This document shows, in pieces, positions 1 through 64,000 of a DNA stretch of 64,000 bases. Position 1 is the first letter of the stretch, and every line of letters begins with the position of its first letter. A program made the position numbers and the translations under genes. The stretch comes from Liolophura sinensis (Eukaryota > Mollusca > Polyplacophora > Chitonida > Chitonidae), in assembly GCF_032854445.1 (NCBI RefSeq), contig NC_088303.1:12719501-12783500 (forward strand), written 5' to 3'. The notes beneath the pieces were generated by a model that was given only the letters and a program-made list of their open reading frames with translations, was not told the DNA's origin and did no database searches.

Positions 1-329
1 ATAGTATGTCTCACCCCATACAAACTACATTATTATACATTAGCTCCAGATTACTGATTAATTCGTTAATTTCTAGGTCATATCTAATCGACGGAAATAC
101 GTGGAGTTGTAATGTAATATGGGATTCAGAGTCGTTAAGGCAATCTATAAACCATATACATGTGTTTCACCGTACTTAACCACAAATTTACCTGGCAGCA
201 GATTACCAGAGGTCATCCCGGCGTTACTATGGACGAGTTCTTGGTCCTACATTTGGTACGACTTACGTCGTGAACAGAAGAAGCTCCAAGACATTAGCAC
301 ACGGCTGCAGCAGAGCATGCTTAGGAAAG

Positions 330-708
330 ACGTCTGATATCTCACACAGCTTCAGCAGAGAGAAGACAGACACTTGATATCACACACATGCCTGCAGCAA
401 AGATGGACAACTGATATCACACACACACACGGCTTCAGCAGAGGGAAAACAGACACTTGATATCACATACACGCCTGCAGCAAAGACGGACGTCTGATAT
501 CACACATGGACGCCTGATATCACACACAGACGCCAGGTATCACACACACAGCTGCAACAAAGGGAAGACAAATACCTGATATCACACAAAGCTGCAGCAG
601 ATGCAGATGGACATTTGTTATTACACACACACACACAACTTTAGCATAGGAAAGTCTGACGTTTGACATCACACACAGCTGCAGCAGAGGGAAGACAGAC
701 ACCTGTTA

Positions 709-746
<38 letters not shown>

Positions 747-800
747 CTGCAGCAGAGGAAAGACGGGCGTTTGACATCACGCAAACACACATGGCTGCCG
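330..800. repeat. Minisatellite of ~45-50 bp units with (CA)n
   Basis: Degenerate units read roughly GCAGCAGAGGGAAGACAGAC followed by a TGATATCACACAC segment. A pure CA microsatellite of about 30 bases lies near 712-745. Confidence 0.85.
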
Positions 801-2336
801 CATACATGTTGCTTGGAGCAACATCTGCAGTACAATATACATACAGAATAAAAAATGCACACAATGAACTTCTATAGCAGAACTTGTGGGTAAATTGCTA
901 TAATGAAATAGAGAAAGAAAGTAGGAATCTAAAAATATTTCATAAAAAGTTAATCAAAATCATACAAAAATTTGTTGGGACACATCCATATCATGATTGA
1001 AAGAGGTTACATGTACCTTTCAATTCCATAACAAAATGACCTGATAATGTACAAGCAGTGGTGCTACATGGTGTAGCAGTGATGCCACACGGTGTCAATG
1101 AGCTGAGCACATATACTGTAGGACAAACCACACTGCATCATCACTGCTTCCTGGAGCATTTGTCATGCGCAAGCAAGTAGCAGGAAATTAAAATATACCG
1201 AATATCACTAATGTTGCAATTGTGATAAAGAATATACAAACCATACAACTGGTTGGTACTGTAATTCTTCAGCCTTTCTGCATGTTTGCAAGGTGTTTAT
1301 TCAAGCATATTCTGAAGGCATTTTTCTCTGCTGACTGATAAAATTTTACTTTGTGTAGCCCTGAAACTGGCCAATCCAACAAGTGTAATTTTGTCCTCAA
1401 AATCAAATTAAAAATGTGCAAAACTTGCACTGAAAGTTGCTCTTTCTTTTGTGAAAAGGTTGACGGATTTGGAGTAGTATCAAAACACATAAGGTGCTGA
1501 ATTTCTAGGCAGCAGAACACAGCCACGTGAATGAAACACAACAGAGATTATTTCAGAAGATTATTTCAGAAGATTAAGGGTACAGCGTATGAAAGAGCTA
1601 ACTAGCTTTCCATGTAGCCGGCTTCTTCTGCAGAAAGCCACCACATCACACGTTTACATGAACAAGTAGGTAGGATGTCTTATGTCAGTGCTAACTGGCT
1701 TTTATAAATGCTGGATCTGTATCCCAGTAACTTCACTCTGTAATAACAATTACCGTACAAGAACAAGTACGGTAAGTATAAACTTATACTTATAACTATA
1801 TTTATTTACGACTGAAACAAGCAAAACATGTCCACAAAAAAAAAACAAAAAAAAAACCCGACCATTTCTATACATGCAAAACGAGCACTTCAATAGATTT
1901 CATACATAAAGCATCAGAATAAACGAGTACGAGTACACTAAGCCATCTCTGCGAGGCAAACTTCATGTTTAAATCAGAACAAATTCCTGAGCCATAAAGT
2001 GACCAGAACTAGTTCGTCATGCAAAACAATTATTTCCATCAGCAGAGATGTTTGCTCTGGTTACAACCAATAACCCTATAAAGTATGGATAAAGAACCTT
2101 AAAAAAGGCAAACATCTAACAAAAATCTTTATAGCCATTATTTCAGAATTTCATAGGGATAAAGAACATGCTTTCATTTGTGGTAAAAAAAATACAGATA
2201 TTCTGAGTATAGAGATATAAATATAATGCAGGTGGGAAGTTTGGAGATTTGAGCCTTTCCTCTCATCTTGACTGCACAGTACATGTTCAGAATTGGAGAA
2301 TTATGTTCAGCGCCGTAAGGAAACTTCCATTTTAGG
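801..2336. other. No recognisable gene
   Basis: I see no exon, known protein motif or clear repeat array. There are A-rich runs near 1838-1860 and a short direct duplication near 1548-1576. Confidence 0.5.
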
Positions 2337-2870
2337 CACAAGGATTCTGTTAAAAATACCTGCTGATACACCAATAAAACAGCTGAACCAGGCAGACACA
2401 ATGTCCTGTACCTGTTGCCAAGCTGTACTCACCCACGCTGAAACAACTGAGAGTACTTATTAAGAACCAAGCAAAAACAATGTCCTGTACTCACCCATAC
2501 TGAAACAACTGAGAGTACTTATTAAGAACCAGGCTGAAACAATGTCCTGTACCTGTTGCCAATATGTATTCACCCATACTGAAACAACTGAGAGTACTTA
2601 TTAAGAACCAGAAAATACCTGCTGATACACCAATAAAACAGCTGAACCAGGCAGACACAATATCCTGTACCTGTTGCCAAGCTGTACTCACCCACGCTGA
2701 AACAACTGAGAGTACTTATTAAGAACCAAGCAGAAACAATGTCCTGTACCTGTTGCCAAGCTGTACTCACCAATACTGAAACAACTGAGAGTACATATTA
2801 AGAACCAGACAGAAACAATGTCCTGTACCTGTTGCCAAGCTGTACTCACTCACACTGAAAGAGCTGAGAG
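2337..2870. repeat. Minisatellite of ~80 bp units
   Basis: Five to six units carry TGTCCTGTACCTGTTGCCAA and later ACTGAAACAACTGAGAGTAC. A subset also carries a segment with ACCTGCTGATACACC, so the array is a higher-order mixture. Confidence 0.85.
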
Positions 2871-2879
2871 AAGAAGAAA

Positions 2880-5464
2880 GAAACAAACAGTACAGCAGTT
2901 TTCAGGTAAATGGTCCAGATAGAAACATATTCTCCTTATTTGCAGTAAGCTATACTAGTTCAGGTTAAAATGGCCATGTTTTTCACAAGTCTTCTTTTAG
3001 TTCACAAAGTCATGGGTTCTGATATTTTTTACCCACTTGGATTCATCCATATTTCACGTCATTATTACAGCGTAACATTACTTAATTCTAATGTCATACA
3101 CAATAGTAGCATGAAGTTTTACGAATCCATGACCAAAATACCACAATAAAGGAGACTGTGCAGGTCATCAGAGTGCTGTTCTCATTTGACAACAACACCT
3201 GAACACCTATTATTTCAACTCTGTGTCTGCATCATCATGCTAAGCCTTTCAGATTTGATCAATGTTATTATTTTAAAATACATTTTAGGATGACATTATC
3301 AAAATAGATAAAACTTTCTTGGAAATGATTTCTTGTCCTTTCAGAAATTTAGTAAAACATCTCAAGTTGAGATCACCTCTAAACAATATCTTGAATTCAT
3401 AGACAAATGGCTGTGTACAAAAACATCAAGGACCTGTTCAGGATTCAAAATTTGTAGGTTATTTCATATAAAATAAATCTTTTCTACTTCATTCACGCCA
3501 TGACAGTATGTACTTACTGTATATGTCATGAGCTAAATGCAACACATTTGACATCTGAATAATGCAATGAGGTAATCAGGTAAAATTCACAGAATGGCCA
3601 CATATACAATACTGATTATTTCCCTTTAATCCTAGGTAGAGAAAATAACCCTTGCACTAATTCCAAAGCCCTGTTTAGCGTTGAATTCTAGATTTATCTG
3701 CACATTATTCGATCTCGTGAAAAAAAACACTTTGATTACTATCCATAATAAAAAATATCCATTTATAGTTGGTAAGTTTAAGGAATCTAGTTTTAGAATG
3801 TATGAAACAGTCGTTGTAAATAGACTGACACAGCTTTAACATATGCTCAAAATGCATGCAACCTTACTAGTATAAAACAGAAACGCTTGGGGGTGTCACA
3901 TTACATGTACCACTTCAATATACAAAACACATTCTAATTTGGAGAAAAATTTACTGCTGCTGGATGTACTGAAAACTTATGTAAACAATCTGAGTGCCAT
4001 TATAAGTCTCATCTTTACCTTCTGAAGAGCTTTATATTCGGATAGAAGGAAACTACAGCATGGATATCCTGTCTTTATACAAACTCACAAAACTAGTACC
4101 TACATTGTACAAATACCTATTAGAAGTATTTTTTGGCAGCACTACAGTGAAAAATATCTACATATGACATATTATGGTGTCCTTTTCTATAACACATGTA
4201 CATCCTGAAAGTATTTAATCAGATATCATTTCATCTGCCTTATATGGACATGATGAATATATCACGTGATATCTCAGCAATGCCTTACAGTTCTTTCTCT
4301 TGTTGCTACAATACTGTCACCATGGAATACAGCTCAGCGCCACATGTACACAACCTACAAGTACCTGGTTGGAAGACATTCCATCAACATCTTACACAAC
4401 AATCTCAGTTTTCTCCTTTTCTGTAATCATGTGTAAATTGAATTCTGTACTCAAAATCAGTTTTCCATGGTGTTTACTGGACAGAGTGACTAAGACACCA
4501 TCTGATAAAGGAAAACAAAAACAATTATTATGACAATGTTATTTTCCCCTGTAAATTCAGTGATATGAAGTCTTATTGACACACATATCAATGAGAATCG
4601 ATCGCTAAATAGATGCTTTACAATTTGACTTTCATTTCATACATGATTTGGTGCAAATTTGAGTAAATGAAAAAAGAAGAATTGAACAATAAATTTAACC
4701 TTCAGTGTTCATGTGTACCGATATATACATTTCTTTGCACAAACTACACCACATTAAAGCCATAACCCATAATGTAAAGACTGCTGACAAAATTTGAAAT
4801 AAAAAATTCCTATCCATTTACATTGTCTGAAACAAACAACAAAACTAATATAGCCTAAAAATAGAAAGAGTCTTATTCCTAGGGTCTGCCCTTCACACAA
4901 ATTCAATATTTGCTCAGTTTACCAAAATCCAATGCACAGAAAAACACAACAAAATGTTTACCCATAACATACTCAAAAGAATACATACTGTTTATAGTTA
5001 ATAAAGTTTTAACAGTCTGAATAAAAATACTAAAAAAAAAAAACAAAAAAACACACTAACAAACAAATTCTAAATCAAATGGGGCAACTTTCACAAAACT
5101 CTGAACAGTGTATATCAAATTTTTGGTAACATTTTTCATAAGAGATGTGTTTTTGCTACACCTCTGCAATGAGTGAAGGAAAGTTACCCCAAAAATCATT
5201 TTAGAGTTTCGAGAAAGTCTAAACTTTAAATGTGATCAAGAATTTTGTCTTCTCCAAGACAAATTTTCCAGTGTATCAACCTTTAATATGCTCCTATCAC
5301 AAATCATTTTCCTGCACATCCTGAACTATCAGTCCTTTTTTAAAAATTTTACTAATACTTCCTTCTTTTCTGGCACCCTCTAAGCCTTTTGGATTAAATA
5401 TCCCCTGCTGTCAAAACTAAATATATTATTTCCAATATAAAAGATAAAAAGTTAAAATGAGCAG
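2880..5464 (-). other. 3' flank / probable 3' UTR of LPCAT
   Basis: This A+T-rich sequence has no recognisable coding region. It probably contains the LPCAT 3' UTR. The first minus-strand poly(A)-signal-like hexamer is ATTAAA at 5282-5287, about 180 nt past the stop. I found no canonical AATAAA close by, so the transcript end is uncertain. Confidence 0.4.
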
Positions 5465-5607
5465 TTATTCAGCCTTGTTGAGTGGCTGGTCATGGCCATG
5501 TTCTCCGCCTGGATGGCCGTTCTGTTTACTGGAATCAGACATTTCACGATACGTCACAAACAGCTTGGCATATTCTGGCTTCTTTTCTGCACAGGCTTGA
5601 AACTCAT
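5465..5607 (-). CDS. LPCAT: LPCAT last coding exon
   Basis: The acceptor is TTCATTTCAG. The exon encodes [D]EFQACAEKKPEYAKLFVTY and then a hydrophilic tail rich in Ser, Gly and His ending PLNKAE before TAA. The HPEYAK-like block matches the C-terminus of LPCAT2. No KK-X-X C-terminus is present. Confidence 0.93.
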
Positions 5608-8600
5608 CTGAAATGAAGCAAACAAACAAAATCAGGGTCATATTTAATTTGGGTGCAGCTTCAGTTTCATAATTTTTATGCTAATATTTATATGTAAGGC
5701 GCAGATGTTACCCACGTAACTTAACCATCTGATCTAAGAGAAGCTGCGTGAGCACTGACTGATTGATTGAGTGACTGATTTTTTATACACCACCATGAAA
5801 TGTAGATTACAATCATGATTAAATACACTACTGCCAGTGTAAAAACTCTGAGTGAGCTTGTTCTATCCTGTAACAATGAAAACAGATATACTTGAATAGC
5901 AAAAACTAGTAGATGTGATATATAATAGTAGACACAGACAGTAGTAAATTTTTCATCAAATAAAATAATGTGTCATGGTAATGTAATAGCGTATGTGCAA
6001 CATATCGACCACGAAGGAACTAAATTTCCAATACATATATTTTTTTGGCATCAGATTTAAATACGTGTTGAGAGGTTAGACGAACTAGCCACAGGTTTGT
6101 TGGTAATTTATTCCATTCCTGTGAGCATGATATATATATATATATATAGTACATAATAAGATAAGTGACTTCGATACATCGGCCTACGAAATCTATAGGT
6201 CGACCTCTGGTATTATACTGATGGGTGTGATTTATTTTGGTCAAATAAATGGGAAACTCGGAGGGATACATTCTTGATGATAAAAGAAGTTACGTGACTG
6301 TAATAAAGTTGAATATAGAATGAAGTCAGTAAGTGGTAGAATTTGAAAATGGTGGAAAAGAGGTGCAGTGTGTTCATGCCTTTTGGATAGAGTAAAGGTG
6401 CAAATTCCTTGTTCTTGCAACAGCTGGACTGGTTTGAGATGAGAGATGTAAGTGTTAAACCATATGACATTTCCACAGGAAACAAGGGGAGATAACTGAG
6501 TAATAGCGGATAAGGAGGGTTTTCTTATTTATGGCATTTTTTATATGGTTAAGTGTACCTATATTACGGAATACTTTTGCACAGATAAAATTGATATGTG
6601 TTTTCCAATTCAGGTTATCTTAAAAAAAAAAATTTTTTAAGTTTAAATTTCTAAACTTTTTCTTGGTTAAAACTGGTAATGCATCTGTGTTTTCTTAGTT
6701 AAAAGATAGAATAAACCTATATTTTTTTATGCTAATGTTTAAAGACAGACGATTTGCACAAAGCCAAGTCCTGAGTTTCTCCAGTTCGAGACATTGTGTT
6801 TATGGCGGTTGTATTGTCGTTTGAGGAGAGAATTGCGCTAGTGTTAACGGCAAAGAGAATGAGATGAAGAAAGTTAGTCGTTCCTGATACGTCATTTATG
6901 TACAAAAGAAAGAGGAGAGGTCCAAGAATGGAACCCTGTGGTACACCAAATGTTATTATTTATTTATTTATTTGATTGCTGTTTTACGCCGTACTCAAGA
7001 ATATTTCACTTATATGACGGCAGCCAGCATTATAGTGGGAGGAAACCGGGCAGAGCCCGGGGGAAACCAACGACCATCCACAGGTTGCTGGCAGACCTTC
7101 CTATGTACGGCCGGAGAGGAAGCCAGCATGAGCTGGACTTGAACTCACAGCGACGACAATGGTGAGAGACTCCTGTGTCATTACGCTGTGCTAGTGCGCT
7201 AACCAACTGAGGCACGGAGGCCCCCACACCACATGTTAAAATCTTAGTTCAGAGAGTGTATTATTAAATGATACACAATGGAATCTGTTTGATAAGTATT
7301 TATGTGTTATGTTCATTAAATATGTTTACGATTAGTTTTGCCTGATACTTGTATGTCTGTATTACTGATATTGCAGGATGAGAGTAGGTGTGAAGAAGAG
7401 GGTTTATTTATTTATTCATCTATTGTTTTTCAGGTACTTTTTATGGCTTGATTATATCTTTCCTGGCAAAATGTAACATAGTATGCAGTTTATTTCTGTA
7501 GACCCTATATCTTCTGCAAATATCATTGTCATTGTGTTTTAGTTGGAGTCTGTATAACCTATTCTTTTCAAAAACAGAGTATAAAAGATCATGGGAAACC
7601 CAAAGCCTGATAACGCTGTAACTGGAAAGCGGCTTTCATAAACAGATTCGAATTAAGCTATGAATGCATCCACTGTAACATTTGCCTCGAGTTTCATTGT
7701 AAACAAAATCCCAGTTTGTTTGTTGAACAGATTCCCTTTTCCAGTACGGTAGTTAATTTACGATACTGTATAGTTTCTTGTGTAGGCTGTTTCTCGTGTT
7801 CAAGTTTACTGACGTGGAATACAGGAAACTGGTCAGTGATGTCAGTACGAAGAGTTCCAGAGATTAGAAAATTGCTATGGAAGTTCGTGAAAATATCATC
7901 AAGTAGTGTGGCAGTGCCGCGACTGAACCCTTGTTAGCTTATGAATCTGGGAAAAAAAAGTCTTAATAGTCTTAATAAAAACTTTGGATGGGTGGAGATG
8001 ATAAATACTAGATACTTACGGGATATCTATAAAACTACATATAAAAAAAGAATAAACCCACATACATATGAATATGTACTCACATACAGGAATATCTATA
8101 ATATTTCACAATTTCCCACAAGTTTGGTCTAAGAAAACTTAATCAAGTTTCAGATGCAACAGAAATAAATAAACTGGGATAAAAATGGATTTTACAACCG
8201 GCTTTACCCTTTGCATAGGTGACAGGGATGAACATTTAGTCTTTAATACCAGATAAAGGGAGACAATTAACAAATTAGCTGAGAAGTTTTAATCCGTGCT
8301 TTACAGGCTCATCGGTTTGAGACTTCTGAATGATGTTCTAGAATAATGGTGGTGAAAGTATTTACATAGAAATTTGTAGTTAAATTTGCAAGTAAGTAAT
8401 TCTAGCTACGTCTTGTATTATGTTGATATTGTGAAGATTTAAGAGAAGAAAGATACAGTTTATGATAGGTTATCTCCAATACACTGTCACATGTGCATGG
8501 TAACATACGCGTATCTCCTCAACTGAGCATTCATTATCGGCTAATAGGAAGAAGCAGTAGTTGTTTGTGAGAAGTAATTTGAAGTAAGTTGACTAGCTGT

Positions 8601-11600
8601 CACTGTTTACTCTTTGTACATCTGCCAAGGGCCAATACTACTCCCTGGCCTAGTTTCCAAGACAAGATTTGTATCTAGTACTCATATCCGATTTCGTCTG
8701 TTCTGGGATGTTCGAATGCCATGGGCTCTAGTGGCTACTTTGCTGTGTTTCTGTTTTAGTTGAGGAGCAAGATCTGTACGTTCAGCCATCTTTTCAGCTT
8801 TAAGGGTGGCACTAGATTTCAGGATGCGATCTTTGTCCTTTGCATGAACTAACTTCATAATGATGGCTGGGGGATTGCTGTTTCGCGTAATGGTAAAATG
8901 GAGTGGTGTGGGAAGACGAACGTTAAAGATCAGAAAAGAGTCAGCGCATTCTTTATCCAAGTTGATGTCTTTTTTTTACAGAAATCTTCTTCTTAGAACA
9001 GGGGGTTATATTTTCTTCTGTGATTTTCCATTCTAGTAAGTTGTTTTCCATGATCAGAAAAATAAGCCTTCATCCTAACCTCTGACTCAGACACAGACTA
9101 TTTCAAGGATTTGACCTTTTGATCAGCAGGGAGAACCCTTGATTCAAGAGCTCGGCCAATGAACTCACATCATCAATATCAAGTTTAATTCATTCAATAT
9201 CTCTTTCCTTGAGGGATAGCTTATCCAGTCTGGTCCATTCCCAGTATTAGGTTCTTAATGTTGATGTTAGTGACCAGAATGCTTGCCTGATCGATTTCTG
9301 GTGCTGGTGCTCTTTTTGTTGCAGATGCTGTTGTTGTTGCAATCGGGTCATTGCCGGGTTCATATTGATCATTAGCCACCTGTGCTTTATTTCTGCTATC
9401 GTCATGGTTTGTAGTGTAGCCTCGTGCGCCTGTTTGACCAGTAGATGTGTTGCCATGTCACTCACCCCAGGAGCCATATTATAACGGTACAAGACTACGG
9501 TAAGCTTTTATAACACCTTCGCTCCGTCCGGCATCTTTCACTGAGTTTGTATAAATGTTATTTTATACTCTCCTGTATATACATCCATACGGCTGTGTAA
9601 TGATGTGATTTAGATTAAAGAATTAGAAACTGGAGCAAGTTTGAGAGAATCTTCTCATTCGTAGAATTATTGTGAGCAATTTTTGGCAACTCTGATTTTT
9701 TGTGTTGTATACACCCATTAACTTTGTACAGAATGATTTTCTTCAGAATGTAAATGTGCATCGATATCTGTATCTGTATTACCTGTGATTTCCAATCCTA
9801 CTGACCATGTGTGATCCTGCCACCCTCATCTGTATCTGTATTACCTGTGATCTACAGTCCTACTCACCATGTGTGATCCTGCCACCCTCATCTGCATCTG
9901 GATTACCTGTGATCTACAGTCCTACTCACCATGTGTGATCCTCCCACCCTCATCTGTATCTGTATTACCTGTGATCTCCAATCCTGCTCACCATGTGTGA
10001 TCCTGCCACCCTCATCTGTATCTGTATTACCTGTGATCTCCAATCCTACTCACCATGTGTGATCCTGCCACCCTCATCTGTATCTGTATTACCTGTGATC
10101 TCCAATCCTACTGACCATGTGTGATCCTGCCACCCTCATCTGTATCTGTATTACCTGTGATCTCCAGTCCTACTGACCATGTGTGATCCTGCCACCCTCA
10201 TCTGTATCTGTATTACCTGTGATCTGCAATCCTACTCACCATGTGTGATCCTGCCACCCTCATCTGTATTACCTGTGATCTCCAATCCTACTCACCATGT
10301 GTGATCCTGCCACCCTCATCTGTATCTGTATTACCTGTGATCTCCAATCCTACTCACCATGTGTGATCCTGCCACCCTCATCTGTATCTGTATTACCACC
10401 CTCATCTGTATCTGTATTACCTGTGATCTCCAATCCTACTCACCATGTGTGATCCTGCCACCCTCATCTGTATCTGGATTACCTGTGATCTCCAATCCTA
10501 CTCACCATGTGTGATCCTGCCACCCTCAACTGTATCTGGATTACCTGTGATCTCCAATCCTACTCACCATGTGTGATCCTGCCACCCTCATCTGCATCTG
10601 GATTACCTGTGATCTACAGTCCTACTCACCATGTGTGATCCTGCCACCCTCATCTGTATCTGTATTACCTGTGATCTCCAATCCTACTCACCATGTGTGA
10701 TCCTGCCACCCTCATCTGTATCTGTATTACCTGTGATCTCCAATCCTACTCACCATGTGTGATCCTGCCACCCTCAACTGTATCTGGATTACCTGTGATC
10801 TACAGTCCTACTCACCATGTGTGATCCTCCCACCCTCATCTGTATCTGTATTACCTGTGATCTCCAGTCCTACTGACCATGTGTGATCCTGCCACCCTCA
10901 TCTGTATCTGTATTACCTGTGATCTCCAATCCTACTCACCATGTGTGATCCTGCCATCCTCATCTGTATCTGGATTACCTGTGATCTCCAATCCTACTCA
11001 CCATGTGTGATCCTGCCACCCTCATCTGTATCTGTATTACCTGTGATCTCCAATCCTACTCACCATGTGTGATCCTGCCACCCTCAACTGTATCTGTATT
11101 ACCTGTGATCTCCAATCCTACTCACCATGTGTGATCCTGCCACCCTCATCTGTATCTGGATTACCTGTGATCTACAGTCCTACTCACCATGTGTGATCCT
11201 GCCACCCTCATCTGTATCTGGATTACCTGTGATCTCCAATCCTACTCACCATGTGTGATCCTGCCACCCTCATCTGCATCTGGATTACCTGTGATCTACA
11301 GTCCTACTCACCATGTGTGATCCTGCCACCCTCATCTGTATCTGTATTACCTGTGATTTCCAATCCTACTCACCATGTGTGATCCTGCCACCCTCATCTG
11401 TATCTGTATTACCTGTGATCTACAGTTCTACTCACCATGTGTGATCCTGCCACCCTCATCTGCATCTGGATTACCTGTGATCTACAGTCCTACTCACCAT
11501 GTGTGATCCTGCCACCCTCATCTGTATCTGTATTACCTGTGATCTCCAATCCTACTGACCATGTGTGATCCTGCCACCCTCATCTGTATCTGTATTACCT

Positions 11601-14600
11601 GTGATCTCCAGTCCTACTGACCATGTGTTATCCTGCCACCCTCATCTGTATCTGTATTACCTGTGATCTCCAATCCTACTCACCATGTGTGATCCTGCCA
11701 CCCTCATCTGTATCTGTATTACCTGTGATCTACAGTCCTACTCACCATGTGTGATCCTGCCACCCTCATCTGCATCTGGATTACCTGTGATCTACAGTCC
11801 TACTCACCATGTGTGATCCTGCCACCCTCATCTGTATCTGGATTACCTGTGATCTACAGTCCTACTCACCATGTGTGATCCTGCCACCCTCATCTGCATC
11901 TGGATTACCTGTGATCTACAGTCCTACTCACCATGTGTGATCCTGCCACCCTCATCTGTATCTGTATTACCTGTGATCTCCAATCCTACTCACCATGTGT
12001 GATCCTGCCACCCTCATCTGTATCTGTATTACCTGTGATCTACAGTCCTACTCACCATGTGTGATCCTGCCACCCTCATCTGTATCTGTATTACCTGTGA
12101 TCTACAGTCCTACTCACCATGTGTGATCCTGCCACCCTCATCTGTATCTGTATTTCTTGTGATCTCCAGTCCTACTCACCATATGTGATCTTGCCATCCT
12201 CATCAGCGTCCACTTCCTTGAACAGCTCATGAGTATCTATATCGTTCATCCCAAATGCATTTAGTAAAATCTGTGACAGTTCCTCCTCTGAGATATATCC
12301 CTTCCCATCAGAATCAAAAAGCTGCCAACAGTCAGAGGATACATGTATTTCATGGTGTTCTTGTGATACATGTAAGACATCACTGTTTCTCTTAAATACA
12401 ACTTCAAAGTGATCAGTCACATTAGTTGAACTAGGACTTCTGTATTTGTCTCCATTTAAATTATCTTTATTTCCCTGGCCTGAATTTTCTCTTTCTTAAC
12501 AAGGGAAAAATGCCATCACATCATATAATATGTTGTATAAAGCCAAGCTTATAAACTTAACAGTGACTGGCAAGGTTTGGTGGTGAGTGTAGGTGAGTGA
12601 CTGTGTGGTGGTGAGTGGATGTGTGGTGGAGGCAGCTGTGTGGTGATGAGTGGCTGTGTGGTGGTGAGTGGCTGTGTGGTGGTGGGCAGTTTTGTGGTGA
12701 TGAGTGACTGTGAGTGGTGGTGAGTGAGTGGTGGTGAGTGGCTGTGTGGTGGTGGGCAGCTGTGTGGTGATGAGTGACTGGGTGGTGGTGATGAATGACT
12801 GTGTGGTGGTCACGAGTGGTGATGAGTGACTGTGTGCTGGTGATGAGTGACTGTGTGGTGGTGGTGAGTGACTGTGGTGGTGAGCAGCTGTGTGGTGGTG
12901 GTGGTGAGTGACTGTGGTGGTGGTGAGTAGCTGTGTGGTGGTGAGTGACTGTGAGTGGCTGTGTGGTGGTGGTGAGTGACTACATGGTGGTGGTGAGTGG
13001 CTGAATGGTGGTGAGTCACACTGGGTTGTGGTGAGTGGCTGTGCTGTGAGTGGCGGTGAATGGAGGTACATGTAAGTGGTGGTGGGTGACAGAGATGTGT
13101 TGAGTAACAATAGGTGGTGGTAAGTGACACTGAGTGATGGTGAGCGGCAATGGGCGGGGGTGAATAACAGAGTGTGATGGTGTGTGACAATCAGTAGTGG
13201 TGAGTGCCAGTGTGACAGTGGTGGTGAGTGGCAATGAGTATTGGTGAGTGTAGGTCTAGCAGTGTCTCACCGTGAAGGCTAGCTGTATTGTCTCTTCAGT
13301 AGCTGCTGGTCCTGACACCAATGACAAGCCAATCACATATTCTCTGAAATCTATATAGCCTGAGCCAGCCTGAAACAGAAAGATCAAACACAGATAGAAC
13401 ATACAAAACAACCTACAAGACAGAACATACACAACCTACAAGCTACCATGTAGGAAAACAACAGCAGTTGCTTCTGAGCTTGTAAGTAATGTTTATTTGC
13501 TTGCGTAGATATCAGGATTAAAGTTTATCAGTTCAAAACTTGCCGAGCTATCTGACATCCAAGAGAAACTAATCTGATTTTTTTAACTGCATAAAGCAAG
13601 CCGTATGAAGCTGAATTGGCACTTTGGTTCATAAAAAGGTGTATAATGTATCAGATTAGTAAATGCTTGGCAATTACCTGCCCTCCAATACAAATCTCCA
13701 AAACTACAAAATCATAGTTTTCAGACAATTTACCTGCTATGACATAAAAAAATTCCTGATATGATGTGATATATGAAAGTAATTATGGAAAGAGGCAAAA
13801 GAAGAAATGATAAAAATATATTAATTCTCTACTGTCATGACTGTCCTCTGAAATTGGCCATGCTTTAATATGATATTAAATCTTTAACTTACTCTGTCAT
13901 AAAGCTGGAAAACTGTACGCAAGGGGTCAGAAACCGGCAGGCGTAAATACTTGGCAAATTCCTCAATTGTAACACGACCTGGCTTTCCACGACAGATCTT
14001 ACAAAATCTGTCAAACATTTCTTTAATGGTGTCGAAATCTAACCTGCATAGAGTTGAAACAGAGAAAACAATAATCTAAATTAGATAAGACAAATTTAAA
14101 CTGGTTTAACAACAATCAAGGCTATTAACATCATGTTTTGACACCTTGGCGAGTGCCGTTCAGTCTGAGATGCACTGTTATTACCAAGGCAACACTCCGA
14201 CTGGGGATTCTCCTCTGTTCCCTGATTAAACTGTCTTGAATGGCCAGTAATAATGTTACTATCTCAGTCACAAAAGGTCACTCTACAGACACAGTTAGCT
14301 TAACAAAGCATACACTTTGTGATCTGAAGTGGAATGTATAAACGCAATACCTTGTTGTTCATTAATCAAAATGGAGAAAAGCTCTGCTCATTAAATATTA
14401 TCTCCCTTTGTTTGGTAGTAAAAAAACCTGGTTACAACGCAGAAGTGACTAGCCTACATATTGGTTTACTGCGCTGAATTGAGAGATCGCTGCAAAATCC
14501 ATCCAAATTCAGTAAAGCCTTGTCCATCAGGAGGGTTATTTCTGTATCTCACTGTAAAAGCAATGCCTCAATCAAATAGCAATGTCCCACTAAAAGGCAA

Positions 14601-17600
14601 TATATGTCTTCTAGAGGTAATAGATCATCCTGTGGATTTAATGGCCATGTGAGTCAACTGATTACATTATCTGAATACCAAAAGCATAAGGAATGGCCAA
14701 AAACCATTTTTCCTGACTGTGCGTTCTATTGATTTTAAACAGGTGCTTTGAGGTTTGCTGGGAACATGGGATAATATTCTACAGGAAAATTGTTTCCTGC
14801 ACCAAAAACAATATTTTGCGACATATATTTGCCTCTAAAAAACCAAATTTCAGGTCATTTAGAGTCCCATATGAATCAATAGTGAGCTTTACCTGTGGCA
14901 AAACTGACCCAACTATAATGTGTTGCAGGTATATGCTACTGAGGGATTGTGAGATCAAAATAAATCTTATGAGTTCTCCAACGAATCACCTAGGCAAAAA
15001 TCTCAGCATGTCAGACAGCAATAACACCACTACACAGAAAAGGCAATGAACACAACAAAACTTACCCTAGTTTTTGGTGTAGTTTGTAAAATTCTACAAG
15101 CCCTGATGCCATAGGTAGTTTGTTGATAGCTGCCCTTTGCATCAGTCTGCAGTCATCATAGGTATGATCAGTGACAGGTACACCCAGACATCTACAACAT
15201 AAACCAGCACACACACTGTCAGTTTACATAGGTATGATCAGTGACAGGCACACCCAAACATCTATACCATAAACCAGCACACACACACACACTATCAGTT
15301 GACATAGGTATGACCAATTACAGGCACACCCAAACATCTACAACATAAACCACCACACACACACACCCTGTCAGTTTACATAGGTATGATCAGTGACAGG
15401 CACACTCCAAACATGTATACCATAAACCAGCGCGCGTTTGCACGCACACACGCACATGCACACACACACACTCTGTCAGTGTACATAGGTATGACCAGTT
15501 ACAGGCATACCTGAACATCTACAACATAAACCAGCACACACACACACTCTGTCAGTGTACATAGGTATGACCAGTTACAGGCATACCCGAACATCTACAA
15601 CATAAACCAGCACACACACACTCTGTCAGTGTACATAGGTATGACCAGTTACAGGCACACCCGAACATCTACAACATAAACCAGCACACACACACACTGT
15701 CAGTTTACATAGGTATGACCAGTTACAGGCATACCCGAACATCTACAACATAAACCAGCACACACACACTCTGTCAGTGTACATAGGTATGACCAGTTAC
15801 AGGCACACCCGAACATCTACAACATAAACCAGCACACACACACACTGTCAGTTTACATAGGTATGACCAGTAACAAGCACACTCAAAGATCTGTGTTCAC
15901 ATAGCTATGTATGCATTACACTGTACCCATCAGACCAAACTCTCCAAAGCCATTCCGTAACCTTACCAAAAGCACACTTGAGGCAGGCTTCTGGGATACC
16001 ATTACCATTCACTTAGCTGTGTTTACATTAATACCGTGTTCATTGGACCAAACTTTCCAGTGCCATGCCATTAGGTCACCACTAGCACACTTGTGACAGG
16101 ATTTTGGTATTACATTACCATTCACATAGCTGTGTTACATTAATACAATATTCATCAGGCCAAACTCTCCCGTGCTATGCCCTAAGGCCACCACCAGCCC
16201 AATTGTGGTAGGCTTCTGGCATTCCATTACCACTCACTTTATAGCTGTGTTTACACCACACTACTCATCCGACCAAACTCTCCCAGTGCCATGCTATTAG
16301 GTCACAACTAGCACACTTGTGGCAGGATTTTAATATTATCTGACAAGAAATGTGAAAATGACTTTTGGCCACATAAACGACAGCACAAACTCTTCAAACA
16401 CACACCTATCCATCCACTGCATGTCTGTACAATCATGCTACAGCACGATAATACAAACAGTATTGTACATCTTTATTTTGCTTATGAACACATATACCAA
16501 TACGACAATCTCTTACCTGGCCATTTCTTCTCTGACATTATTGGCAAAAAGCTTTGGGTCAGCCAGCTCTAACGTATTAGGGTGATACACAGGCAAGAAC
16601 TGAAAAGCAAGGATATATGTACCTACTGTGTTAATTGATGTTTAGTAACATTGACCAATTTAACACACATTTTCCTGTACACTTATCCTGAAGGTATAGC
16701 AGTTCATTAATAACTATTGCTACCATAAAATGCACAGTATGCTGAAAAATACTTCTTTGAGAGTAAATAAACAATGTAGTTATGTAGTGGGTTTGGAAGA
16801 AAAATAAAATGGTGGTGCTGGTGGTGGGGGGTTAGTGATAACTATTCCAGCATATTTATATTGAACATTTGCACCCAATGAGTGGGACATTCGGTAGACT
16901 TATTTGCAACAATACTGCTTATGACTGGTCAACTGCCTGTGGTCTTGATTGACAGTTTGGGAAGGCCTATTGGACCTTCATCCCTTGAAAACTAATGGGG
17001 ATGATGCAATACTGAGCCCCATGCTATGATGCAAATGAAACTACTTAAATTTGTTTTCATATCATTTTGTGATTACATGTAGGTTACATTTGCTTTTTCA
17101 CTTCATTTTGTTTTATAATGCATATCAATTAATTTTGTGTACATGTAAATTTTGATATATTTTATTTTATATTTTCTATTTATTGTCCCTTTATTTTAGT
17201 TTTTCAAAGTTACGTTTTATTATATCATGCTTGGCACTCATGGGCCACAATACTGATGTATTCAACTGTAGACCTACCTCTATTTCCATACGTGTTTGAA
17301 ACTGACACAATGTGTACCACAGCACTGCAAATCTGAAAACACATCACAAAAAATGTCTGATATGAGCTACAGAAAATATGGCAACGTCTCAACCCAATCA
17401 AGTGAACTGAAAGTAGTGGTTTACTGCAATACACTTACCCAATCCACAGCAGTTCAATTCAAAAAACACTACACACAAGTGATCATGAACCTACAGGTAG
17501 CTCTGCTTTGAACTGTACACTAACCGGCAACCAGCTTCTTATCATTGAATGCGAAACTCTTCTTGGCTCTTCATCAGAATAACGTACACATATTTTTCAT

Positions 17601-20600
17601 ACTTACGGTCCTGGTCCATCCCAAGTCCATGTAACGGTATCCTGTAATGGAAGAAGATATATACACACATCTGAAATTTCATGTTAACAGACTCATTTGT
17701 GTAGTGGTCTGTCAGGGATAGAGGTGTAAATTAGAGCCATTCATCAGCTCACTTCACCACCTGACACATAGTCTAAGGACTACATGTATTGTACATCTAC
17801 AGTGGACAGTTTTCAGTTTGCCAGTGGACATGTTATCTACAATGTCTAACCAAGCTCCCTGATAACAGTGTTGGTCAGTTTCCTCTTTAGGATTGTGATT
17901 TCTGAAGGATTGTTTGGCACACATGCATACATGTAGTTCGAGGTCTCTTTTTTTACCACTGAAGCCAAATTTCTAGAGGAATGCTTGGTACAACCCATTT
18001 TTTGACAGTACTTACCTAATCATGTTGTGACAAAAATCATTTTTCTTGTCACACAATGACTTATTCAAACATTTCTGAATTTCAACACAAAAACTTTTTT
18101 GTTTACATAGTGTTACATACATTTATTTTTTTTAAATTATGTGTGCGACATTTTTGTTAACTTTGTGAGTAATGTGTACAGCATCAAGCGCCCATGTCTT
18201 GAAGTGAGGTGTGAACAAAGGCTGGCTGACTTACCAGCTCATTGAGGTATCTGATCAGGACAGGCTGGATGGGCACACCAGGGTAAAATGCCCCTGTAAA
18301 AAAAAAAAAAAAAGAGAGAATTACACTTTAACAAGGATCATTCCCAGCTATCTGGTTTTTCAAGTCCACAGTAGCTTTCAACATTATCTCAGGAAGATTA
18401 TGACAGTGTGTGCTTGATGCTGGCAGGTCCCATGCTGACATTTGTATACTATACATATAGTGCTGCATCAATGGAACAGCATGCTGGAGACACCAGACAC
18501 AATGCCTCATTAAGTCACAGCATACATCTTTATTTTATAATTCAATATGACGAATCATTTATAAAATGAATACCGATTCATGACAGACGAAGAGACAATG
18601 TGCATATGTACAAGAACATGCATGTATATCAGAAGTAGTCCCTTTCAATACCAATAGCGGATGAAGAACAGATTTGTGACTTCGCAATCTTATAAACATG
18701 TTGGCTACCATCACAGTGTAATAGTTTTCTGACTTCACATTCTTATAATATGTAGCCTGTCATGACGACTTTACCTTTGTGTACATCCCAGCATATATAC
18801 ATGTCTGCCTTAACTCAAAATTTAAATCCTACTCATAATGCTTAGTCTGACACTGGAAGTTGAAACGTTGATATACTTGTCACATACTAACATTGTAGTG
18901 GTGGTCAAAATTTAAAAATCATATTAATTTTTAAATGCTGACTCCTATCAAAACTGTCTTTCTGGAATCGGCCCTGTTTCTAAGCTAACAAGTTTTAAAT
19001 CACAAGTTTGTCAGACGATAACATTTCTGATCAGTGTGACAAGGACACTTGAAGATATGCAATGTTTAGCAGGCTCTGACCTACACCAGGCATTATTCTT
19101 TGTGATGAATAGTTTGAACAAAACTCTGTAGTTAATGTTTATTAGAACTACACATAATACACTGCTTCCAGATTATTGTGTTATTTAATGTCCTGCACAA
19201 ACCTGTCTTACATTAACAGTACTTTCCTTTTCATACCTGAATTGTATTACCAGTTCTTCTCTGCACATTCCTGGCTTGTATTACCAGTACTTTCCCGCAT
19301 ACATATTCATGTAAATGTACCTAGGTTTTATCACAGACCTGGGTTTTATTACCTGTACTTTCACCCTAATATCTGACTTGTATTACCAGTACTTTCCCCC
19401 ATACATATTCATGTAAAGGTGCCTAGGTTTTATTACAGACCTGGGTTTTATTACCTGTACTTTCCCTCTAATACCTGGCTTGTATTACCAATACTTTCCT
19501 TCCTGTACCAGGCTTGCATTACCAGTACTTTCCTGCATACATATTCATGTAAATTTATCTAGGTTTTATTACAGGTTCTCTCCTCCACTTGCCTGGCTTT
19601 TATTACCTGTGCTTTCCTTCTCATATCTGGCTTGTATTACCAGTACTTTCCTCCCCATACCTGGCTTGTATTAAAAGCACTTTCCTCATACCTGGCTTGT
19701 ATTAAAAGCACTTTCCTCCTCATACCTGGATTGTATTACCAGTTCTTTTCTGCACATTCCTTGCTTGTACTACTGGTACTTTCCTGCATATACACATGTA
19801 CCTAGGTTTTATTACAGGTACTTTCCTCCACATACCTGGGTTCGTTACCAGGTATTACTGGTACTTTTCTGCATATATAGCATGTACCTGCCTTGTAATA
19901 CCAATAATTTCCTCCACATACCTGGCTTGAAGGAGATCAGACAGGATCTGTTTGTACATGTGCCCTCAGGAAAGATGACGATCTGTGGCCATTTTCCATT
20001 GGACTGAGCTCGTCTCTTAATTTCTTTGATTGTGTTCACTCGGGAGTCTGGGTCTTCACGAGACACAAACACAGGCTGTGTGTATCTAATTAATGCTGCC
20101 AATACAATTCATTGTAAAGTTAATATATGTACAAATTAGAGAGGAAGATGCAAACAATTCAGTGCTACACGCATCAATCTGTACTCTGGTCAAAACACTG
20201 TAACGCATTTAGAAATGAGATACAGTCTAATTATATAGTTTACATAAAGTTTACATTATTAGCCTGATGATTACTAAATTTCAAAATCTATTTCATCTTA
20301 CAGTGACAAAAACCATTTACCTTACTATTAACGCTATAAATAATATAAATTACAGGTGACGCTCTACATTATTGCTAAAATACTTACAATTTTGTAAACA
20401 GGTAACCCCATATTATTTCTTTAAATAAGGCTATAATTTATAAAATAAAGAAAGAGGAGCGAAAAACATAAATTATGGTTAAATAAGTTTGAGGTGAGAG
20501 TGAATGGTAGGCTTGGTGAAAGGTTCTGGATGGGGAGGAGTAGGGAGACAGGATAGGCAAACACTGGGGCAGGCTGGTCTTCATGAGGTGTGTTTATGAG

Positions 20601-23600
20601 ACAACATGGACAACACTAATACACTGAGCTTTGTAAAGTGATGTCAGCATAGCTGCCGGTGGTGAGTGACTGAATATGTTCTGTGACATGATGAGGATAG
20701 TGAGCATGTGTTGGAGAAGTGCAATGTGACTGAGGGGGTGACAATGACATGTACATGTGTGTGTGCGTGTGCGCATACAGCTAACAGCGAAGTAGCCTAT
20801 CATCACTCACTGAGCTTTGCTTGTTCCCATTGACTGCACCCTTTGTATTGATGTTGTAAAATCCCTTCAACATGATTCAATTACACTGTACAGGTACTAT
20901 ACTTGTACTGCATACAGGTACACCACCACATCAGGAAGAAAACATGCTTCCACCACTGCTCACTTGGAGCACAAGTCATTTATGCTTTTATCACATGTTG
21001 TTTTGTTAAAACATATGATTACAGGGATGTGTTAAAACAAAGAATGAAATAAATAAAATTTTAAACATAAAAACAACGGAGACACTTATGTGAAAACTAA
21101 CTCCACAAATCTAAAGCCGTGACAGCTTTAGCGACTGTTTGTACTCTTTACCTCTTATGTTTCCTTTACACATGTAGAGGTATACACCGAACTTGTGTAA
21201 CTACACTACATGTGATACAACCATGAAAATACTAAGCTTAAATGATTTGGACAACATGTACAGGCAACATACCGTTTATTGTGTGCTCTGTACTCTAGCT
21301 ATAAAGTATCACATGCACTGTACCACAACTACACCATGTCCTGTATTCTGTACCACAGCTCCAGCGTATCCTGTCATGTGCAGTCTAACACAGCCACAGT
21401 TTATCCTGTCATGTCTACTCTACCACAGCTTTGGTGTATCGTGCTATGTGTACTGTACAATAGCTACGGTGTATCCTGTCATGTCTACTCTACCACAGCT
21501 ACAGTGTATCCTGTCATATGTAGTCTACCATAGCCACAGTGTATCCTGCTATGTGTACTGTACCACAGCTACAGTGTATCCTGTGAACCACAGCATATCC
21601 TGTCATGTCTACTCTACCACAACCAGTGTATCCTGCCATGTGCAGTATAACACAGCTACAGTGTATCCTGTCATGTCTACTCTACCACAGCTAGAGAGTA
21701 TCCTGTCATGTGTACTCTACCACAGCTAGAGTGTATCCTGCCATGTCTACTGTACCACAGGTACAGTGTATCCTGCCATGTTTAGCCTGCCACAGAAATA
21801 GTGTATCCTGCCATGTGTACTCTATCACAGCTACAATGTGTCCTGTCATGTCTACTCTACCACAGCTACAGTTTATCTTGCCATGCGCAGCCTGCCACCA
21901 CCACAGTGTATCCTGCCATAGCCACAGTGTATCCAGCCATATGTATCCTGCCATAGCCACAGTGTATCGTGCCATGTGTATCCTGCCATAGCCACCGTGT
22001 CCTGCCATATGTACTTTGCCATTTGCCATATCCTGTCATGCCTATTCTACCACAGCTACAGTGTATCCTGTCATGTCTACTCTACCACAGCTACAGTGTA
22101 TCCCGTCATGTCTACTCTAACACAGCTACAGTGTATCCTGTCATGTCTACTCTACCACAGCTACAGTGTATCCTGTCATGTCTACTCTACCACAACCAGT
22201 GTATCCTGCCATGTGCAGTCTACCACAGCTACAGTGTATCCTGTCATGTCTACTCTACCACAGGTACAGTGTATCCTGCCATGTTTAGCCTGCCACAGCC
22301 ACAGTGTATCCTGCCATGTGTACTCTATCACAGCTATAATGTGTCCTGTCATGTCTACTCTACCACAGCTACAGTGTATCCTGTCATGTCTACTCTAACA
22401 CAACCACAGCGTATCCTGTCATGTCTACTCTACCACAACCAGTGTATCCTGCCATGTGCAGTCTACCACAGCTACAGTGTATCCTGTCATGTCTACTCTA
22501 CCATAGCCACAGTGTATCTTGCTGTGTGTACTCTACCACAGCTAGAGTGTATCCTGTCATGTCTACTCTACCACAGGTACAGTGTATCCTGCCATGTTTA
22601 GCCTGCCACAGCCACAGTGTATCCTGCCATGTGTACTCTATCACAGCTACAATGTGTCCTGTCATGTCTACTCTACCACAGCCGCAGTGTATCCTGCCAT
22701 GTGTAGCAGCCATAGCCACAGTGTATCCTGCCATAGCCACAGTGTATCGTGCCATGTGTATCCTGCCATAGCCACAGTGTATCTTGCCATGTGTATCCTG
22801 CCATAGCCACAGTGTGCCCTGCCATATGTAGCCTGTCACAGCCACTGTGTATCCTGCCATATGTACTTTGCCAAAGCCACAGTGTATCCTGCCATGTGTA
22901 CTCTATCACAGCTACAATGTGTCCTGTCATGTCTACTCTACCACAGCTACAGTTTATCTTGCCATGTGCAGCCTGCCACCGCCACAGTGTATCCTGCCAT
23001 AGCCACAGTGTATCGTGCCATGTGTATCCTGCCATAGCCACAGTGTGCCCTGCCATATGTAGCCTGTCACAGCCACTGTGTATCCTGCCATATGTACTTT
23101 GCCAAAGCCACAGTGTATCCTGTCATGTCTACTCTACCACAACCACAGCGTATCCTGTCATGTCTACTCTACCACAGCTACAGTGTACCCCAGTTTTGAA
23201 GTATCACATGTACTGTACCACAGCTACAGAGTAAGCAGTGTTCTGTACCCCAGTTTTAAAGTATCACGTGTAGTGTACCCCAGTCACATGTATAAATTAA
23301 GCGCCACATGTAAAGTATCACATGTGGTGTACCACAGCTATAGTGTATAAAGTATCACATGTAGTGTACCACAGCTATAGTGTATAAAGTATCACATGTA
23401 GTGTACCACATCCACAGCAGAAGTGTATGAGAAGTGTAACCTCCAGACACATGTACCATATGTACTGTACCTAAGCCTATCAATTGCTTATTTATTTAAG
23501 TGTATGAGGAGTGTAACCTCCAGACACATGTACCATATGTACTGTACCTAAGCCTATCAATTGCTTATTTATTTAAGTGTATGAGAAGTGTAACCTCCAG

Positions 23601-26600
23601 ACACATGTACCATATGTATTGTACCTAAGCCTATCAATTTCTAATTTATTTATTTATTGCTTTATTTACTGACCCTCCTCCCCATGTTTCCCACTAAGCA
23701 GAGGCATTACTGTAGTAGGTGTATGCCACAGCAGTCATAGTCTGCAAATATACGTGTATCATGTGTGACCGCATGACCTGTACATGCAGGTCATGCTCAG
23801 TAGCTCTTGCTCCAGGACAGTGAATAACACCTAGCAATGTCATGATTTTGAGAGTACAGCCTGACTACTGGGAACATCTGCTAACAACCAGTCACATGCC
23901 ACCTCACCTTCACTCTTATAGTGTTACTATGTATATAAAAGCTATGTATGGCCTATGTATATAAAAGCTCTGTCTGAAGCAGACATTTACACCTGAGCGT
24001 TTTTAAATCAAGGTCACCTCATATTTTATATGCATTTATGCTTGATTTAGAGACAACTAAAATTAAGCCCACAAATATCATTCATCGGATCAATTATAAG
24101 CATAATTTACACCTGCTCACTGAAATCCCACGTTCATATTCTTATGCATTTAGAATCTGCTACAATACACCTTAGATTATGCTATCTGATACACCTGATA
24201 GCAATGACTCCATCACAACATAACTGCTGAAGGCTAATCTTGGGTTAATATTAAATCATACATATACAAGCTCTGGCGCATTTCCAGTGAGATGAGGTAT
24301 CAGTCCAATACCTCCCAAAACAATAACTGAGTTTTTGTGACTCCTTCCTGAACCCAGCCCGAATTCTTTCTGACAGCTGATAGTCACCCTGAATAGCCTC
24401 CTGCTATATGTGCTGATGATGTTGACACAGACTCAGTCAACATTTGAGGACACCCAGCCTAGATACAAGAATGCCCAGATAATTCAGCAGACAAAATCAG
24501 ATGTCATCTGACAACAATATCATACTGCAACATGTTATTTACAAGTTTAATTTCCTCTTAACTCTGGCATAATATGAACTCTTCCCATCCAGTAGCAACT
24601 GTCTGCCTGCCCTGGACAAGGTATTCCTGCCACAATGAAGTTACACACATGTAGCTGCTCAATTCTGGGATAATATCACATCTTCCCATCCAGTAGCAAC
24701 TGTCTCCCTACCCTGGACACGTTGTCCCCTCCACATTGTTGCAGTGACTGTAGTGTGTGTTCCATTGATCACACAAAACAAAATGGCACTTTGTAATCAT
24801 ACATGATATCCTTAAAGGCAGTGATTCTACAAACTATGCCTGCAAAAATTCCATCAGCAAATTTCATATTCTGCCTCTATTACTTTCATTTTTAAAACCA
24901 ATCTTGACACAAAAACTTTCACTAAGCATATATTAATTTAGTACATTACACTGCTACATTTCAAAAGCCAACACATCATCCAGTAAGGACCAATGATGCA
25001 TAAATAACTGAGAGTCCAATGTTTTTGCACTGCAAAATCAGACTTTGGCTACTGGTGACACCCTGTCCTACCATGGACAGCTTTGGAAGGAATGAATGAA
25101 TCTTTGGGGTTTAACGCCGTACCTAACAAAGTCCCATGACATTGAGTAGTCGTTATGTGTGTGTACATATACTGTGTCTTCTTGTGGCAGTGTGAATCCA
25201 TGTCATCAAAATGCTGTTGTAACTGAACTATCATGCCCAAGACACCAGACATGACACCCCATCCAGTCAGATTACACTGACACCAGGCCAACCAGGCCAA
25301 CCAGGCCAACCAGTCTTGTTTCCTTGTTCTAACCTCTCAGTTCTCAGTGCAGAGTGCCAGGCCAGGCACCAACAAGTACTATTTTTGAAGTTTTTGGTAT
25401 AACACAACACAGGATTGATCCAGGGTTTCCCGACAGGATAGATTAGGCCTTCGTTATACAAACACAGTGAAGAACTTTCTAAACAAATATGATCACACAA
25501 ACAACTGCGATGAGCTTTCTAAAAAATTCCACTGATCATACCTGTTAAGCATGACATTAAACCCCAAGATTACATACATAAATACATACATAAACATGGG
25601 AACGAACTTTCTAAACATATGTGATGATCACACAATCCTGGGGATGACATATCTGAACAATTGTGATGATCACACAAACATGGGGATGAACTTTCTGAAC
25701 AATCATGATGATCACACAATCCTGGGGATGACATATCTGAACACATGTGATGATCACACAATCCTGGGAATGACATATCTGAATAATTGTGATGATCACA
25801 CAATCCTGGGAATGACATACCTGAACAATTATGATGATATCAAAATCACGGAGATGACCTTTCTGAACAATTATGATGATCATACAAACATGGCTGATGA
25901 CCTTTCTAAACAATCACGTTGATCATACAAACATAGGAATAAACTTTCTGAACAAATATGATGACCTCACAAACAAAGGGGATGACCTTTCTAAACAATT
26001 ACATTAACTACATAAACATGGAGATGAAACAATTAGAATGATGGAACAACCTTTTTTTTTTTTTTTGATTGGTGTTTTACGCCATACTCAAGAATATTTC
26101 ACTTATACGACGGCGGCCAGCATTATGGTGGGTGGAAACCGGGCAGAGCCCGGGGGAAACCCACGACCATCCGCAGGTAGCTGACAGACCTTCCCACATA
26201 CGGCCGGAGAGAAAGCCAGCATGAGCTGGACTTGAACTCACAACGACCGCATTGGTGAGAGACTCCTGGGTCATTACGCTGCGCTAGCGCGCTAACCAAC
26301 TAAGCCACGGAGGCCCCGATCAACTTTGAAAATTTTATGAAGATCGTATGAACATGGGAATGAACTATCAAACCTTTTATGAGCTGAAAAAAGGCCAGGA
26401 ATATCCATTATTGCCTAAAAATTGGTGCATTTTCATTGCGCTTTGATGTTTCTGAGACTGCTACATGACCTGATACTGGGCAAATGTGGGTGACTGACAT
26501 ACATATGGCTGATGACATGGAACCCATGGCCAATGTAACACATGTGCACCCATGGTCAATGTAACACATGTGCACCCATGGTCAATGTAATACATGTGCA

Positions 26601-29600
26601 CCCATGGCCAATGTAACACATGTGCACCCATGGTCAATGTAATACATGTGCACCCATGGTCAATGTAACACATGTGCACCCATGGTCAATGTAACACATG
26701 TGCACCCATGGTCAATGTAACACATGTGCACCCATGGTCAATGTAACACATGTGCACCCATGGTCAATGTAACACATGTGCACCCATGGTCAATGTAACA
26801 CATGTGCATCCATGGTCAATGTAACACATGTGCACCCATGGTCAATGTAGTACATGTGCACCCATGGCCAATGTAACACATGTGCACCCATGGTCAATGT
26901 AAGACATGTGCACCCATGGTCAATGTAATACATGTGCATCCATGGTCAATGTAATACATGTGCACCCATGGTCAATGTAATACATGTGCACCCATGGTCA
27001 GTGTAATACATGTGCACCCATGGTCAATGTCATACATGAGCATCCATGGTCAATGTAACACATGTGCATCCATGGTCAATGTCATACATGTGCATCCATG
27101 GTCAATGTAACACATGAGCATCCATGGTCAATGTAACACATGTGCATCCATAGTCAATGTCATACATGTGCATCCATGGTCAGTGTAATACATGTGCACC
27201 CATGGTCAATGTCATACATGTGCATCCATGGTCAATGTCATACATGTGCACCCATGGTCAGTGTAATACATGTGCACCCATGGTCAATGTAATACATGTG
27301 CATCCATGGTCAGTGTAATACATGTGCATCCATGGTCAATGTAACACATGTGCATCCATGGTCAATGTAACACATGTGCACCCATGGTCAATGTCATACA
27401 TGTGCACCCATGGTCAATGTAACACATGTGCACCCATGGTCAATGTAATACATGTGCACCCATGGTCAATGTAATACATGTGCATCCATGGTCAATGTAA
27501 TACATGTGCACCCATGGTCAATGTAATACATGTGCACCCATGGTCAGTGTAATACATGTGCACCCATGGTCAATGTCATACATGAGCATCCATGGTCAAT
27601 GTAACACATGTGCATCCATGGTCAATGTCATACATGTGCATCCATGGTCAATGTAACACATGAGCATCCATGGTCAATGTAACACATGTGCATCCATAGT
27701 CAATGTCATACATGTGCATCCATAGTCAATGTCATACATGTGCACCCATGGTCAATGTCATACATGTGCACCCATGGTCAATGTCATACATGTGCATCCA
27801 TGGTCAATGTCATACATGTGCATCCATGGCCAATGTAATACATGTGCACCCATGGTCAGTGTAATACATGTGCACCCATGGTCAATGTAATACATGTGCA
27901 TCCATGGTCAGTGTCATACATGTGCATCCATGGTCAATGTAATACATGTGCACCCATGGTCAATGTAATACATGTGCATCCATGGTCAATGTCATACATG
28001 TGCACCCATGGTCAATGTAACACATGTGCACCCATGGTCAATGTCAAACATGTGCATCCATGGTCAGTGTAATACATGTGCACCCATGGTCAATGTAACA
28101 CATGTGCATCCATGGTCAATGTCATACATGTGCACCCATGGTCAATGTAACACATGTGCACCCATGGTCAATGTAACACATGTGCACTTATGGTCAATGT
28201 AACACATGTACACCCATGGTCAATGTAACACGTGCACCCATGGTCAATGTAATACATGTGCACCCATGGTCAATGTAATACATGTGCACCCATGGTCAAT
28301 GTAACACATGTGCACCCATGGTCAATGTAATACATGTGCATCCATGGTCAATGTAATACATGTGCACCCCATCGTCAATGTCATACATGAGCATCCATGG
28401 TCAATGTAATACATGTGCACCCATGGTCAATGTAACACATGTGCATCCATGGTCAATGTCACACATGTGCATCCATGGTCAATGTTACACATGTGCACCC
28501 ATGGTCAATGTAATACATGTGCACCCATGGTCAATGTAATACATGTGCACCCATGGTCAATGTAACACATGTGCACCCATGGTCAATGTAATACATGTGC
28601 ATCCATGGTCAATGTAATACATGTGCACCCCATCGTCAATGTCATACATGAGCATCCATGGTCAATGTAATACATGTGCACCCATGGCCAATGTAACACA
28701 TGTGCATCCATGGTCAATGTCACACATGTGCATCCATGGTCAATGTAACACATGTGCACCCATGGTCAATGTAATACATGTGCACCCATGGTCAATGTAA
28801 CACATGTGCACCCATGGTCAATGTAATACATGTGCATCCATGGTCAATGTAATACATGTGCATCCATGGTCAATGTCATACATGAGCACCCATGGTCAAT
28901 GTAATACATGTGCATCCATGGTCAATGTCATACATGTGCATCCATGGTCAGTGTAATACATGTGCATCCATGGTCAGTGTAACACATGTGCATCCATGGT
29001 CAATGTAACACATGAGCATCCATGGTCAGTGTAATACATGTGCACCCATGGTCAATGTCATACATGAGCATCCATGGTCAATGTAACACATGTGCATCCA
29101 TGGTCAATGTCATACATGTGCATCCATGGTCAATGTAACACATGTGCACCCATGGTCAATGTAATACATGAGCATCCATGGTCAATGTAATACATGAGCA
29201 TCCATGGTCAATGTAATACATGAGCATCCATGGTCAATGTAATACATGCACGTCTCTACATCAAATCTTACAGTACTGATGGATAATCATCACATTCATA
29301 ATGGCTGAATGTCAGTGACATCCATCTGATTTCAGTGCCCAGAGAAACTTATTGTCTACAAACTGAATGGCGAAGAGAATGCACAGAGATATCAACAAAC
29401 TGAAGTAGAATTCTACTAACAGAATAAACAGTTCAATGTTTTCCCATCTTTACAATTGTTTTATACTGCATATATTTTACAGTTCATAATGACAACAGAA
29501 ATGTACCTTTTGCATTTACACTTTACATTATGTAGATAGATACAAAAGACGATGGAAATCTGACAAACATGTTGATATGTAAAACTGAGCATGCTTAATG

Positions 29601-32600
29601 AGGTGAGTGACAACAAACACAGAGTAGAGGTGTGTACAGGGTATACATACATGTATACAGTGTATGTACAGATGGACCGTGAAGAAATAGGTACACCGAG
29701 AACATCACAACAAGTGTCAAAAAACGCCAATCACTACACAAAGTAAACCACATGCAAATATGAAACCACAAACCAATTACTCCCTATCCTTCACTTTATT
29801 ACAGCAGTAAACCGAAAAAATTACGTCTTAAAGTTACGACTACCAAAAGTTACAAGAAGGAGCCTTTGCAGAAGGAATTCTAGATTTTGAGATGCCGAAT
29901 GATTTCATGCTACATTCGCTTTACGATGACATTTTCACCCGACTGTCCGGGAACAAATGCCAAACACAGGCTAGCCTCGTTAGAACAGGGTTTCAATACT
30001 CTGCCTTACTCATGATTGCCCTTGTTAGTATGGGTACATCTGTGCCATCAGCCATTGCATGGTGTCTCACATGCATTAGAAGACAGATCCAGCTGAAAGG
30101 CATTAACTCACTTATCAGGACTGTGCTGTGTGTAACCTTTCATAGCCATGGCCATTGAACGCTAAGGAGAATACAGCAGCCACGTTGCCAACCAACCCTT
30201 GGCTGTGGAAATCTCACCGTGTTATTTGCGTTAATCACAACAGGTTAGTAGTTCATACTAGATCAACATCATGTCACTGTTTTCCAGTTTGGATCATTAT
30301 CATTAGTAAATACGACAGTAAATATTTACGCTCTATGCTAACAATAATGGGAAGGCAATGTCACGGCAAACAATGTTCTGACATCTATACTCAGAGTGAT
30401 TAGGCAGTGGTCAAAATAAAAAAAGAAAATGAGAAAAATCACTTGACAAGTTAAACAAGGAAGCACTCAGTGTGTATCACAACATAACTGCAGAATATCA
30501 CCATGGTTACAGGGCGTGGCTAGAGACAAATATACATACTGCCCAAGAGTGGAATTTGAGAGTTTTCCTTCCGAGATATAACGCTGGGGATGTCCCGGAT
30601 AAACATGATAATAGCGTCCCAAAAACTGGAGTGCGGTGCAACACAGACCAGTGGGGCTTCTGTCATCGATGCCCTTTGGCCGCGGATGGCCACTTTATGA
30701 AATCCGCACAGAAAAAAAACACATCGGCCTATGAAGCCAAGCAGTTGATGGACAAACCTAAAATAGCAACACAAATAGAAATTCAACTTCAACAGTTATA
30801 TCCACGTCCATGAACCATGATTTACCTGTAACAAACATCGGTATCAACAGAGCAATAGTTCAACAAGATCATAGTTTTTACAACTGAAAAGTTCCTGAAG
30901 AAATGGCTACCATTCCAACTGACCTTTTCTCAACGTTCAGTCAATATTAGTCCACCTTCAAAATACACTGATACATCAGGTATGTCCAGAAAAGCCAAGC
31001 ACACCAAACAACAAATTATCAAACAAAATCAATTATGAAGTTTGCAACATTTACCACCATCTGGGAAATATAGGTATTCAGCAATTTGAGGTTCATAGTG
31101 TTCATAGTTAGGGCTTCAGTGTATTTAATGGACAGTTCAGTTGGATTGGTATACACTGCATGTAAGTTTTACAACAGCAAAGTACTTCGCAGAGCATGCA
31201 TATTAAATGCCTCATTCAAATAACTTAATGCGTTAAATTAAAAGTAAACCTAGAATAATAACTTTAATAAGCTACATGTAGACGACCATGCCACAAATTT
31301 CAACATTCTTTGTAAAACGTTCCTCTGTAAATCACAGCCGTGGTCACTTTCAGAGCTGAAACTGAGCAAAATGACAGGCCATCACAGCCCACACAAAGAC
31401 CATTTGCCACACAAGGAAGTTGATCCATCCTTGCACACGAAGTAAAGAGGCGCTACAACAAGCCACATTACAGCGCATGAAGCACAATGTCCGCACATAT
31501 ATGTAGTCAGTTACTGGATCAGTGTCAAACAGCAGGGCATACTGCAGTGTACAAGTACCATTTCTGCACAGTTACTGGATCAGTGTCAAACAGCAGGGCA
31601 TACTGCAGTGTACAAGTACCATTTCTGCACAGTTACTGGATCAGTGTCAAACAGCAGGGCATACTGCAGTGTACAAGTACCATTTCTGCACAGTTACTGG
31701 ATCAGTGTCAAACAGCAGGGCATACTGCAGTGTACAAGTACCGTTTCTGCACAGTTACTGAATCAGTGTAAAATAACAGGGTCCCAGGAGTCTCTTGCCA
31801 ATGTGGTCACTGTGATGCTGGCTCCCTCTCCGGCCGTACGTGAAAAGGTCTGCCAGCCACCTGCAGATGGTCATGAGTTTCACCTGGGTTTCCTCCCACC
31901 ACAAATCTGGACACGACCATAAAAGTGAAATATTCCTGAGCATGGCGTAAAACAATAATCAAATAAATTAACGACAGGGCCTACTGACGCACAATTACCA
32001 TTTCTGCAAAGTTACTGAGTCTGTGTCAAATAGCTGTACAAGTATCATTTTTGCACAATACTGGATCAGTGTTAAATAGCAGGGCTTATTGCAGAACAAG
32101 TACCATTTCTGCATCATTAATATTCAGTGTCAAATAACAGGACCTATTACAGTACAAGCACCATTTCTGCAGTTACTAGACCAGTGTCAAATGACAGGGC
32201 CTATTGCGGCACAATTACCATTCCTGCACAGTTACTGATTCAGGGGCAAATAGCAGGGCCTATTGCAGCACAAGCACGATTTCTGCACAGTTACACATAG
32301 CAGGGACTATATGTATGACTGTACAGGTACCCTTTCTGTACAGCTGCTGATTCAGTGTCAAATAGCTGCTTCTATAGCTGAACAAGTAAGATTTCTGATT
32401 CAGAGTCTCATAACAGACTTAAGCACAATTCATGTTAAATACTGTACTATTATCATCAATAATGCATTTTAAGTTTATGGAATCATTTCTGATTAGGACA
32501 TATCTACAAGCAGCCAAAATCTGCATCCTCAGAAAGCAGATAAAACAAAATATTGATTTATTCTCCCATAATAATGTGATAGTACTTGCACACTGTACAT

Positions 32601-35600
32601 GGTGGGTTAGTCAAACTCTGGCCTTGTAGCCTGTGCATCTACCTACATTGTACATGTATAATACAGGGCAGAATATAGTCAGTGTGCTATTACCAGAAAA
32701 TTAACCTTGCATATGCAGATGCTCCTGAGATGCACAAATCAATACGCCCTGCCAGGGGTGAGGTGAAAGGTTAGACAACATCTGTTAGGATCCCACAGCT
32801 TTAGGCATGTTAGATAAGCTGGACATATGGTTGTCTTTCTCCAAATCTGCATGTATATGATTCACAGGAGGAATGTGAATTAGTCGGGCGAATACTGGGA
32901 TAAATACATACTGTATAATGACATAAAAATCATATCCATGATGTACATGTAAACCACCTCAAATACACGTACATTACATGTACATGGCCCCAATTATACC
33001 TATGTACTTGAGTGCAATATGTTAACTTAGCTTGCCCGAACAATGACAAAATTTAAACTTTAAATACACTTCAGTGGCCACACAGACTGCCCTTCTGTAC
33101 TGCGTTACATTCTTTAAATAACGTACAAGGAAGCTACTTTGTAGTCCAAAATCCAAATTTACCAGGGCAAATTATTTCAACCTCCATTACAGTTGTAACC
33201 AGAATTCCCAGACCTGCAACAGTTGTTATAACTACACTGTACAGCTACACACAGAGGTTCATGTAGCCAGCCACACACCTACTGTATCATGGATGTGGAA
33301 AATAAAGGGTGAAGTACATGTGCCTAAATAATGGGCATTTACACAGATCCATCCTTATATGTACTGTCACTTATCGATAAACTTAGAAAGACTCAAAACA
33401 AAACCAATACACAAACAAAAATAAATATACAACAAAACAAAACAAAATTATGTGCCTTCAAACACTCAATATCTTTGGAATACAATGCAAGTTTGTTCAC
33501 CAATGGGCAGATGCCAAGTTTTAATTGCTTTACATTCAACAGTGATAGGCTTCTTAGTTTAATAAAATTATACACTTGTCAAGAAGTTAAAACAGGTACA
33601 TGTACATGTAGGTTTTGTGAAACAACATGTGAAAATGAATGTATATCTATAAAAAGGGTAGAAAAATTTAACAAAAACTTTTGTATAGGGTAGCAAAAAT
33701 TTGGACTGCTAGGAATCTCTGCACATGTATTTCTTTCAAATAGAAGAAAACAATCTGTGTAGCATGTGTCAGGTGTGGAGTACATGTAGCTGGTGTACAG
33801 TACATGTTCTTAGTTTCCTCTGTTGTCAGGGTGTTGCTGTTAATGGTGTGGTGGGCGTGGGGCAGGAGCAGGAAAACGGGAGACAGAGCTAAAACAAAGG
33901 GAAAATGAATGAAGAAACGAAATGTTCATACTTCCAAATATGGGCACATATTCTGATTCAGATTTGGCCACAACTGAAGTGAGGTCCAGGTAGGTGACGA
34001 CAACAGAGTCAAAGTATGATGAGTGTGGAGAGAGGGCGACTATGGGTGCCTCCTGGGACGTGGCACGCTTCCCTTTCACCGACAACCAGTGCAAACCTCC
34101 CCAGAAGAATACTCCACGGCAGAAAAACACCACAATGGGCCTCAACATGCTAAATAGAGAGATAGACAGAGTGTCACACACAGCCGGCATGTCACCTCAC
34201 ACACACAGACCAGACAGAGAAAGTGTGTCACACCCAGCCAGAATGTCACCTCACACACACACACACACATGCACGCACACACAGACAAAACAGAGACAGC
34301 GTCACACACAGCCACCATGTCACCTCACATACACACACAGACAAGAGTGTCACACACAGCGAGCCCCCCCACCCCCACGATTATTAACCAACAGCAGTAG
34401 TTGTCAAATGTTAGTTCAAACAGAATTAGGAACAGGACGTGTTACAATCACCAATTAGTGGATCAGAAAAAGCTGGCCTCAATGAACGGCTTACTTACAG
34501 TAACCTTCTTTTGCTAGCACATGTATAAATGCCTGAGTTGGCTTTGAGTCAGAAGTCTGAGATCAATTTGTAAATGAATCATAGAAGCGAAGTTTACAAA
34601 CAGCATACGGTTGTCGAATCTCAACATCGATATAAAGTTTGCAGTTGAATTGAGGTTAATTTTATAAATTTCTAAACAGTATACTTTTACAGTCTGTGTT
34701 ATTCTTCACAAATAGATCTCCCAGAAAAAAGCTTTGAATATTAACTTTTTATATCTAGTTTTTACCCTTCATTTTTTTCTTTTAATAGGAGTGGGTAAGG
34801 GATATGTCTAAGTACATTCTTTCTGTATCTGCAGATAAACACAGAAGAGATTCTAAATGCCTCTTCTGTTTTGGTGCAAAACCTTAACATCCAGGAAAAT
34901 TGCATCCAAGCAATAACTGAAATTTAAAAACAATTCATTCAAATTCCAATTCAAGAATATTTCATGTATGCAATTCTGGTTGGAGGAAACTGGGATGTGT
35001 TATTAATCACACTACTGACACACTTCCTGATGCTGGTGCTGTATACAAGGAGAGGAAGGGAATTGTACAATCTTGGCCTTCAACACGCTCATTCAAGAGC
35101 CTCGATCTAATCCTATTTTATACCAGTTATCAAGTTACCTACTGTAGTTTTCATGCAACTGAAAAAAAAAGACAGTACACCATTAAACATACATGCATAC
35201 ATGTGGCATAAATGTTAGTGAAACCAAGCATGCTAGTACACATGTGCAGACCGACTTAGACTGCAATGAAAAGGTTCGACCCAGAATGCGAATATCCGAG
35301 TGGAAAATAAGCCAACTTTGAAGCAAAAACATCAACAGAGTATTGTCACTGTTCATAGCAAAACAAAGCAAAGTAGTCATGCAAGGCTTAGGCATGTTAG
35401 GACTGCTGATACAGTCTGGCACAGCAAGCTGCATTGTTCTCACCTGATCTAACTTACAGTTGTTATGTACACTTAGGGCTTTACTGAGCAGTATGATGGA
35501 CACATTTTAATACTTGTTTAGGATTGCCTGGGTGAATTACATTAGGGGTCTTGCTGGATCATACCAATACATGGCTCTCTCACGGTCAACCTTTGCCAGC

Positions 35601-37569
35601 TCCACCTGCTAGGGTTTTGTCAGGTGTCTTGGCAATGTGTCATGGTTTACTCCGGGTACAGGTTTACTCCACAGTCCACACAAAATCCTCACCATCATCA
35701 TATACATGTACGTGAAAATTCCTGAGTTACACGTAAAATGCTCATCCAATAAATAACTTCAGTAAATATCCTATTTATTAAAATGAACATGTGCTCATTT
35801 GTAGGATCTATCACACCTTATACCTTCTGATGCTTCACGCATTTTTGTTTGACTTAGCAACAGTTATAAGCACAGGTAGGACAGGACAGCTAAGGATTCA
35901 CAACGAGAGGAGCATTATAGAGAGGGGGGTCCATGGTAAGCAGAGGATTCATAACTCTCATTACAGTGATAACTGACAACAGGAGTTTAAAGAGAGAGGA
36001 AGACCATGTAAGAAAAGGCTTCAGACATGTCAGATTTGTTCAAATCACAGTAGCATCACAAGCAAAAATGAGATTTGGTGAGTTGTATCTTTATGCAAGC
36101 TTGTTTTTGAAAGTATGTGCAAAAGTATTAAAGCCACTGAAGTGCAGGAAAGCAGTTTGTCTGGTTTTTGACAGACATAAACCAAACATGTCCTTCCAAC
36201 AGTTCCACCACAAGTATTATGTATTCTACTGCACAAAGGCTAATTCAAGACAGCCCAGAGGTCACATACAGTATACACTTTATAATAGAAAGCTTCATGT
36301 TACAAAGCCTTGAAAAGCTCACCACACTATGTCGTTCTGCATGTACATGTATAAGCCTTGCAGGCATTACACACACACACACACACATATACATAACAAG
36401 ACTTTAGTTAACAAACCACACCCTTGTATTTGAGATCTGTGTCAACGAACCACACTTGTACTGAGGCTTCAGTCAACAAAGCAAATTTGTCATGAGAATT
36501 TAGTCAATGAACCACACTTGAAATGAGACTTTCATTGACAAGCCAGATACCTGTTCGGAGACTTCAGTCAACAAATATTTGTAATGAGACTTTAGTCAAC
36601 AAACCACACATTTGTACTGAAACTTTAGTTAACAACCCACACAATTGTACTTGAGATGTAGTCAACAAACCACACTTGTAGTGAGACTTTAGTCAATGAA
36701 CCACACTTGTAATTAGAATTAGTGAGCAAATGACACTCGTATTTGACACTTGAGAAAATGAACCACACTTGAAATGAGACTTTAGTCAAAAAACCACACC
36801 TGTGATCAGACTTTATTCAACAAACGACACTTCTCATGAGACTTCAGTCAACAAACCACATTTGTAATGAGAATTTAGTCAACGAGCAACACTTGTAATG
36901 AGAAATTAGTCAACAAACCACATTTGTAATGAGACTTCAGTCAACAAAGCACTATTCATGACAATTTTTTCAGCAAACCACACTTGTAATCAAACTTTAG
37001 TGAACCACCCACACTTGTAATGAGACTTTAGTCAACAAACCACTCAAGTAATGAGACTTTAGTCAACAAACCACACATGTATTTAATGATAATTAGTCAA
37101 CAACAAATGTATTCAATAACACTTCAGTCAACAAACCACACATGCCAAACTACTGCACTGCATAATAAATCAAGCTGCATGGATATATTCAAAGAGAGAA
37201 GAATCATTCTCGGGTAATAAATTTTACGGCAATATCAAGATTAAGGAAAAAGAAAATTATTGTTCAGCCAAAAAGAACTTTGAAAACATAATTTTAAGAC
37301 ACCATGTATAAGACTAACATAAACAGCATTTCCTAAAAAGTTACCAGGATGTCTTCTTTCTCAACCAAACATGAACTCTGGTGTTCTAACACAGTGGGTC
37401 AACACTGAGCCCTTACAATCACTTACTTCCTCCACCCGGCTAGGGGCACTTTCTCCTCATCCTTGTCTCTGCCAAGCAGGGCCAGCGCTGCGATTGGCCA
37501 AGCAATAAGAAGACAGAAACCGGCCATCAGCAGTCTGATTGGTGCCACGGTCAACGACATCAGCACCAC
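5465..37569 (-). CDS. LPCAT: Lysophosphatidylcholine acyltransferase (LPCAT1/2/4 family), multi-exon, 5' end missing
   Basis: Members of this family transfer an acyl group from acyl-CoA to lysophosphatidylcholine (or related lysolipids, lyso-PAF) in the Lands cycle, at the ER or lipid droplets. Twelve consecutive minus-strand exons join with matching phases: 37427-37569, 33932-34149 or 30540-30757, 19922-20095, 18235-18293, 17607-17641, 17278-17332, 16517-16599, 15066-15191, 13893-14043, 13271-13369, 12180-12321 and 5465-5607 (stop TAA). Every junction has GT donor and AG acceptor. The product is about 475 residues plus a lost N-terminus; human LPCAT1 and LPCAT2 are about 535-545. In order it has a hydrophobic segment, HX4D motif (HSSYFD or HSSFWD), PVFVSR, FPEGTCTNR, YPGVPIQPV, a linker, then three EF-hands. 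The C-terminus ends PLNKAE, without the KKXX ER-retrieval ending of the vertebrate proteins. The first exon(s) probably lie in or beyond the assembly gap at 37583. Family assignment is firm; which vertebrate paralogue it matches is not settled, because the duplicated exon mixes features of both. Confidence 0.95.
6000..6955 (-). mobile_element. LINE (non-LTR) remnant, RT core and C-terminus
   Basis: Reverse-strand translation gives GVPQGSILGPLLFLLYIND, the reverse-transcriptase signature of LINEs. It continues to FAVNT where active elements have FADDT, so the catalytic Asp pair is lost. Further on come LRTWLCANRLSLNI, HTAPLFHHFQILPLTD, YNTR and EWNKLPTNL, all typical of the ORF2 C-terminus of CR1/Jockey-like elements without RNase H. 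Several frameshifts and stops are present. It lies inside the last LPCAT intron, in the same orientation as the gene. It is a dead copy. Confidence 0.88.
6956..7225 (-). mobile_element. tRNA-derived SINE, full length, inserted in the LINE
   Basis: In reverse orientation this reads GGGGGCCTCCGTGCCTCAG with tRNA A-box (consensus TGGCTTAGTTGG in sister copies) and B-box (GAGTTCAAGTCC) sequences. A conserved body follows, then a tail of AAAT repeats. It is flanked by 13-bp direct repeats with one mismatch (ACACCAAATGTTA at 6943-6955; ACACCACATGTTA at 7226-7238). It splits the LINE reverse transcriptase exactly before GVPQGS. Confidence 0.9.
7226..7960 (-). mobile_element. LINE remnant, endonuclease end and start of RT
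   Basis: This is the continuation of the LINE on the 5' side of the SINE. Reverse-strand frames give TLLDDIFTNFHSNFLISGTL then TDITDQFPVF (C-terminal end of the AP endonuclease), a linker with KNRLYRLQLK and RYRVYRNKL, then KYLSNRFHCVSFNNTLSEL just before the RT motif. The N-terminal part of RT expected between linker and KYLSNR is missing, so the copy carries an internal deletion as well as frameshifts. Confidence 0.8.
8680..8963 (-). mobile_element. LINE ORF1-like remnant
   Basis: The reverse frame reads NSNPPAIIMKLVHAKDKDRI then LKSSATLK, like the RPIIIKF..KDRDRIL block of LINE ORF1 proteins (RRM/C-terminal domain). It sits upstream of and in the same orientation as the ORF2 remains. It may be the ORF1 of the same insertion or of another copy. 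The 9247-9492 Gln-rich stretch may also belong here but cannot be assigned. Confidence 0.45.
9780..12179. repeat. 62-bp minisatellite, ~38 copies, containing a copied splice donor
   Basis: The plus-strand unit includes TGTATTACCTGTGATCTCCA and CCTACTCACCATGTGTGATC. Read on the minus strand it is the last 25 nt of the LPCAT exon at 12180-12321 (GATGAGGGTGGCAGGATCAC then ACATG) followed by GTGAGTAGGA and about 30 nt of intron. The array runs without a break into the real exon-intron junction. Units differ by a few substitutions and one short unit is present near 10390. Confidence 0.95.
12180..12321 (-). CDS. LPCAT: LPCAT exon: EF-hand 2 and most of EF-hand 3
   Basis: This 142-nt exon encodes LFDSDGKGYISEEELSQILL through FKEVDADEDGKITY. 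Loop DSDGKGYISEEE is canonical (acidic at 1, 3 and 12). Loop DADEDGKITYDE is canonical and is completed by the last exon. The acceptor is GTTGGCAG and the donor is G|GTGAGT. The 62-bp minisatellite begins at the donor. If this intron were retained, translation would stop after ITYGE, which still supplies Glu at loop position 12. Confidence 0.95.
12575..13255. repeat. GTGGTGAGTG-rich minisatellite
   Basis: Short degenerate units of GTGGTGAGTGGCTGTGTGGT type give a strong G/T versus C/A strand bias. The array occupies almost the whole intron between the LPCAT exons at 12180-12321 and 13271-13369. On the minus strand it gives meaningless Thr/His/Ser-rich ORFs. Confidence 0.9.
13271..13369 (-). 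CDS. LPCAT: LPCAT exon: EF-hand 1 and helix
   Basis: This 99-nt, phase 0 exon encodes AGSGYIDFREYVIGLSLVSG, then PAATEETIQLAFT. With the preceding YDR it forms loop D-R-A-G-S-G-Y-I-D-F-R-E. Position 3 is Ala, so this EF-hand probably binds Ca2+ weakly or not at all. The acceptor is CTGTTTCAG and the donor is GTGAGA. Confidence 0.93.
13893..14043 (-). CDS. LPCAT: LPCAT exon: EEFAKYLRLPVSD and start of EF-hand 1
   Basis: This 151-nt exon encodes LDFDTIKEMFDRF through VTIEEFAKYLRLPVSDPLRTVFQLYDR. The EEFAKYL.LPVSD block is diagnostic of LPCAT1/2. The EF-hand 1 loop begins at YDR and is completed by the next exon. The acceptor is CTATGCAG and the donor is GTAAGT. Confidence 0.95.
15066..15191 (-). 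CDS. LPCAT: LPCAT linker exon (CLGVPVTDHTYDDC)
   Basis: This 126-nt exon starts with one base completing Arg and encodes CLGVPVTDHTYDDCRLMQRA, ending FYKLHQKL plus GG. It matches the conserved LGVPVTDHTYEDC block between the acyltransferase and EF-hand parts. The acceptor is TATGTTGTAG and the donor is GTAAGT. A minisatellite at 15.2-15.9 kb starts at this acceptor and copies its first 35 nt. Confidence 0.95.
15192..15895. repeat. ~75-bp minisatellite containing a copied splice acceptor
   Basis: About eight units each contain (plus strand) CATAGGTATGACCAGTTACA, GGCACACCCGAACAT, CTACAACATAAACCAGC and a CA run. On the minus strand this is a GT-rich tract, GGTTTATGTTGTAG and the first 35 nt of the LPCAT exon 15066-15191, with about five differences from the real exon. 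The array abuts that exon's acceptor. In one unit near 15415 the AG is lost. Confidence 0.93.
15896..16340. repeat. ~110-120 bp tandem repeat, about four copies
   Basis: Units contain GACCAAACTCTCCCAGTGCC and CATTACCATTCACATAGCTG. It directly follows the acceptor-bearing array, in the intron upstream of exon 15066-15191. Confidence 0.8.
16517..16599 (-). CDS. LPCAT: LPCAT exon (FLPVYHPN...VREEMA)
   Basis: This 83-nt exon encodes FLPVYHPNTLELADPKLFAN and NVREEMA plus AG of a split Arg. The FLPVY and LFANNVR blocks match the end of the acyltransferase domain. The acceptor is TTGCTTTTCAG and the donor is GTAAGA. Confidence 0.92.
17278..17332 (-). CDS. LPCAT: LPCAT small exon (LWYTLCQFQTRMEIE)
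   Basis: This 55-nt exon begins with one base completing Pro, then encodes FAVLWYTLCQFQTRMEIE. It corresponds to the LTLCQFHNQVEIE-type segment of LPCAT1. The donor is GTAGGT, phase 0. Confidence 0.9.
17607..17641 (-). CDS. LPCAT: LPCAT micro-exon (DTVTWTWDGPGP)
   Basis: This 35-nt exon encodes DTVTWTWDGPG plus CC of a split Pro codon. The TVTWTW block is conserved in LPCAT1/2. The acceptor is CATTACAG and the donor is GTAAGT. Confidence 0.9.
18235..18293 (-). CDS. LPCAT: LPCAT exon with YPGVPIQPV motif
   Basis: This 59-nt exon encodes AFYPGVPIQPVLIRYLNEL after the two bases GG that complete Gly. It holds acyltransferase motif IV. The acceptor lies in a T-rich tract ending TTTACAG and the donor is GTAAGT, phase 0. 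Confidence 0.92.
19185..19921. repeat. Minisatellite of CCTGGCTTGTATTACC units containing a copied splice donor
   Basis: Units of about 33-34 bp and longer composites contain CATACCTGGCTTGTATTACC and AGTACTTTCCTCC. On the minus strand the unit reads ACAAGCCAG|GTATG. This equals the last 8 nt of the LPCAT exon 19922-20095 plus its GTATG donor. The array ends at that exon. Four or five units keep the GT; others have lost it. Confidence 0.85.
19922..20095 (-). CDS. LPCAT: LPCAT exon with FPEGTCTNR acyltransferase motif
   Basis: The exon carries 57 full codons from LIRYTQPVFVSR to SFKP. It contains PVFVSREDPDSR (motif II region), KWPQIVIFPEGTCTNRSC (motif III, acyl-acceptor binding) and SFKPG. 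The acceptor is GTATTGGCAG and the donor is CCAG followed by GTATGT. A minisatellite containing copies of this donor begins immediately downstream, at 19.2-19.9 kb. Confidence 0.95.
21300..23200. repeat. 35-bp minisatellite, >50 copies
   Basis: The unit is TCCTGTCATGTCTACTCTAC then CACAGCTACAGTGTA, with variants (CCATAGCCACAGTGTATCCTG). Because 35 is not a multiple of 3, long ORFs on both strands cycle through three frames of the unit. They are not genes. It lies in the intron between the two catalytic exons and exon 19922-20095. Confidence 0.95.
23200..23420. repeat. Short tandem repeat of ~39 bp
   Basis: Units contain GTATCACATGTAGTGTACCA and CAGCTATAGTGTATAAA. It is probably a diverged extension of the preceding 35-bp array. 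Confidence 0.75.
23421..23645. repeat. 77-bp tandem repeat, three copies
   Basis: Starts at 23421, 23498 and 23575 give a 77-bp period. Copies carry GTGTAACCTCCAGACACATG and AGCCTATCAATTGCTTATTT and are nearly identical, so the expansion is recent. Confidence 0.9.
23646..25085. other. LPCAT intron sequence, no recognisable element
   Basis: I see no exon, repeat array or transposon signature here. A pair of related segments (ATCTTCCCATCCAGTAGCAA type) near 24590 and 24680 is a short local duplication. Confidence 0.5.
25086..25435 (-). mobile_element. Probable second SINE-like dispersed element
   Basis: The low end reads GAATGAATGAATCTTTGGGG then TTTAACGCCGTAC, like the tail of a dispersed repeat. 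The body has TTCTTGTGGCAGTGTGAATC, and the high end holds a B-box-like GATTGATCCAGGG. I recall similar repeats in molluscan genomes, but this is from memory. CCAACCAGG is triplicated near 25285-25312. Confidence 0.5.
25550..26030. repeat. 42-bp minisatellite (GATGATCACACAATCCTGGG)
   Basis: About eleven units carry GATGATCACACAATCCTGGG, GATGACATATCTGAACAAT and variants. Because 42 is a multiple of 3, both strands stay open over the array. Confidence 0.9.
26052..26317 (-). mobile_element. tRNA-derived SINE, full length
   Basis: This is the same family as 6956-7225. In reverse orientation it reads GGGGCCTCCGTGGCTTAGTT (A-box) and GAGTTCAAGTCCAGCTC (B-box), then the body, ending in a plain poly-A tail (poly-T on the plus strand) rather than AAAT repeats. 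Target-site duplications are not clear. Confidence 0.9.
26515..29250. repeat. 26-bp minisatellite, ~105 copies
   Basis: The unit is CACCCATGGTCAATGTAA plus CACATGTG. Main variants are CACCC/CATCC, AACAC/AATAC/CATAC and GTGC/GAGC. It contains the palindromes CCATGG and CACATGTG (an E-box). It lies in the intron downstream of catalytic exon B. Variant patterns recur at higher order; for example a block near 28340-28480 is nearly repeated at 28600-28740. Confidence 0.97.
29251..30539. other. LPCAT intron sequence, no recognisable element
   Basis: Plus-strand ORFs around 29892-30403 have no recognisable motif and look like chance ORFs. Confidence 0.5.
30540..30757 (-). CDS. LPCAT: LPCAT catalytic HX4D exon, version B (LPCAT4-like)
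   Basis: This is a second 218-nt exon, from the acceptor TTGCTATTTTAG to a GTATGT donor, again 72 codons with one base at each end. It carries HSSFWD followed by PSVISRKENSQIPLLG. The SR-EN pattern resembles LPCAT4 (LPEAT2), while version A resembles LPCAT1/2. I count 25 identities in 72 aligned positions, with no gaps, against version A. Either exon joins correctly to the upstream exon (AA plus G or C gives Lys or Asn) and to the next exon (A plus CA gives Thr). Confidence 0.9.
31507..31770. repeat. 61-bp minisatellite, 4.3 near-perfect copies
   Basis: Starts 61 bp apart (31508, 31569 and so on) carry CAGTTACTGGATCAGTGTCA and CAGCAGGGCATACTGCAGTG. More diverged copies follow at 31975-32420, on the far side of a SINE fragment. 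Confidence 0.95.
31780..31970 (+). mobile_element. Diverged, 5'-truncated SINE inside a minisatellite
   Basis: The plus strand reads CCCAGGAGTCTCTTGCCAAT, CTCTCCGGCCGTACGTG and, at the end, GAGCATGGCGTAAAACAATA ATCAAATAAATT, matching the SINE body and tail. The A-box end is missing. The array motif AATAACAGGG lies on its left, and array-like ACGACAGGGCC resumes on its right. Confidence 0.8.
31975..32420. repeat. Degenerate copies of the 61-bp minisatellite
   Basis: Loose copies of ACCATTTCTGCACAGTTACT and CAGTGTCAAATAGCAGGGCC recur every 60-70 bases with substitutions and indels. Confidence 0.8.
32421..33931. other. Intron between the two catalytic LPCAT exons
   Basis: No repeat array or known element is seen. 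The 3.2-kb interval 30758-33931 separates the two alternative exons and would hold any splicing-control elements. Confidence 0.5.
33932..34149 (-). CDS. LPCAT: LPCAT catalytic HX4D exon, version A (LPCAT1/2-like)
   Basis: This 218-nt exon begins after CTCTATTTAG and ends at a GTATGA donor. It has 72 codons flanked by one base at each end. It carries the catalytic motif HSSYFD and the downstream block SVVAKSESEYVPIFG. HSSYFD and a Lys-containing AKSES block are the LPCAT1/2 style. The hydrophobic start (IVVFFCRGVFFWGG) is probably membrane-embedded. Its boundaries, length and phases equal those of the exon at 30540-30757, so it should replace that exon rather than accompany it. A GTGTCACACACAG-type minisatellite begins about 10 bases upstream of the acceptor. 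Confidence 0.9.
34160..34370. repeat. GTGTCACACACAGCC / CACA-rich minisatellite
   Basis: About five units of AGTGTCACACACAGCC and ATGTCACCTCACACACAC start 10 bases upstream of the acceptor of catalytic exon A. On the minus strand the array is GT-rich and runs into the polypyrimidine region. Confidence 0.85.
34371..36400. other. LPCAT intron sequence, no clear element
   Basis: At 34950-35040 a stretch with CAAGAATATTTCATGTATG and GGAGGAAACTGGGATG weakly resembles the SINE body. It is too diverged to call. Confidence 0.4.
36400..37150. repeat. 31-bp minisatellite (AGTCAACAAACCACACTTGT)
   Basis: About 22 units of AGTCAACAAACCACACTTGT and AATGAGACTTT, with many substitutions, lie in the intron between exon 37427-37569 and catalytic exon A. 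Confidence 0.9.
37427..37569 (-). CDS. LPCAT: LPCAT exon with N-terminal hydrophobic segment
   Basis: This exon encodes 47 codons plus AA of a split codon. It starts VVLMSLTVAPIRLL, continues with a membrane-type helix rich in Leu, Ala and Ile, and ends PLAGWR followed by a Lys or Asn codon completed by the next exon. An in-frame TAG sits directly upstream as part of a TTGTAG acceptor, which fixes the 5' boundary; the donor is GTAAGT. The segment matches the hydrophobic N-terminal region before the catalytic motif in LPCAT1/2. Only 13 bases separate the exon from the assembly gap, so the polypyrimidine tract is unseen. Confidence 0.85.
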
Positions 37570-37582
37570 CTACAACAGGCAA

Positions 37583-37782
37583 NNNNNNNNNNNNNNNNNN
37601 NNNNNNNNNNNNNNNNNNNNNNNNNNNNNNNNNNNNNNNNNNNNNNNNNNNNNNNNNNNNNNNNNNNNNNNNNNNNNNNNNNNNNNNNNNNNNNNNNNNN
37701 NNNNNNNNNNNNNNNNNNNNNNNNNNNNNNNNNNNNNNNNNNNNNNNNNNNNNNNNNNNNNNNNNNNNNNNNNNNNNNNNNN
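37583..37782. other. Assembly gap of exactly 200 N
   Basis: A run of exactly 200 Ns is the usual placeholder for a gap of unknown size. It begins 13 bases upstream of an LPCAT exon, so the missing first coding exon(s) may lie in it. Confidence 0.98.
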
Positions 37783-38282
37783 AAACATGTGACAACAAGG
37801 CAAGCGCTAACCATTGTCACGGGGCCATTTCTCAATACAACCGACGGGATAAACAACATCAAAAGCAAATAAACCTGTCACTTTCTTCATTAAACATTCA
37901 CCAGGAAAGCTCACCAAGAGGCGAAATCAAAACGTAATTCTTAAAACAAGACGAGTATTTAGGTGTTAGCAGGGTGCAATTAAAAGTCCAGCAATTATTA
38001 CTTCGATATAGATTTGATAGTGCTGACAAACACATTGCTTCTGCAAATTTATATACCATTATTATTCTTCATTCGAAATTTTAACATCTCTTAATATTAC
38101 AGCTTAAATATCTTCATGAACAGTTTCATTTGACTCCATGCTCGATCTAAGTTACAATTCAAGTTCGACATTCCTATACAACTCATAAACCATTAAGATG
38201 TTTCCAAACATGGTAATTTTCTGTCGGAAAAATGGATTTTCTCTGCATTGGTTTGAACATTTAAGTGAAATAGCGACACATT

Positions 38283-38600
38283 AATGCCACAAAGTGAAAT
38301 GCTGACGTCACAAGATTTGCTGATTTGTAGCGTGTTGAAAGTGAGTAAATATTTTAGCTATAACAATGTCAACTCAGGAAAATGTTGTGACGCAATGCGA
38401 AGAAGGCAGTGTATAGCTCGTAGACGCTATGTGTTGTATTTCCAATCTGCAATGCGCTATCTGGTCAATATGGCGCCATGGATTACGATCGACTCTTTCT
38501 CTTCTGCTTCTCGTCACTATTTGTTTACGGTGGATAGACATGCCATGCATGAAATCGTTGTCTCTGCTGAAGCACAAGGTCTGCCCTAATGAGGTCAGAA
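38283..38600. promoter_or_regulatory. CpG-rich patch with CRE and YY1-like sites; possible LPCAT promoter
   Basis: This stretch is visibly richer in CpG than its surroundings. It contains a perfect CRE palindrome TGACGTCA (38303-38310) and ATGGCGCCAT (38470-38479), which resembles a YY1 core. It lies upstream of the LPCAT 5' end. No convincing coding exon was found in it, so the promoter role is inference. Confidence 0.3.
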
Positions 38601-39299
38601 ACTGTCTACAGACCGCTGCACACCGCCTCCTCCTGGCTGTTACTCTGTTCTAGACCCACATAGTCGAGGTGCATTGTGTCAAATATATATCAAGTTCATC
38701 GCACACAATCATCGCCAAAATCGCTGGTGAAAACCTAATTGCCATTACATAAGAGAACAGTTACTCTTCTTATCATATTTAGTTGTTTAATAAGCCGCTG
38801 AGATTTCTCATTAAATAGTGTTAATGTAGCAATTGGTGCCTCTAACTATCGATAGCGCACAAAAATGTTACACGTAGTTCCTTTTGACCAGTGATCACGA
38901 AAACAGGATATAATCAAAAGCAGAGAATTTCTTTTTCAATGGCATTTCGATTTTGAAAGGTCAATCACCACGTTTCACATGTAAAAGAACTCCTGGGTTT
39001 ATTGTGCGCCGCGGTTCCTGCGTGGATTCCTGTAAGTGATATGTAATGTTTAGTGATGCATAACTGATGTAACTGATGTATACTGGTACGCTGTGACACT
39101 TGTGGATGTGGAGAAAGGACATGGTTACAGTTAGACGTATTATAAGGTTGATAAATAGCAGGGTTTGATACATTCTCTGGATGAGGGATAAAGGTTGGTG
39201 GAGAGATAACAGACATGGAACCACCATATCAGTGTGTATGCTACGATATTAAAGGTCTCTTCACAAAGATAACCATTCCGGAGCACTAACAATCCGTAG

Positions 39300-40450
39300 T
39301 TCTAACAATCAAACGCATCCATACCAAACGCTCTGATAATCACAAGCGTACCTGTGTCAAACGCTCTGACCATCATAAACAGTACCCATACCAGAAGCTC
39401 CAACAACCACAAACGTATAAATACCAGACTCTCCAACAACTACAAATACACCAAGCCAGACGCTCCAACAATCATAAAGCTTACCCATACCAGACGCTCC
39501 AACAAGCACAAACGTACACATGGCAGATACTCAAACAATCACAAACGTACCAATACCATAGGCTCTAATAATCACAAACGTATCCATACCAGAGGCGCTG
39601 AAAATCACAAACGTACCCATACCAGACGCTCTAATGATCATAATCGTATCCATATCAGAAGTTATGACAATCACAAACGTACCCAAATCAGACGTGCTGA
39701 CAATCATAAATATACCCAAACCAAACGCTTTAACAAAAGCAAGCGAACCGATACCAGGCGCTCTAACAATACCAAACCGACCTATACCAGAAGCCTGGCA
39801 ATCACGAACGTACCCACGAACGTACCAGACGCTCTAACAGTAACAAACATACCCATACTAGAGGCGCTGACAATCACAAACGTACCCATACCAGACGGAC
39901 TGACAATCATTAACATACCCAAACCAAACGCTTTGACAATCACAAACGTACCCATACCGGAAGCTCTGACAATCACAAACGCACCCATTCAAGAGGCTCT
40001 GACAATCACAAGCGTACCCATTCCAGAGGTCCTAACAATCATAAATGTACCCATACCAGACGCTCAAAAAATCGCAAATGTACCCCGCCCTGTTACGATA
40101 ACAGCTGTAAGATGCTGTAAAAATCACAAGCGAGTTATGTCAGATGACCCAACAATCATAAATATACCCACATCAGAAGCTCGAGCAACCTTACGCGTAC
40201 CCATGCCAGAAACTGTGACCATCACAAGCTTACCCATATCATAAGCCCTGACAATTACAAAAGTACCCATACCAGACGCTTTGACTATCGGACGCTATAC
40301 CAAACCTTCTGACAATCACAAACGTATTCCAGAAGCTCTCACAATCACAAAAGTACCCATACCAGACGCTCTGACGATCACAAATGTACCCACACATGAC
40401 ACTGACGATCACAAACGTATACCAGACGCTCGAGCAATAGCCCAACACAC
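39300..40450. repeat. 33-bp minisatellite, ~34 copies
   Basis: The unit is CATACCAGACGCTCTGACAA then TCACAAACGTACC. Because 33 is a multiple of 3, a 296-codon plus-strand frame stays open and encodes an 11-residue Arg/Asn/Thr-rich repeat. I see no splice or initiation context to support translation. Confidence 0.92.
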
Positions 40451-40479
40451 CCGTATACTGGTATTGGCTACACTCATCC

Positions 40480-41725
40480 CATATGCAGCCTTCGTGTTTG
40501 CTACTATTGCCTTGTGCAGCCTTTGTATTTTCTACTTCTCCCTCACACAACTGCACAGCCTGAGTGCTGGCTACACTCCTCCATTTTGCAGCCTTTGTGT
40601 TGGCTACACACTTCCCTAATACAGCCTTTGTGTTTGCTTCTCCTTCCTTATGCAGCCTTTGTGTTTGCTACACACTTCCTTAATACAGCGTTTGTGTTGG
40701 CTTCACTCCTTTATGCAACCTTTGTGTTTGCTACAATCCTCTCTTATGCAGCCTTTGTGTTTGCTACTCCTTTATGCAACCTCTGTGTTTGCTACACTCC
40801 TCCCTTATGCAGCCTTTGTGTTTGCTACTCCTCTCTTATACAGCCACGGTGTTTGCTATTCCTCTCTTACACAGCCTTGGGGTTTCCTCCTCTTCTCTTA
40901 TACAGCTTGTGTGGTTGCCTTTCTGCCTTATACAGTCTTTGTGTTTGCTTCTCCTCCCTTATCTAACCTTTGTGTTTGCTACTGCTCCCTTATACAGCCT
41001 TTGTGTTTGATACTCCTCCCTTAAACAGGCTTTGTGTTTGCTATTGCTCCCTTATACAGCCTTTGTGTTTGCTGCTCCTCTCTTATGCTGCCTTTTGTGT
41101 TTGTTGCTCACCCCTTATACAGCCTTTGTGTTTGTTGCTCACCCCTTATACAGCATTTGTGTTTGCTGCTCACCCCTTATGCAGCCTTTGTGTTTGCTGC
41201 TCGTCCATTTTACAGCCTTTGTGTTTGCTACCCCTCTCCTATATAGTCTTTTGTTTGCTGCTCCCCTCTTGTACAGTCTTTCGTTCACTACTCCTCCCTT
41301 ATGCAGCCTTTGTGTTTGCTACCCTTCTCCTATATAGTCTTTTGTTTGCTGCTCCTCCCTTACACAGCCTTTGTGTTTGCTACTCTTCTCTTATACAGTC
41401 TTTTGTTTGCTGCTCCCCTCTTGTACAGTCTTTCGTTTGCTACTCCTCCCTTATACAGTTTTTTGTTTGCTACTCCTCCCTTATACAGCCTTTGTGTTTG
41501 CTACTCTTCCCTTATCCAGTCTTTTGTTTGCTACTCCTACCTTATACAGTTTTTTGTTTGCTATTCCTCCCTTATACAGCCTTAGTGTTTGCTACTTCTC
41601 CCTTATACAGTCTTTGTGTTTGCTACTCTTCCCTTATACAGCCTTTGTGCTTGCTACTCTTCCCTTATACAGCCTTTGTGTTTGCTACTCTTCCCTTATA
41701 CAGCCTTTGTGTTTGATATACCATT
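40480..41725. repeat. 31-bp minisatellite, ~40 copies, acceptor-like on the plus strand
   Basis: The unit is GCTACTCCTCCCTTATACAG then CCTTTGTGTTT. Each unit presents CTCCTCCCTTATACAG|C, a good match to a splice acceptor on the plus strand. ORFs over it encode Leu/Cys/Tyr-rich repeats and are not genes. Confidence 0.93.
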
Positions 41726-41764
41726 GCGTAAATGTAGTTCTTCAGTACTCTGCGCATCCAGCCA

Positions 41765-42160
41765 CGATATTTAGGTATGTGAAAAAGCAACACACTCGCA
41801 TGAGATTCACACTGGAAACTGAAGCCAACCAGGAGCCAGTCATATTAAATATACTTGTGACGAAAAGCCCTTGGCCCTACATATCCCCGTGAACCAAAAA
41901 CCCAGATGCATCAGAAAATCTTTCCATGGCTCAACCAGCTAACCCAAACAATAGACAAAGGTGTTCACATTCATATTTCATTAAGCTATACAGGTTCTCC
42001 CACCTATCCCCAAAAAGGAGTCATATACACAGTTAGGTGTTGTCCTGAAGAGAAATCGATTGGTGAATCATCAAGACAACAAGCAATGAGAAGACAAGAC
42101 CTCAGTGCAGACACTCAGCCCCTGGCTAACACAACACAATGAAAGAATAGAAAACTGCCG
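41765..42160 (+). mobile_element. Possible Penelope-like retroelement remnant
   Basis: The plus-strand frame reads RMRFTLETEANQEPVILNIL followed by VTK, like the FTME.E....PFLDVLITR block of Penelope-like reverse transcriptases. About 200 bases on, another frame reads KGVIYTVRCCPEEKSIGESS followed by RQ. This resembles the GIY-YIG endonuclease start (KGVVY.I.C....YIGET.R). The part between them is deleted or broken. It starts at the edge of the 31-bp array. Confidence 0.45.
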
Positions 42161-43850
42161 GAAGTCCTATGAACCGAGCGAAGTAATCAGCAAATATGAA
42201 AATGTGGAAAGAGACAAAGACCAGTTTCAGAGCTTATTAATCCACCAAAGAAAGAAAACTTTTTTCATTTCCGCAAATGTATAAGGATATGTATGATCAG
42301 AACCTCACAGTCAATGTAATTCACTTGATGACAGAGTTCTGAAGGAAATACGTGAAGGCTCCTTCTCGGAATTTGAAGTAAGTTTTAGAAGCAGTCCATA
42401 TGAACGCCCTGTCTTCAGCTTATGTTAAAATTTCAGAAACAGTCCATCTTAAAGCTTCAGATAAAAACGGGGCCTGAAGCTTTTTCGTTTAAAGTCCAAA
42501 ATTATAATATTTTGTACAAAACAAAATACTTGAATCTGGATGCTCAAATTTAGCTGAAATTTTACTACCACAACAAAGGCTCAACAGTCAAAATTGCATT
42601 CATTTCATGCATTTATTTAAGAGTTTAATTTACAATATAGTTTTAGGCTAATGCCAAGAATCGCTCCATTAAACAAGCCACTCCTTGTTTGTCACTCCTA
42701 ATAACTTCTGTCAGATCATAAGAATGTTCATATGTGATGTGACGAGCTTACTCCTCAGCCCCGTCTTTTATTTCACAACTTGTAGAACTATGATACTATT
42801 GGTGAATACAGACAGAGCACAAATGCGCTTTGGCGTTTGTTTTGTATTGTGATGGATATTACTAAACCTGACGCGACTTCCTCATCGGCACCACTGTTTG
42901 TCATTCTCATCAAATCAGCCCAATTTTAACTCGTAATGACATAGCTGACCGGATGTGGTATATGAATGCACATGTAGCAGAAGAGAGCGGTTAGCATTCC
43001 TGTAACATTTCCGTCGTAATGCACAGTGGTTTCTCCTGAAAATTCAAAGTATTACGGACAGTTGATATTAAACTGTACCAAATGGCTGTGTGTCGAAGAT
43101 ACTTCTCCACGTTCTGCATTTGTTTAAAGAAAAAGGGTAACCATCAGCAAACTTCCAGCAGCCATCTGTGCCACGACTTGCCATGACGGATGGGCTGGCC
43201 GTGAACTACATCATTATCGACATAAACACCAAATTAGTTCAGAGCGGAGCCAATTATTGTGGGCTAAAACGGTGTCGTCAACAGGAGACGTTATGCAGGA
43301 GCCCTGAAGACGGCATCTTAATTTAATGTCATCATATTGGATATATCAGTGTTATCTAAACTTCAGCCCCATTAGATGATTTATCACAGTACAGGTGTGT
43401 GGAATCCAATTTAGAGCGTAAAAAGCACAATACAGCGGAGACCTCTGGCCAGGCACAGTGCCGTTATAGATTTAGTTGTTTCACCTCACCGTTGTTTACA
43501 ATACTGACGGTCTGTCAGGAACTGCCAGTGCGAAAACCAATTAAGAGCGGCGGTATGAGGAGCGCATTGTCTCCTTACCCAGAAGGTTTTGTACGGTCTT
43601 TGATTCCTCATTACAGCGGTGTGACAAAGTCCTATTTGCGCCATCCTCCAAACATCCTCGTTGGTGGCGTATTGATTGCAGCCTGTAATTATGGCGTGTT
43701 GCAAGGAGGTGGGCTATTAAGCCATGGGGTTGATGACGCCTGTAGTCGGATGTGAGAATGAGAAGCTGTAAATGATCACACATCAAATAACTATCGCAAT
43801 GAGTCTACTCTGAGAGAGGGCTATGCAAGTATTACTAACGTAAAATACTT
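42161..43850. other. No recognisable gene
   Basis: A plus-strand ORF at 43399-43755 (118 codons) has no motif I recognise. The stretch 42960-43780 has more CpG than its surroundings but no other support for function. Confidence 0.4.
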
Positions 43851-45510
43851 AGCGCATGGTAAAACAGAGAACATAATACAAACAAGCCAATACAAGGATC
43901 ATATAGTACAAACCTTTAGCGCGTGATAAAACATAGATCATAATACCAACACTTAACGCACAATATAAACAGGACGCACGATGAAACAGGACGCACGATG
44001 AAACAGGGATCGTACCACAAACACGAATGCATGCCTGAGGTACAAACAGGACGCACAATAAAAAAATCAGGGATCATACTACAAACGCATAGTACAAAGA
44101 AACGGGGACCCCTTTCACAAAGCGCACGCAGCGTTACATGCACGTAGTTACCATGGCGACGTAATACCTACAAGGAACCAAGGAAGTTGAGTGCTCACAG
44201 CGCTGCGCATGTTTGTGAAACGAGCCCCCGGGCGCGCGATAAAATAGGGATCATACTACAAACACTTAACGCATACATATGTAGTACAAACAGGTCGTGC
44301 CAACAGGAATAAAACAAGGGTCATAGTAAAACACAGCAAACAATAAAACAAGGACCATAGTGCAAACAAAGCACATGGTAATACGATCACGCATGATAAA
44401 ACATAGATCATATAGTACAATCACGATAAAGCTGGGATCATAGTACAAACAAGATAAAAAGGGGATCACAGTACAAACACCTAAAACAGGGATCACAGTA
44501 TAAATACGACGCAAGATAAAACATGGATCATGGTAAAAGGTAAAACACGAATCAGAGTATAAACACTAAGTGCATGATAAACCAGTGATAATATAGTATA
44601 AACTCAGCAGATATAAACTCAAAGAAACGTCACAGTACAAACATGTTTCAGCCGGGATCACTGTACAAACCCTTAACACACTATAAAACAGGGATCATAG
44701 TATAAACACGACACATCATAAAACATCGACCATATTCCGCAAACACGACGCATGAAAGATTAAAGATCACAATATAAACACAATAAAATAGGGACCATGT
44801 ACTACAAACACGACGCAGGGTAGACCAGGGATCACAGTACAAACACCACAAAACAAGGATCTTACAGTACAAACTTGACACAAGGTAGACCGGGGATGAC
44901 AGTATAAACACAATAAAACAGGGATCATACAGTACAAACATAACACAAGGTAGACCAGGGATCATAGTATAAACACAATAAAACAGGGATCATACAGTAC
45001 AAACTTGACACAAGGTAGACCGGGGATGACAGTATAAACACAATAAAACAGGGATCATACAGTACAAACACGACGCAAAGGTAGACCAGGGATCACAGTA
45101 CAAACACCACAAAACAAGGATCTTACAGTACAAACTTGACACAAGGTAGACCGGGGATGACAGTATAAACACAATAAAAAAGGGATCATACAGTACAAAC
45201 ACGACGCAAGGTAGACCAGGGATCATAGTATAAACACAATAAAACAGGGATCATGTAGTACAAACACGACGCAAGGTAGACCAGGGATCACAGTACAAAC
45301 ACCATAAAACAGGGACCATGTGGTACACACACGACGCAGGGTAGACCAGGGATCACAGTACAAACACCATAAAACAGGGATCAATATACAAACACGATAA
45401 AACAGGGATCATACAGTACAAACACGACGCAGGGTAGACGAGGGATCATAGTACAAATACAATAAAACAGGGACCATGTTAGAAACACGGAGTGAATAAC
45501 GCATAATTTT
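43850..45510. repeat. ~65-bp minisatellite of two half-units
   Basis: Half-units are GGGATCATAGTACAAACACG with ACGCAAGGTAGACCA, and GGGATCACAGTACAAACACA with ATAAAACA. Copies are most regular at 44680-45480 and degenerate before that. A MITE interrupts it near 44.1-44.2 kb. Confidence 0.9.
44102..44234. mobile_element. Short MITE-like element with terminal inverted repeats
   Basis: The left end GGGGACCCCTTTCACAAAGC (continuing GCACGCAGCG) pairs with the reverse complement of the right end, GGGGGCTCGTTTCACAAACA (continuing TGCGCAGCG). Total length is about 130 bp with no coding capacity. It interrupts the flanking minisatellite and has a clearly different, CpG-rich composition. Confidence 0.65.
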
Positions 45511-45904
45511 CACATACATGTAGGCAATAAGTCTAGTTTCTAGATGCCATGCATACTAGTAATGCCAAAGACAACAATATCATTACATTTACACGCATGA
45601 AATCTTCGATTCTAATCAGTAGAATACACATCCAGTTGTCCGTCATTTTGAGTGATAATGGTTATTTTATCGCCAGTAATGATGTTCTGCAATGATATCA
45701 GCACAGACACAGGTCCCTCAGCCGCCCGTTATGTGTGACGATTTTAGTCTGTGTGCATTTTGCCGGGAAATTGCTTTATATTCTTGAGAACACTATTACG
45801 TACATATGCCAATGACAATGGACACTGTTGCTCAGGTGAAAGTCTCCACATCTACCAAATCAGTTGTTTGACTGCTTTCAATTAAAGGTAACATTGATCT
45901 AATG

Positions 45905-47090
45905 ATGATGGTTTGCTTCGAAGGTAGCTTTTGGAGAAACACCTAAACATAATGATGATGGTGGTTTGGTTGGATGTCGGCTCGCTTCAACATTATGACA
46001 ATGATGGTTTGCTTGTACGCACCATTCTGGAGAAGCACCAAAATACAATGACGATGATCGTATGTTTGGATTTCGGCTTCATTCTAGAGAAACACCTCAA
46101 CATGATGACGATGACGGTTTCCTTGTATGCCGGCACCATTCTGGAGAAGCACCAAAATACAATGACGACGATCGTATGTTTGGATTTCGGCTTCATTCTA
46201 GAGAAACACCTCAACATGATGACGATGATGGTTTCCTTGTATGCCGGCACCATTCTGGAGAAGCACCAAAATACAATGACGACGATCGTATGTTTGGATT
46301 TCGGCTCCATTCTAGAGAAACACCTCAACATAATGACGATGATGGTTTGCTTGGATGTCAGCTCCACTTTAGGGAAACACCTGGACATGATGATGACGGT
46401 TTACTTGGGCTTCGGTTCCATTTTGGAGGAACTCTTAAACACGATGATGAAGGTTTGTTTGGATGTCGGCTCCATACTAGAGAAACCTGAACATGGTGAC
46501 GATGATGGTGACGATGGTGGGTTTGCTTGGACGCTAGTTCCATTCGTTGACGATGACGATGAAAGTTTGCTTGTATGTCGGCTCCATTCTAGAGAAACAC
46601 CTAAACGTGACGATGATGGTTTGCATAGATGTCGGCTCCATTCTAAACACAATGATGATGGTTTCCTTCGATGTCTAGAGAAACACCTAAACATGGTGAT
46701 GATGGTTTGTTTGAATGAAGCCTCCATTCTAGAGAAACGCCTCAACATGATGATGATGATGGTTTGCTTAGGCGTCGACTATATTCAATAGAAACATCTA
46801 AACACGCTGACAATTGTTTGCTTGAATGTGGGCTCCATTCTAGAGAAACACCTGGAGATGATGATGATGGTTTGAATAGATGTCGGCTCCATTCTAGAGA
46901 AACACCTGAACATAAGGACGATGATGGTTTGCTTGGGTGTTGGCTCCATTCTAAAGAAACATCTGAAAATGATGATGATGCTTTGCTTGGATGTTGGCTC
47001 CATTCTAGAGAAACACCTAAACATGACGACGATGATGATGATGGTTTGTTTGTATGTCTGCTCCATTTTAAGAAACACCGAAACACTAAA
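45905..47090. repeat. 57-bp minisatellite, ~20 copies
   Basis: The unit is GATGATGGTTTGCTTGGATG, TCGGCTCCATTCTAGAGAAA then CACCTAAACATGATGAC. The 57-bp length (19 codons) keeps frames open on both strands, giving a 286-codon plus ORF and several minus ORFs. No unit-independent coding evidence is visible. Confidence 0.93.
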
Positions 47091-48765
47091 ATAATGACGA
47101 TGGTACGATGGTTGTCATGGCTCCATATGACGACTCCAGGTGTATCTGGAGTGTTAAATAACACACATCTATCTCTGTTTGAACCGTGTCATTATAACAT
47201 CCACACAACCCATGCATCGAACGTACACTCAGTCCCATGATAGAATCTAGATACAAAGTCTGCCCTTCCAGACACTTCACAACAACCAACCTAAAGAAAA
47301 AAGAGGGAGACCAACAGAACAACAGAAATGAATAAAAATGAACAAATTAATTACTAATATTATTTCCTTGGTTAACAAATGCATTCATAATGATCGTATG
47401 CTCTCTCTCTTATATAGCAACACATCAATCTGAAAATGATGGGCGGATTTATTATCATATATGTACCGGTATTTTCGTAGGTCTTAAAATTACATGTTCT
47501 GGATCTTGATTGAATAGTCTGACCAAGCGAAAAGGAATTTATCCAGCAATCATCCCACGTTACTTGTATGCCTCTAAAAACTCATTGTTTGTGTACACGT
47601 GATCACGTCCACCCCCTGTGCATAACGATCAGTTTTGTTAGGTCTCCATTATAAATGCGATCAGCTTGACTTGTTCCGATGTGGAGACCCACATCTGCTG
47701 AATGCTATCGGATTTCAATCAAGCTTTCAATCGGATTAACCGTGTGTGGGTTATGTCAGTCAATGTCATATCATAACCTGGGATCATACCATGGAAAACT
47801 ATATTGGTTTAGGAGTAAGACTGGAGACATTTAGTCTGCTTGTATTGGAAAACAAAATCATTAACTCAGTCAGCTGTGAAGGATCTGCTGTTTGTATTGG
47901 GAGATTTTAAGATTCTGAAAAACAAAAATACCAAATATCCAGATCGACAGAGGGATCATTATATGATTTGAATATGATGGACTAATTAGGATGCTGCAAT
48001 AAATGAAGCAAATTGAATTTCTGGGAGATTGAACGCTTCTGGTATGACATCAATTATTCAGAAATTCGTCGCGGTTATAGCATCGGAAAATAAAACTGAC
48101 TGTGCTATAACACCGGCAGCTATGTTTTGTCGGCTACTACATCGTGTAATAAGTTTGTCCTGCTTGTGAATCTATTGTAATCGGCTGATGGTAGTATCTG
48201 AAGTGTGCCTGTACCTGTTGTAAAGTTAAAATGCAAAATGCCAAATGATAGATGGGAGACACGAAAATACATGGACCGACAAGTTCCAACAAAAACTCGA
48301 TACCAAACACGGCGGATAGACCCGTATGACCCTTCTTGGGTTGGAGAGGCCAAGACTTAAAGTACCAACCAGAACCCATATTTCAATTCACAAACGAATA
48401 ATAGAGCCGTCTTCATTTCTCAGAACACTCGAGGAAGAAATTGTTTGGACGAAGTGTGAAAGTCCTCGGTGAAGGCATTCCTCCCATCTAGTTAACGACA
48501 AATCATTCAGCATGAGGAGCGCTTAAAATATCTGATATTAGACACACCTCTCTGATGTTCAATTCACGTCAATCTGATATCAACAAATTGCTATACCTCA
48601 ATCAAATTATGAAACACAGAAACTAAATACACATGCATACCCCTCAGACCATAATACTGAAGTACGACGTAAAACGCCAATCGTATAAATACATAAATCA
48701 AAGCATTAAAACATTGGACAGATGCATGCGTGGAGATGAATTCGCAGGATTGCTCGGCCTTTGTT
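47091..48765. other. No recognisable gene
   Basis: A good acceptor-like CCCTCTTTTTTCTTTAG on the minus strand near 47290-47310 precedes an open frame to 47086, but its product matches nothing I know. Confidence 0.4.
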
Positions 48766-49450
48766 GGGTGTTTGTGGAAAACTTGTTCTTTGTGGGGTAT
48801 TTGGTGTTTGTGGGAAACTTGGTGTTTGAGGAATCTTGGTGATTGAGGAGAACTTGGTGTTTGTTGGGAACTTGGTGCTTGTGGGAAATTTGGTGTTTGT
48901 GGGGAACTGGGTGTTTGTGGAGAACTTGTACTTTGTGAGGCACTTGTTGTTTGTGAGGTACTCGGTGTCTGTGTGGTTCTTGGTGTTTGTAGGGCACCTG
49001 GTGTTTGTGAGGAACTTGGTGTTTATAGAAATGGTGGTGTTTGAGGAGAATTTGGTGTTTGTGGAGAATTTGATTTTTGTGAAGTACTTGGTGTTTGTGT
49101 GGTGCTTGGTGTCTGTGGGGTACTTGATGTTTGTGCGGCACTTGGTGTTTGCGGGAAACATGAATTTGTGGGGTACCTGGTGTTTGTGAAGAACTTGGTT
49201 GTTTTGTGAGGAGCTTGGTGTTTGTAGAGGACCAGATGTTTACGCTGTACTTGGTGTTTGTGAGGTACCCGGTGTTTGTGGGGTACTTGGTGTTTGTTGG
49301 GTACATGGTGTTTGTGGGCATTTGGTGTTTGTGGGGTACTTGGTGTTTGTTGGCGACTTAATGTTTACAGGGTTCTTGATGTTTGTGGGGTACTTGGTGT
49401 TTGTGGGCTACTTGGTGTATGTAGGGCACATGGTGTTTGTTCATGCATCT
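48766..49450. repeat. 18-bp minisatellite, ~37 copies
   Basis: The unit is AACTTGGTGTTTGTGGGG. Its strict 18-bp period keeps a 207-codon minus frame and shorter plus frames open. These encode hexapeptide repeats of NTKFPT/KHQVPH type (minus) and NLVFVG type (plus). Confidence 0.93.
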
Positions 49451-49469
49451 GACAACGATTGCTGGCATC

Positions 49470-50155
49470 TCTGCGCTCGGTACAAGAAAAACATGAAAAC
49501 ATTGTGGTATGAGAACACTGTCGACATCTCTGCAGTCTGTATCCGACAACGGTTCCAGTAATATGGCATCTCTGCGGTCTGTATCTGACAACGATTCCAG
49601 TAATCTACAGCATGACAACATTTCCCGCATCTCTGCAGTCTGTATCCGACAACGGTTCCAGTAATCTACAGTATGAAAACATTTCTGGCATCTCTGCAGT
49701 CTGTATCTGACCACGATTCTTGTAACCTACAATACGAGGATCTCCGGTCGTAAGTGGGAAGGTCTGACAGCAACCTGCGGGTTATCGTGGGTTTCCCCCG
49801 GGTTCTGTCCGGTTTCCACCCACCATAATGCTGGTCGCCGTCGTATAAGTGAAATATCCTTGAGTGCGGCGTAAAACACCAATCAAATAAATAAATAATA
49901 TATACAGTATGAGGACACTGTTGGCATCTCTGCGGTATGTATCTGACGATTCCAGTAGCTTACATTATGCGGACACTATTGGAATCTCTGCAGTCTGTAT
50001 CTGACACCGATTCCGGTAACCTACAGTATGAGGACAGTGTTGGCATTTCTGTGGTCTGAATCTGAAAACGATTCTACAGATTCCATTAACCTACAGTGTG
50101 AAAACACTTTTGACATCTCTGCAGTCTTTATCTGACATCGAGTACGGTAACCTAA
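49470..50155. repeat. ~61-bp minisatellite interrupted by a SINE
   Basis: Units carry CATCTCTGCAGTCTGTATCT, GACAACGATTCCAGTAA and CCTACAGTATGAGGACA. Copies lie on both sides of the SINE fragment at 49741-49897. Confidence 0.88.
49741..49897 (+). mobile_element. 5'-truncated SINE
   Basis: The plus strand reads TCTCCGGTCGTAAGTGGGAA and TTTCCCCCGGGTTCTGTCCG, ending GCGTAAAACACCAATCAAAT plus AAAT repeats. The tRNA-like head is absent. Flanks TACAATACGAGGA and TACAGTATGAGGA suggest a target-site duplication, although they are also array units. Confidence 0.88.
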
Positions 50156-50174
50156 CCTTCTCACAAGACCTCCT

Positions 50175-50470
50175 CGAATCACGGCAGTCCTAACTGAAAA
50201 CCATGTAGACAATTGTGCAACACAACTGTCCTCACTGAAAACCATGCAGACAATTGTGCAGCACGATAGTCCTCACTGAAAACCATTCAGACAATTGTGC
50301 AGCACAAATAGTCCTCAATGAAAACCTTTCAGACAATTGTGCAGCACGATAGTCCTCATTGAAAACCATTCAGACAATTGTGCAGCACGACAGTCCTCGC
50401 GGAAAACCATTCAGACAATTGTGCGGCACGATAGTCCTCAATGAAAACCATGCCGACAACTGTCCAGATA
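50175..50470. repeat. 41-bp minisatellite, ~7 copies
   Basis: The unit is CCATTCAGACAATTGTGCAG then CACGATAGTCCTCACTGAAAA. Confidence 0.92.
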
Positions 50471-53394
50471 ATCGAGTCAACAACACAAACTTATATCAGC
50501 TTTACAGAGGAAGGTGCAGTCAAATCAATTTGACCCCAAATGCAAAGAATGCATTACATTTATAAATAGCTACTGCAATATCTATTGCCATTTAGAATGA
50601 CGACGGCGTGAAGAATGGAGGATCACCTATAGGCTGGAAAATGCTATAACTATTAGATGCTCTAGTTATACCTAGTTTCGGTAGCTTTTTACATTTTCTG
50701 TATACACAGAAGCATCGGAAGTGTATTGTGGAAGAGTAAAAGGGGTCTTAAATTTCATACAGACCAGTCAAGTATTTGTCCTTTTAGATGTTTATTTCAT
50801 CTGATAAAGCGTGCCCCCTTTACACACATAAGAGTTATTGTAGGTCTACATGTATAGAACAGTAACCTACATGTACATGTACAGTATAGTTACCAGCACA
50901 TGGAATGCGAGTTAAAACGTAATGCTGTCTCAAATGTAGATGTGTGCTGTAAACATTTTGTGACACGAGAAGATAAAATAGCCACTCTATAAATAAAGGT
51001 GGTGATGATATTACGAAGAACTGGTTAAAGACACTGACCAGTATACAAGCTGATATAAAAAAAGACATTTCACAACGTAATTTTGGATGTAACGGATGCA
51101 AAATGACGGAGTAAATTTAGAATAAACGATAGCTACACTGCTACATAAGCTTAAGATCGTACGCATTAGTCTCAAACTGCGCTCAACACAGGACACAACG
51201 ATGCTCAATGTGCAGTCCCTTTCTCCTCTTTTGTTGTGGTTTTGGAGTTTTCAACTGAGGTTTTGTTCTTTTCACTGGTTTTTAACATGTCTCTCTCTTT
51301 TATTTCATGCTAGATCATTTCACAACATTTACTGCTTGTCTGTTCCAATATGTTTTCGCCACGACGTCTGAAATACTGCCCACGTGGCGTCAAGCCGTAA
51401 TCATCAATTCCTTGTTTTGGCCAAGTATGGAGACTCGCAATCATGTGACAGTAGCCTCTCCCTAGTGACGTCACAACATGAATGGATCAGTGGATGCAGA
51501 GAAAAAATGTGCGCTAGTTGTGGTGACAAATATATGCCTCTTCTCATAGACAGAACAGGTACACAACCTGAGTATAGAAGGCAATGTCCTGCATGCACCG
51601 TTTCATCACAACGTAATCTCTATCTCAACACGCAAATCGATGTCTCTGGAGAGTAGGCGGATTTTCCCGGACAATGGATTTATGATCATTTTGATCTATA
51701 GGCCATTATTCACTATGTAACAGGCACATGTATCCCGTATGAGGATGCCGGTAGTTTATGGTCGCCAGGCGGCGCCCCGAAAGTCTACGAAATCCTCCCT
51801 AGACGCGGATAAACTCTCGTAACATCTCCGCCTAATGTGTTTTACTTGGAACTGAGATGTAGCCTGAGTGCTTTACAAGACAAACAAATGCCTCTATTAC
51901 CGTCACACTTGTGACACGTCCCCATGTTTGCACTGACGACAGTGAGAGTGTGTGTAGGACGTGTCGACAGGACTGGGTTTTTTTTTAAGCTATGTACAGA
52001 ACATGAGGCAATACACCCTCGCTGACCAAATGTCCTCTTAGTACGCTGTACACATACATCTGCACTGGCTGAGGCCGAAATAAACCGTAAAGCAAAGCAT
52101 AAAGCAGTATATGATACAAAATCCATTATCATGCAAACCATAAATCTTAACAACTGTACTCAATTCTTTTTTTATCTTACAAGGAAAACCAAGCCGTTCC
52201 ACTAAACTGGCTGAAATGTCTCTCACTGAGAACAGACGTTTCAGTATACAAGTCAATATGAGAGTGAGGGGTGCTTCAAAGTGATACTAACATCCGTCAA
52301 GACGTTACAGCACATTTCAAACACATGTACTGACTATATCGGTATTGAACTTTAACCCCCAAAATATCTACAAGAGCATTTTAAGACGTACAATTCTTGT
52401 CAGTCTGTAGTAATCTATTAATTTAAAAAAAAAAGAAGTAATCTATTAATTTTAACAGAAAGTCTGATGTCTGAGTGATGCTAGAATGTATTCCGTTTAA
52501 ATAACACAATACTGTGCCATATTCAACATAATATCGTGTTAATCTGATAAACTCTTTATGTCAAATTAATAAAATATGTGTGTTATATTTAACAGAACAA
52601 TCTGCTGCAATAACAGAAGACATTCTAGCTTCACTCAGACAATAGACTTTGTCAAAACTAACAGATTAATTTGTTTCACGGTAGCCAGCAGGACCTTGAC
52701 CAAAGTATTCACATATTTCAAAATCTGCTCTCGCTAGTTCGACTCTGTCCTTACGACAGCAGTAAAAGTGGAATAATCTTAAATACATGCACATGGCACA
52801 AAACACTTATCAAAGAAATAAATTAATGAACAATTAACTCTTACACCACAAGAATTGGACACAAACAATAAATAAACGATCGACTTGGAAAACAGGAAAT
52901 GAAAAAGAGTTGTGTAGTTTGAACCCACGCGTTTGGAAATAGAAATGGCTTTCCAATTGAGTAGACTGAGATGAAACACTTCGATATATCACAAGTGTTG
53001 TGAACGACGAAGCCAATCAACGCCGATAAAGCGTACAGTACACCAAATGTATGAAACACTGAAAAAACGCACATTATGCCGTGAAACTTCAAAAGCCGGC
53101 ATAAAAAAAGACAGGAGTCTCGCTTCTATATATGGCTATTAATCCATATTTGTAATAAATGCTCATTAAGACATGAAAAACAATTTTGGCCTTCATTTCT
53201 ATGAATTTAAAAAGACATTTTTTCTAGATAATTATTTAAAAAATTAACCTATGAATAGTAATGCTTAAAAAACGTTTTGATGTACAATTATTTCTCATTT
53301 AAAAGATTCTATTTGATTTAATTAAACTTCATATTATAGCATAGCATAACCCAAATTGGGTTAAAACAGAAAAACTACGAACCAGATTAGCTAC
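50471..53394. other. No recognisable gene
   Basis: Several chance ORFs are present. The plus-strand ORF at 51384-51656 has two Cys-x2-Cys pairs (CASC and CPAC) but no fold I can name. Confidence 0.4.
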
Positions 53395-53580
53395 TTAAAG
53401 TAATAAAGATAACCAAATCATAAAGATAACAAAATCATAATAATATAAACCAAATAACAATACATGTAATATAAGCCAAATCATAAAGATATCCAAACCA
53501 TAATGATAACCAATCATGATAATAACCAAATCATAATGATATAAACCAAATCACAATGATAACCAAATCATAACAACAGA
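53395..53580. repeat. AT-rich ~18-bp tandem repeat
   Basis: Degenerate units of AACCAAATCATAATGATA recur about ten times. Confidence 0.8.
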
Positions 53581-55206
53581 TTTAATTAATGAAACCGGAC
53601 TATAGCGTTATAAAATATGCACAATTCTTCATGTTGTACAGAAAGAGAGATTAACAATGGGCGCAATTCGTCTGTTTTAAAATATAGTGAATGCACATTG
53701 ATTGGACGAATAACATGTAAACAAGAATGTCATATCTGGTAGATAAAAGCAAATATAGAATCCTGTCAAACGAGCATTACAGTTTATTTAGTATAACTGT
53801 TTCTATCATGATAAAAGAGGCTTTCCAAAACCACACACTGCTATACAGTAGGCCGAGTCCCCATTCAACAAACTTACTAAAAAGCTACAAAAACACCGCC
53901 ATGACGAACTTATAGAACACTTCCATGATACTTGTATAGTGGAAATACAGGTAACTTGATATATCCAATGTCCAATGCCTTAAAGATACATCTGTGCAGT
54001 AAATTGGGTGCTTAAAACCGAGTAATGAAGCACAATGTCTCCACATTTCCGAAGTTACTCCAAGAATGTACCGTTTTATAGTATATGTACTACTGATCTT
54101 TTCGGAATACAAGGACGAATAAACCGGAACGAGATGCAAAGCTTTCAAACTATGACCTCTCAAACACACCGCATTACATACTGTATATAAAAAGTCTACA
54201 TAAAAATCTCCATTCAAAATAATGTGACAATATTCCTTAATTCCTTAACAAAAAAAAAAACAATCATTTCACAAGACTGGTGAGTGAAATATGCAGTCTT
54301 TAAAACACAACATGTAATGTATAATTATCTTACCATGCACAAAACTTTAACACTGTCCGAATGGACCAAACTATACATACGTGTACATGTACCCAGTTTA
54401 CAGCACAATACGTTAATGAAGGTCAGAAATCTCGCCCTGAAAATTTCACCACCCACATCATGTACATGAGAAAATCTGAGTATGGCACATCTTCAAAATA
54501 TCTTTAAAATCTTAATATACACCCTGTTAATTAACATTTAGAGGATTACAAAATAAAATACATGTACATTTAGGCACTTAACACACTGGAAAATTACCCT
54601 TTCTCTGCATGCCGATACAGTATAAAAAAGTATACAATGATACTTTGTATACTTTTTAGTACTGTATACAATGATACAGTATAATGAGCAGATAGGCAGA
54701 GGGTATGTTAGTTTACAAAGTATTGGAAAACACTAACGCCTGTATACATTTATGACAAAAAAACGAAAGAAATAGCTAGTTCTATACACAAATATAACAA
54801 ATCAAAATAACCGTTAAGACCCTTTTGTTGTCCACCAAATATTGGCAGTATAGCACGTCATTAGTGTGGCACGCGGGCAAACATGTCAGAAGGGCACTCG
54901 ATTGACATGTAGCAAACAGTCAGGCATTAATGAGATCTACCAGAAAATAACACTCTGCCACAAAAAGCACTGTAGTTCGGCATCAATTGGCACTTTTAAA
55001 AATAAAACGTATATATAAGATATGGCACGATATGGCATAAAGACATAGTTACATGAATAGCAGGATCATGTGCACATTTAAGATGGAATTGTTCTGATCC
55101 AATAGTTAAAAAGAAAAATATCTTTTTCGTCCATATCCTAACAATAGCATATATGTAGCATGTAGGCAGTTACATGTCAAGTATTATTGGTACACACATA
55201 AAATAT
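53581..55206. other. No recognisable gene; contains a palindrome
   Basis: A near-perfect inverted repeat lies at about 54617-54685 (AAAAAAGTATACAATGATAC against TTTGTATACTTTTT, with a further CAGTAT/ATACTG pair). Nothing else is recognised. Confidence 0.5.
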
Positions 55207-55478
55207 TTATTTATTTATTTATTTATTTGATTGTGTTTTACGCCATACTCAAGAATATTTCACTTATACGATGGCGGCCAGCATTATGGTGGGTGGAAAC
55301 CGGGCAGAGCCGGGGGGAAACCCACGACCATCCGCAGGTTGCCGACAGACCTTCCCACGTACGGCCGGAGAGGAAGCCAGCACGAGCTGGACTTGAACTC
55401 ACAGCCACCGCATTGGTGAGAGACTCCTGGGTCATTACGCTGGACTAGCCAGCTAACCAACTGAGCCACGGAGGCCCC
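55207..55478 (-). mobile_element. tRNA-derived SINE, full length, with perfect target-site duplication
   Basis: Reverse orientation gives GGGGGCCTCCGTGGCTCAGT (A-box), GAGTTCAAGTCCAGCTC (B-box), the conserved body and a tail of AAAT repeats. It is flanked by perfect 14-bp duplications CACACATAAAATAT at 55193-55206 and 55479-55492, so it is a young insertion. Its tail provides the first AATAAA hexamers downstream of the HAD-CHDH stop codon. Confidence 0.95.
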
Positions 55479-55903
55479 CACACATAAAATATATGACAAC
55501 AGAATAACATTCAAGTAAAATTATAACCGCTTTACGTACAATGTTACCAAGCACATCCATATAGCACTATTCAGAACAATAGAGGTAAGTTATCAAGTTT
55601 TCGTTACATCATTGTCCTGTTTGATGAAAATATTCTCTTGAGTAGCACTTAGTTAAAGATAAGATGTATAACGAACATTCGCTATACAGGTAAAAAAGTA
55701 ATGCATTGGAATGGCTAGATATCAAAAGTGCTTCAAATGGTTAATGACACAATAAATGCCACAATTTTTAACGTTTTGAACGTATCTCCCATGGCATGGT
55801 GTAAAAAAACTAACGGGTAGTCCGCATGCTGTGACAGGTTTTTTGAGCTGGTAATGATAGTTAGGTAGCATTCTATGGTAGGCACCACCTGTAGACCAAA
55901 GTT

Positions 55904-58349
55904 TTATCTGACGGTTGCCCGGTGCTGCTGAGAACGGACGGCCGATGGTTGCCACACAGGCACATTCTCTCGAGGGAGCAACTGTTTCTCGAGGATTGTA
56001 TCTGCCGCTTTTTCCGCCATCATTATCACTGGTCCGTTGAGATTGCCGCTGACGACACTAGGCATTATGGACGCGTCTACAACACGTAGTCCCTCGGTAC
56101 CAAACACCCTGGTGTCGTGGTTCACCACAGCCATCGGGTCCGACTCCCTCCCCATCTTGCAGGTACACGAGGGATGGTATGCGCTGTCAGAGTGTGCGCG
56201 ACAGAACGCATCCAGCTGAGAGTCTGTCTGTACATCAGGGCCTGGCTGAAGTTCCTCCCCACGATAAGGTTCGAACGCCTTTTGCCCTAATATTTCACGT
56301 GCAACTTTAACACAATCTCTCATTTCTCTGCGATCAAACTCCGTGGACAAGTAGTTGGCGACAATGACGGGGTGTTGTCGTGGGTCCTTTGATAGAATAT
56401 TGACGAACCCAGAACTCGTTGGTCTCATCGGTCCGACATGTACCTGGTAGGCATGACAGTCACCCATCTTTCTGCCATGGTCTACAACAACCGAGGGCAG
56501 GAAATGAAACTGGATATTAGGGTGATCTTCGTCAGTACTTCTGACGAATCCACCCGATTCCAAGTGAGACGTGGCGGCGAGGCCCGTAGAATTTGTAAAC
56601 CATTCCAACCCTATCTGAATCATGTTGTGAGGGAATTTCCATTGGGCACCATACAGGGTAAGCGGCTGGGTACATTTCTGCTGAACGTACAGTTCAAGAT
56701 GGTCCTGCAGATTTTGCCCAACCCCAGGTAAATGAACCTTAACGGGGATGTCCAGCTTTTTCAAGTCGTCTCCATTGCCAATACCAGACAGCATCAGGAT
56801 CTGCGGAGAATTAATACTGCCACCGCTTAAGATAACTTCCCTGCTGGCTCTCACATGATGAACTTGTCCAGTCTGTTCGTATTCAAGTCCCACAACACGG
56901 CTTCCTTCAAACAACAAATGACTCACGAAGGCATTTGTTTCGGTGTCTAAGTTGGATCGGTACAAAACTGGTCGCAAATATGCGGAGGATGCGCTCCATC
57001 GTCTGCCCTGATACACCGTCATGTCCATCCAGCCAAAGCCTTCTTGTTGGTAACCATTCATATCATCCGTGAAGGGATAACCCGCCTGAACACCAGCTTC
57101 TATGAAAGCCTTGTACAGAGGGTTGTTGGATTTCCCCCTGGATACATACAGCGGTCCTGAACCTCCACGGTAAGTATTCGGACCCAACTCGTGTGTCTGG
57201 GATTTCTTAAAGTAAGGCAAGCAATCCGCATACGACCAGCCTTTGGCCCCTTCTCTCTCCCATCGGTCATAGTCATAGGCATGTCCTCTAATGTAGACCA
57301 TGGCATTTAGAGATGATGAGCCTCCCCAGACTCTACCTCTTGGCCAATACATTTGCCGGTTGTCCATGTAGGTCTCTGGCTCAGTGTGGTAGTACCAATT
57401 ATATTGATCATCACACAGGTTATACATCAAGGCAGCTGGCATATGGATTGTCCACGTGTTATCTTTAGGACCCGCTTCTAACAAGAGAACTTTGTTGTTT
57501 TGGTCTGCGGACAAACGATTCGCAAGGACACAGCCTGCTGATCCGGCACCAACAATGACGTAGTCATACTCCTTCGCCTCTGGGTTCAGTGACATGGAAG
57601 TGGAGTACTGTCGTCTTGGTTGAGTGTACATGGTATGATACTGCCTCGGGGATGAACTGCTGACAGTGTTCAAGCTGAGAAGTCTTGAGGGTTTAGCTTC
57701 ACTGAAACCTCCCGGAGGTCTTTCTAATGCATGGTCAATGATATGTTTTATACTCGGAATGACATAGTCTGCTAATTCTTCAAGATCATTTTTGGAACTA
57801 ACTCCACTGAGGACGCCAATGCTTGCCTTCACTTTCGCATCTTTGCCCATTCTGAGATCGCCCACAGAATCTCCAACAACTATAGTTTCTGAGGGATCAA
57901 TCTTCAGTTCTGTGCAGATCATCAGAGCATTGTGGGCTGAGGGTTTAGGTTGTGAACTAGGGTCGTCCCCACAAACCATGACATCTACAAATTTGCGCAC
58001 CTCCAGATTTGTCAACAATGTGTGGGAGTCTTCTCGATTCTCAGATGTACACACAGCCACTTTCACGCCATTTTTCTTCAAAGCTCTGAACAGGTCACCA
58101 AGGTCGTCAAATGCTTTCACTCCTTTATCTGTCAGAGGGCGACATTCCTTCAACACCCTGTTAACAAACATGATAGCTTCGTCATGGTAGTATCCTTCGC
58201 CCTTCAGCAATTCCACAAGTTTCCTCTTGATCTGTACTATGGTCCCTTGCCCGAGAACACCATCTTGGATTTTCTGTGTGTCCCGGCAGACACCCAAAAA
58301 CTCATACACCTTATCCAGAGGAATGTTCAAGTCTGTTTCTGTGGATAAC
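55904..58349 (-). CDS. CHDH: 2.4-kb terminal exon: HAD 2 plus complete choline dehydrogenase
   Basis: The acceptor is TTTGTTTATCAG. The single open frame has 814 codons and a stop. It first encodes the HAD 2 cap, motif II ([10 protein letters not shown]), motif III (SQPKPS) and motif IV ([16 protein letters not shown]). A linker (57575-57703) with [16 protein letters not shown] and PRRQYSTS follows. The GMC domain then has FAD-binding [26 protein letters not shown] signature 1 [18 protein letters not shown], signature 2 [15 protein letters not shown], the catalytic His in [10 protein letters not shown] and the [17 protein letters not shown] segment. No intron interrupts HAD 2 or CHDH. Confidence 0.96.
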
Positions 58350-60363
58350 CTGATAAACAAAAAAGAAAAGAAATATAAAGATTAGAGGTGCTCATTAATA
58401 TTCAACCATTTATGTACAAACAGACCCACCATGTCATTAGAATAAGGGAAAACTGATAGCTTTTTCCATTAAATAGAACAGTCCTGATGACAGATACAAT
58501 GATAATCTGAAAGAAACTTTCCAGTATCAAAAAATAAATACATCTGTATGGAAGACCATCTTAACTTCAATTTATGATTATTCTGGTGTTATATCAACCT
58601 TAAAGTGCCTCAAAAATTCTGCACATTATACACTATAAAGTATGTGACATTTCATTGATTCAACCAGGCAAATCCAAAATGTATTGAAAAAATTTCAAAC
58701 AATTTCAAATTCCCTTTCACAAACGATGGAAGGACATGCAGCAAACTGTATATTAAAGTCAAAGATGATAACACTTCGCATGAATATTTATGTTTTGTGT
58801 TGCAATCAAGGTATTACAACATGGCAGCTGAGGGAGATCAGATTGTTGAACTTACTGTTCTAGAACCTGATCAACAAACGGTATCCATCTTGACTGAGCA
58901 CAGATTAATGTTCCACACAAGTCAAATATAATAAGAGAGGCCTTGCGGTTGAAAACAGGATATTGTGCATTACTGCCATCACAATCAATAACGGCTTCCT
59001 CTAAGGACAATGGTTCCACAAGAATACGGTCAAAGGATGAGTAGGTGTAGTAGTCTTTCCATGCTTTTGTTGGCAGAACGATTGGCAATAAATCGGTGAC
59101 ACTTCTGATAATGTGTGAAGCATCCTTAGACAAATGATGTGACTTTCCAACCCCACTCAAAACTCCAATACTTTTGCCAAGCTTAGCTGCTTTTCCCATG
59201 CCCACATCGGCATGGGTATCTCCCACCATGGCAGCCTCTGAAGGATCCACACCCAGTACATTACAGATAACGTTTGCATTGTGAGCAGAGGGCTTGGGCT
59301 GCATCCCAGCATCATCCCCGCACACAATCATGTCCACATATCTATGGATACCAAGTTGTTTCAAAGCACTCATTGTTCCCTTTCTGGAGTCAGCCGTGCA
59401 GATGGCCACCTTGATATCGTTGGTTTTCAGTATTTTGAACAAGGTCTTCAGATCTGCTAAAGATCTGAGTGATGTAGGATTACTGGTGTCTCCTTCTTCC
59501 CAGTTTCTGATAACAAGATTACGGGCAGCCTCTGTGGTGAATCCTTCACTTATTAACAGCTTTGTCAGCTCATCCTTGATAATTGGAGTTGTGCTCTCAG
59601 CTAGCAATCCAGGTCTTACTGTGTTCGTCTGATCACAGTACCCCAAAATTTCAAACACTTTGTCAGAAATATCGAGTGCAGATGCTTCCTCAAGCCTGCG
59701 AGGAATAAAACTTGGCTGCCTTATACCACAGAACATATGAGCAGATGTCATGATATCCAAGAGTAACAAACCATCATTTTAGGGTCAGATGCTTAGAAAT
59801 CTTTACATTGGCGCCTTTATTAATAAGTAAAGTCATCTTTTTGCTTTTCACCTGTTCTCAGGACTTTATATTTCCTGAAGATGGTACAATTCAAACCAAA
59901 GTACAGAACACTATAGAACCATGTATATTACTCATTCAGAGCTCTGTTAATATTGGTTTCTTTCAACAAATTAATCATTGGCCTCTGTTATAAAACTCAC
60001 TGTACAACACTGAATTTTGTAAGTCAAACGACACTTTTATTATATTTTACTAATATTACACAGCATATACACATGTGCATATAGAGATACATGCAATATT
60101 CACAATACACTTTCTTCAAATTCCAAATCCAATGTACAAATGACAAAATACTAGTGAAATGCTGGTAAAAGCTTACCTTGTTGCCAGTCTTTTGGCCCAT
60201 GGAGACCACATGGAGTGAAAACAAATCAGGGTGCCATCTTTATCAAATATCACCAGAGATGTTTTCTTCTCATCTGATCGTCTTCTATCTGAAGTCGGTC
60301 CATTTTGCCCCTGTGCAGTTGTGCTGACAGCTGATCCATACTTCCTCCAAACAGAACTCTGCT
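55904..60363 (-). CDS. CHDH: HAD-HAD-choline dehydrogenase fusion protein, 5' end not found
   Basis: Three exons (60177-60363, 58856-59695, 55904-58349) join in phase with good GT-AG sites and give about 1156 residues. Numbering here starts at the first seen residue. HAD domain 1 covers about 35-285. HAD domain 2 covers about 312-555. A Ser/Arg-rich linker with no acidic residues follows the second HAD, then a full GMC oxidoreductase (about 602-1156). The GMC part matches animal mitochondrial choline dehydrogenase along its whole length, including the active-site HPSCTCKMG and the C-terminus VPVWQP. CHDH oxidises choline to betaine aldehyde at the inner mitochondrial membrane. The HAD domains resemble phosphoglycolate-phosphatase-type hydrolases; their substrate is unknown. 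A feed of choline from a phosphorylated precursor is speculative. The N-terminal piece [15 protein letters not shown] could be part of a mitochondrial leader. Upstream exon(s) must exist because the first exon starts mid-codon and has no ATG. Confidence 0.9.
58856..59695 (-). CDS. CHDH: Exon with rest of HAD 1 and motif I of HAD 2
   Basis: This 840-nt exon begins after TTCCTCGCAG and ends at GTAAGT. It has the helical cap region, then motif II ([11 protein letters not shown]), motif III Lys (MQPKPS) and motif IV ([16 protein letters not shown]), followed by IGVLSGVG. After about 60 further residues a second HAD starts: [19 protein letters not shown]. The nucleophile Asp is present (58921-58923) but the second motif I Asp is Cys (58915-58917). 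Confidence 0.93.
60177..60363 (-). CDS. CHDH: Exon with HAD domain 1 motif I
   Basis: This 187-nt exon has 61 full codons. A basic, Ser/Thr-rich start ([18 protein letters not shown]) leads to [25 protein letters not shown] is a complete HAD motif I: the first Asp is the nucleophile and the second the acid/base. The proposed acceptor is TACTGTCCTTAG at 60364; the donor is GTAAGC. An ORF continues upstream but begins at GTG, so it does not mark a real start. Confidence 0.82.
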
Positions 60364-60861
60364 CTAAGGACAGTATCAAACAGAACAGGCTCAGAATAGT
60401 GCATAGATCCACGAGAGTGGTCTCCCATTACTCGCAAATATCCAACATGTCTAAAGCTGTAAAGATGTACTTTTACAAAGCCTGCATTGATGCTAAGTTA
60501 AACATTAAGGCATGATGTTACATGAACCTTATGCCATGTGCATGCAGGTACTGACTGCAGTTTTCTACATATGTCACCAAGTGATAAAATAAATAAACCT
60601 GCACTGAATATTTCGGATAGCTGGCTGACTACTCTCATGTCACCGAACTTCCAGCACGTAGTTCTTGATGAAAGTAGGCTGTATTCACATCTCCATACAT
60701 TATGTAAATGCCCTGTTACAGGTTCTGGTTGGCACATATGATAAAGTACTAATAGCTTTTTCTTCAAAAGTAGGGCACTGTAACATGTTGACGGTATTTC
60801 ACTAGAATAAAATTATGCAAAAAGCTTGAGAAAAAAAAAAAACTGGCAAAGCCTTAAGTGT
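60364..60861. other. Upstream flank/intron of HAD-CHDH
   Basis: The minus strand must contain intron sequence leading to an unseen first exon. I found no ATG-containing exon with a good donor in this stretch. Confidence 0.4.
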
Positions 60862-61170
60862 TTATTTAATTGTTATTTTAAGCCGTACTCCAGAATTTTT
60901 CACTAAATACGCACTGGAGGTACTTTTAATGGATGGAGGAAACCGGCGTGACTAAGGTAAACCACCAATGTTTGGCAAGTTACTGATAAACCCTCCTACG
61001 TGCAATATACATAGTACAACCATGCATTTAATGTTGATGGAAGACGAATGGTCTTGAACTTGTGTTAGGCTGCACAAATGGTCAACCAAGTACTTCCTGT
61101 TAATACCCATGCCCCCAAACCCCCAGTAAATGGAAGGCTCCAAGAACAGACTATCAATTGGGACGTTGGA
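60862..61170 (-). mobile_element. Very diverged SINE-like element
   Basis: The plus strand starts TTTATTTAATTGTTATTTTA then AGCCGTACTCCAGAATTTTT, matching the reverse of the SINE tail. GGATGGAGGAAACCGG follows and, further on, GAATGGTCTTGAACTTG where the B-box would be. It is older than the other copies or belongs to a related family. Confidence 0.55.
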
Positions 61171-61729
61171 CATAAAAGAGTTTGAATATTACATGCATCT
61201 GCCAACAGTCTGTCAAAAACAATTTATCAACTCACAGAACCCATAAATTAACTTGTTGTATGTACTCATGAACATGTAAATATGTAATAAATTTCCAGTA
61301 TTACCTATGATAGTCTGGGGAAACTGTACCCTCCTCTGATACATCCAGTATCTTGAAGTCAATCGTCTAGCTGAGTGTAACATGATGACTGTCTTTGGTC
61401 ACTTCTGGAATATCCCTTGCATCTACGCTAGCTCTGACAAGTGGGATGGCACATCAACCTCAGTTTTTCTCCCCATGTCATTTCTGTTCGGGACCACATG
61501 TTCACTGCAGGTGCATAATTGTAGGTTTCTTCATGAAAATTGTCACCTTATGTGTTATTATAATTATTTACCAGCAGCAAAACTTTTGCTACAATCAATA
61601 CTTTTTTATTATCAAGTTACAAAATAATAAAAATAAACATATAATATACATTCATGTTCATTTTAACTATTTCATATATATAGTATGGCCAGAATTAATA
61701 CCAAAAGTAGTTTTAATGATCTGAACCTG

Positions 61730-61764
<35 letters not shown>

Positions 61765-64000
61765 ACAATAACAAAACTTGTAAAGAGATACATTTATAAT
61801 TATTGGAAACATTGGGATTATTGATCAATCTCTAACCACAGCAATATAGTCACACATGAAATCTGGCCTCTTGTCATTTTACATGTACATTTACCTTAAC
61901 TTCAGTTAAATTCTAAAGATTTATGCAAATTAATTGGTACTTAGCAATATTACACATCCCTTAGCACCAGTATATCTTTATCAGCAGAATAAAGTTAAAA
62001 AAATACAGTAATGTTAATTGCAATTTATTTTATGATGTCACTGATTTAGAATTACACCATATGCTTTGTAGTCATCGCATTTAACAACAATCTAATAAAA
62101 AAATGCACGCATCAGGGATGTTTAGACTAACACAGCAACATCCTAATTTATGCAAGATTAGATCCCTCTTAATACCATCATTTAGGTATCAAATCTGATG
62201 CATGGATGTTACATCTGGTTACTGATATATGCATACAACACTGGGTCCAACTCACATCCACAACTAACATGAATGTCAGATCACGGAAAAATCAGTGTAT
62301 AGTTTTTAAAATGTTAAAGGTTATCAAATGAAGTTCTTTAAGAAATGTAAACTCCACAATACTTGATCGCCTGTAAAATGTGAGTGTCTGGTTTTGGTAA
62401 AAAGTGCATTTATCCAGTGGTCAAAATCAACTCAGAACCTGGCTCTGATGATCTAGAAACTCTAAGCTTGTGGGTAGCCCCATCCTTTAGAAGAGGTTCC
62501 ATCCATGGTCCCTGAACATTGCTTTGCATCTTATTGGATGTCAATGGTAATGTTTAGGATATGACATAAGCTGTCTTAGACATCTAATAAATTAGACCTA
62601 GTCTGCCTTAACTTGTGGTTTTATTCCTGATCTTATAGATTTGAACTTACATGCTAATTATCACTTTTATTTTGAACATCTAAGACAATCCTCAGAATTA
62701 ATATTAAACTGTTAAGCCTCTCAGTCCTGTAGTCTGTATTTTGTTCAGGTTGGCTAAAGATGGCTACACCATGGTACTATGACTGCACTTTTTACCACAA
62801 TTTTATCTTAGCAACAATTCCATAGTATTTATAGCTCCTCGCTACAGCAGTTGAACTTTTAAGTATACATACATACAAATAATCCAAAATAAATAGCCCA
62901 AATATACCTGTACAGCACATGTAGTTGTACCCACTTGATAGTTAATAATTACCTTAGCATATCTTCTGTACATGGATACGTACATGCACCATGATGATCC
63001 TATACACCAGCTAGGCCATTGTGGCCCAGCTGTATCACCCTGACAACTTAAGTCTGACCCCATGTGTTTGTACTTCTGCCCTACATGTATATCTCAAAAA
63101 CCTGGTGCAATATTATACTGTACTGTACATATCAGTAGTATGTAGGCATCATGTCTTGAGTTTAATCTAAGACTGCATACATCTATGACTGGCAGACAGA
63201 CAGTTAATGTGACAGTCAAACACCAGTCCAAAAAGAACTGTGCCATGTTTAGATCATGCACTTTGTAAAGTTCAAAAGTTCAGTAGGTTAATGCACAAAA
63301 TACAGTACAACCATCAGGCTATAGTTAAACTATAGAAAAAAACCCCATCTATATTTAGCTTTTAAGGCGCACCATATATGTACATAAATATAATCTTCAG
63401 TACTTGTACAAGTTACATTAATACTGGAGTTTCATTAATACTGGTAATAAAATAGCTATGTGTAGGTTATGCACATGCAATAAAACTGTATTGTAAAGCA
63501 TTTCCTTAAAGCTGCAACTTAGGCTGTGACAAGAAATTACTCAGAAATTGATGGTACTCGAGGTTTATAGCTACAGTATCTGTAAAGGTTTCACACATAA
63601 TTCGCAAATCTTGATGCTATAGGCACCACTGTTTACTAGATCATATGGAAATGCAAAAACCAGCAAACCTGCATGACAAAAGCCAGCAATTCTGCTCCAC
63701 AAAACACAACTTGAGATTACAGCTTAACAACCAGTTCATAATGTGTAGACACTTGTCACAGACCACATTTAGTTGTGCAGAAGAGAAGAATGAGCTTTCC
63801 CTTATTACCACTTATGTCTGCAACATACTCAATGTATGCTTGGGATGATGAAAAGGTACACAATGTACATGAAAAGTTCATTTAATCTAAATTAAACATC
63901 TACATTAATCCATTTGTTAAACATTCCTTTCATTTGTCAAGTGACATATAACAAGCATGCGAAATCCTCACATAGGTGCCGGTTACTATATATACCTGTA
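61171..64000. other. No recognisable gene
   Basis: There is a 28-base A run at 61731-61761. Short ORFs at 61382-61724, 62842-63063 and 63645-63848 show no known motif. The region may hold intron or promoter sequence of HAD-CHDH. Confidence 0.45.

Follow-up and report, generated by a model that had tools for sequence, protein, structure and literature searches.

One chiton LPCAT-type gene holds an active-site exon in two versions, which may mirror separate vertebrate LPCAT genes

Gene layout and the acyltransferase domain

The minus strand of the window (the whole stretch of DNA analysed, 64,000 nt of the Liolophura sinensis assembly GCF_032854445.1, contig NC_088303.1, positions 12,719,501 to 12,783,500) carries an acyltransferase gene in which two neighbouring exons, here A and B, lie between a shared upstream exon and a series of shared downstream exons. 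In the order of transcription, with positions counted from the first letter of the window, the features are as follows:

37583..37782, no strand: assembly gap of 200 bases, directly upstream of E_up
37427..37569, minus strand: exon E_up, upstream and shared, 143 nt, coding for a hydrophobic N-terminal part; donor GAA/GTAAGT, matched once in the genome search
34200..34343, minus strand: UG-rich tandem repeat within 300 nt upstream of the A acceptor, absent before B
33932..34149, minus strand: alternative exon A, 218 nt, motif I HSSYFD, Lys at the position of Lys105 in Thermotoga maritima PlsC (TmPlsC)
30540..30757, minus strand: alternative exon B, 218 nt, motif I HSSFWD, Arg at the TmPlsC Lys105 position
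19922..20095, minus strand: shared exon E3, 174 nt, encoding motifs II (PVFVSR) and III (FPEGTC), matched once in the genome search
18235..18293, minus strand: shared exon E4, 59 nt, motif IV region YPGVPIQPV
17607..17641, minus strand: shared exon E5, 35 nt
17278..17332, minus strand: shared exon E6, 55 nt
16517..16599, minus strand: shared exon E7, 83 nt
15066..15191, minus strand: shared exon E8, 126 nt
13893..14043, minus strand: shared exon E9, 151 nt, separating the acyltransferase part from the EF-hand part
13271..13369, minus strand: shared exon E10, 99 nt, EF-hand region
12180..12321, minus strand: shared exon E11, 142 nt, EF-hand pair
5465..5607, minus strand: shared last coding exon E12, 143 nt, with a TAA stop at its end

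The frame runs through HX4D, PVFVSR, FPEGTC and PGVPIQP, i.e. acyltransferase motifs I to IV in order. Its match to the Pfam family PF01553 (Acyltransferase) scored 63.1 bits with A, 64.0 bits with B and 35.9 bits with neither, so that A contributes 27.2 and B 28.1 bits; E3 alone scored 37.5 bits. Toward the C-terminus, EF-hand_6 (75.1 bits), EF-hand_7 (72.9 bits) and EF-hand_1 (69.2 bits) all exceeded their cut-offs. C-terminal EF-hands are a feature of the LPCAT1/2/4 family, and the human LPCAT1, LPCAT2 and LPCAT4 proteins carry them. Judged by its predicted protein, the gene is thus an EF-hand acyltransferase of the LPCAT type, in agreement with the original prediction, which had also placed an HX4D motif in each of the two exons, as found here.

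Both isoforms have a spacing of 38 between motifs I and II and of 34 between motifs II and III, and both match TmPlsC (PDB 5KYM; E = 1.8e-6 and 2.5e-7), a bacterial LPA acyltransferase of 247 residues that differs from the chiton enzyme in having no exon switch. Lys105 of TmPlsC, a proposed contact of the acceptor phosphate, aligns with the Lys of A and the Arg of B, and the spacing of 20 from the motif I His to this residue equals that of the proposed Arg166 contact in human LPCAT2. The predicted difference in active-site surroundings between the isoforms, part of the original prediction, is strengthened by this residue swap. Lys to Arg is in itself a conservative change, which counts against a functional difference.

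Fit and divergence of exons A and B

Re-checking of the coordinates and of the AG/GT flanks, which give both exons the same splice-site type, bore out the noted equality of A and B in length and phase: each starts at the third nucleotide of a codon and ends on the first. Their partner junctions had likewise been placed correctly, at the donor after 37427 and the acceptor before 20095. The encoded peptides align without gaps at 25 of 72 identical residues, as previously noted, and BLASTP returned 65.1 bits (E = 3e-21 in a single comparison). Scored gaplessly with BLOSUM62, the pair reached 153, against a mean of -71 (SD 17.7, maximum 5) in 20,000 shuffles, corresponding to a z of 12.7. The window's minus strand has 281 AG..218 nt..GT stretches; the required frame was open in 20 of them, the best of which besides A and B scored -18 against either exon. 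No third copy was detected in the window (next best tblastn E = 0.46) or in a genome search.

At the nucleotide level A and B are identical at 98 of 218 positions, divided over the first, second and third codon positions as 29/72, 52/72 and 16/72. Third positions thus agree no more than by chance, whereas second positions do so above chance, which argues for prolonged protein-level selection on both exons; as read from these counts, A and B are under long-term coding constraint. With 35% protein identity, the pair is more diverged than typical exclusive exons, for which the set described in PMC7954323 gives a mean identity of 67%, a point against the exclusive-exon reading.

Inclusion of either A or B completes a frame of 475 residues (a partial frame, without the N-terminal exon). 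In that partial frame, joining A to B leads to a stop after 129 residues and skipping both to a stop after 50 residues, as expected from the earlier proposal that including both or neither would shift the frame. The 11 other exons found were each matched once in the assembly search, with the limit that the short exons E4, E5 and E6 match only at E = 0.008, 0.31 and 0.004, so that a diverged second copy of these would escape. Because the flanking exons were seen only once, a tandem pair of LPCAT genes is disfavored, and the gene bearing A and B is the only LPCAT1/2/4-type gene found by our search of the chiton genome.

We consider A and B to be, with a probability of roughly 0.85, ancient tandem-duplicated mutually exclusive exons that tune acceptor or acyl choice. 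What the original reading as mutually exclusive exons predicts for the sequence, namely shared length, frame and splice-site type, homology, early stops and single flanking exons, is what we observe. Exclusive splicing itself, use of both exons, decay of the aberrant forms and a change in substrate preference are what we infer from these features.

Relation to vertebrate LPCAT1, LPCAT2 and LPCAT4

Vertebrate LPCAT1 (LPLAT8), LPCAT2 (LPLAT9) and LPCAT4 (LPLAT10) resemble the chiton protein in having an AGPAT-type acyltransferase domain followed by EF-hands, but in mammals they are separate genes, whereas in the chiton a single gene carries motif I in two alternative exons. Their relation to A and B was addressed by AU tests, FastTree and residue-swap tests on a hand-made alignment of provisional, non-database human LPCAT1/2/4 letters, with TmPlsC as the only non-animal outgroup. 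On these provisional letters, a tree joining A to LPCAT1 and B to LPCAT2/4 was better than one with A and B as sisters by 4.0-5.4 log units, and AU p-values for the sister arrangement with five sequences, again including the provisional letters, were 0.046 (LG+G4), 0.051 (LG), 0.048 (WAG+G4) and 0.078 (JTT+G4). Adding TmPlsC to this set gave 0.051 under LG+G4; in this six-sequence test, three topologies that keep B with LPCAT2/4 were inseparable (p = 0.68 with A next to LPCAT1, 0.35 with A basal and 0.53 with LPCAT1 basal). The swap statistic, likewise dependent on the provisional letters, was 67 with LPCAT2 (sign-flip p = 0.006) and 62 with LPCAT4 (p = 0.016). Motif spacing agrees with the tabulated values of human LPLAT9 and LPLAT10, which equal the chiton 38 and 34; LPLAT8 has a motif I-II spacing of 37, found in neither chiton isoform, A included. 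The alignment weakly favors a pairing of A with LPCAT1 and of B with LPCAT2/4.

Should this pairing be real, the exon pair might be ancestral to bilaterians, with a single LPCAT gene yielding LPCAT1-type and LPCAT2/4-type enzymes through exon choice, vertebrates having later divided the roles through duplication of the gene (the A-type block staying in LPCAT1 and the B-type block in LPCAT2/4), the chiton having retained the one-gene state and the Lys/Arg switch being the original functional difference. We put this history forward tentatively, at less than even odds. A lineage-specific duplication, in which A and B would be each other's closest relatives with no special tie to LPCAT1 or LPCAT2/4 and would still be spliced exclusively, appears rather unlikely to us. 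It draws on the search for the A/B pair having covered one animal genome, on B being as near to the provisional LPCAT1 letters (31 of 74 columns) as A (31), and on the five AU runs (p = 0.046-0.078), which do not firmly reject A-B sisterhood. The likelihood difference and the swap tests speak against it, and a recent duplication is opposed by the chance-level third positions together with the 35% identity. Outside vertebrates, Drosophila CG32699 is comparable: it is the one predicted orthologue of LPCAT1/2 in the fly, shows LPCAT activity and resides on lipid droplets; the main text of the paper describing it (PMC4293825) contains neither the word 'splice' nor 'exon'. A scan of prokaryote and viral contig collections with short back-translated peptides, which would miss distant relatives, confirmed no relatives of the domain.

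Predicted splicing choice and known exclusive-exon systems

Under mutually exclusive splicing, each mRNA would carry exactly one of the two exons, as E_up-A-E3 or E_up-B-E3, with the frame kept, while a form with both or neither would end early and likely be a target of nonsense-mediated decay. The choice would exchange half of the active site, in a block of 72 residues that runs through the HX4D motif I and ends just before motif II, leaving motifs II, III and IV and the EF-hands constant. Since the residue proposed to touch the acceptor phosphate lies in this block, as Lys in A and as Arg in B, the most likely effect would be an altered preference for the lysophospholipid acceptor or the acyl-CoA, with calcium sensing and the rest of the enzyme unaltered.

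Alternatively, A and B could belong to separate transcription units, through alternative promoters or tandem or nested genes, with no splicing choice involved. As neither pattern nor bait searches located the N-terminal coding exon, a promoter private to one exon is conceivable; yet the single genome matches of the other exons and the acceptors of A and B, both in phase with the shared E_up, make this improbable. Still less probable is a reading in which one of the pair is a dead copy or one in decay, or serves as a poison exon whose inclusion together with the other reduces expression. Double inclusion does cause an early stop, and both donors are poor (5/9 consensus positions each, the same as in the constitutive E10), but each exon has kept an open frame, AG/GT flanks, HX4D and its fit to the domain despite third positions at chance. 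That two alleles or two genes were set side by side in the assembly is hardly credible: a gap adjoins the shared upstream exon, but it lies upstream of both A and B and no other run of N occurs in the window, so that A, B and E3 stand on gap-free sequence, and 98/218 identity is far below allele level.

As a means of enforcing mutually exclusive splicing, steric exclusion is unsupported, as the single intron of 3,174 nt between A and B sets no spacing bar to their joining; incompatible splice-site classes are likewise unsupported, all introns read here starting with GT and ending with AG. The proposed paired intron elements were searched for as exact complementary stretches of at least 12 nt with tandem repeats masked, and none was convincing: introns 1 and 2 shared four, above the 0.72 (SD 0.93) of shuffles, each of 12 nt and partly self-complementary, of the TACATGTACATG type, while the 5'-most 3 kb of intron 3 shared none with intron 2 (0.35 expected) or intron 1 (0.37 expected). 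The UG-rich repeat before A, which we take to be a possible CELF/TDP-43-type site, is a weak lead, because the region upstream of E8 is equally UG-rich (34 hexamer hits in 300 nt before A, 32 before E8).

If both exons are used, one gene would yield two acyltransferases with different catalytic pockets and a common EF-hand tail, so that splicing could control membrane remodelling. The LPCAT family makes surfactant lipid and platelet-activating factor (PMC8753187). If the ties of A to LPCAT1 and of B to LPCAT2/4 hold, the locus would stand as a clear example of alternative splicing having given way to gene duplication, and the natural pair would offer a clean tool for mapping the determinants of substrate choice.

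Homologous mutually exclusive exons, as described for cacophony (Cav2), muscle Mhc, TrpA1 and Dscam, are neighbouring internal exons of equal length, frame and splice-site type, and the inclusion of both or neither disrupts the frame, as it would for A and B. In favor of an exclusive pair, by the account in PMC3228551, only 90 of 16,180 non-exclusive exons on the D. melanogaster X chromosome share such features; on the opposing side, 65 exons were predicted from them there, 26 of which were already annotated. Catalytic residues are a rarer target, with nine events in the PMC7954323 set. The chiton pair differs from the known sets in that its exclusivity is read from sequence and in what it targets, the active-site motif I of an acyltransferase.

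Two equal-length exons encoding acyltransferase motif I

The lysophospholipid acyltransferase (LPCAT)-type gene was modelled with human LPCAT1/2 text as bait and then by splice signals. The model runs from a common upstream exon (E_up, 37569-37427) through one of two alternative exons, A or B, to E3 (20095-19922) and nine further exons, with a TAA ending at 5465.

34149-33932, minus strand: exon A, 218 nt, AG/GT flanks, motif I (HX4D) is HSSYFD
30757-30540, minus strand: exon B, 218 nt, AG/GT flanks, motif I is HSSFWD

With A or B alike, the reading frame up to the stop comprises 475 residues, a partial protein whose N-terminal exon was looked for and not found; a 200-base gap in the sequence lies at 37583-37782. 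The part encoded 3' of E3 fits EF-hand profiles, with 75.1 bits for EF-hand_6 and 72.9 bits for EF-hand_7. Every one of the 12 donors read begins with GT, and the acceptors end in AG; the A, B and E10 donors match CAG|GTAAGT at 5 of 9 positions and the nine remaining donors at 6 to 8.

As the original prediction stated, A and B share length and phase, both being open in one frame, both contain HX4D, and they align without gaps with 25/72 residues identical. BLASTP of A against B yielded 65.1 bits (E 3e-21 for this single comparison), and the gapless score lay 12.7 SD over shuffles. The minus strand of the window holds 281 AG..218..GT stretches, 20 with the needed frame open, and the best of these 20 besides A and B scored -18 against either exon. 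Inclusion of both exons or of neither indeed breaks the frame, as had been proposed: A followed by B leads to a stop after 129 residues, and skipping both to a stop after 50.

Identity between A and B by codon position is 29/72, 52/72 and 16/72 (positions 1, 2 and 3), the last being at chance level and the duplication thus old. With A the PF01553 domain scored 63.1 bits and with B 64.0 bits, as compared to 35.9 when E_up was joined directly to E3, and Thermotoga maritima PlsC (TmPlsC; PDB 5KYM) matched the A and B isoforms at E 1.8e-6 and 2.5e-7, respectively. Judged from sequence, similarity at the protein level and domain fit persist in both exons despite this old duplication, and neither looks dead. 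The predicted pair is described here as real and well supported, comprising ancient alternative exons at the active site of the enzyme.

Minisatellites adjoin two of the common exons. A 62-bp repeat (9766-12204) begins at the 3' end of E11 (12321-12180). The final 20 nt of this exon, taken together with 8 nt on the donor side, are matched at 38 places with ≤4 mismatches (true donor counted), GTGAGT being kept in 32 of them. These copies resemble dozens of decoy donors, use of which would mostly shift the frame, 62 not being divisible by 3. A ~74-bp repeat (15157-15892) overlaps the acceptor and start of E8 (15191-15066); translated copies of the first E8 residues (LGVPVTDHTY-like) are repeated upstream, and the acceptor AG plus 20 nt has two more near copies at ≤3 mismatches. 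Elsewhere in the window, an 825-residue open frame without a stop (55904-58381, minus strand) encodes HAD hydrolase and then GMC oxidoreductase domains, and an open frame next to it (58852-59778, minus strand) likewise contains a HAD domain.

Copy number and proposed exclusivity

The assembly searched comprised 632 contigs (609,464,459 bases), and match counts are lower bounds. The A-isoform domain gave four matches at E≤10, all within the window (A, E3, E_up and B), and B alone matched only B and A. The downstream protein (296 aa) gave at least 80 matches: among those listed, nine are E4-E12 of the window, each once, and 71 lie elsewhere, all starting no earlier than query residue 80 (70 of them no earlier than 118, in the EF-hand half), with residues 1-79 covered by 0 of these 71. 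A diverged second copy of E4, E5 or E6 could be missed, since these short exons match themselves at E 0.008, 0.31 and 0.004. The PF01553 profile hit at least seven places in the genome at E 0.001, at the LPCAT locus E3 alone. This pattern suggests a single gene of LPCAT type in which one exon has been duplicated, in line with the one gene proposed earlier: among the matches listed, E_up and E3-E12 were each matched once, with A and B in the same locus. In the same assembly, mitochondrial COX1, whose frame stays open under the invertebrate code (table 5), is present in seven copies at ~15.5-kb spacing on contig C99 (108,685 bases) and once on C632; C99 is probably a concatenated mitochondrial contig.

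A and B lie 3,174 nt apart, and spacing therefore cannot enforce exclusion. The suggested search for paired intron elements yielded no convincing one: introns 1 (E_up to A) and 2 (A to B) share four exact complementary 12-mers versus 0.72 (SD 0.93) in shuffled sequence, but these are short and partly self-complementary, and no complementary stretch of ≥12 nt links intron 2 or intron 1 to the initial 3 kb of intron 3 (B to E3), the part of it that was searched. A UG-rich repeat upstream of A contains 34 hexamer matches in 300 nt, as opposed to 0 upstream of B; this tract is not specific, because the region upstream of E8 has 32. The only safeguard found in the sequence would be loss of the reading frame, after which incorrect products presumably decay. 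The intron between B and E3 also harbors a 26-bp tandem array (~105 copies, 92% matches; 26515-29248).

The active-site segment that exon choice would exchange, and vertebrate LPCATs

Each alternative exon spans the pre-core stretch and motif I up to the PxxG preceding motif II, while E3 encodes motifs II and III, and E4 encodes motif IV. In alignments to 5KYM (position checked), TmPlsC Lys105 pairs with Lys in A and Arg in B. An LPAAT review relays the suggestion that the LPA phosphate interacts with TmPlsC Arg159 and Lys105 (PMC6688108). A second review, on the mammalian enzymes, proposes from a manually docked model that the phosphate of lyso-PAF could be recognised by LPCAT2 Arg166, close to the catalytic His146 (PMC8753187). 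LPCAT2, A and B all show a His-to-Lys/Arg spacing of 20. Given these correspondences, choosing A or B would swap the proposed acceptor-phosphate contact together with the pocket around motif I, and we infer that the swap alters substrate preference.

Provisional human LPCAT1, 2 and 4 letters (not database sequences), aligned by hand, underlie all identity, tree and site counts that follow. Over 74 columns, A shares 31, 25 and 25 identities with LPCAT1, LPCAT2 and LPCAT4, and B 31, 34 and 31; the common exons E3-E5 share 67, 64 and 53 of 88. A tree pairing A with LPCAT1 and B with LPCAT2/4 beats one with A and B as sisters by 4.0-5.4 log units (AU topology test, p for A beside B 0.046-0.078 over five runs). 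Four sites have A equal to LPCAT1 and B to LPCAT2 (motif I Y/F, the Lys/Arg site, S/N and I/L), against one of the opposite pattern and one in favour of A and B as sisters; the corresponding counts for LPCAT4 are four, two and one. Counting against a tie of A to LPCAT1, B equals A in closeness to LPCAT1, and the motif spacing of 38 in both isoforms is the LPCAT2/4 value (37 in LPCAT1). Once TmPlsC is included, trees that place A or LPCAT1 at the base perform on a par with the pairing tree. The A-LPCAT1 and B-LPCAT2/4 tie is a lead, and the pair gains interest from its possible relation to the split between LPCAT1 and LPCAT2/4 in vertebrates. In Drosophila, CG32699 is the one predicted LPCAT1/2 orthologue (PMC4293825). 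The reverse complement of CG32699 primer 2 from that source reads HYVTMK in one frame, resembling HWLSVK (A) more than HKVAIR (B), a very short hint, and a lead only, of possible A-like exon use in the fly.

Comparison with known exclusive exons

No report of an LPCAT with exclusive or alternative exons was found among the literature listed, nor does 'LPCAT' occur in the main text of either PMC9741552 or PMC7954323. RNA-seq from five tissues exists for the chiton (PMC11068029), whose published assembly was first named Liolophura japonica and later corrected to L. sinensis (PMC11068029; PMC12441733). Exclusive exons that are homologous to each other form an established class; on the D. melanogaster X chromosome, features of this sort are seen in just 90 of 16,180 non-exclusive exons (PMC3228551). 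A multi-species set of exclusive exons has a mean identity of 67%, with catalytic residues touched in 9 events (PMC7954323). The A/B pair is ordinary in kind and uncommon in its target.
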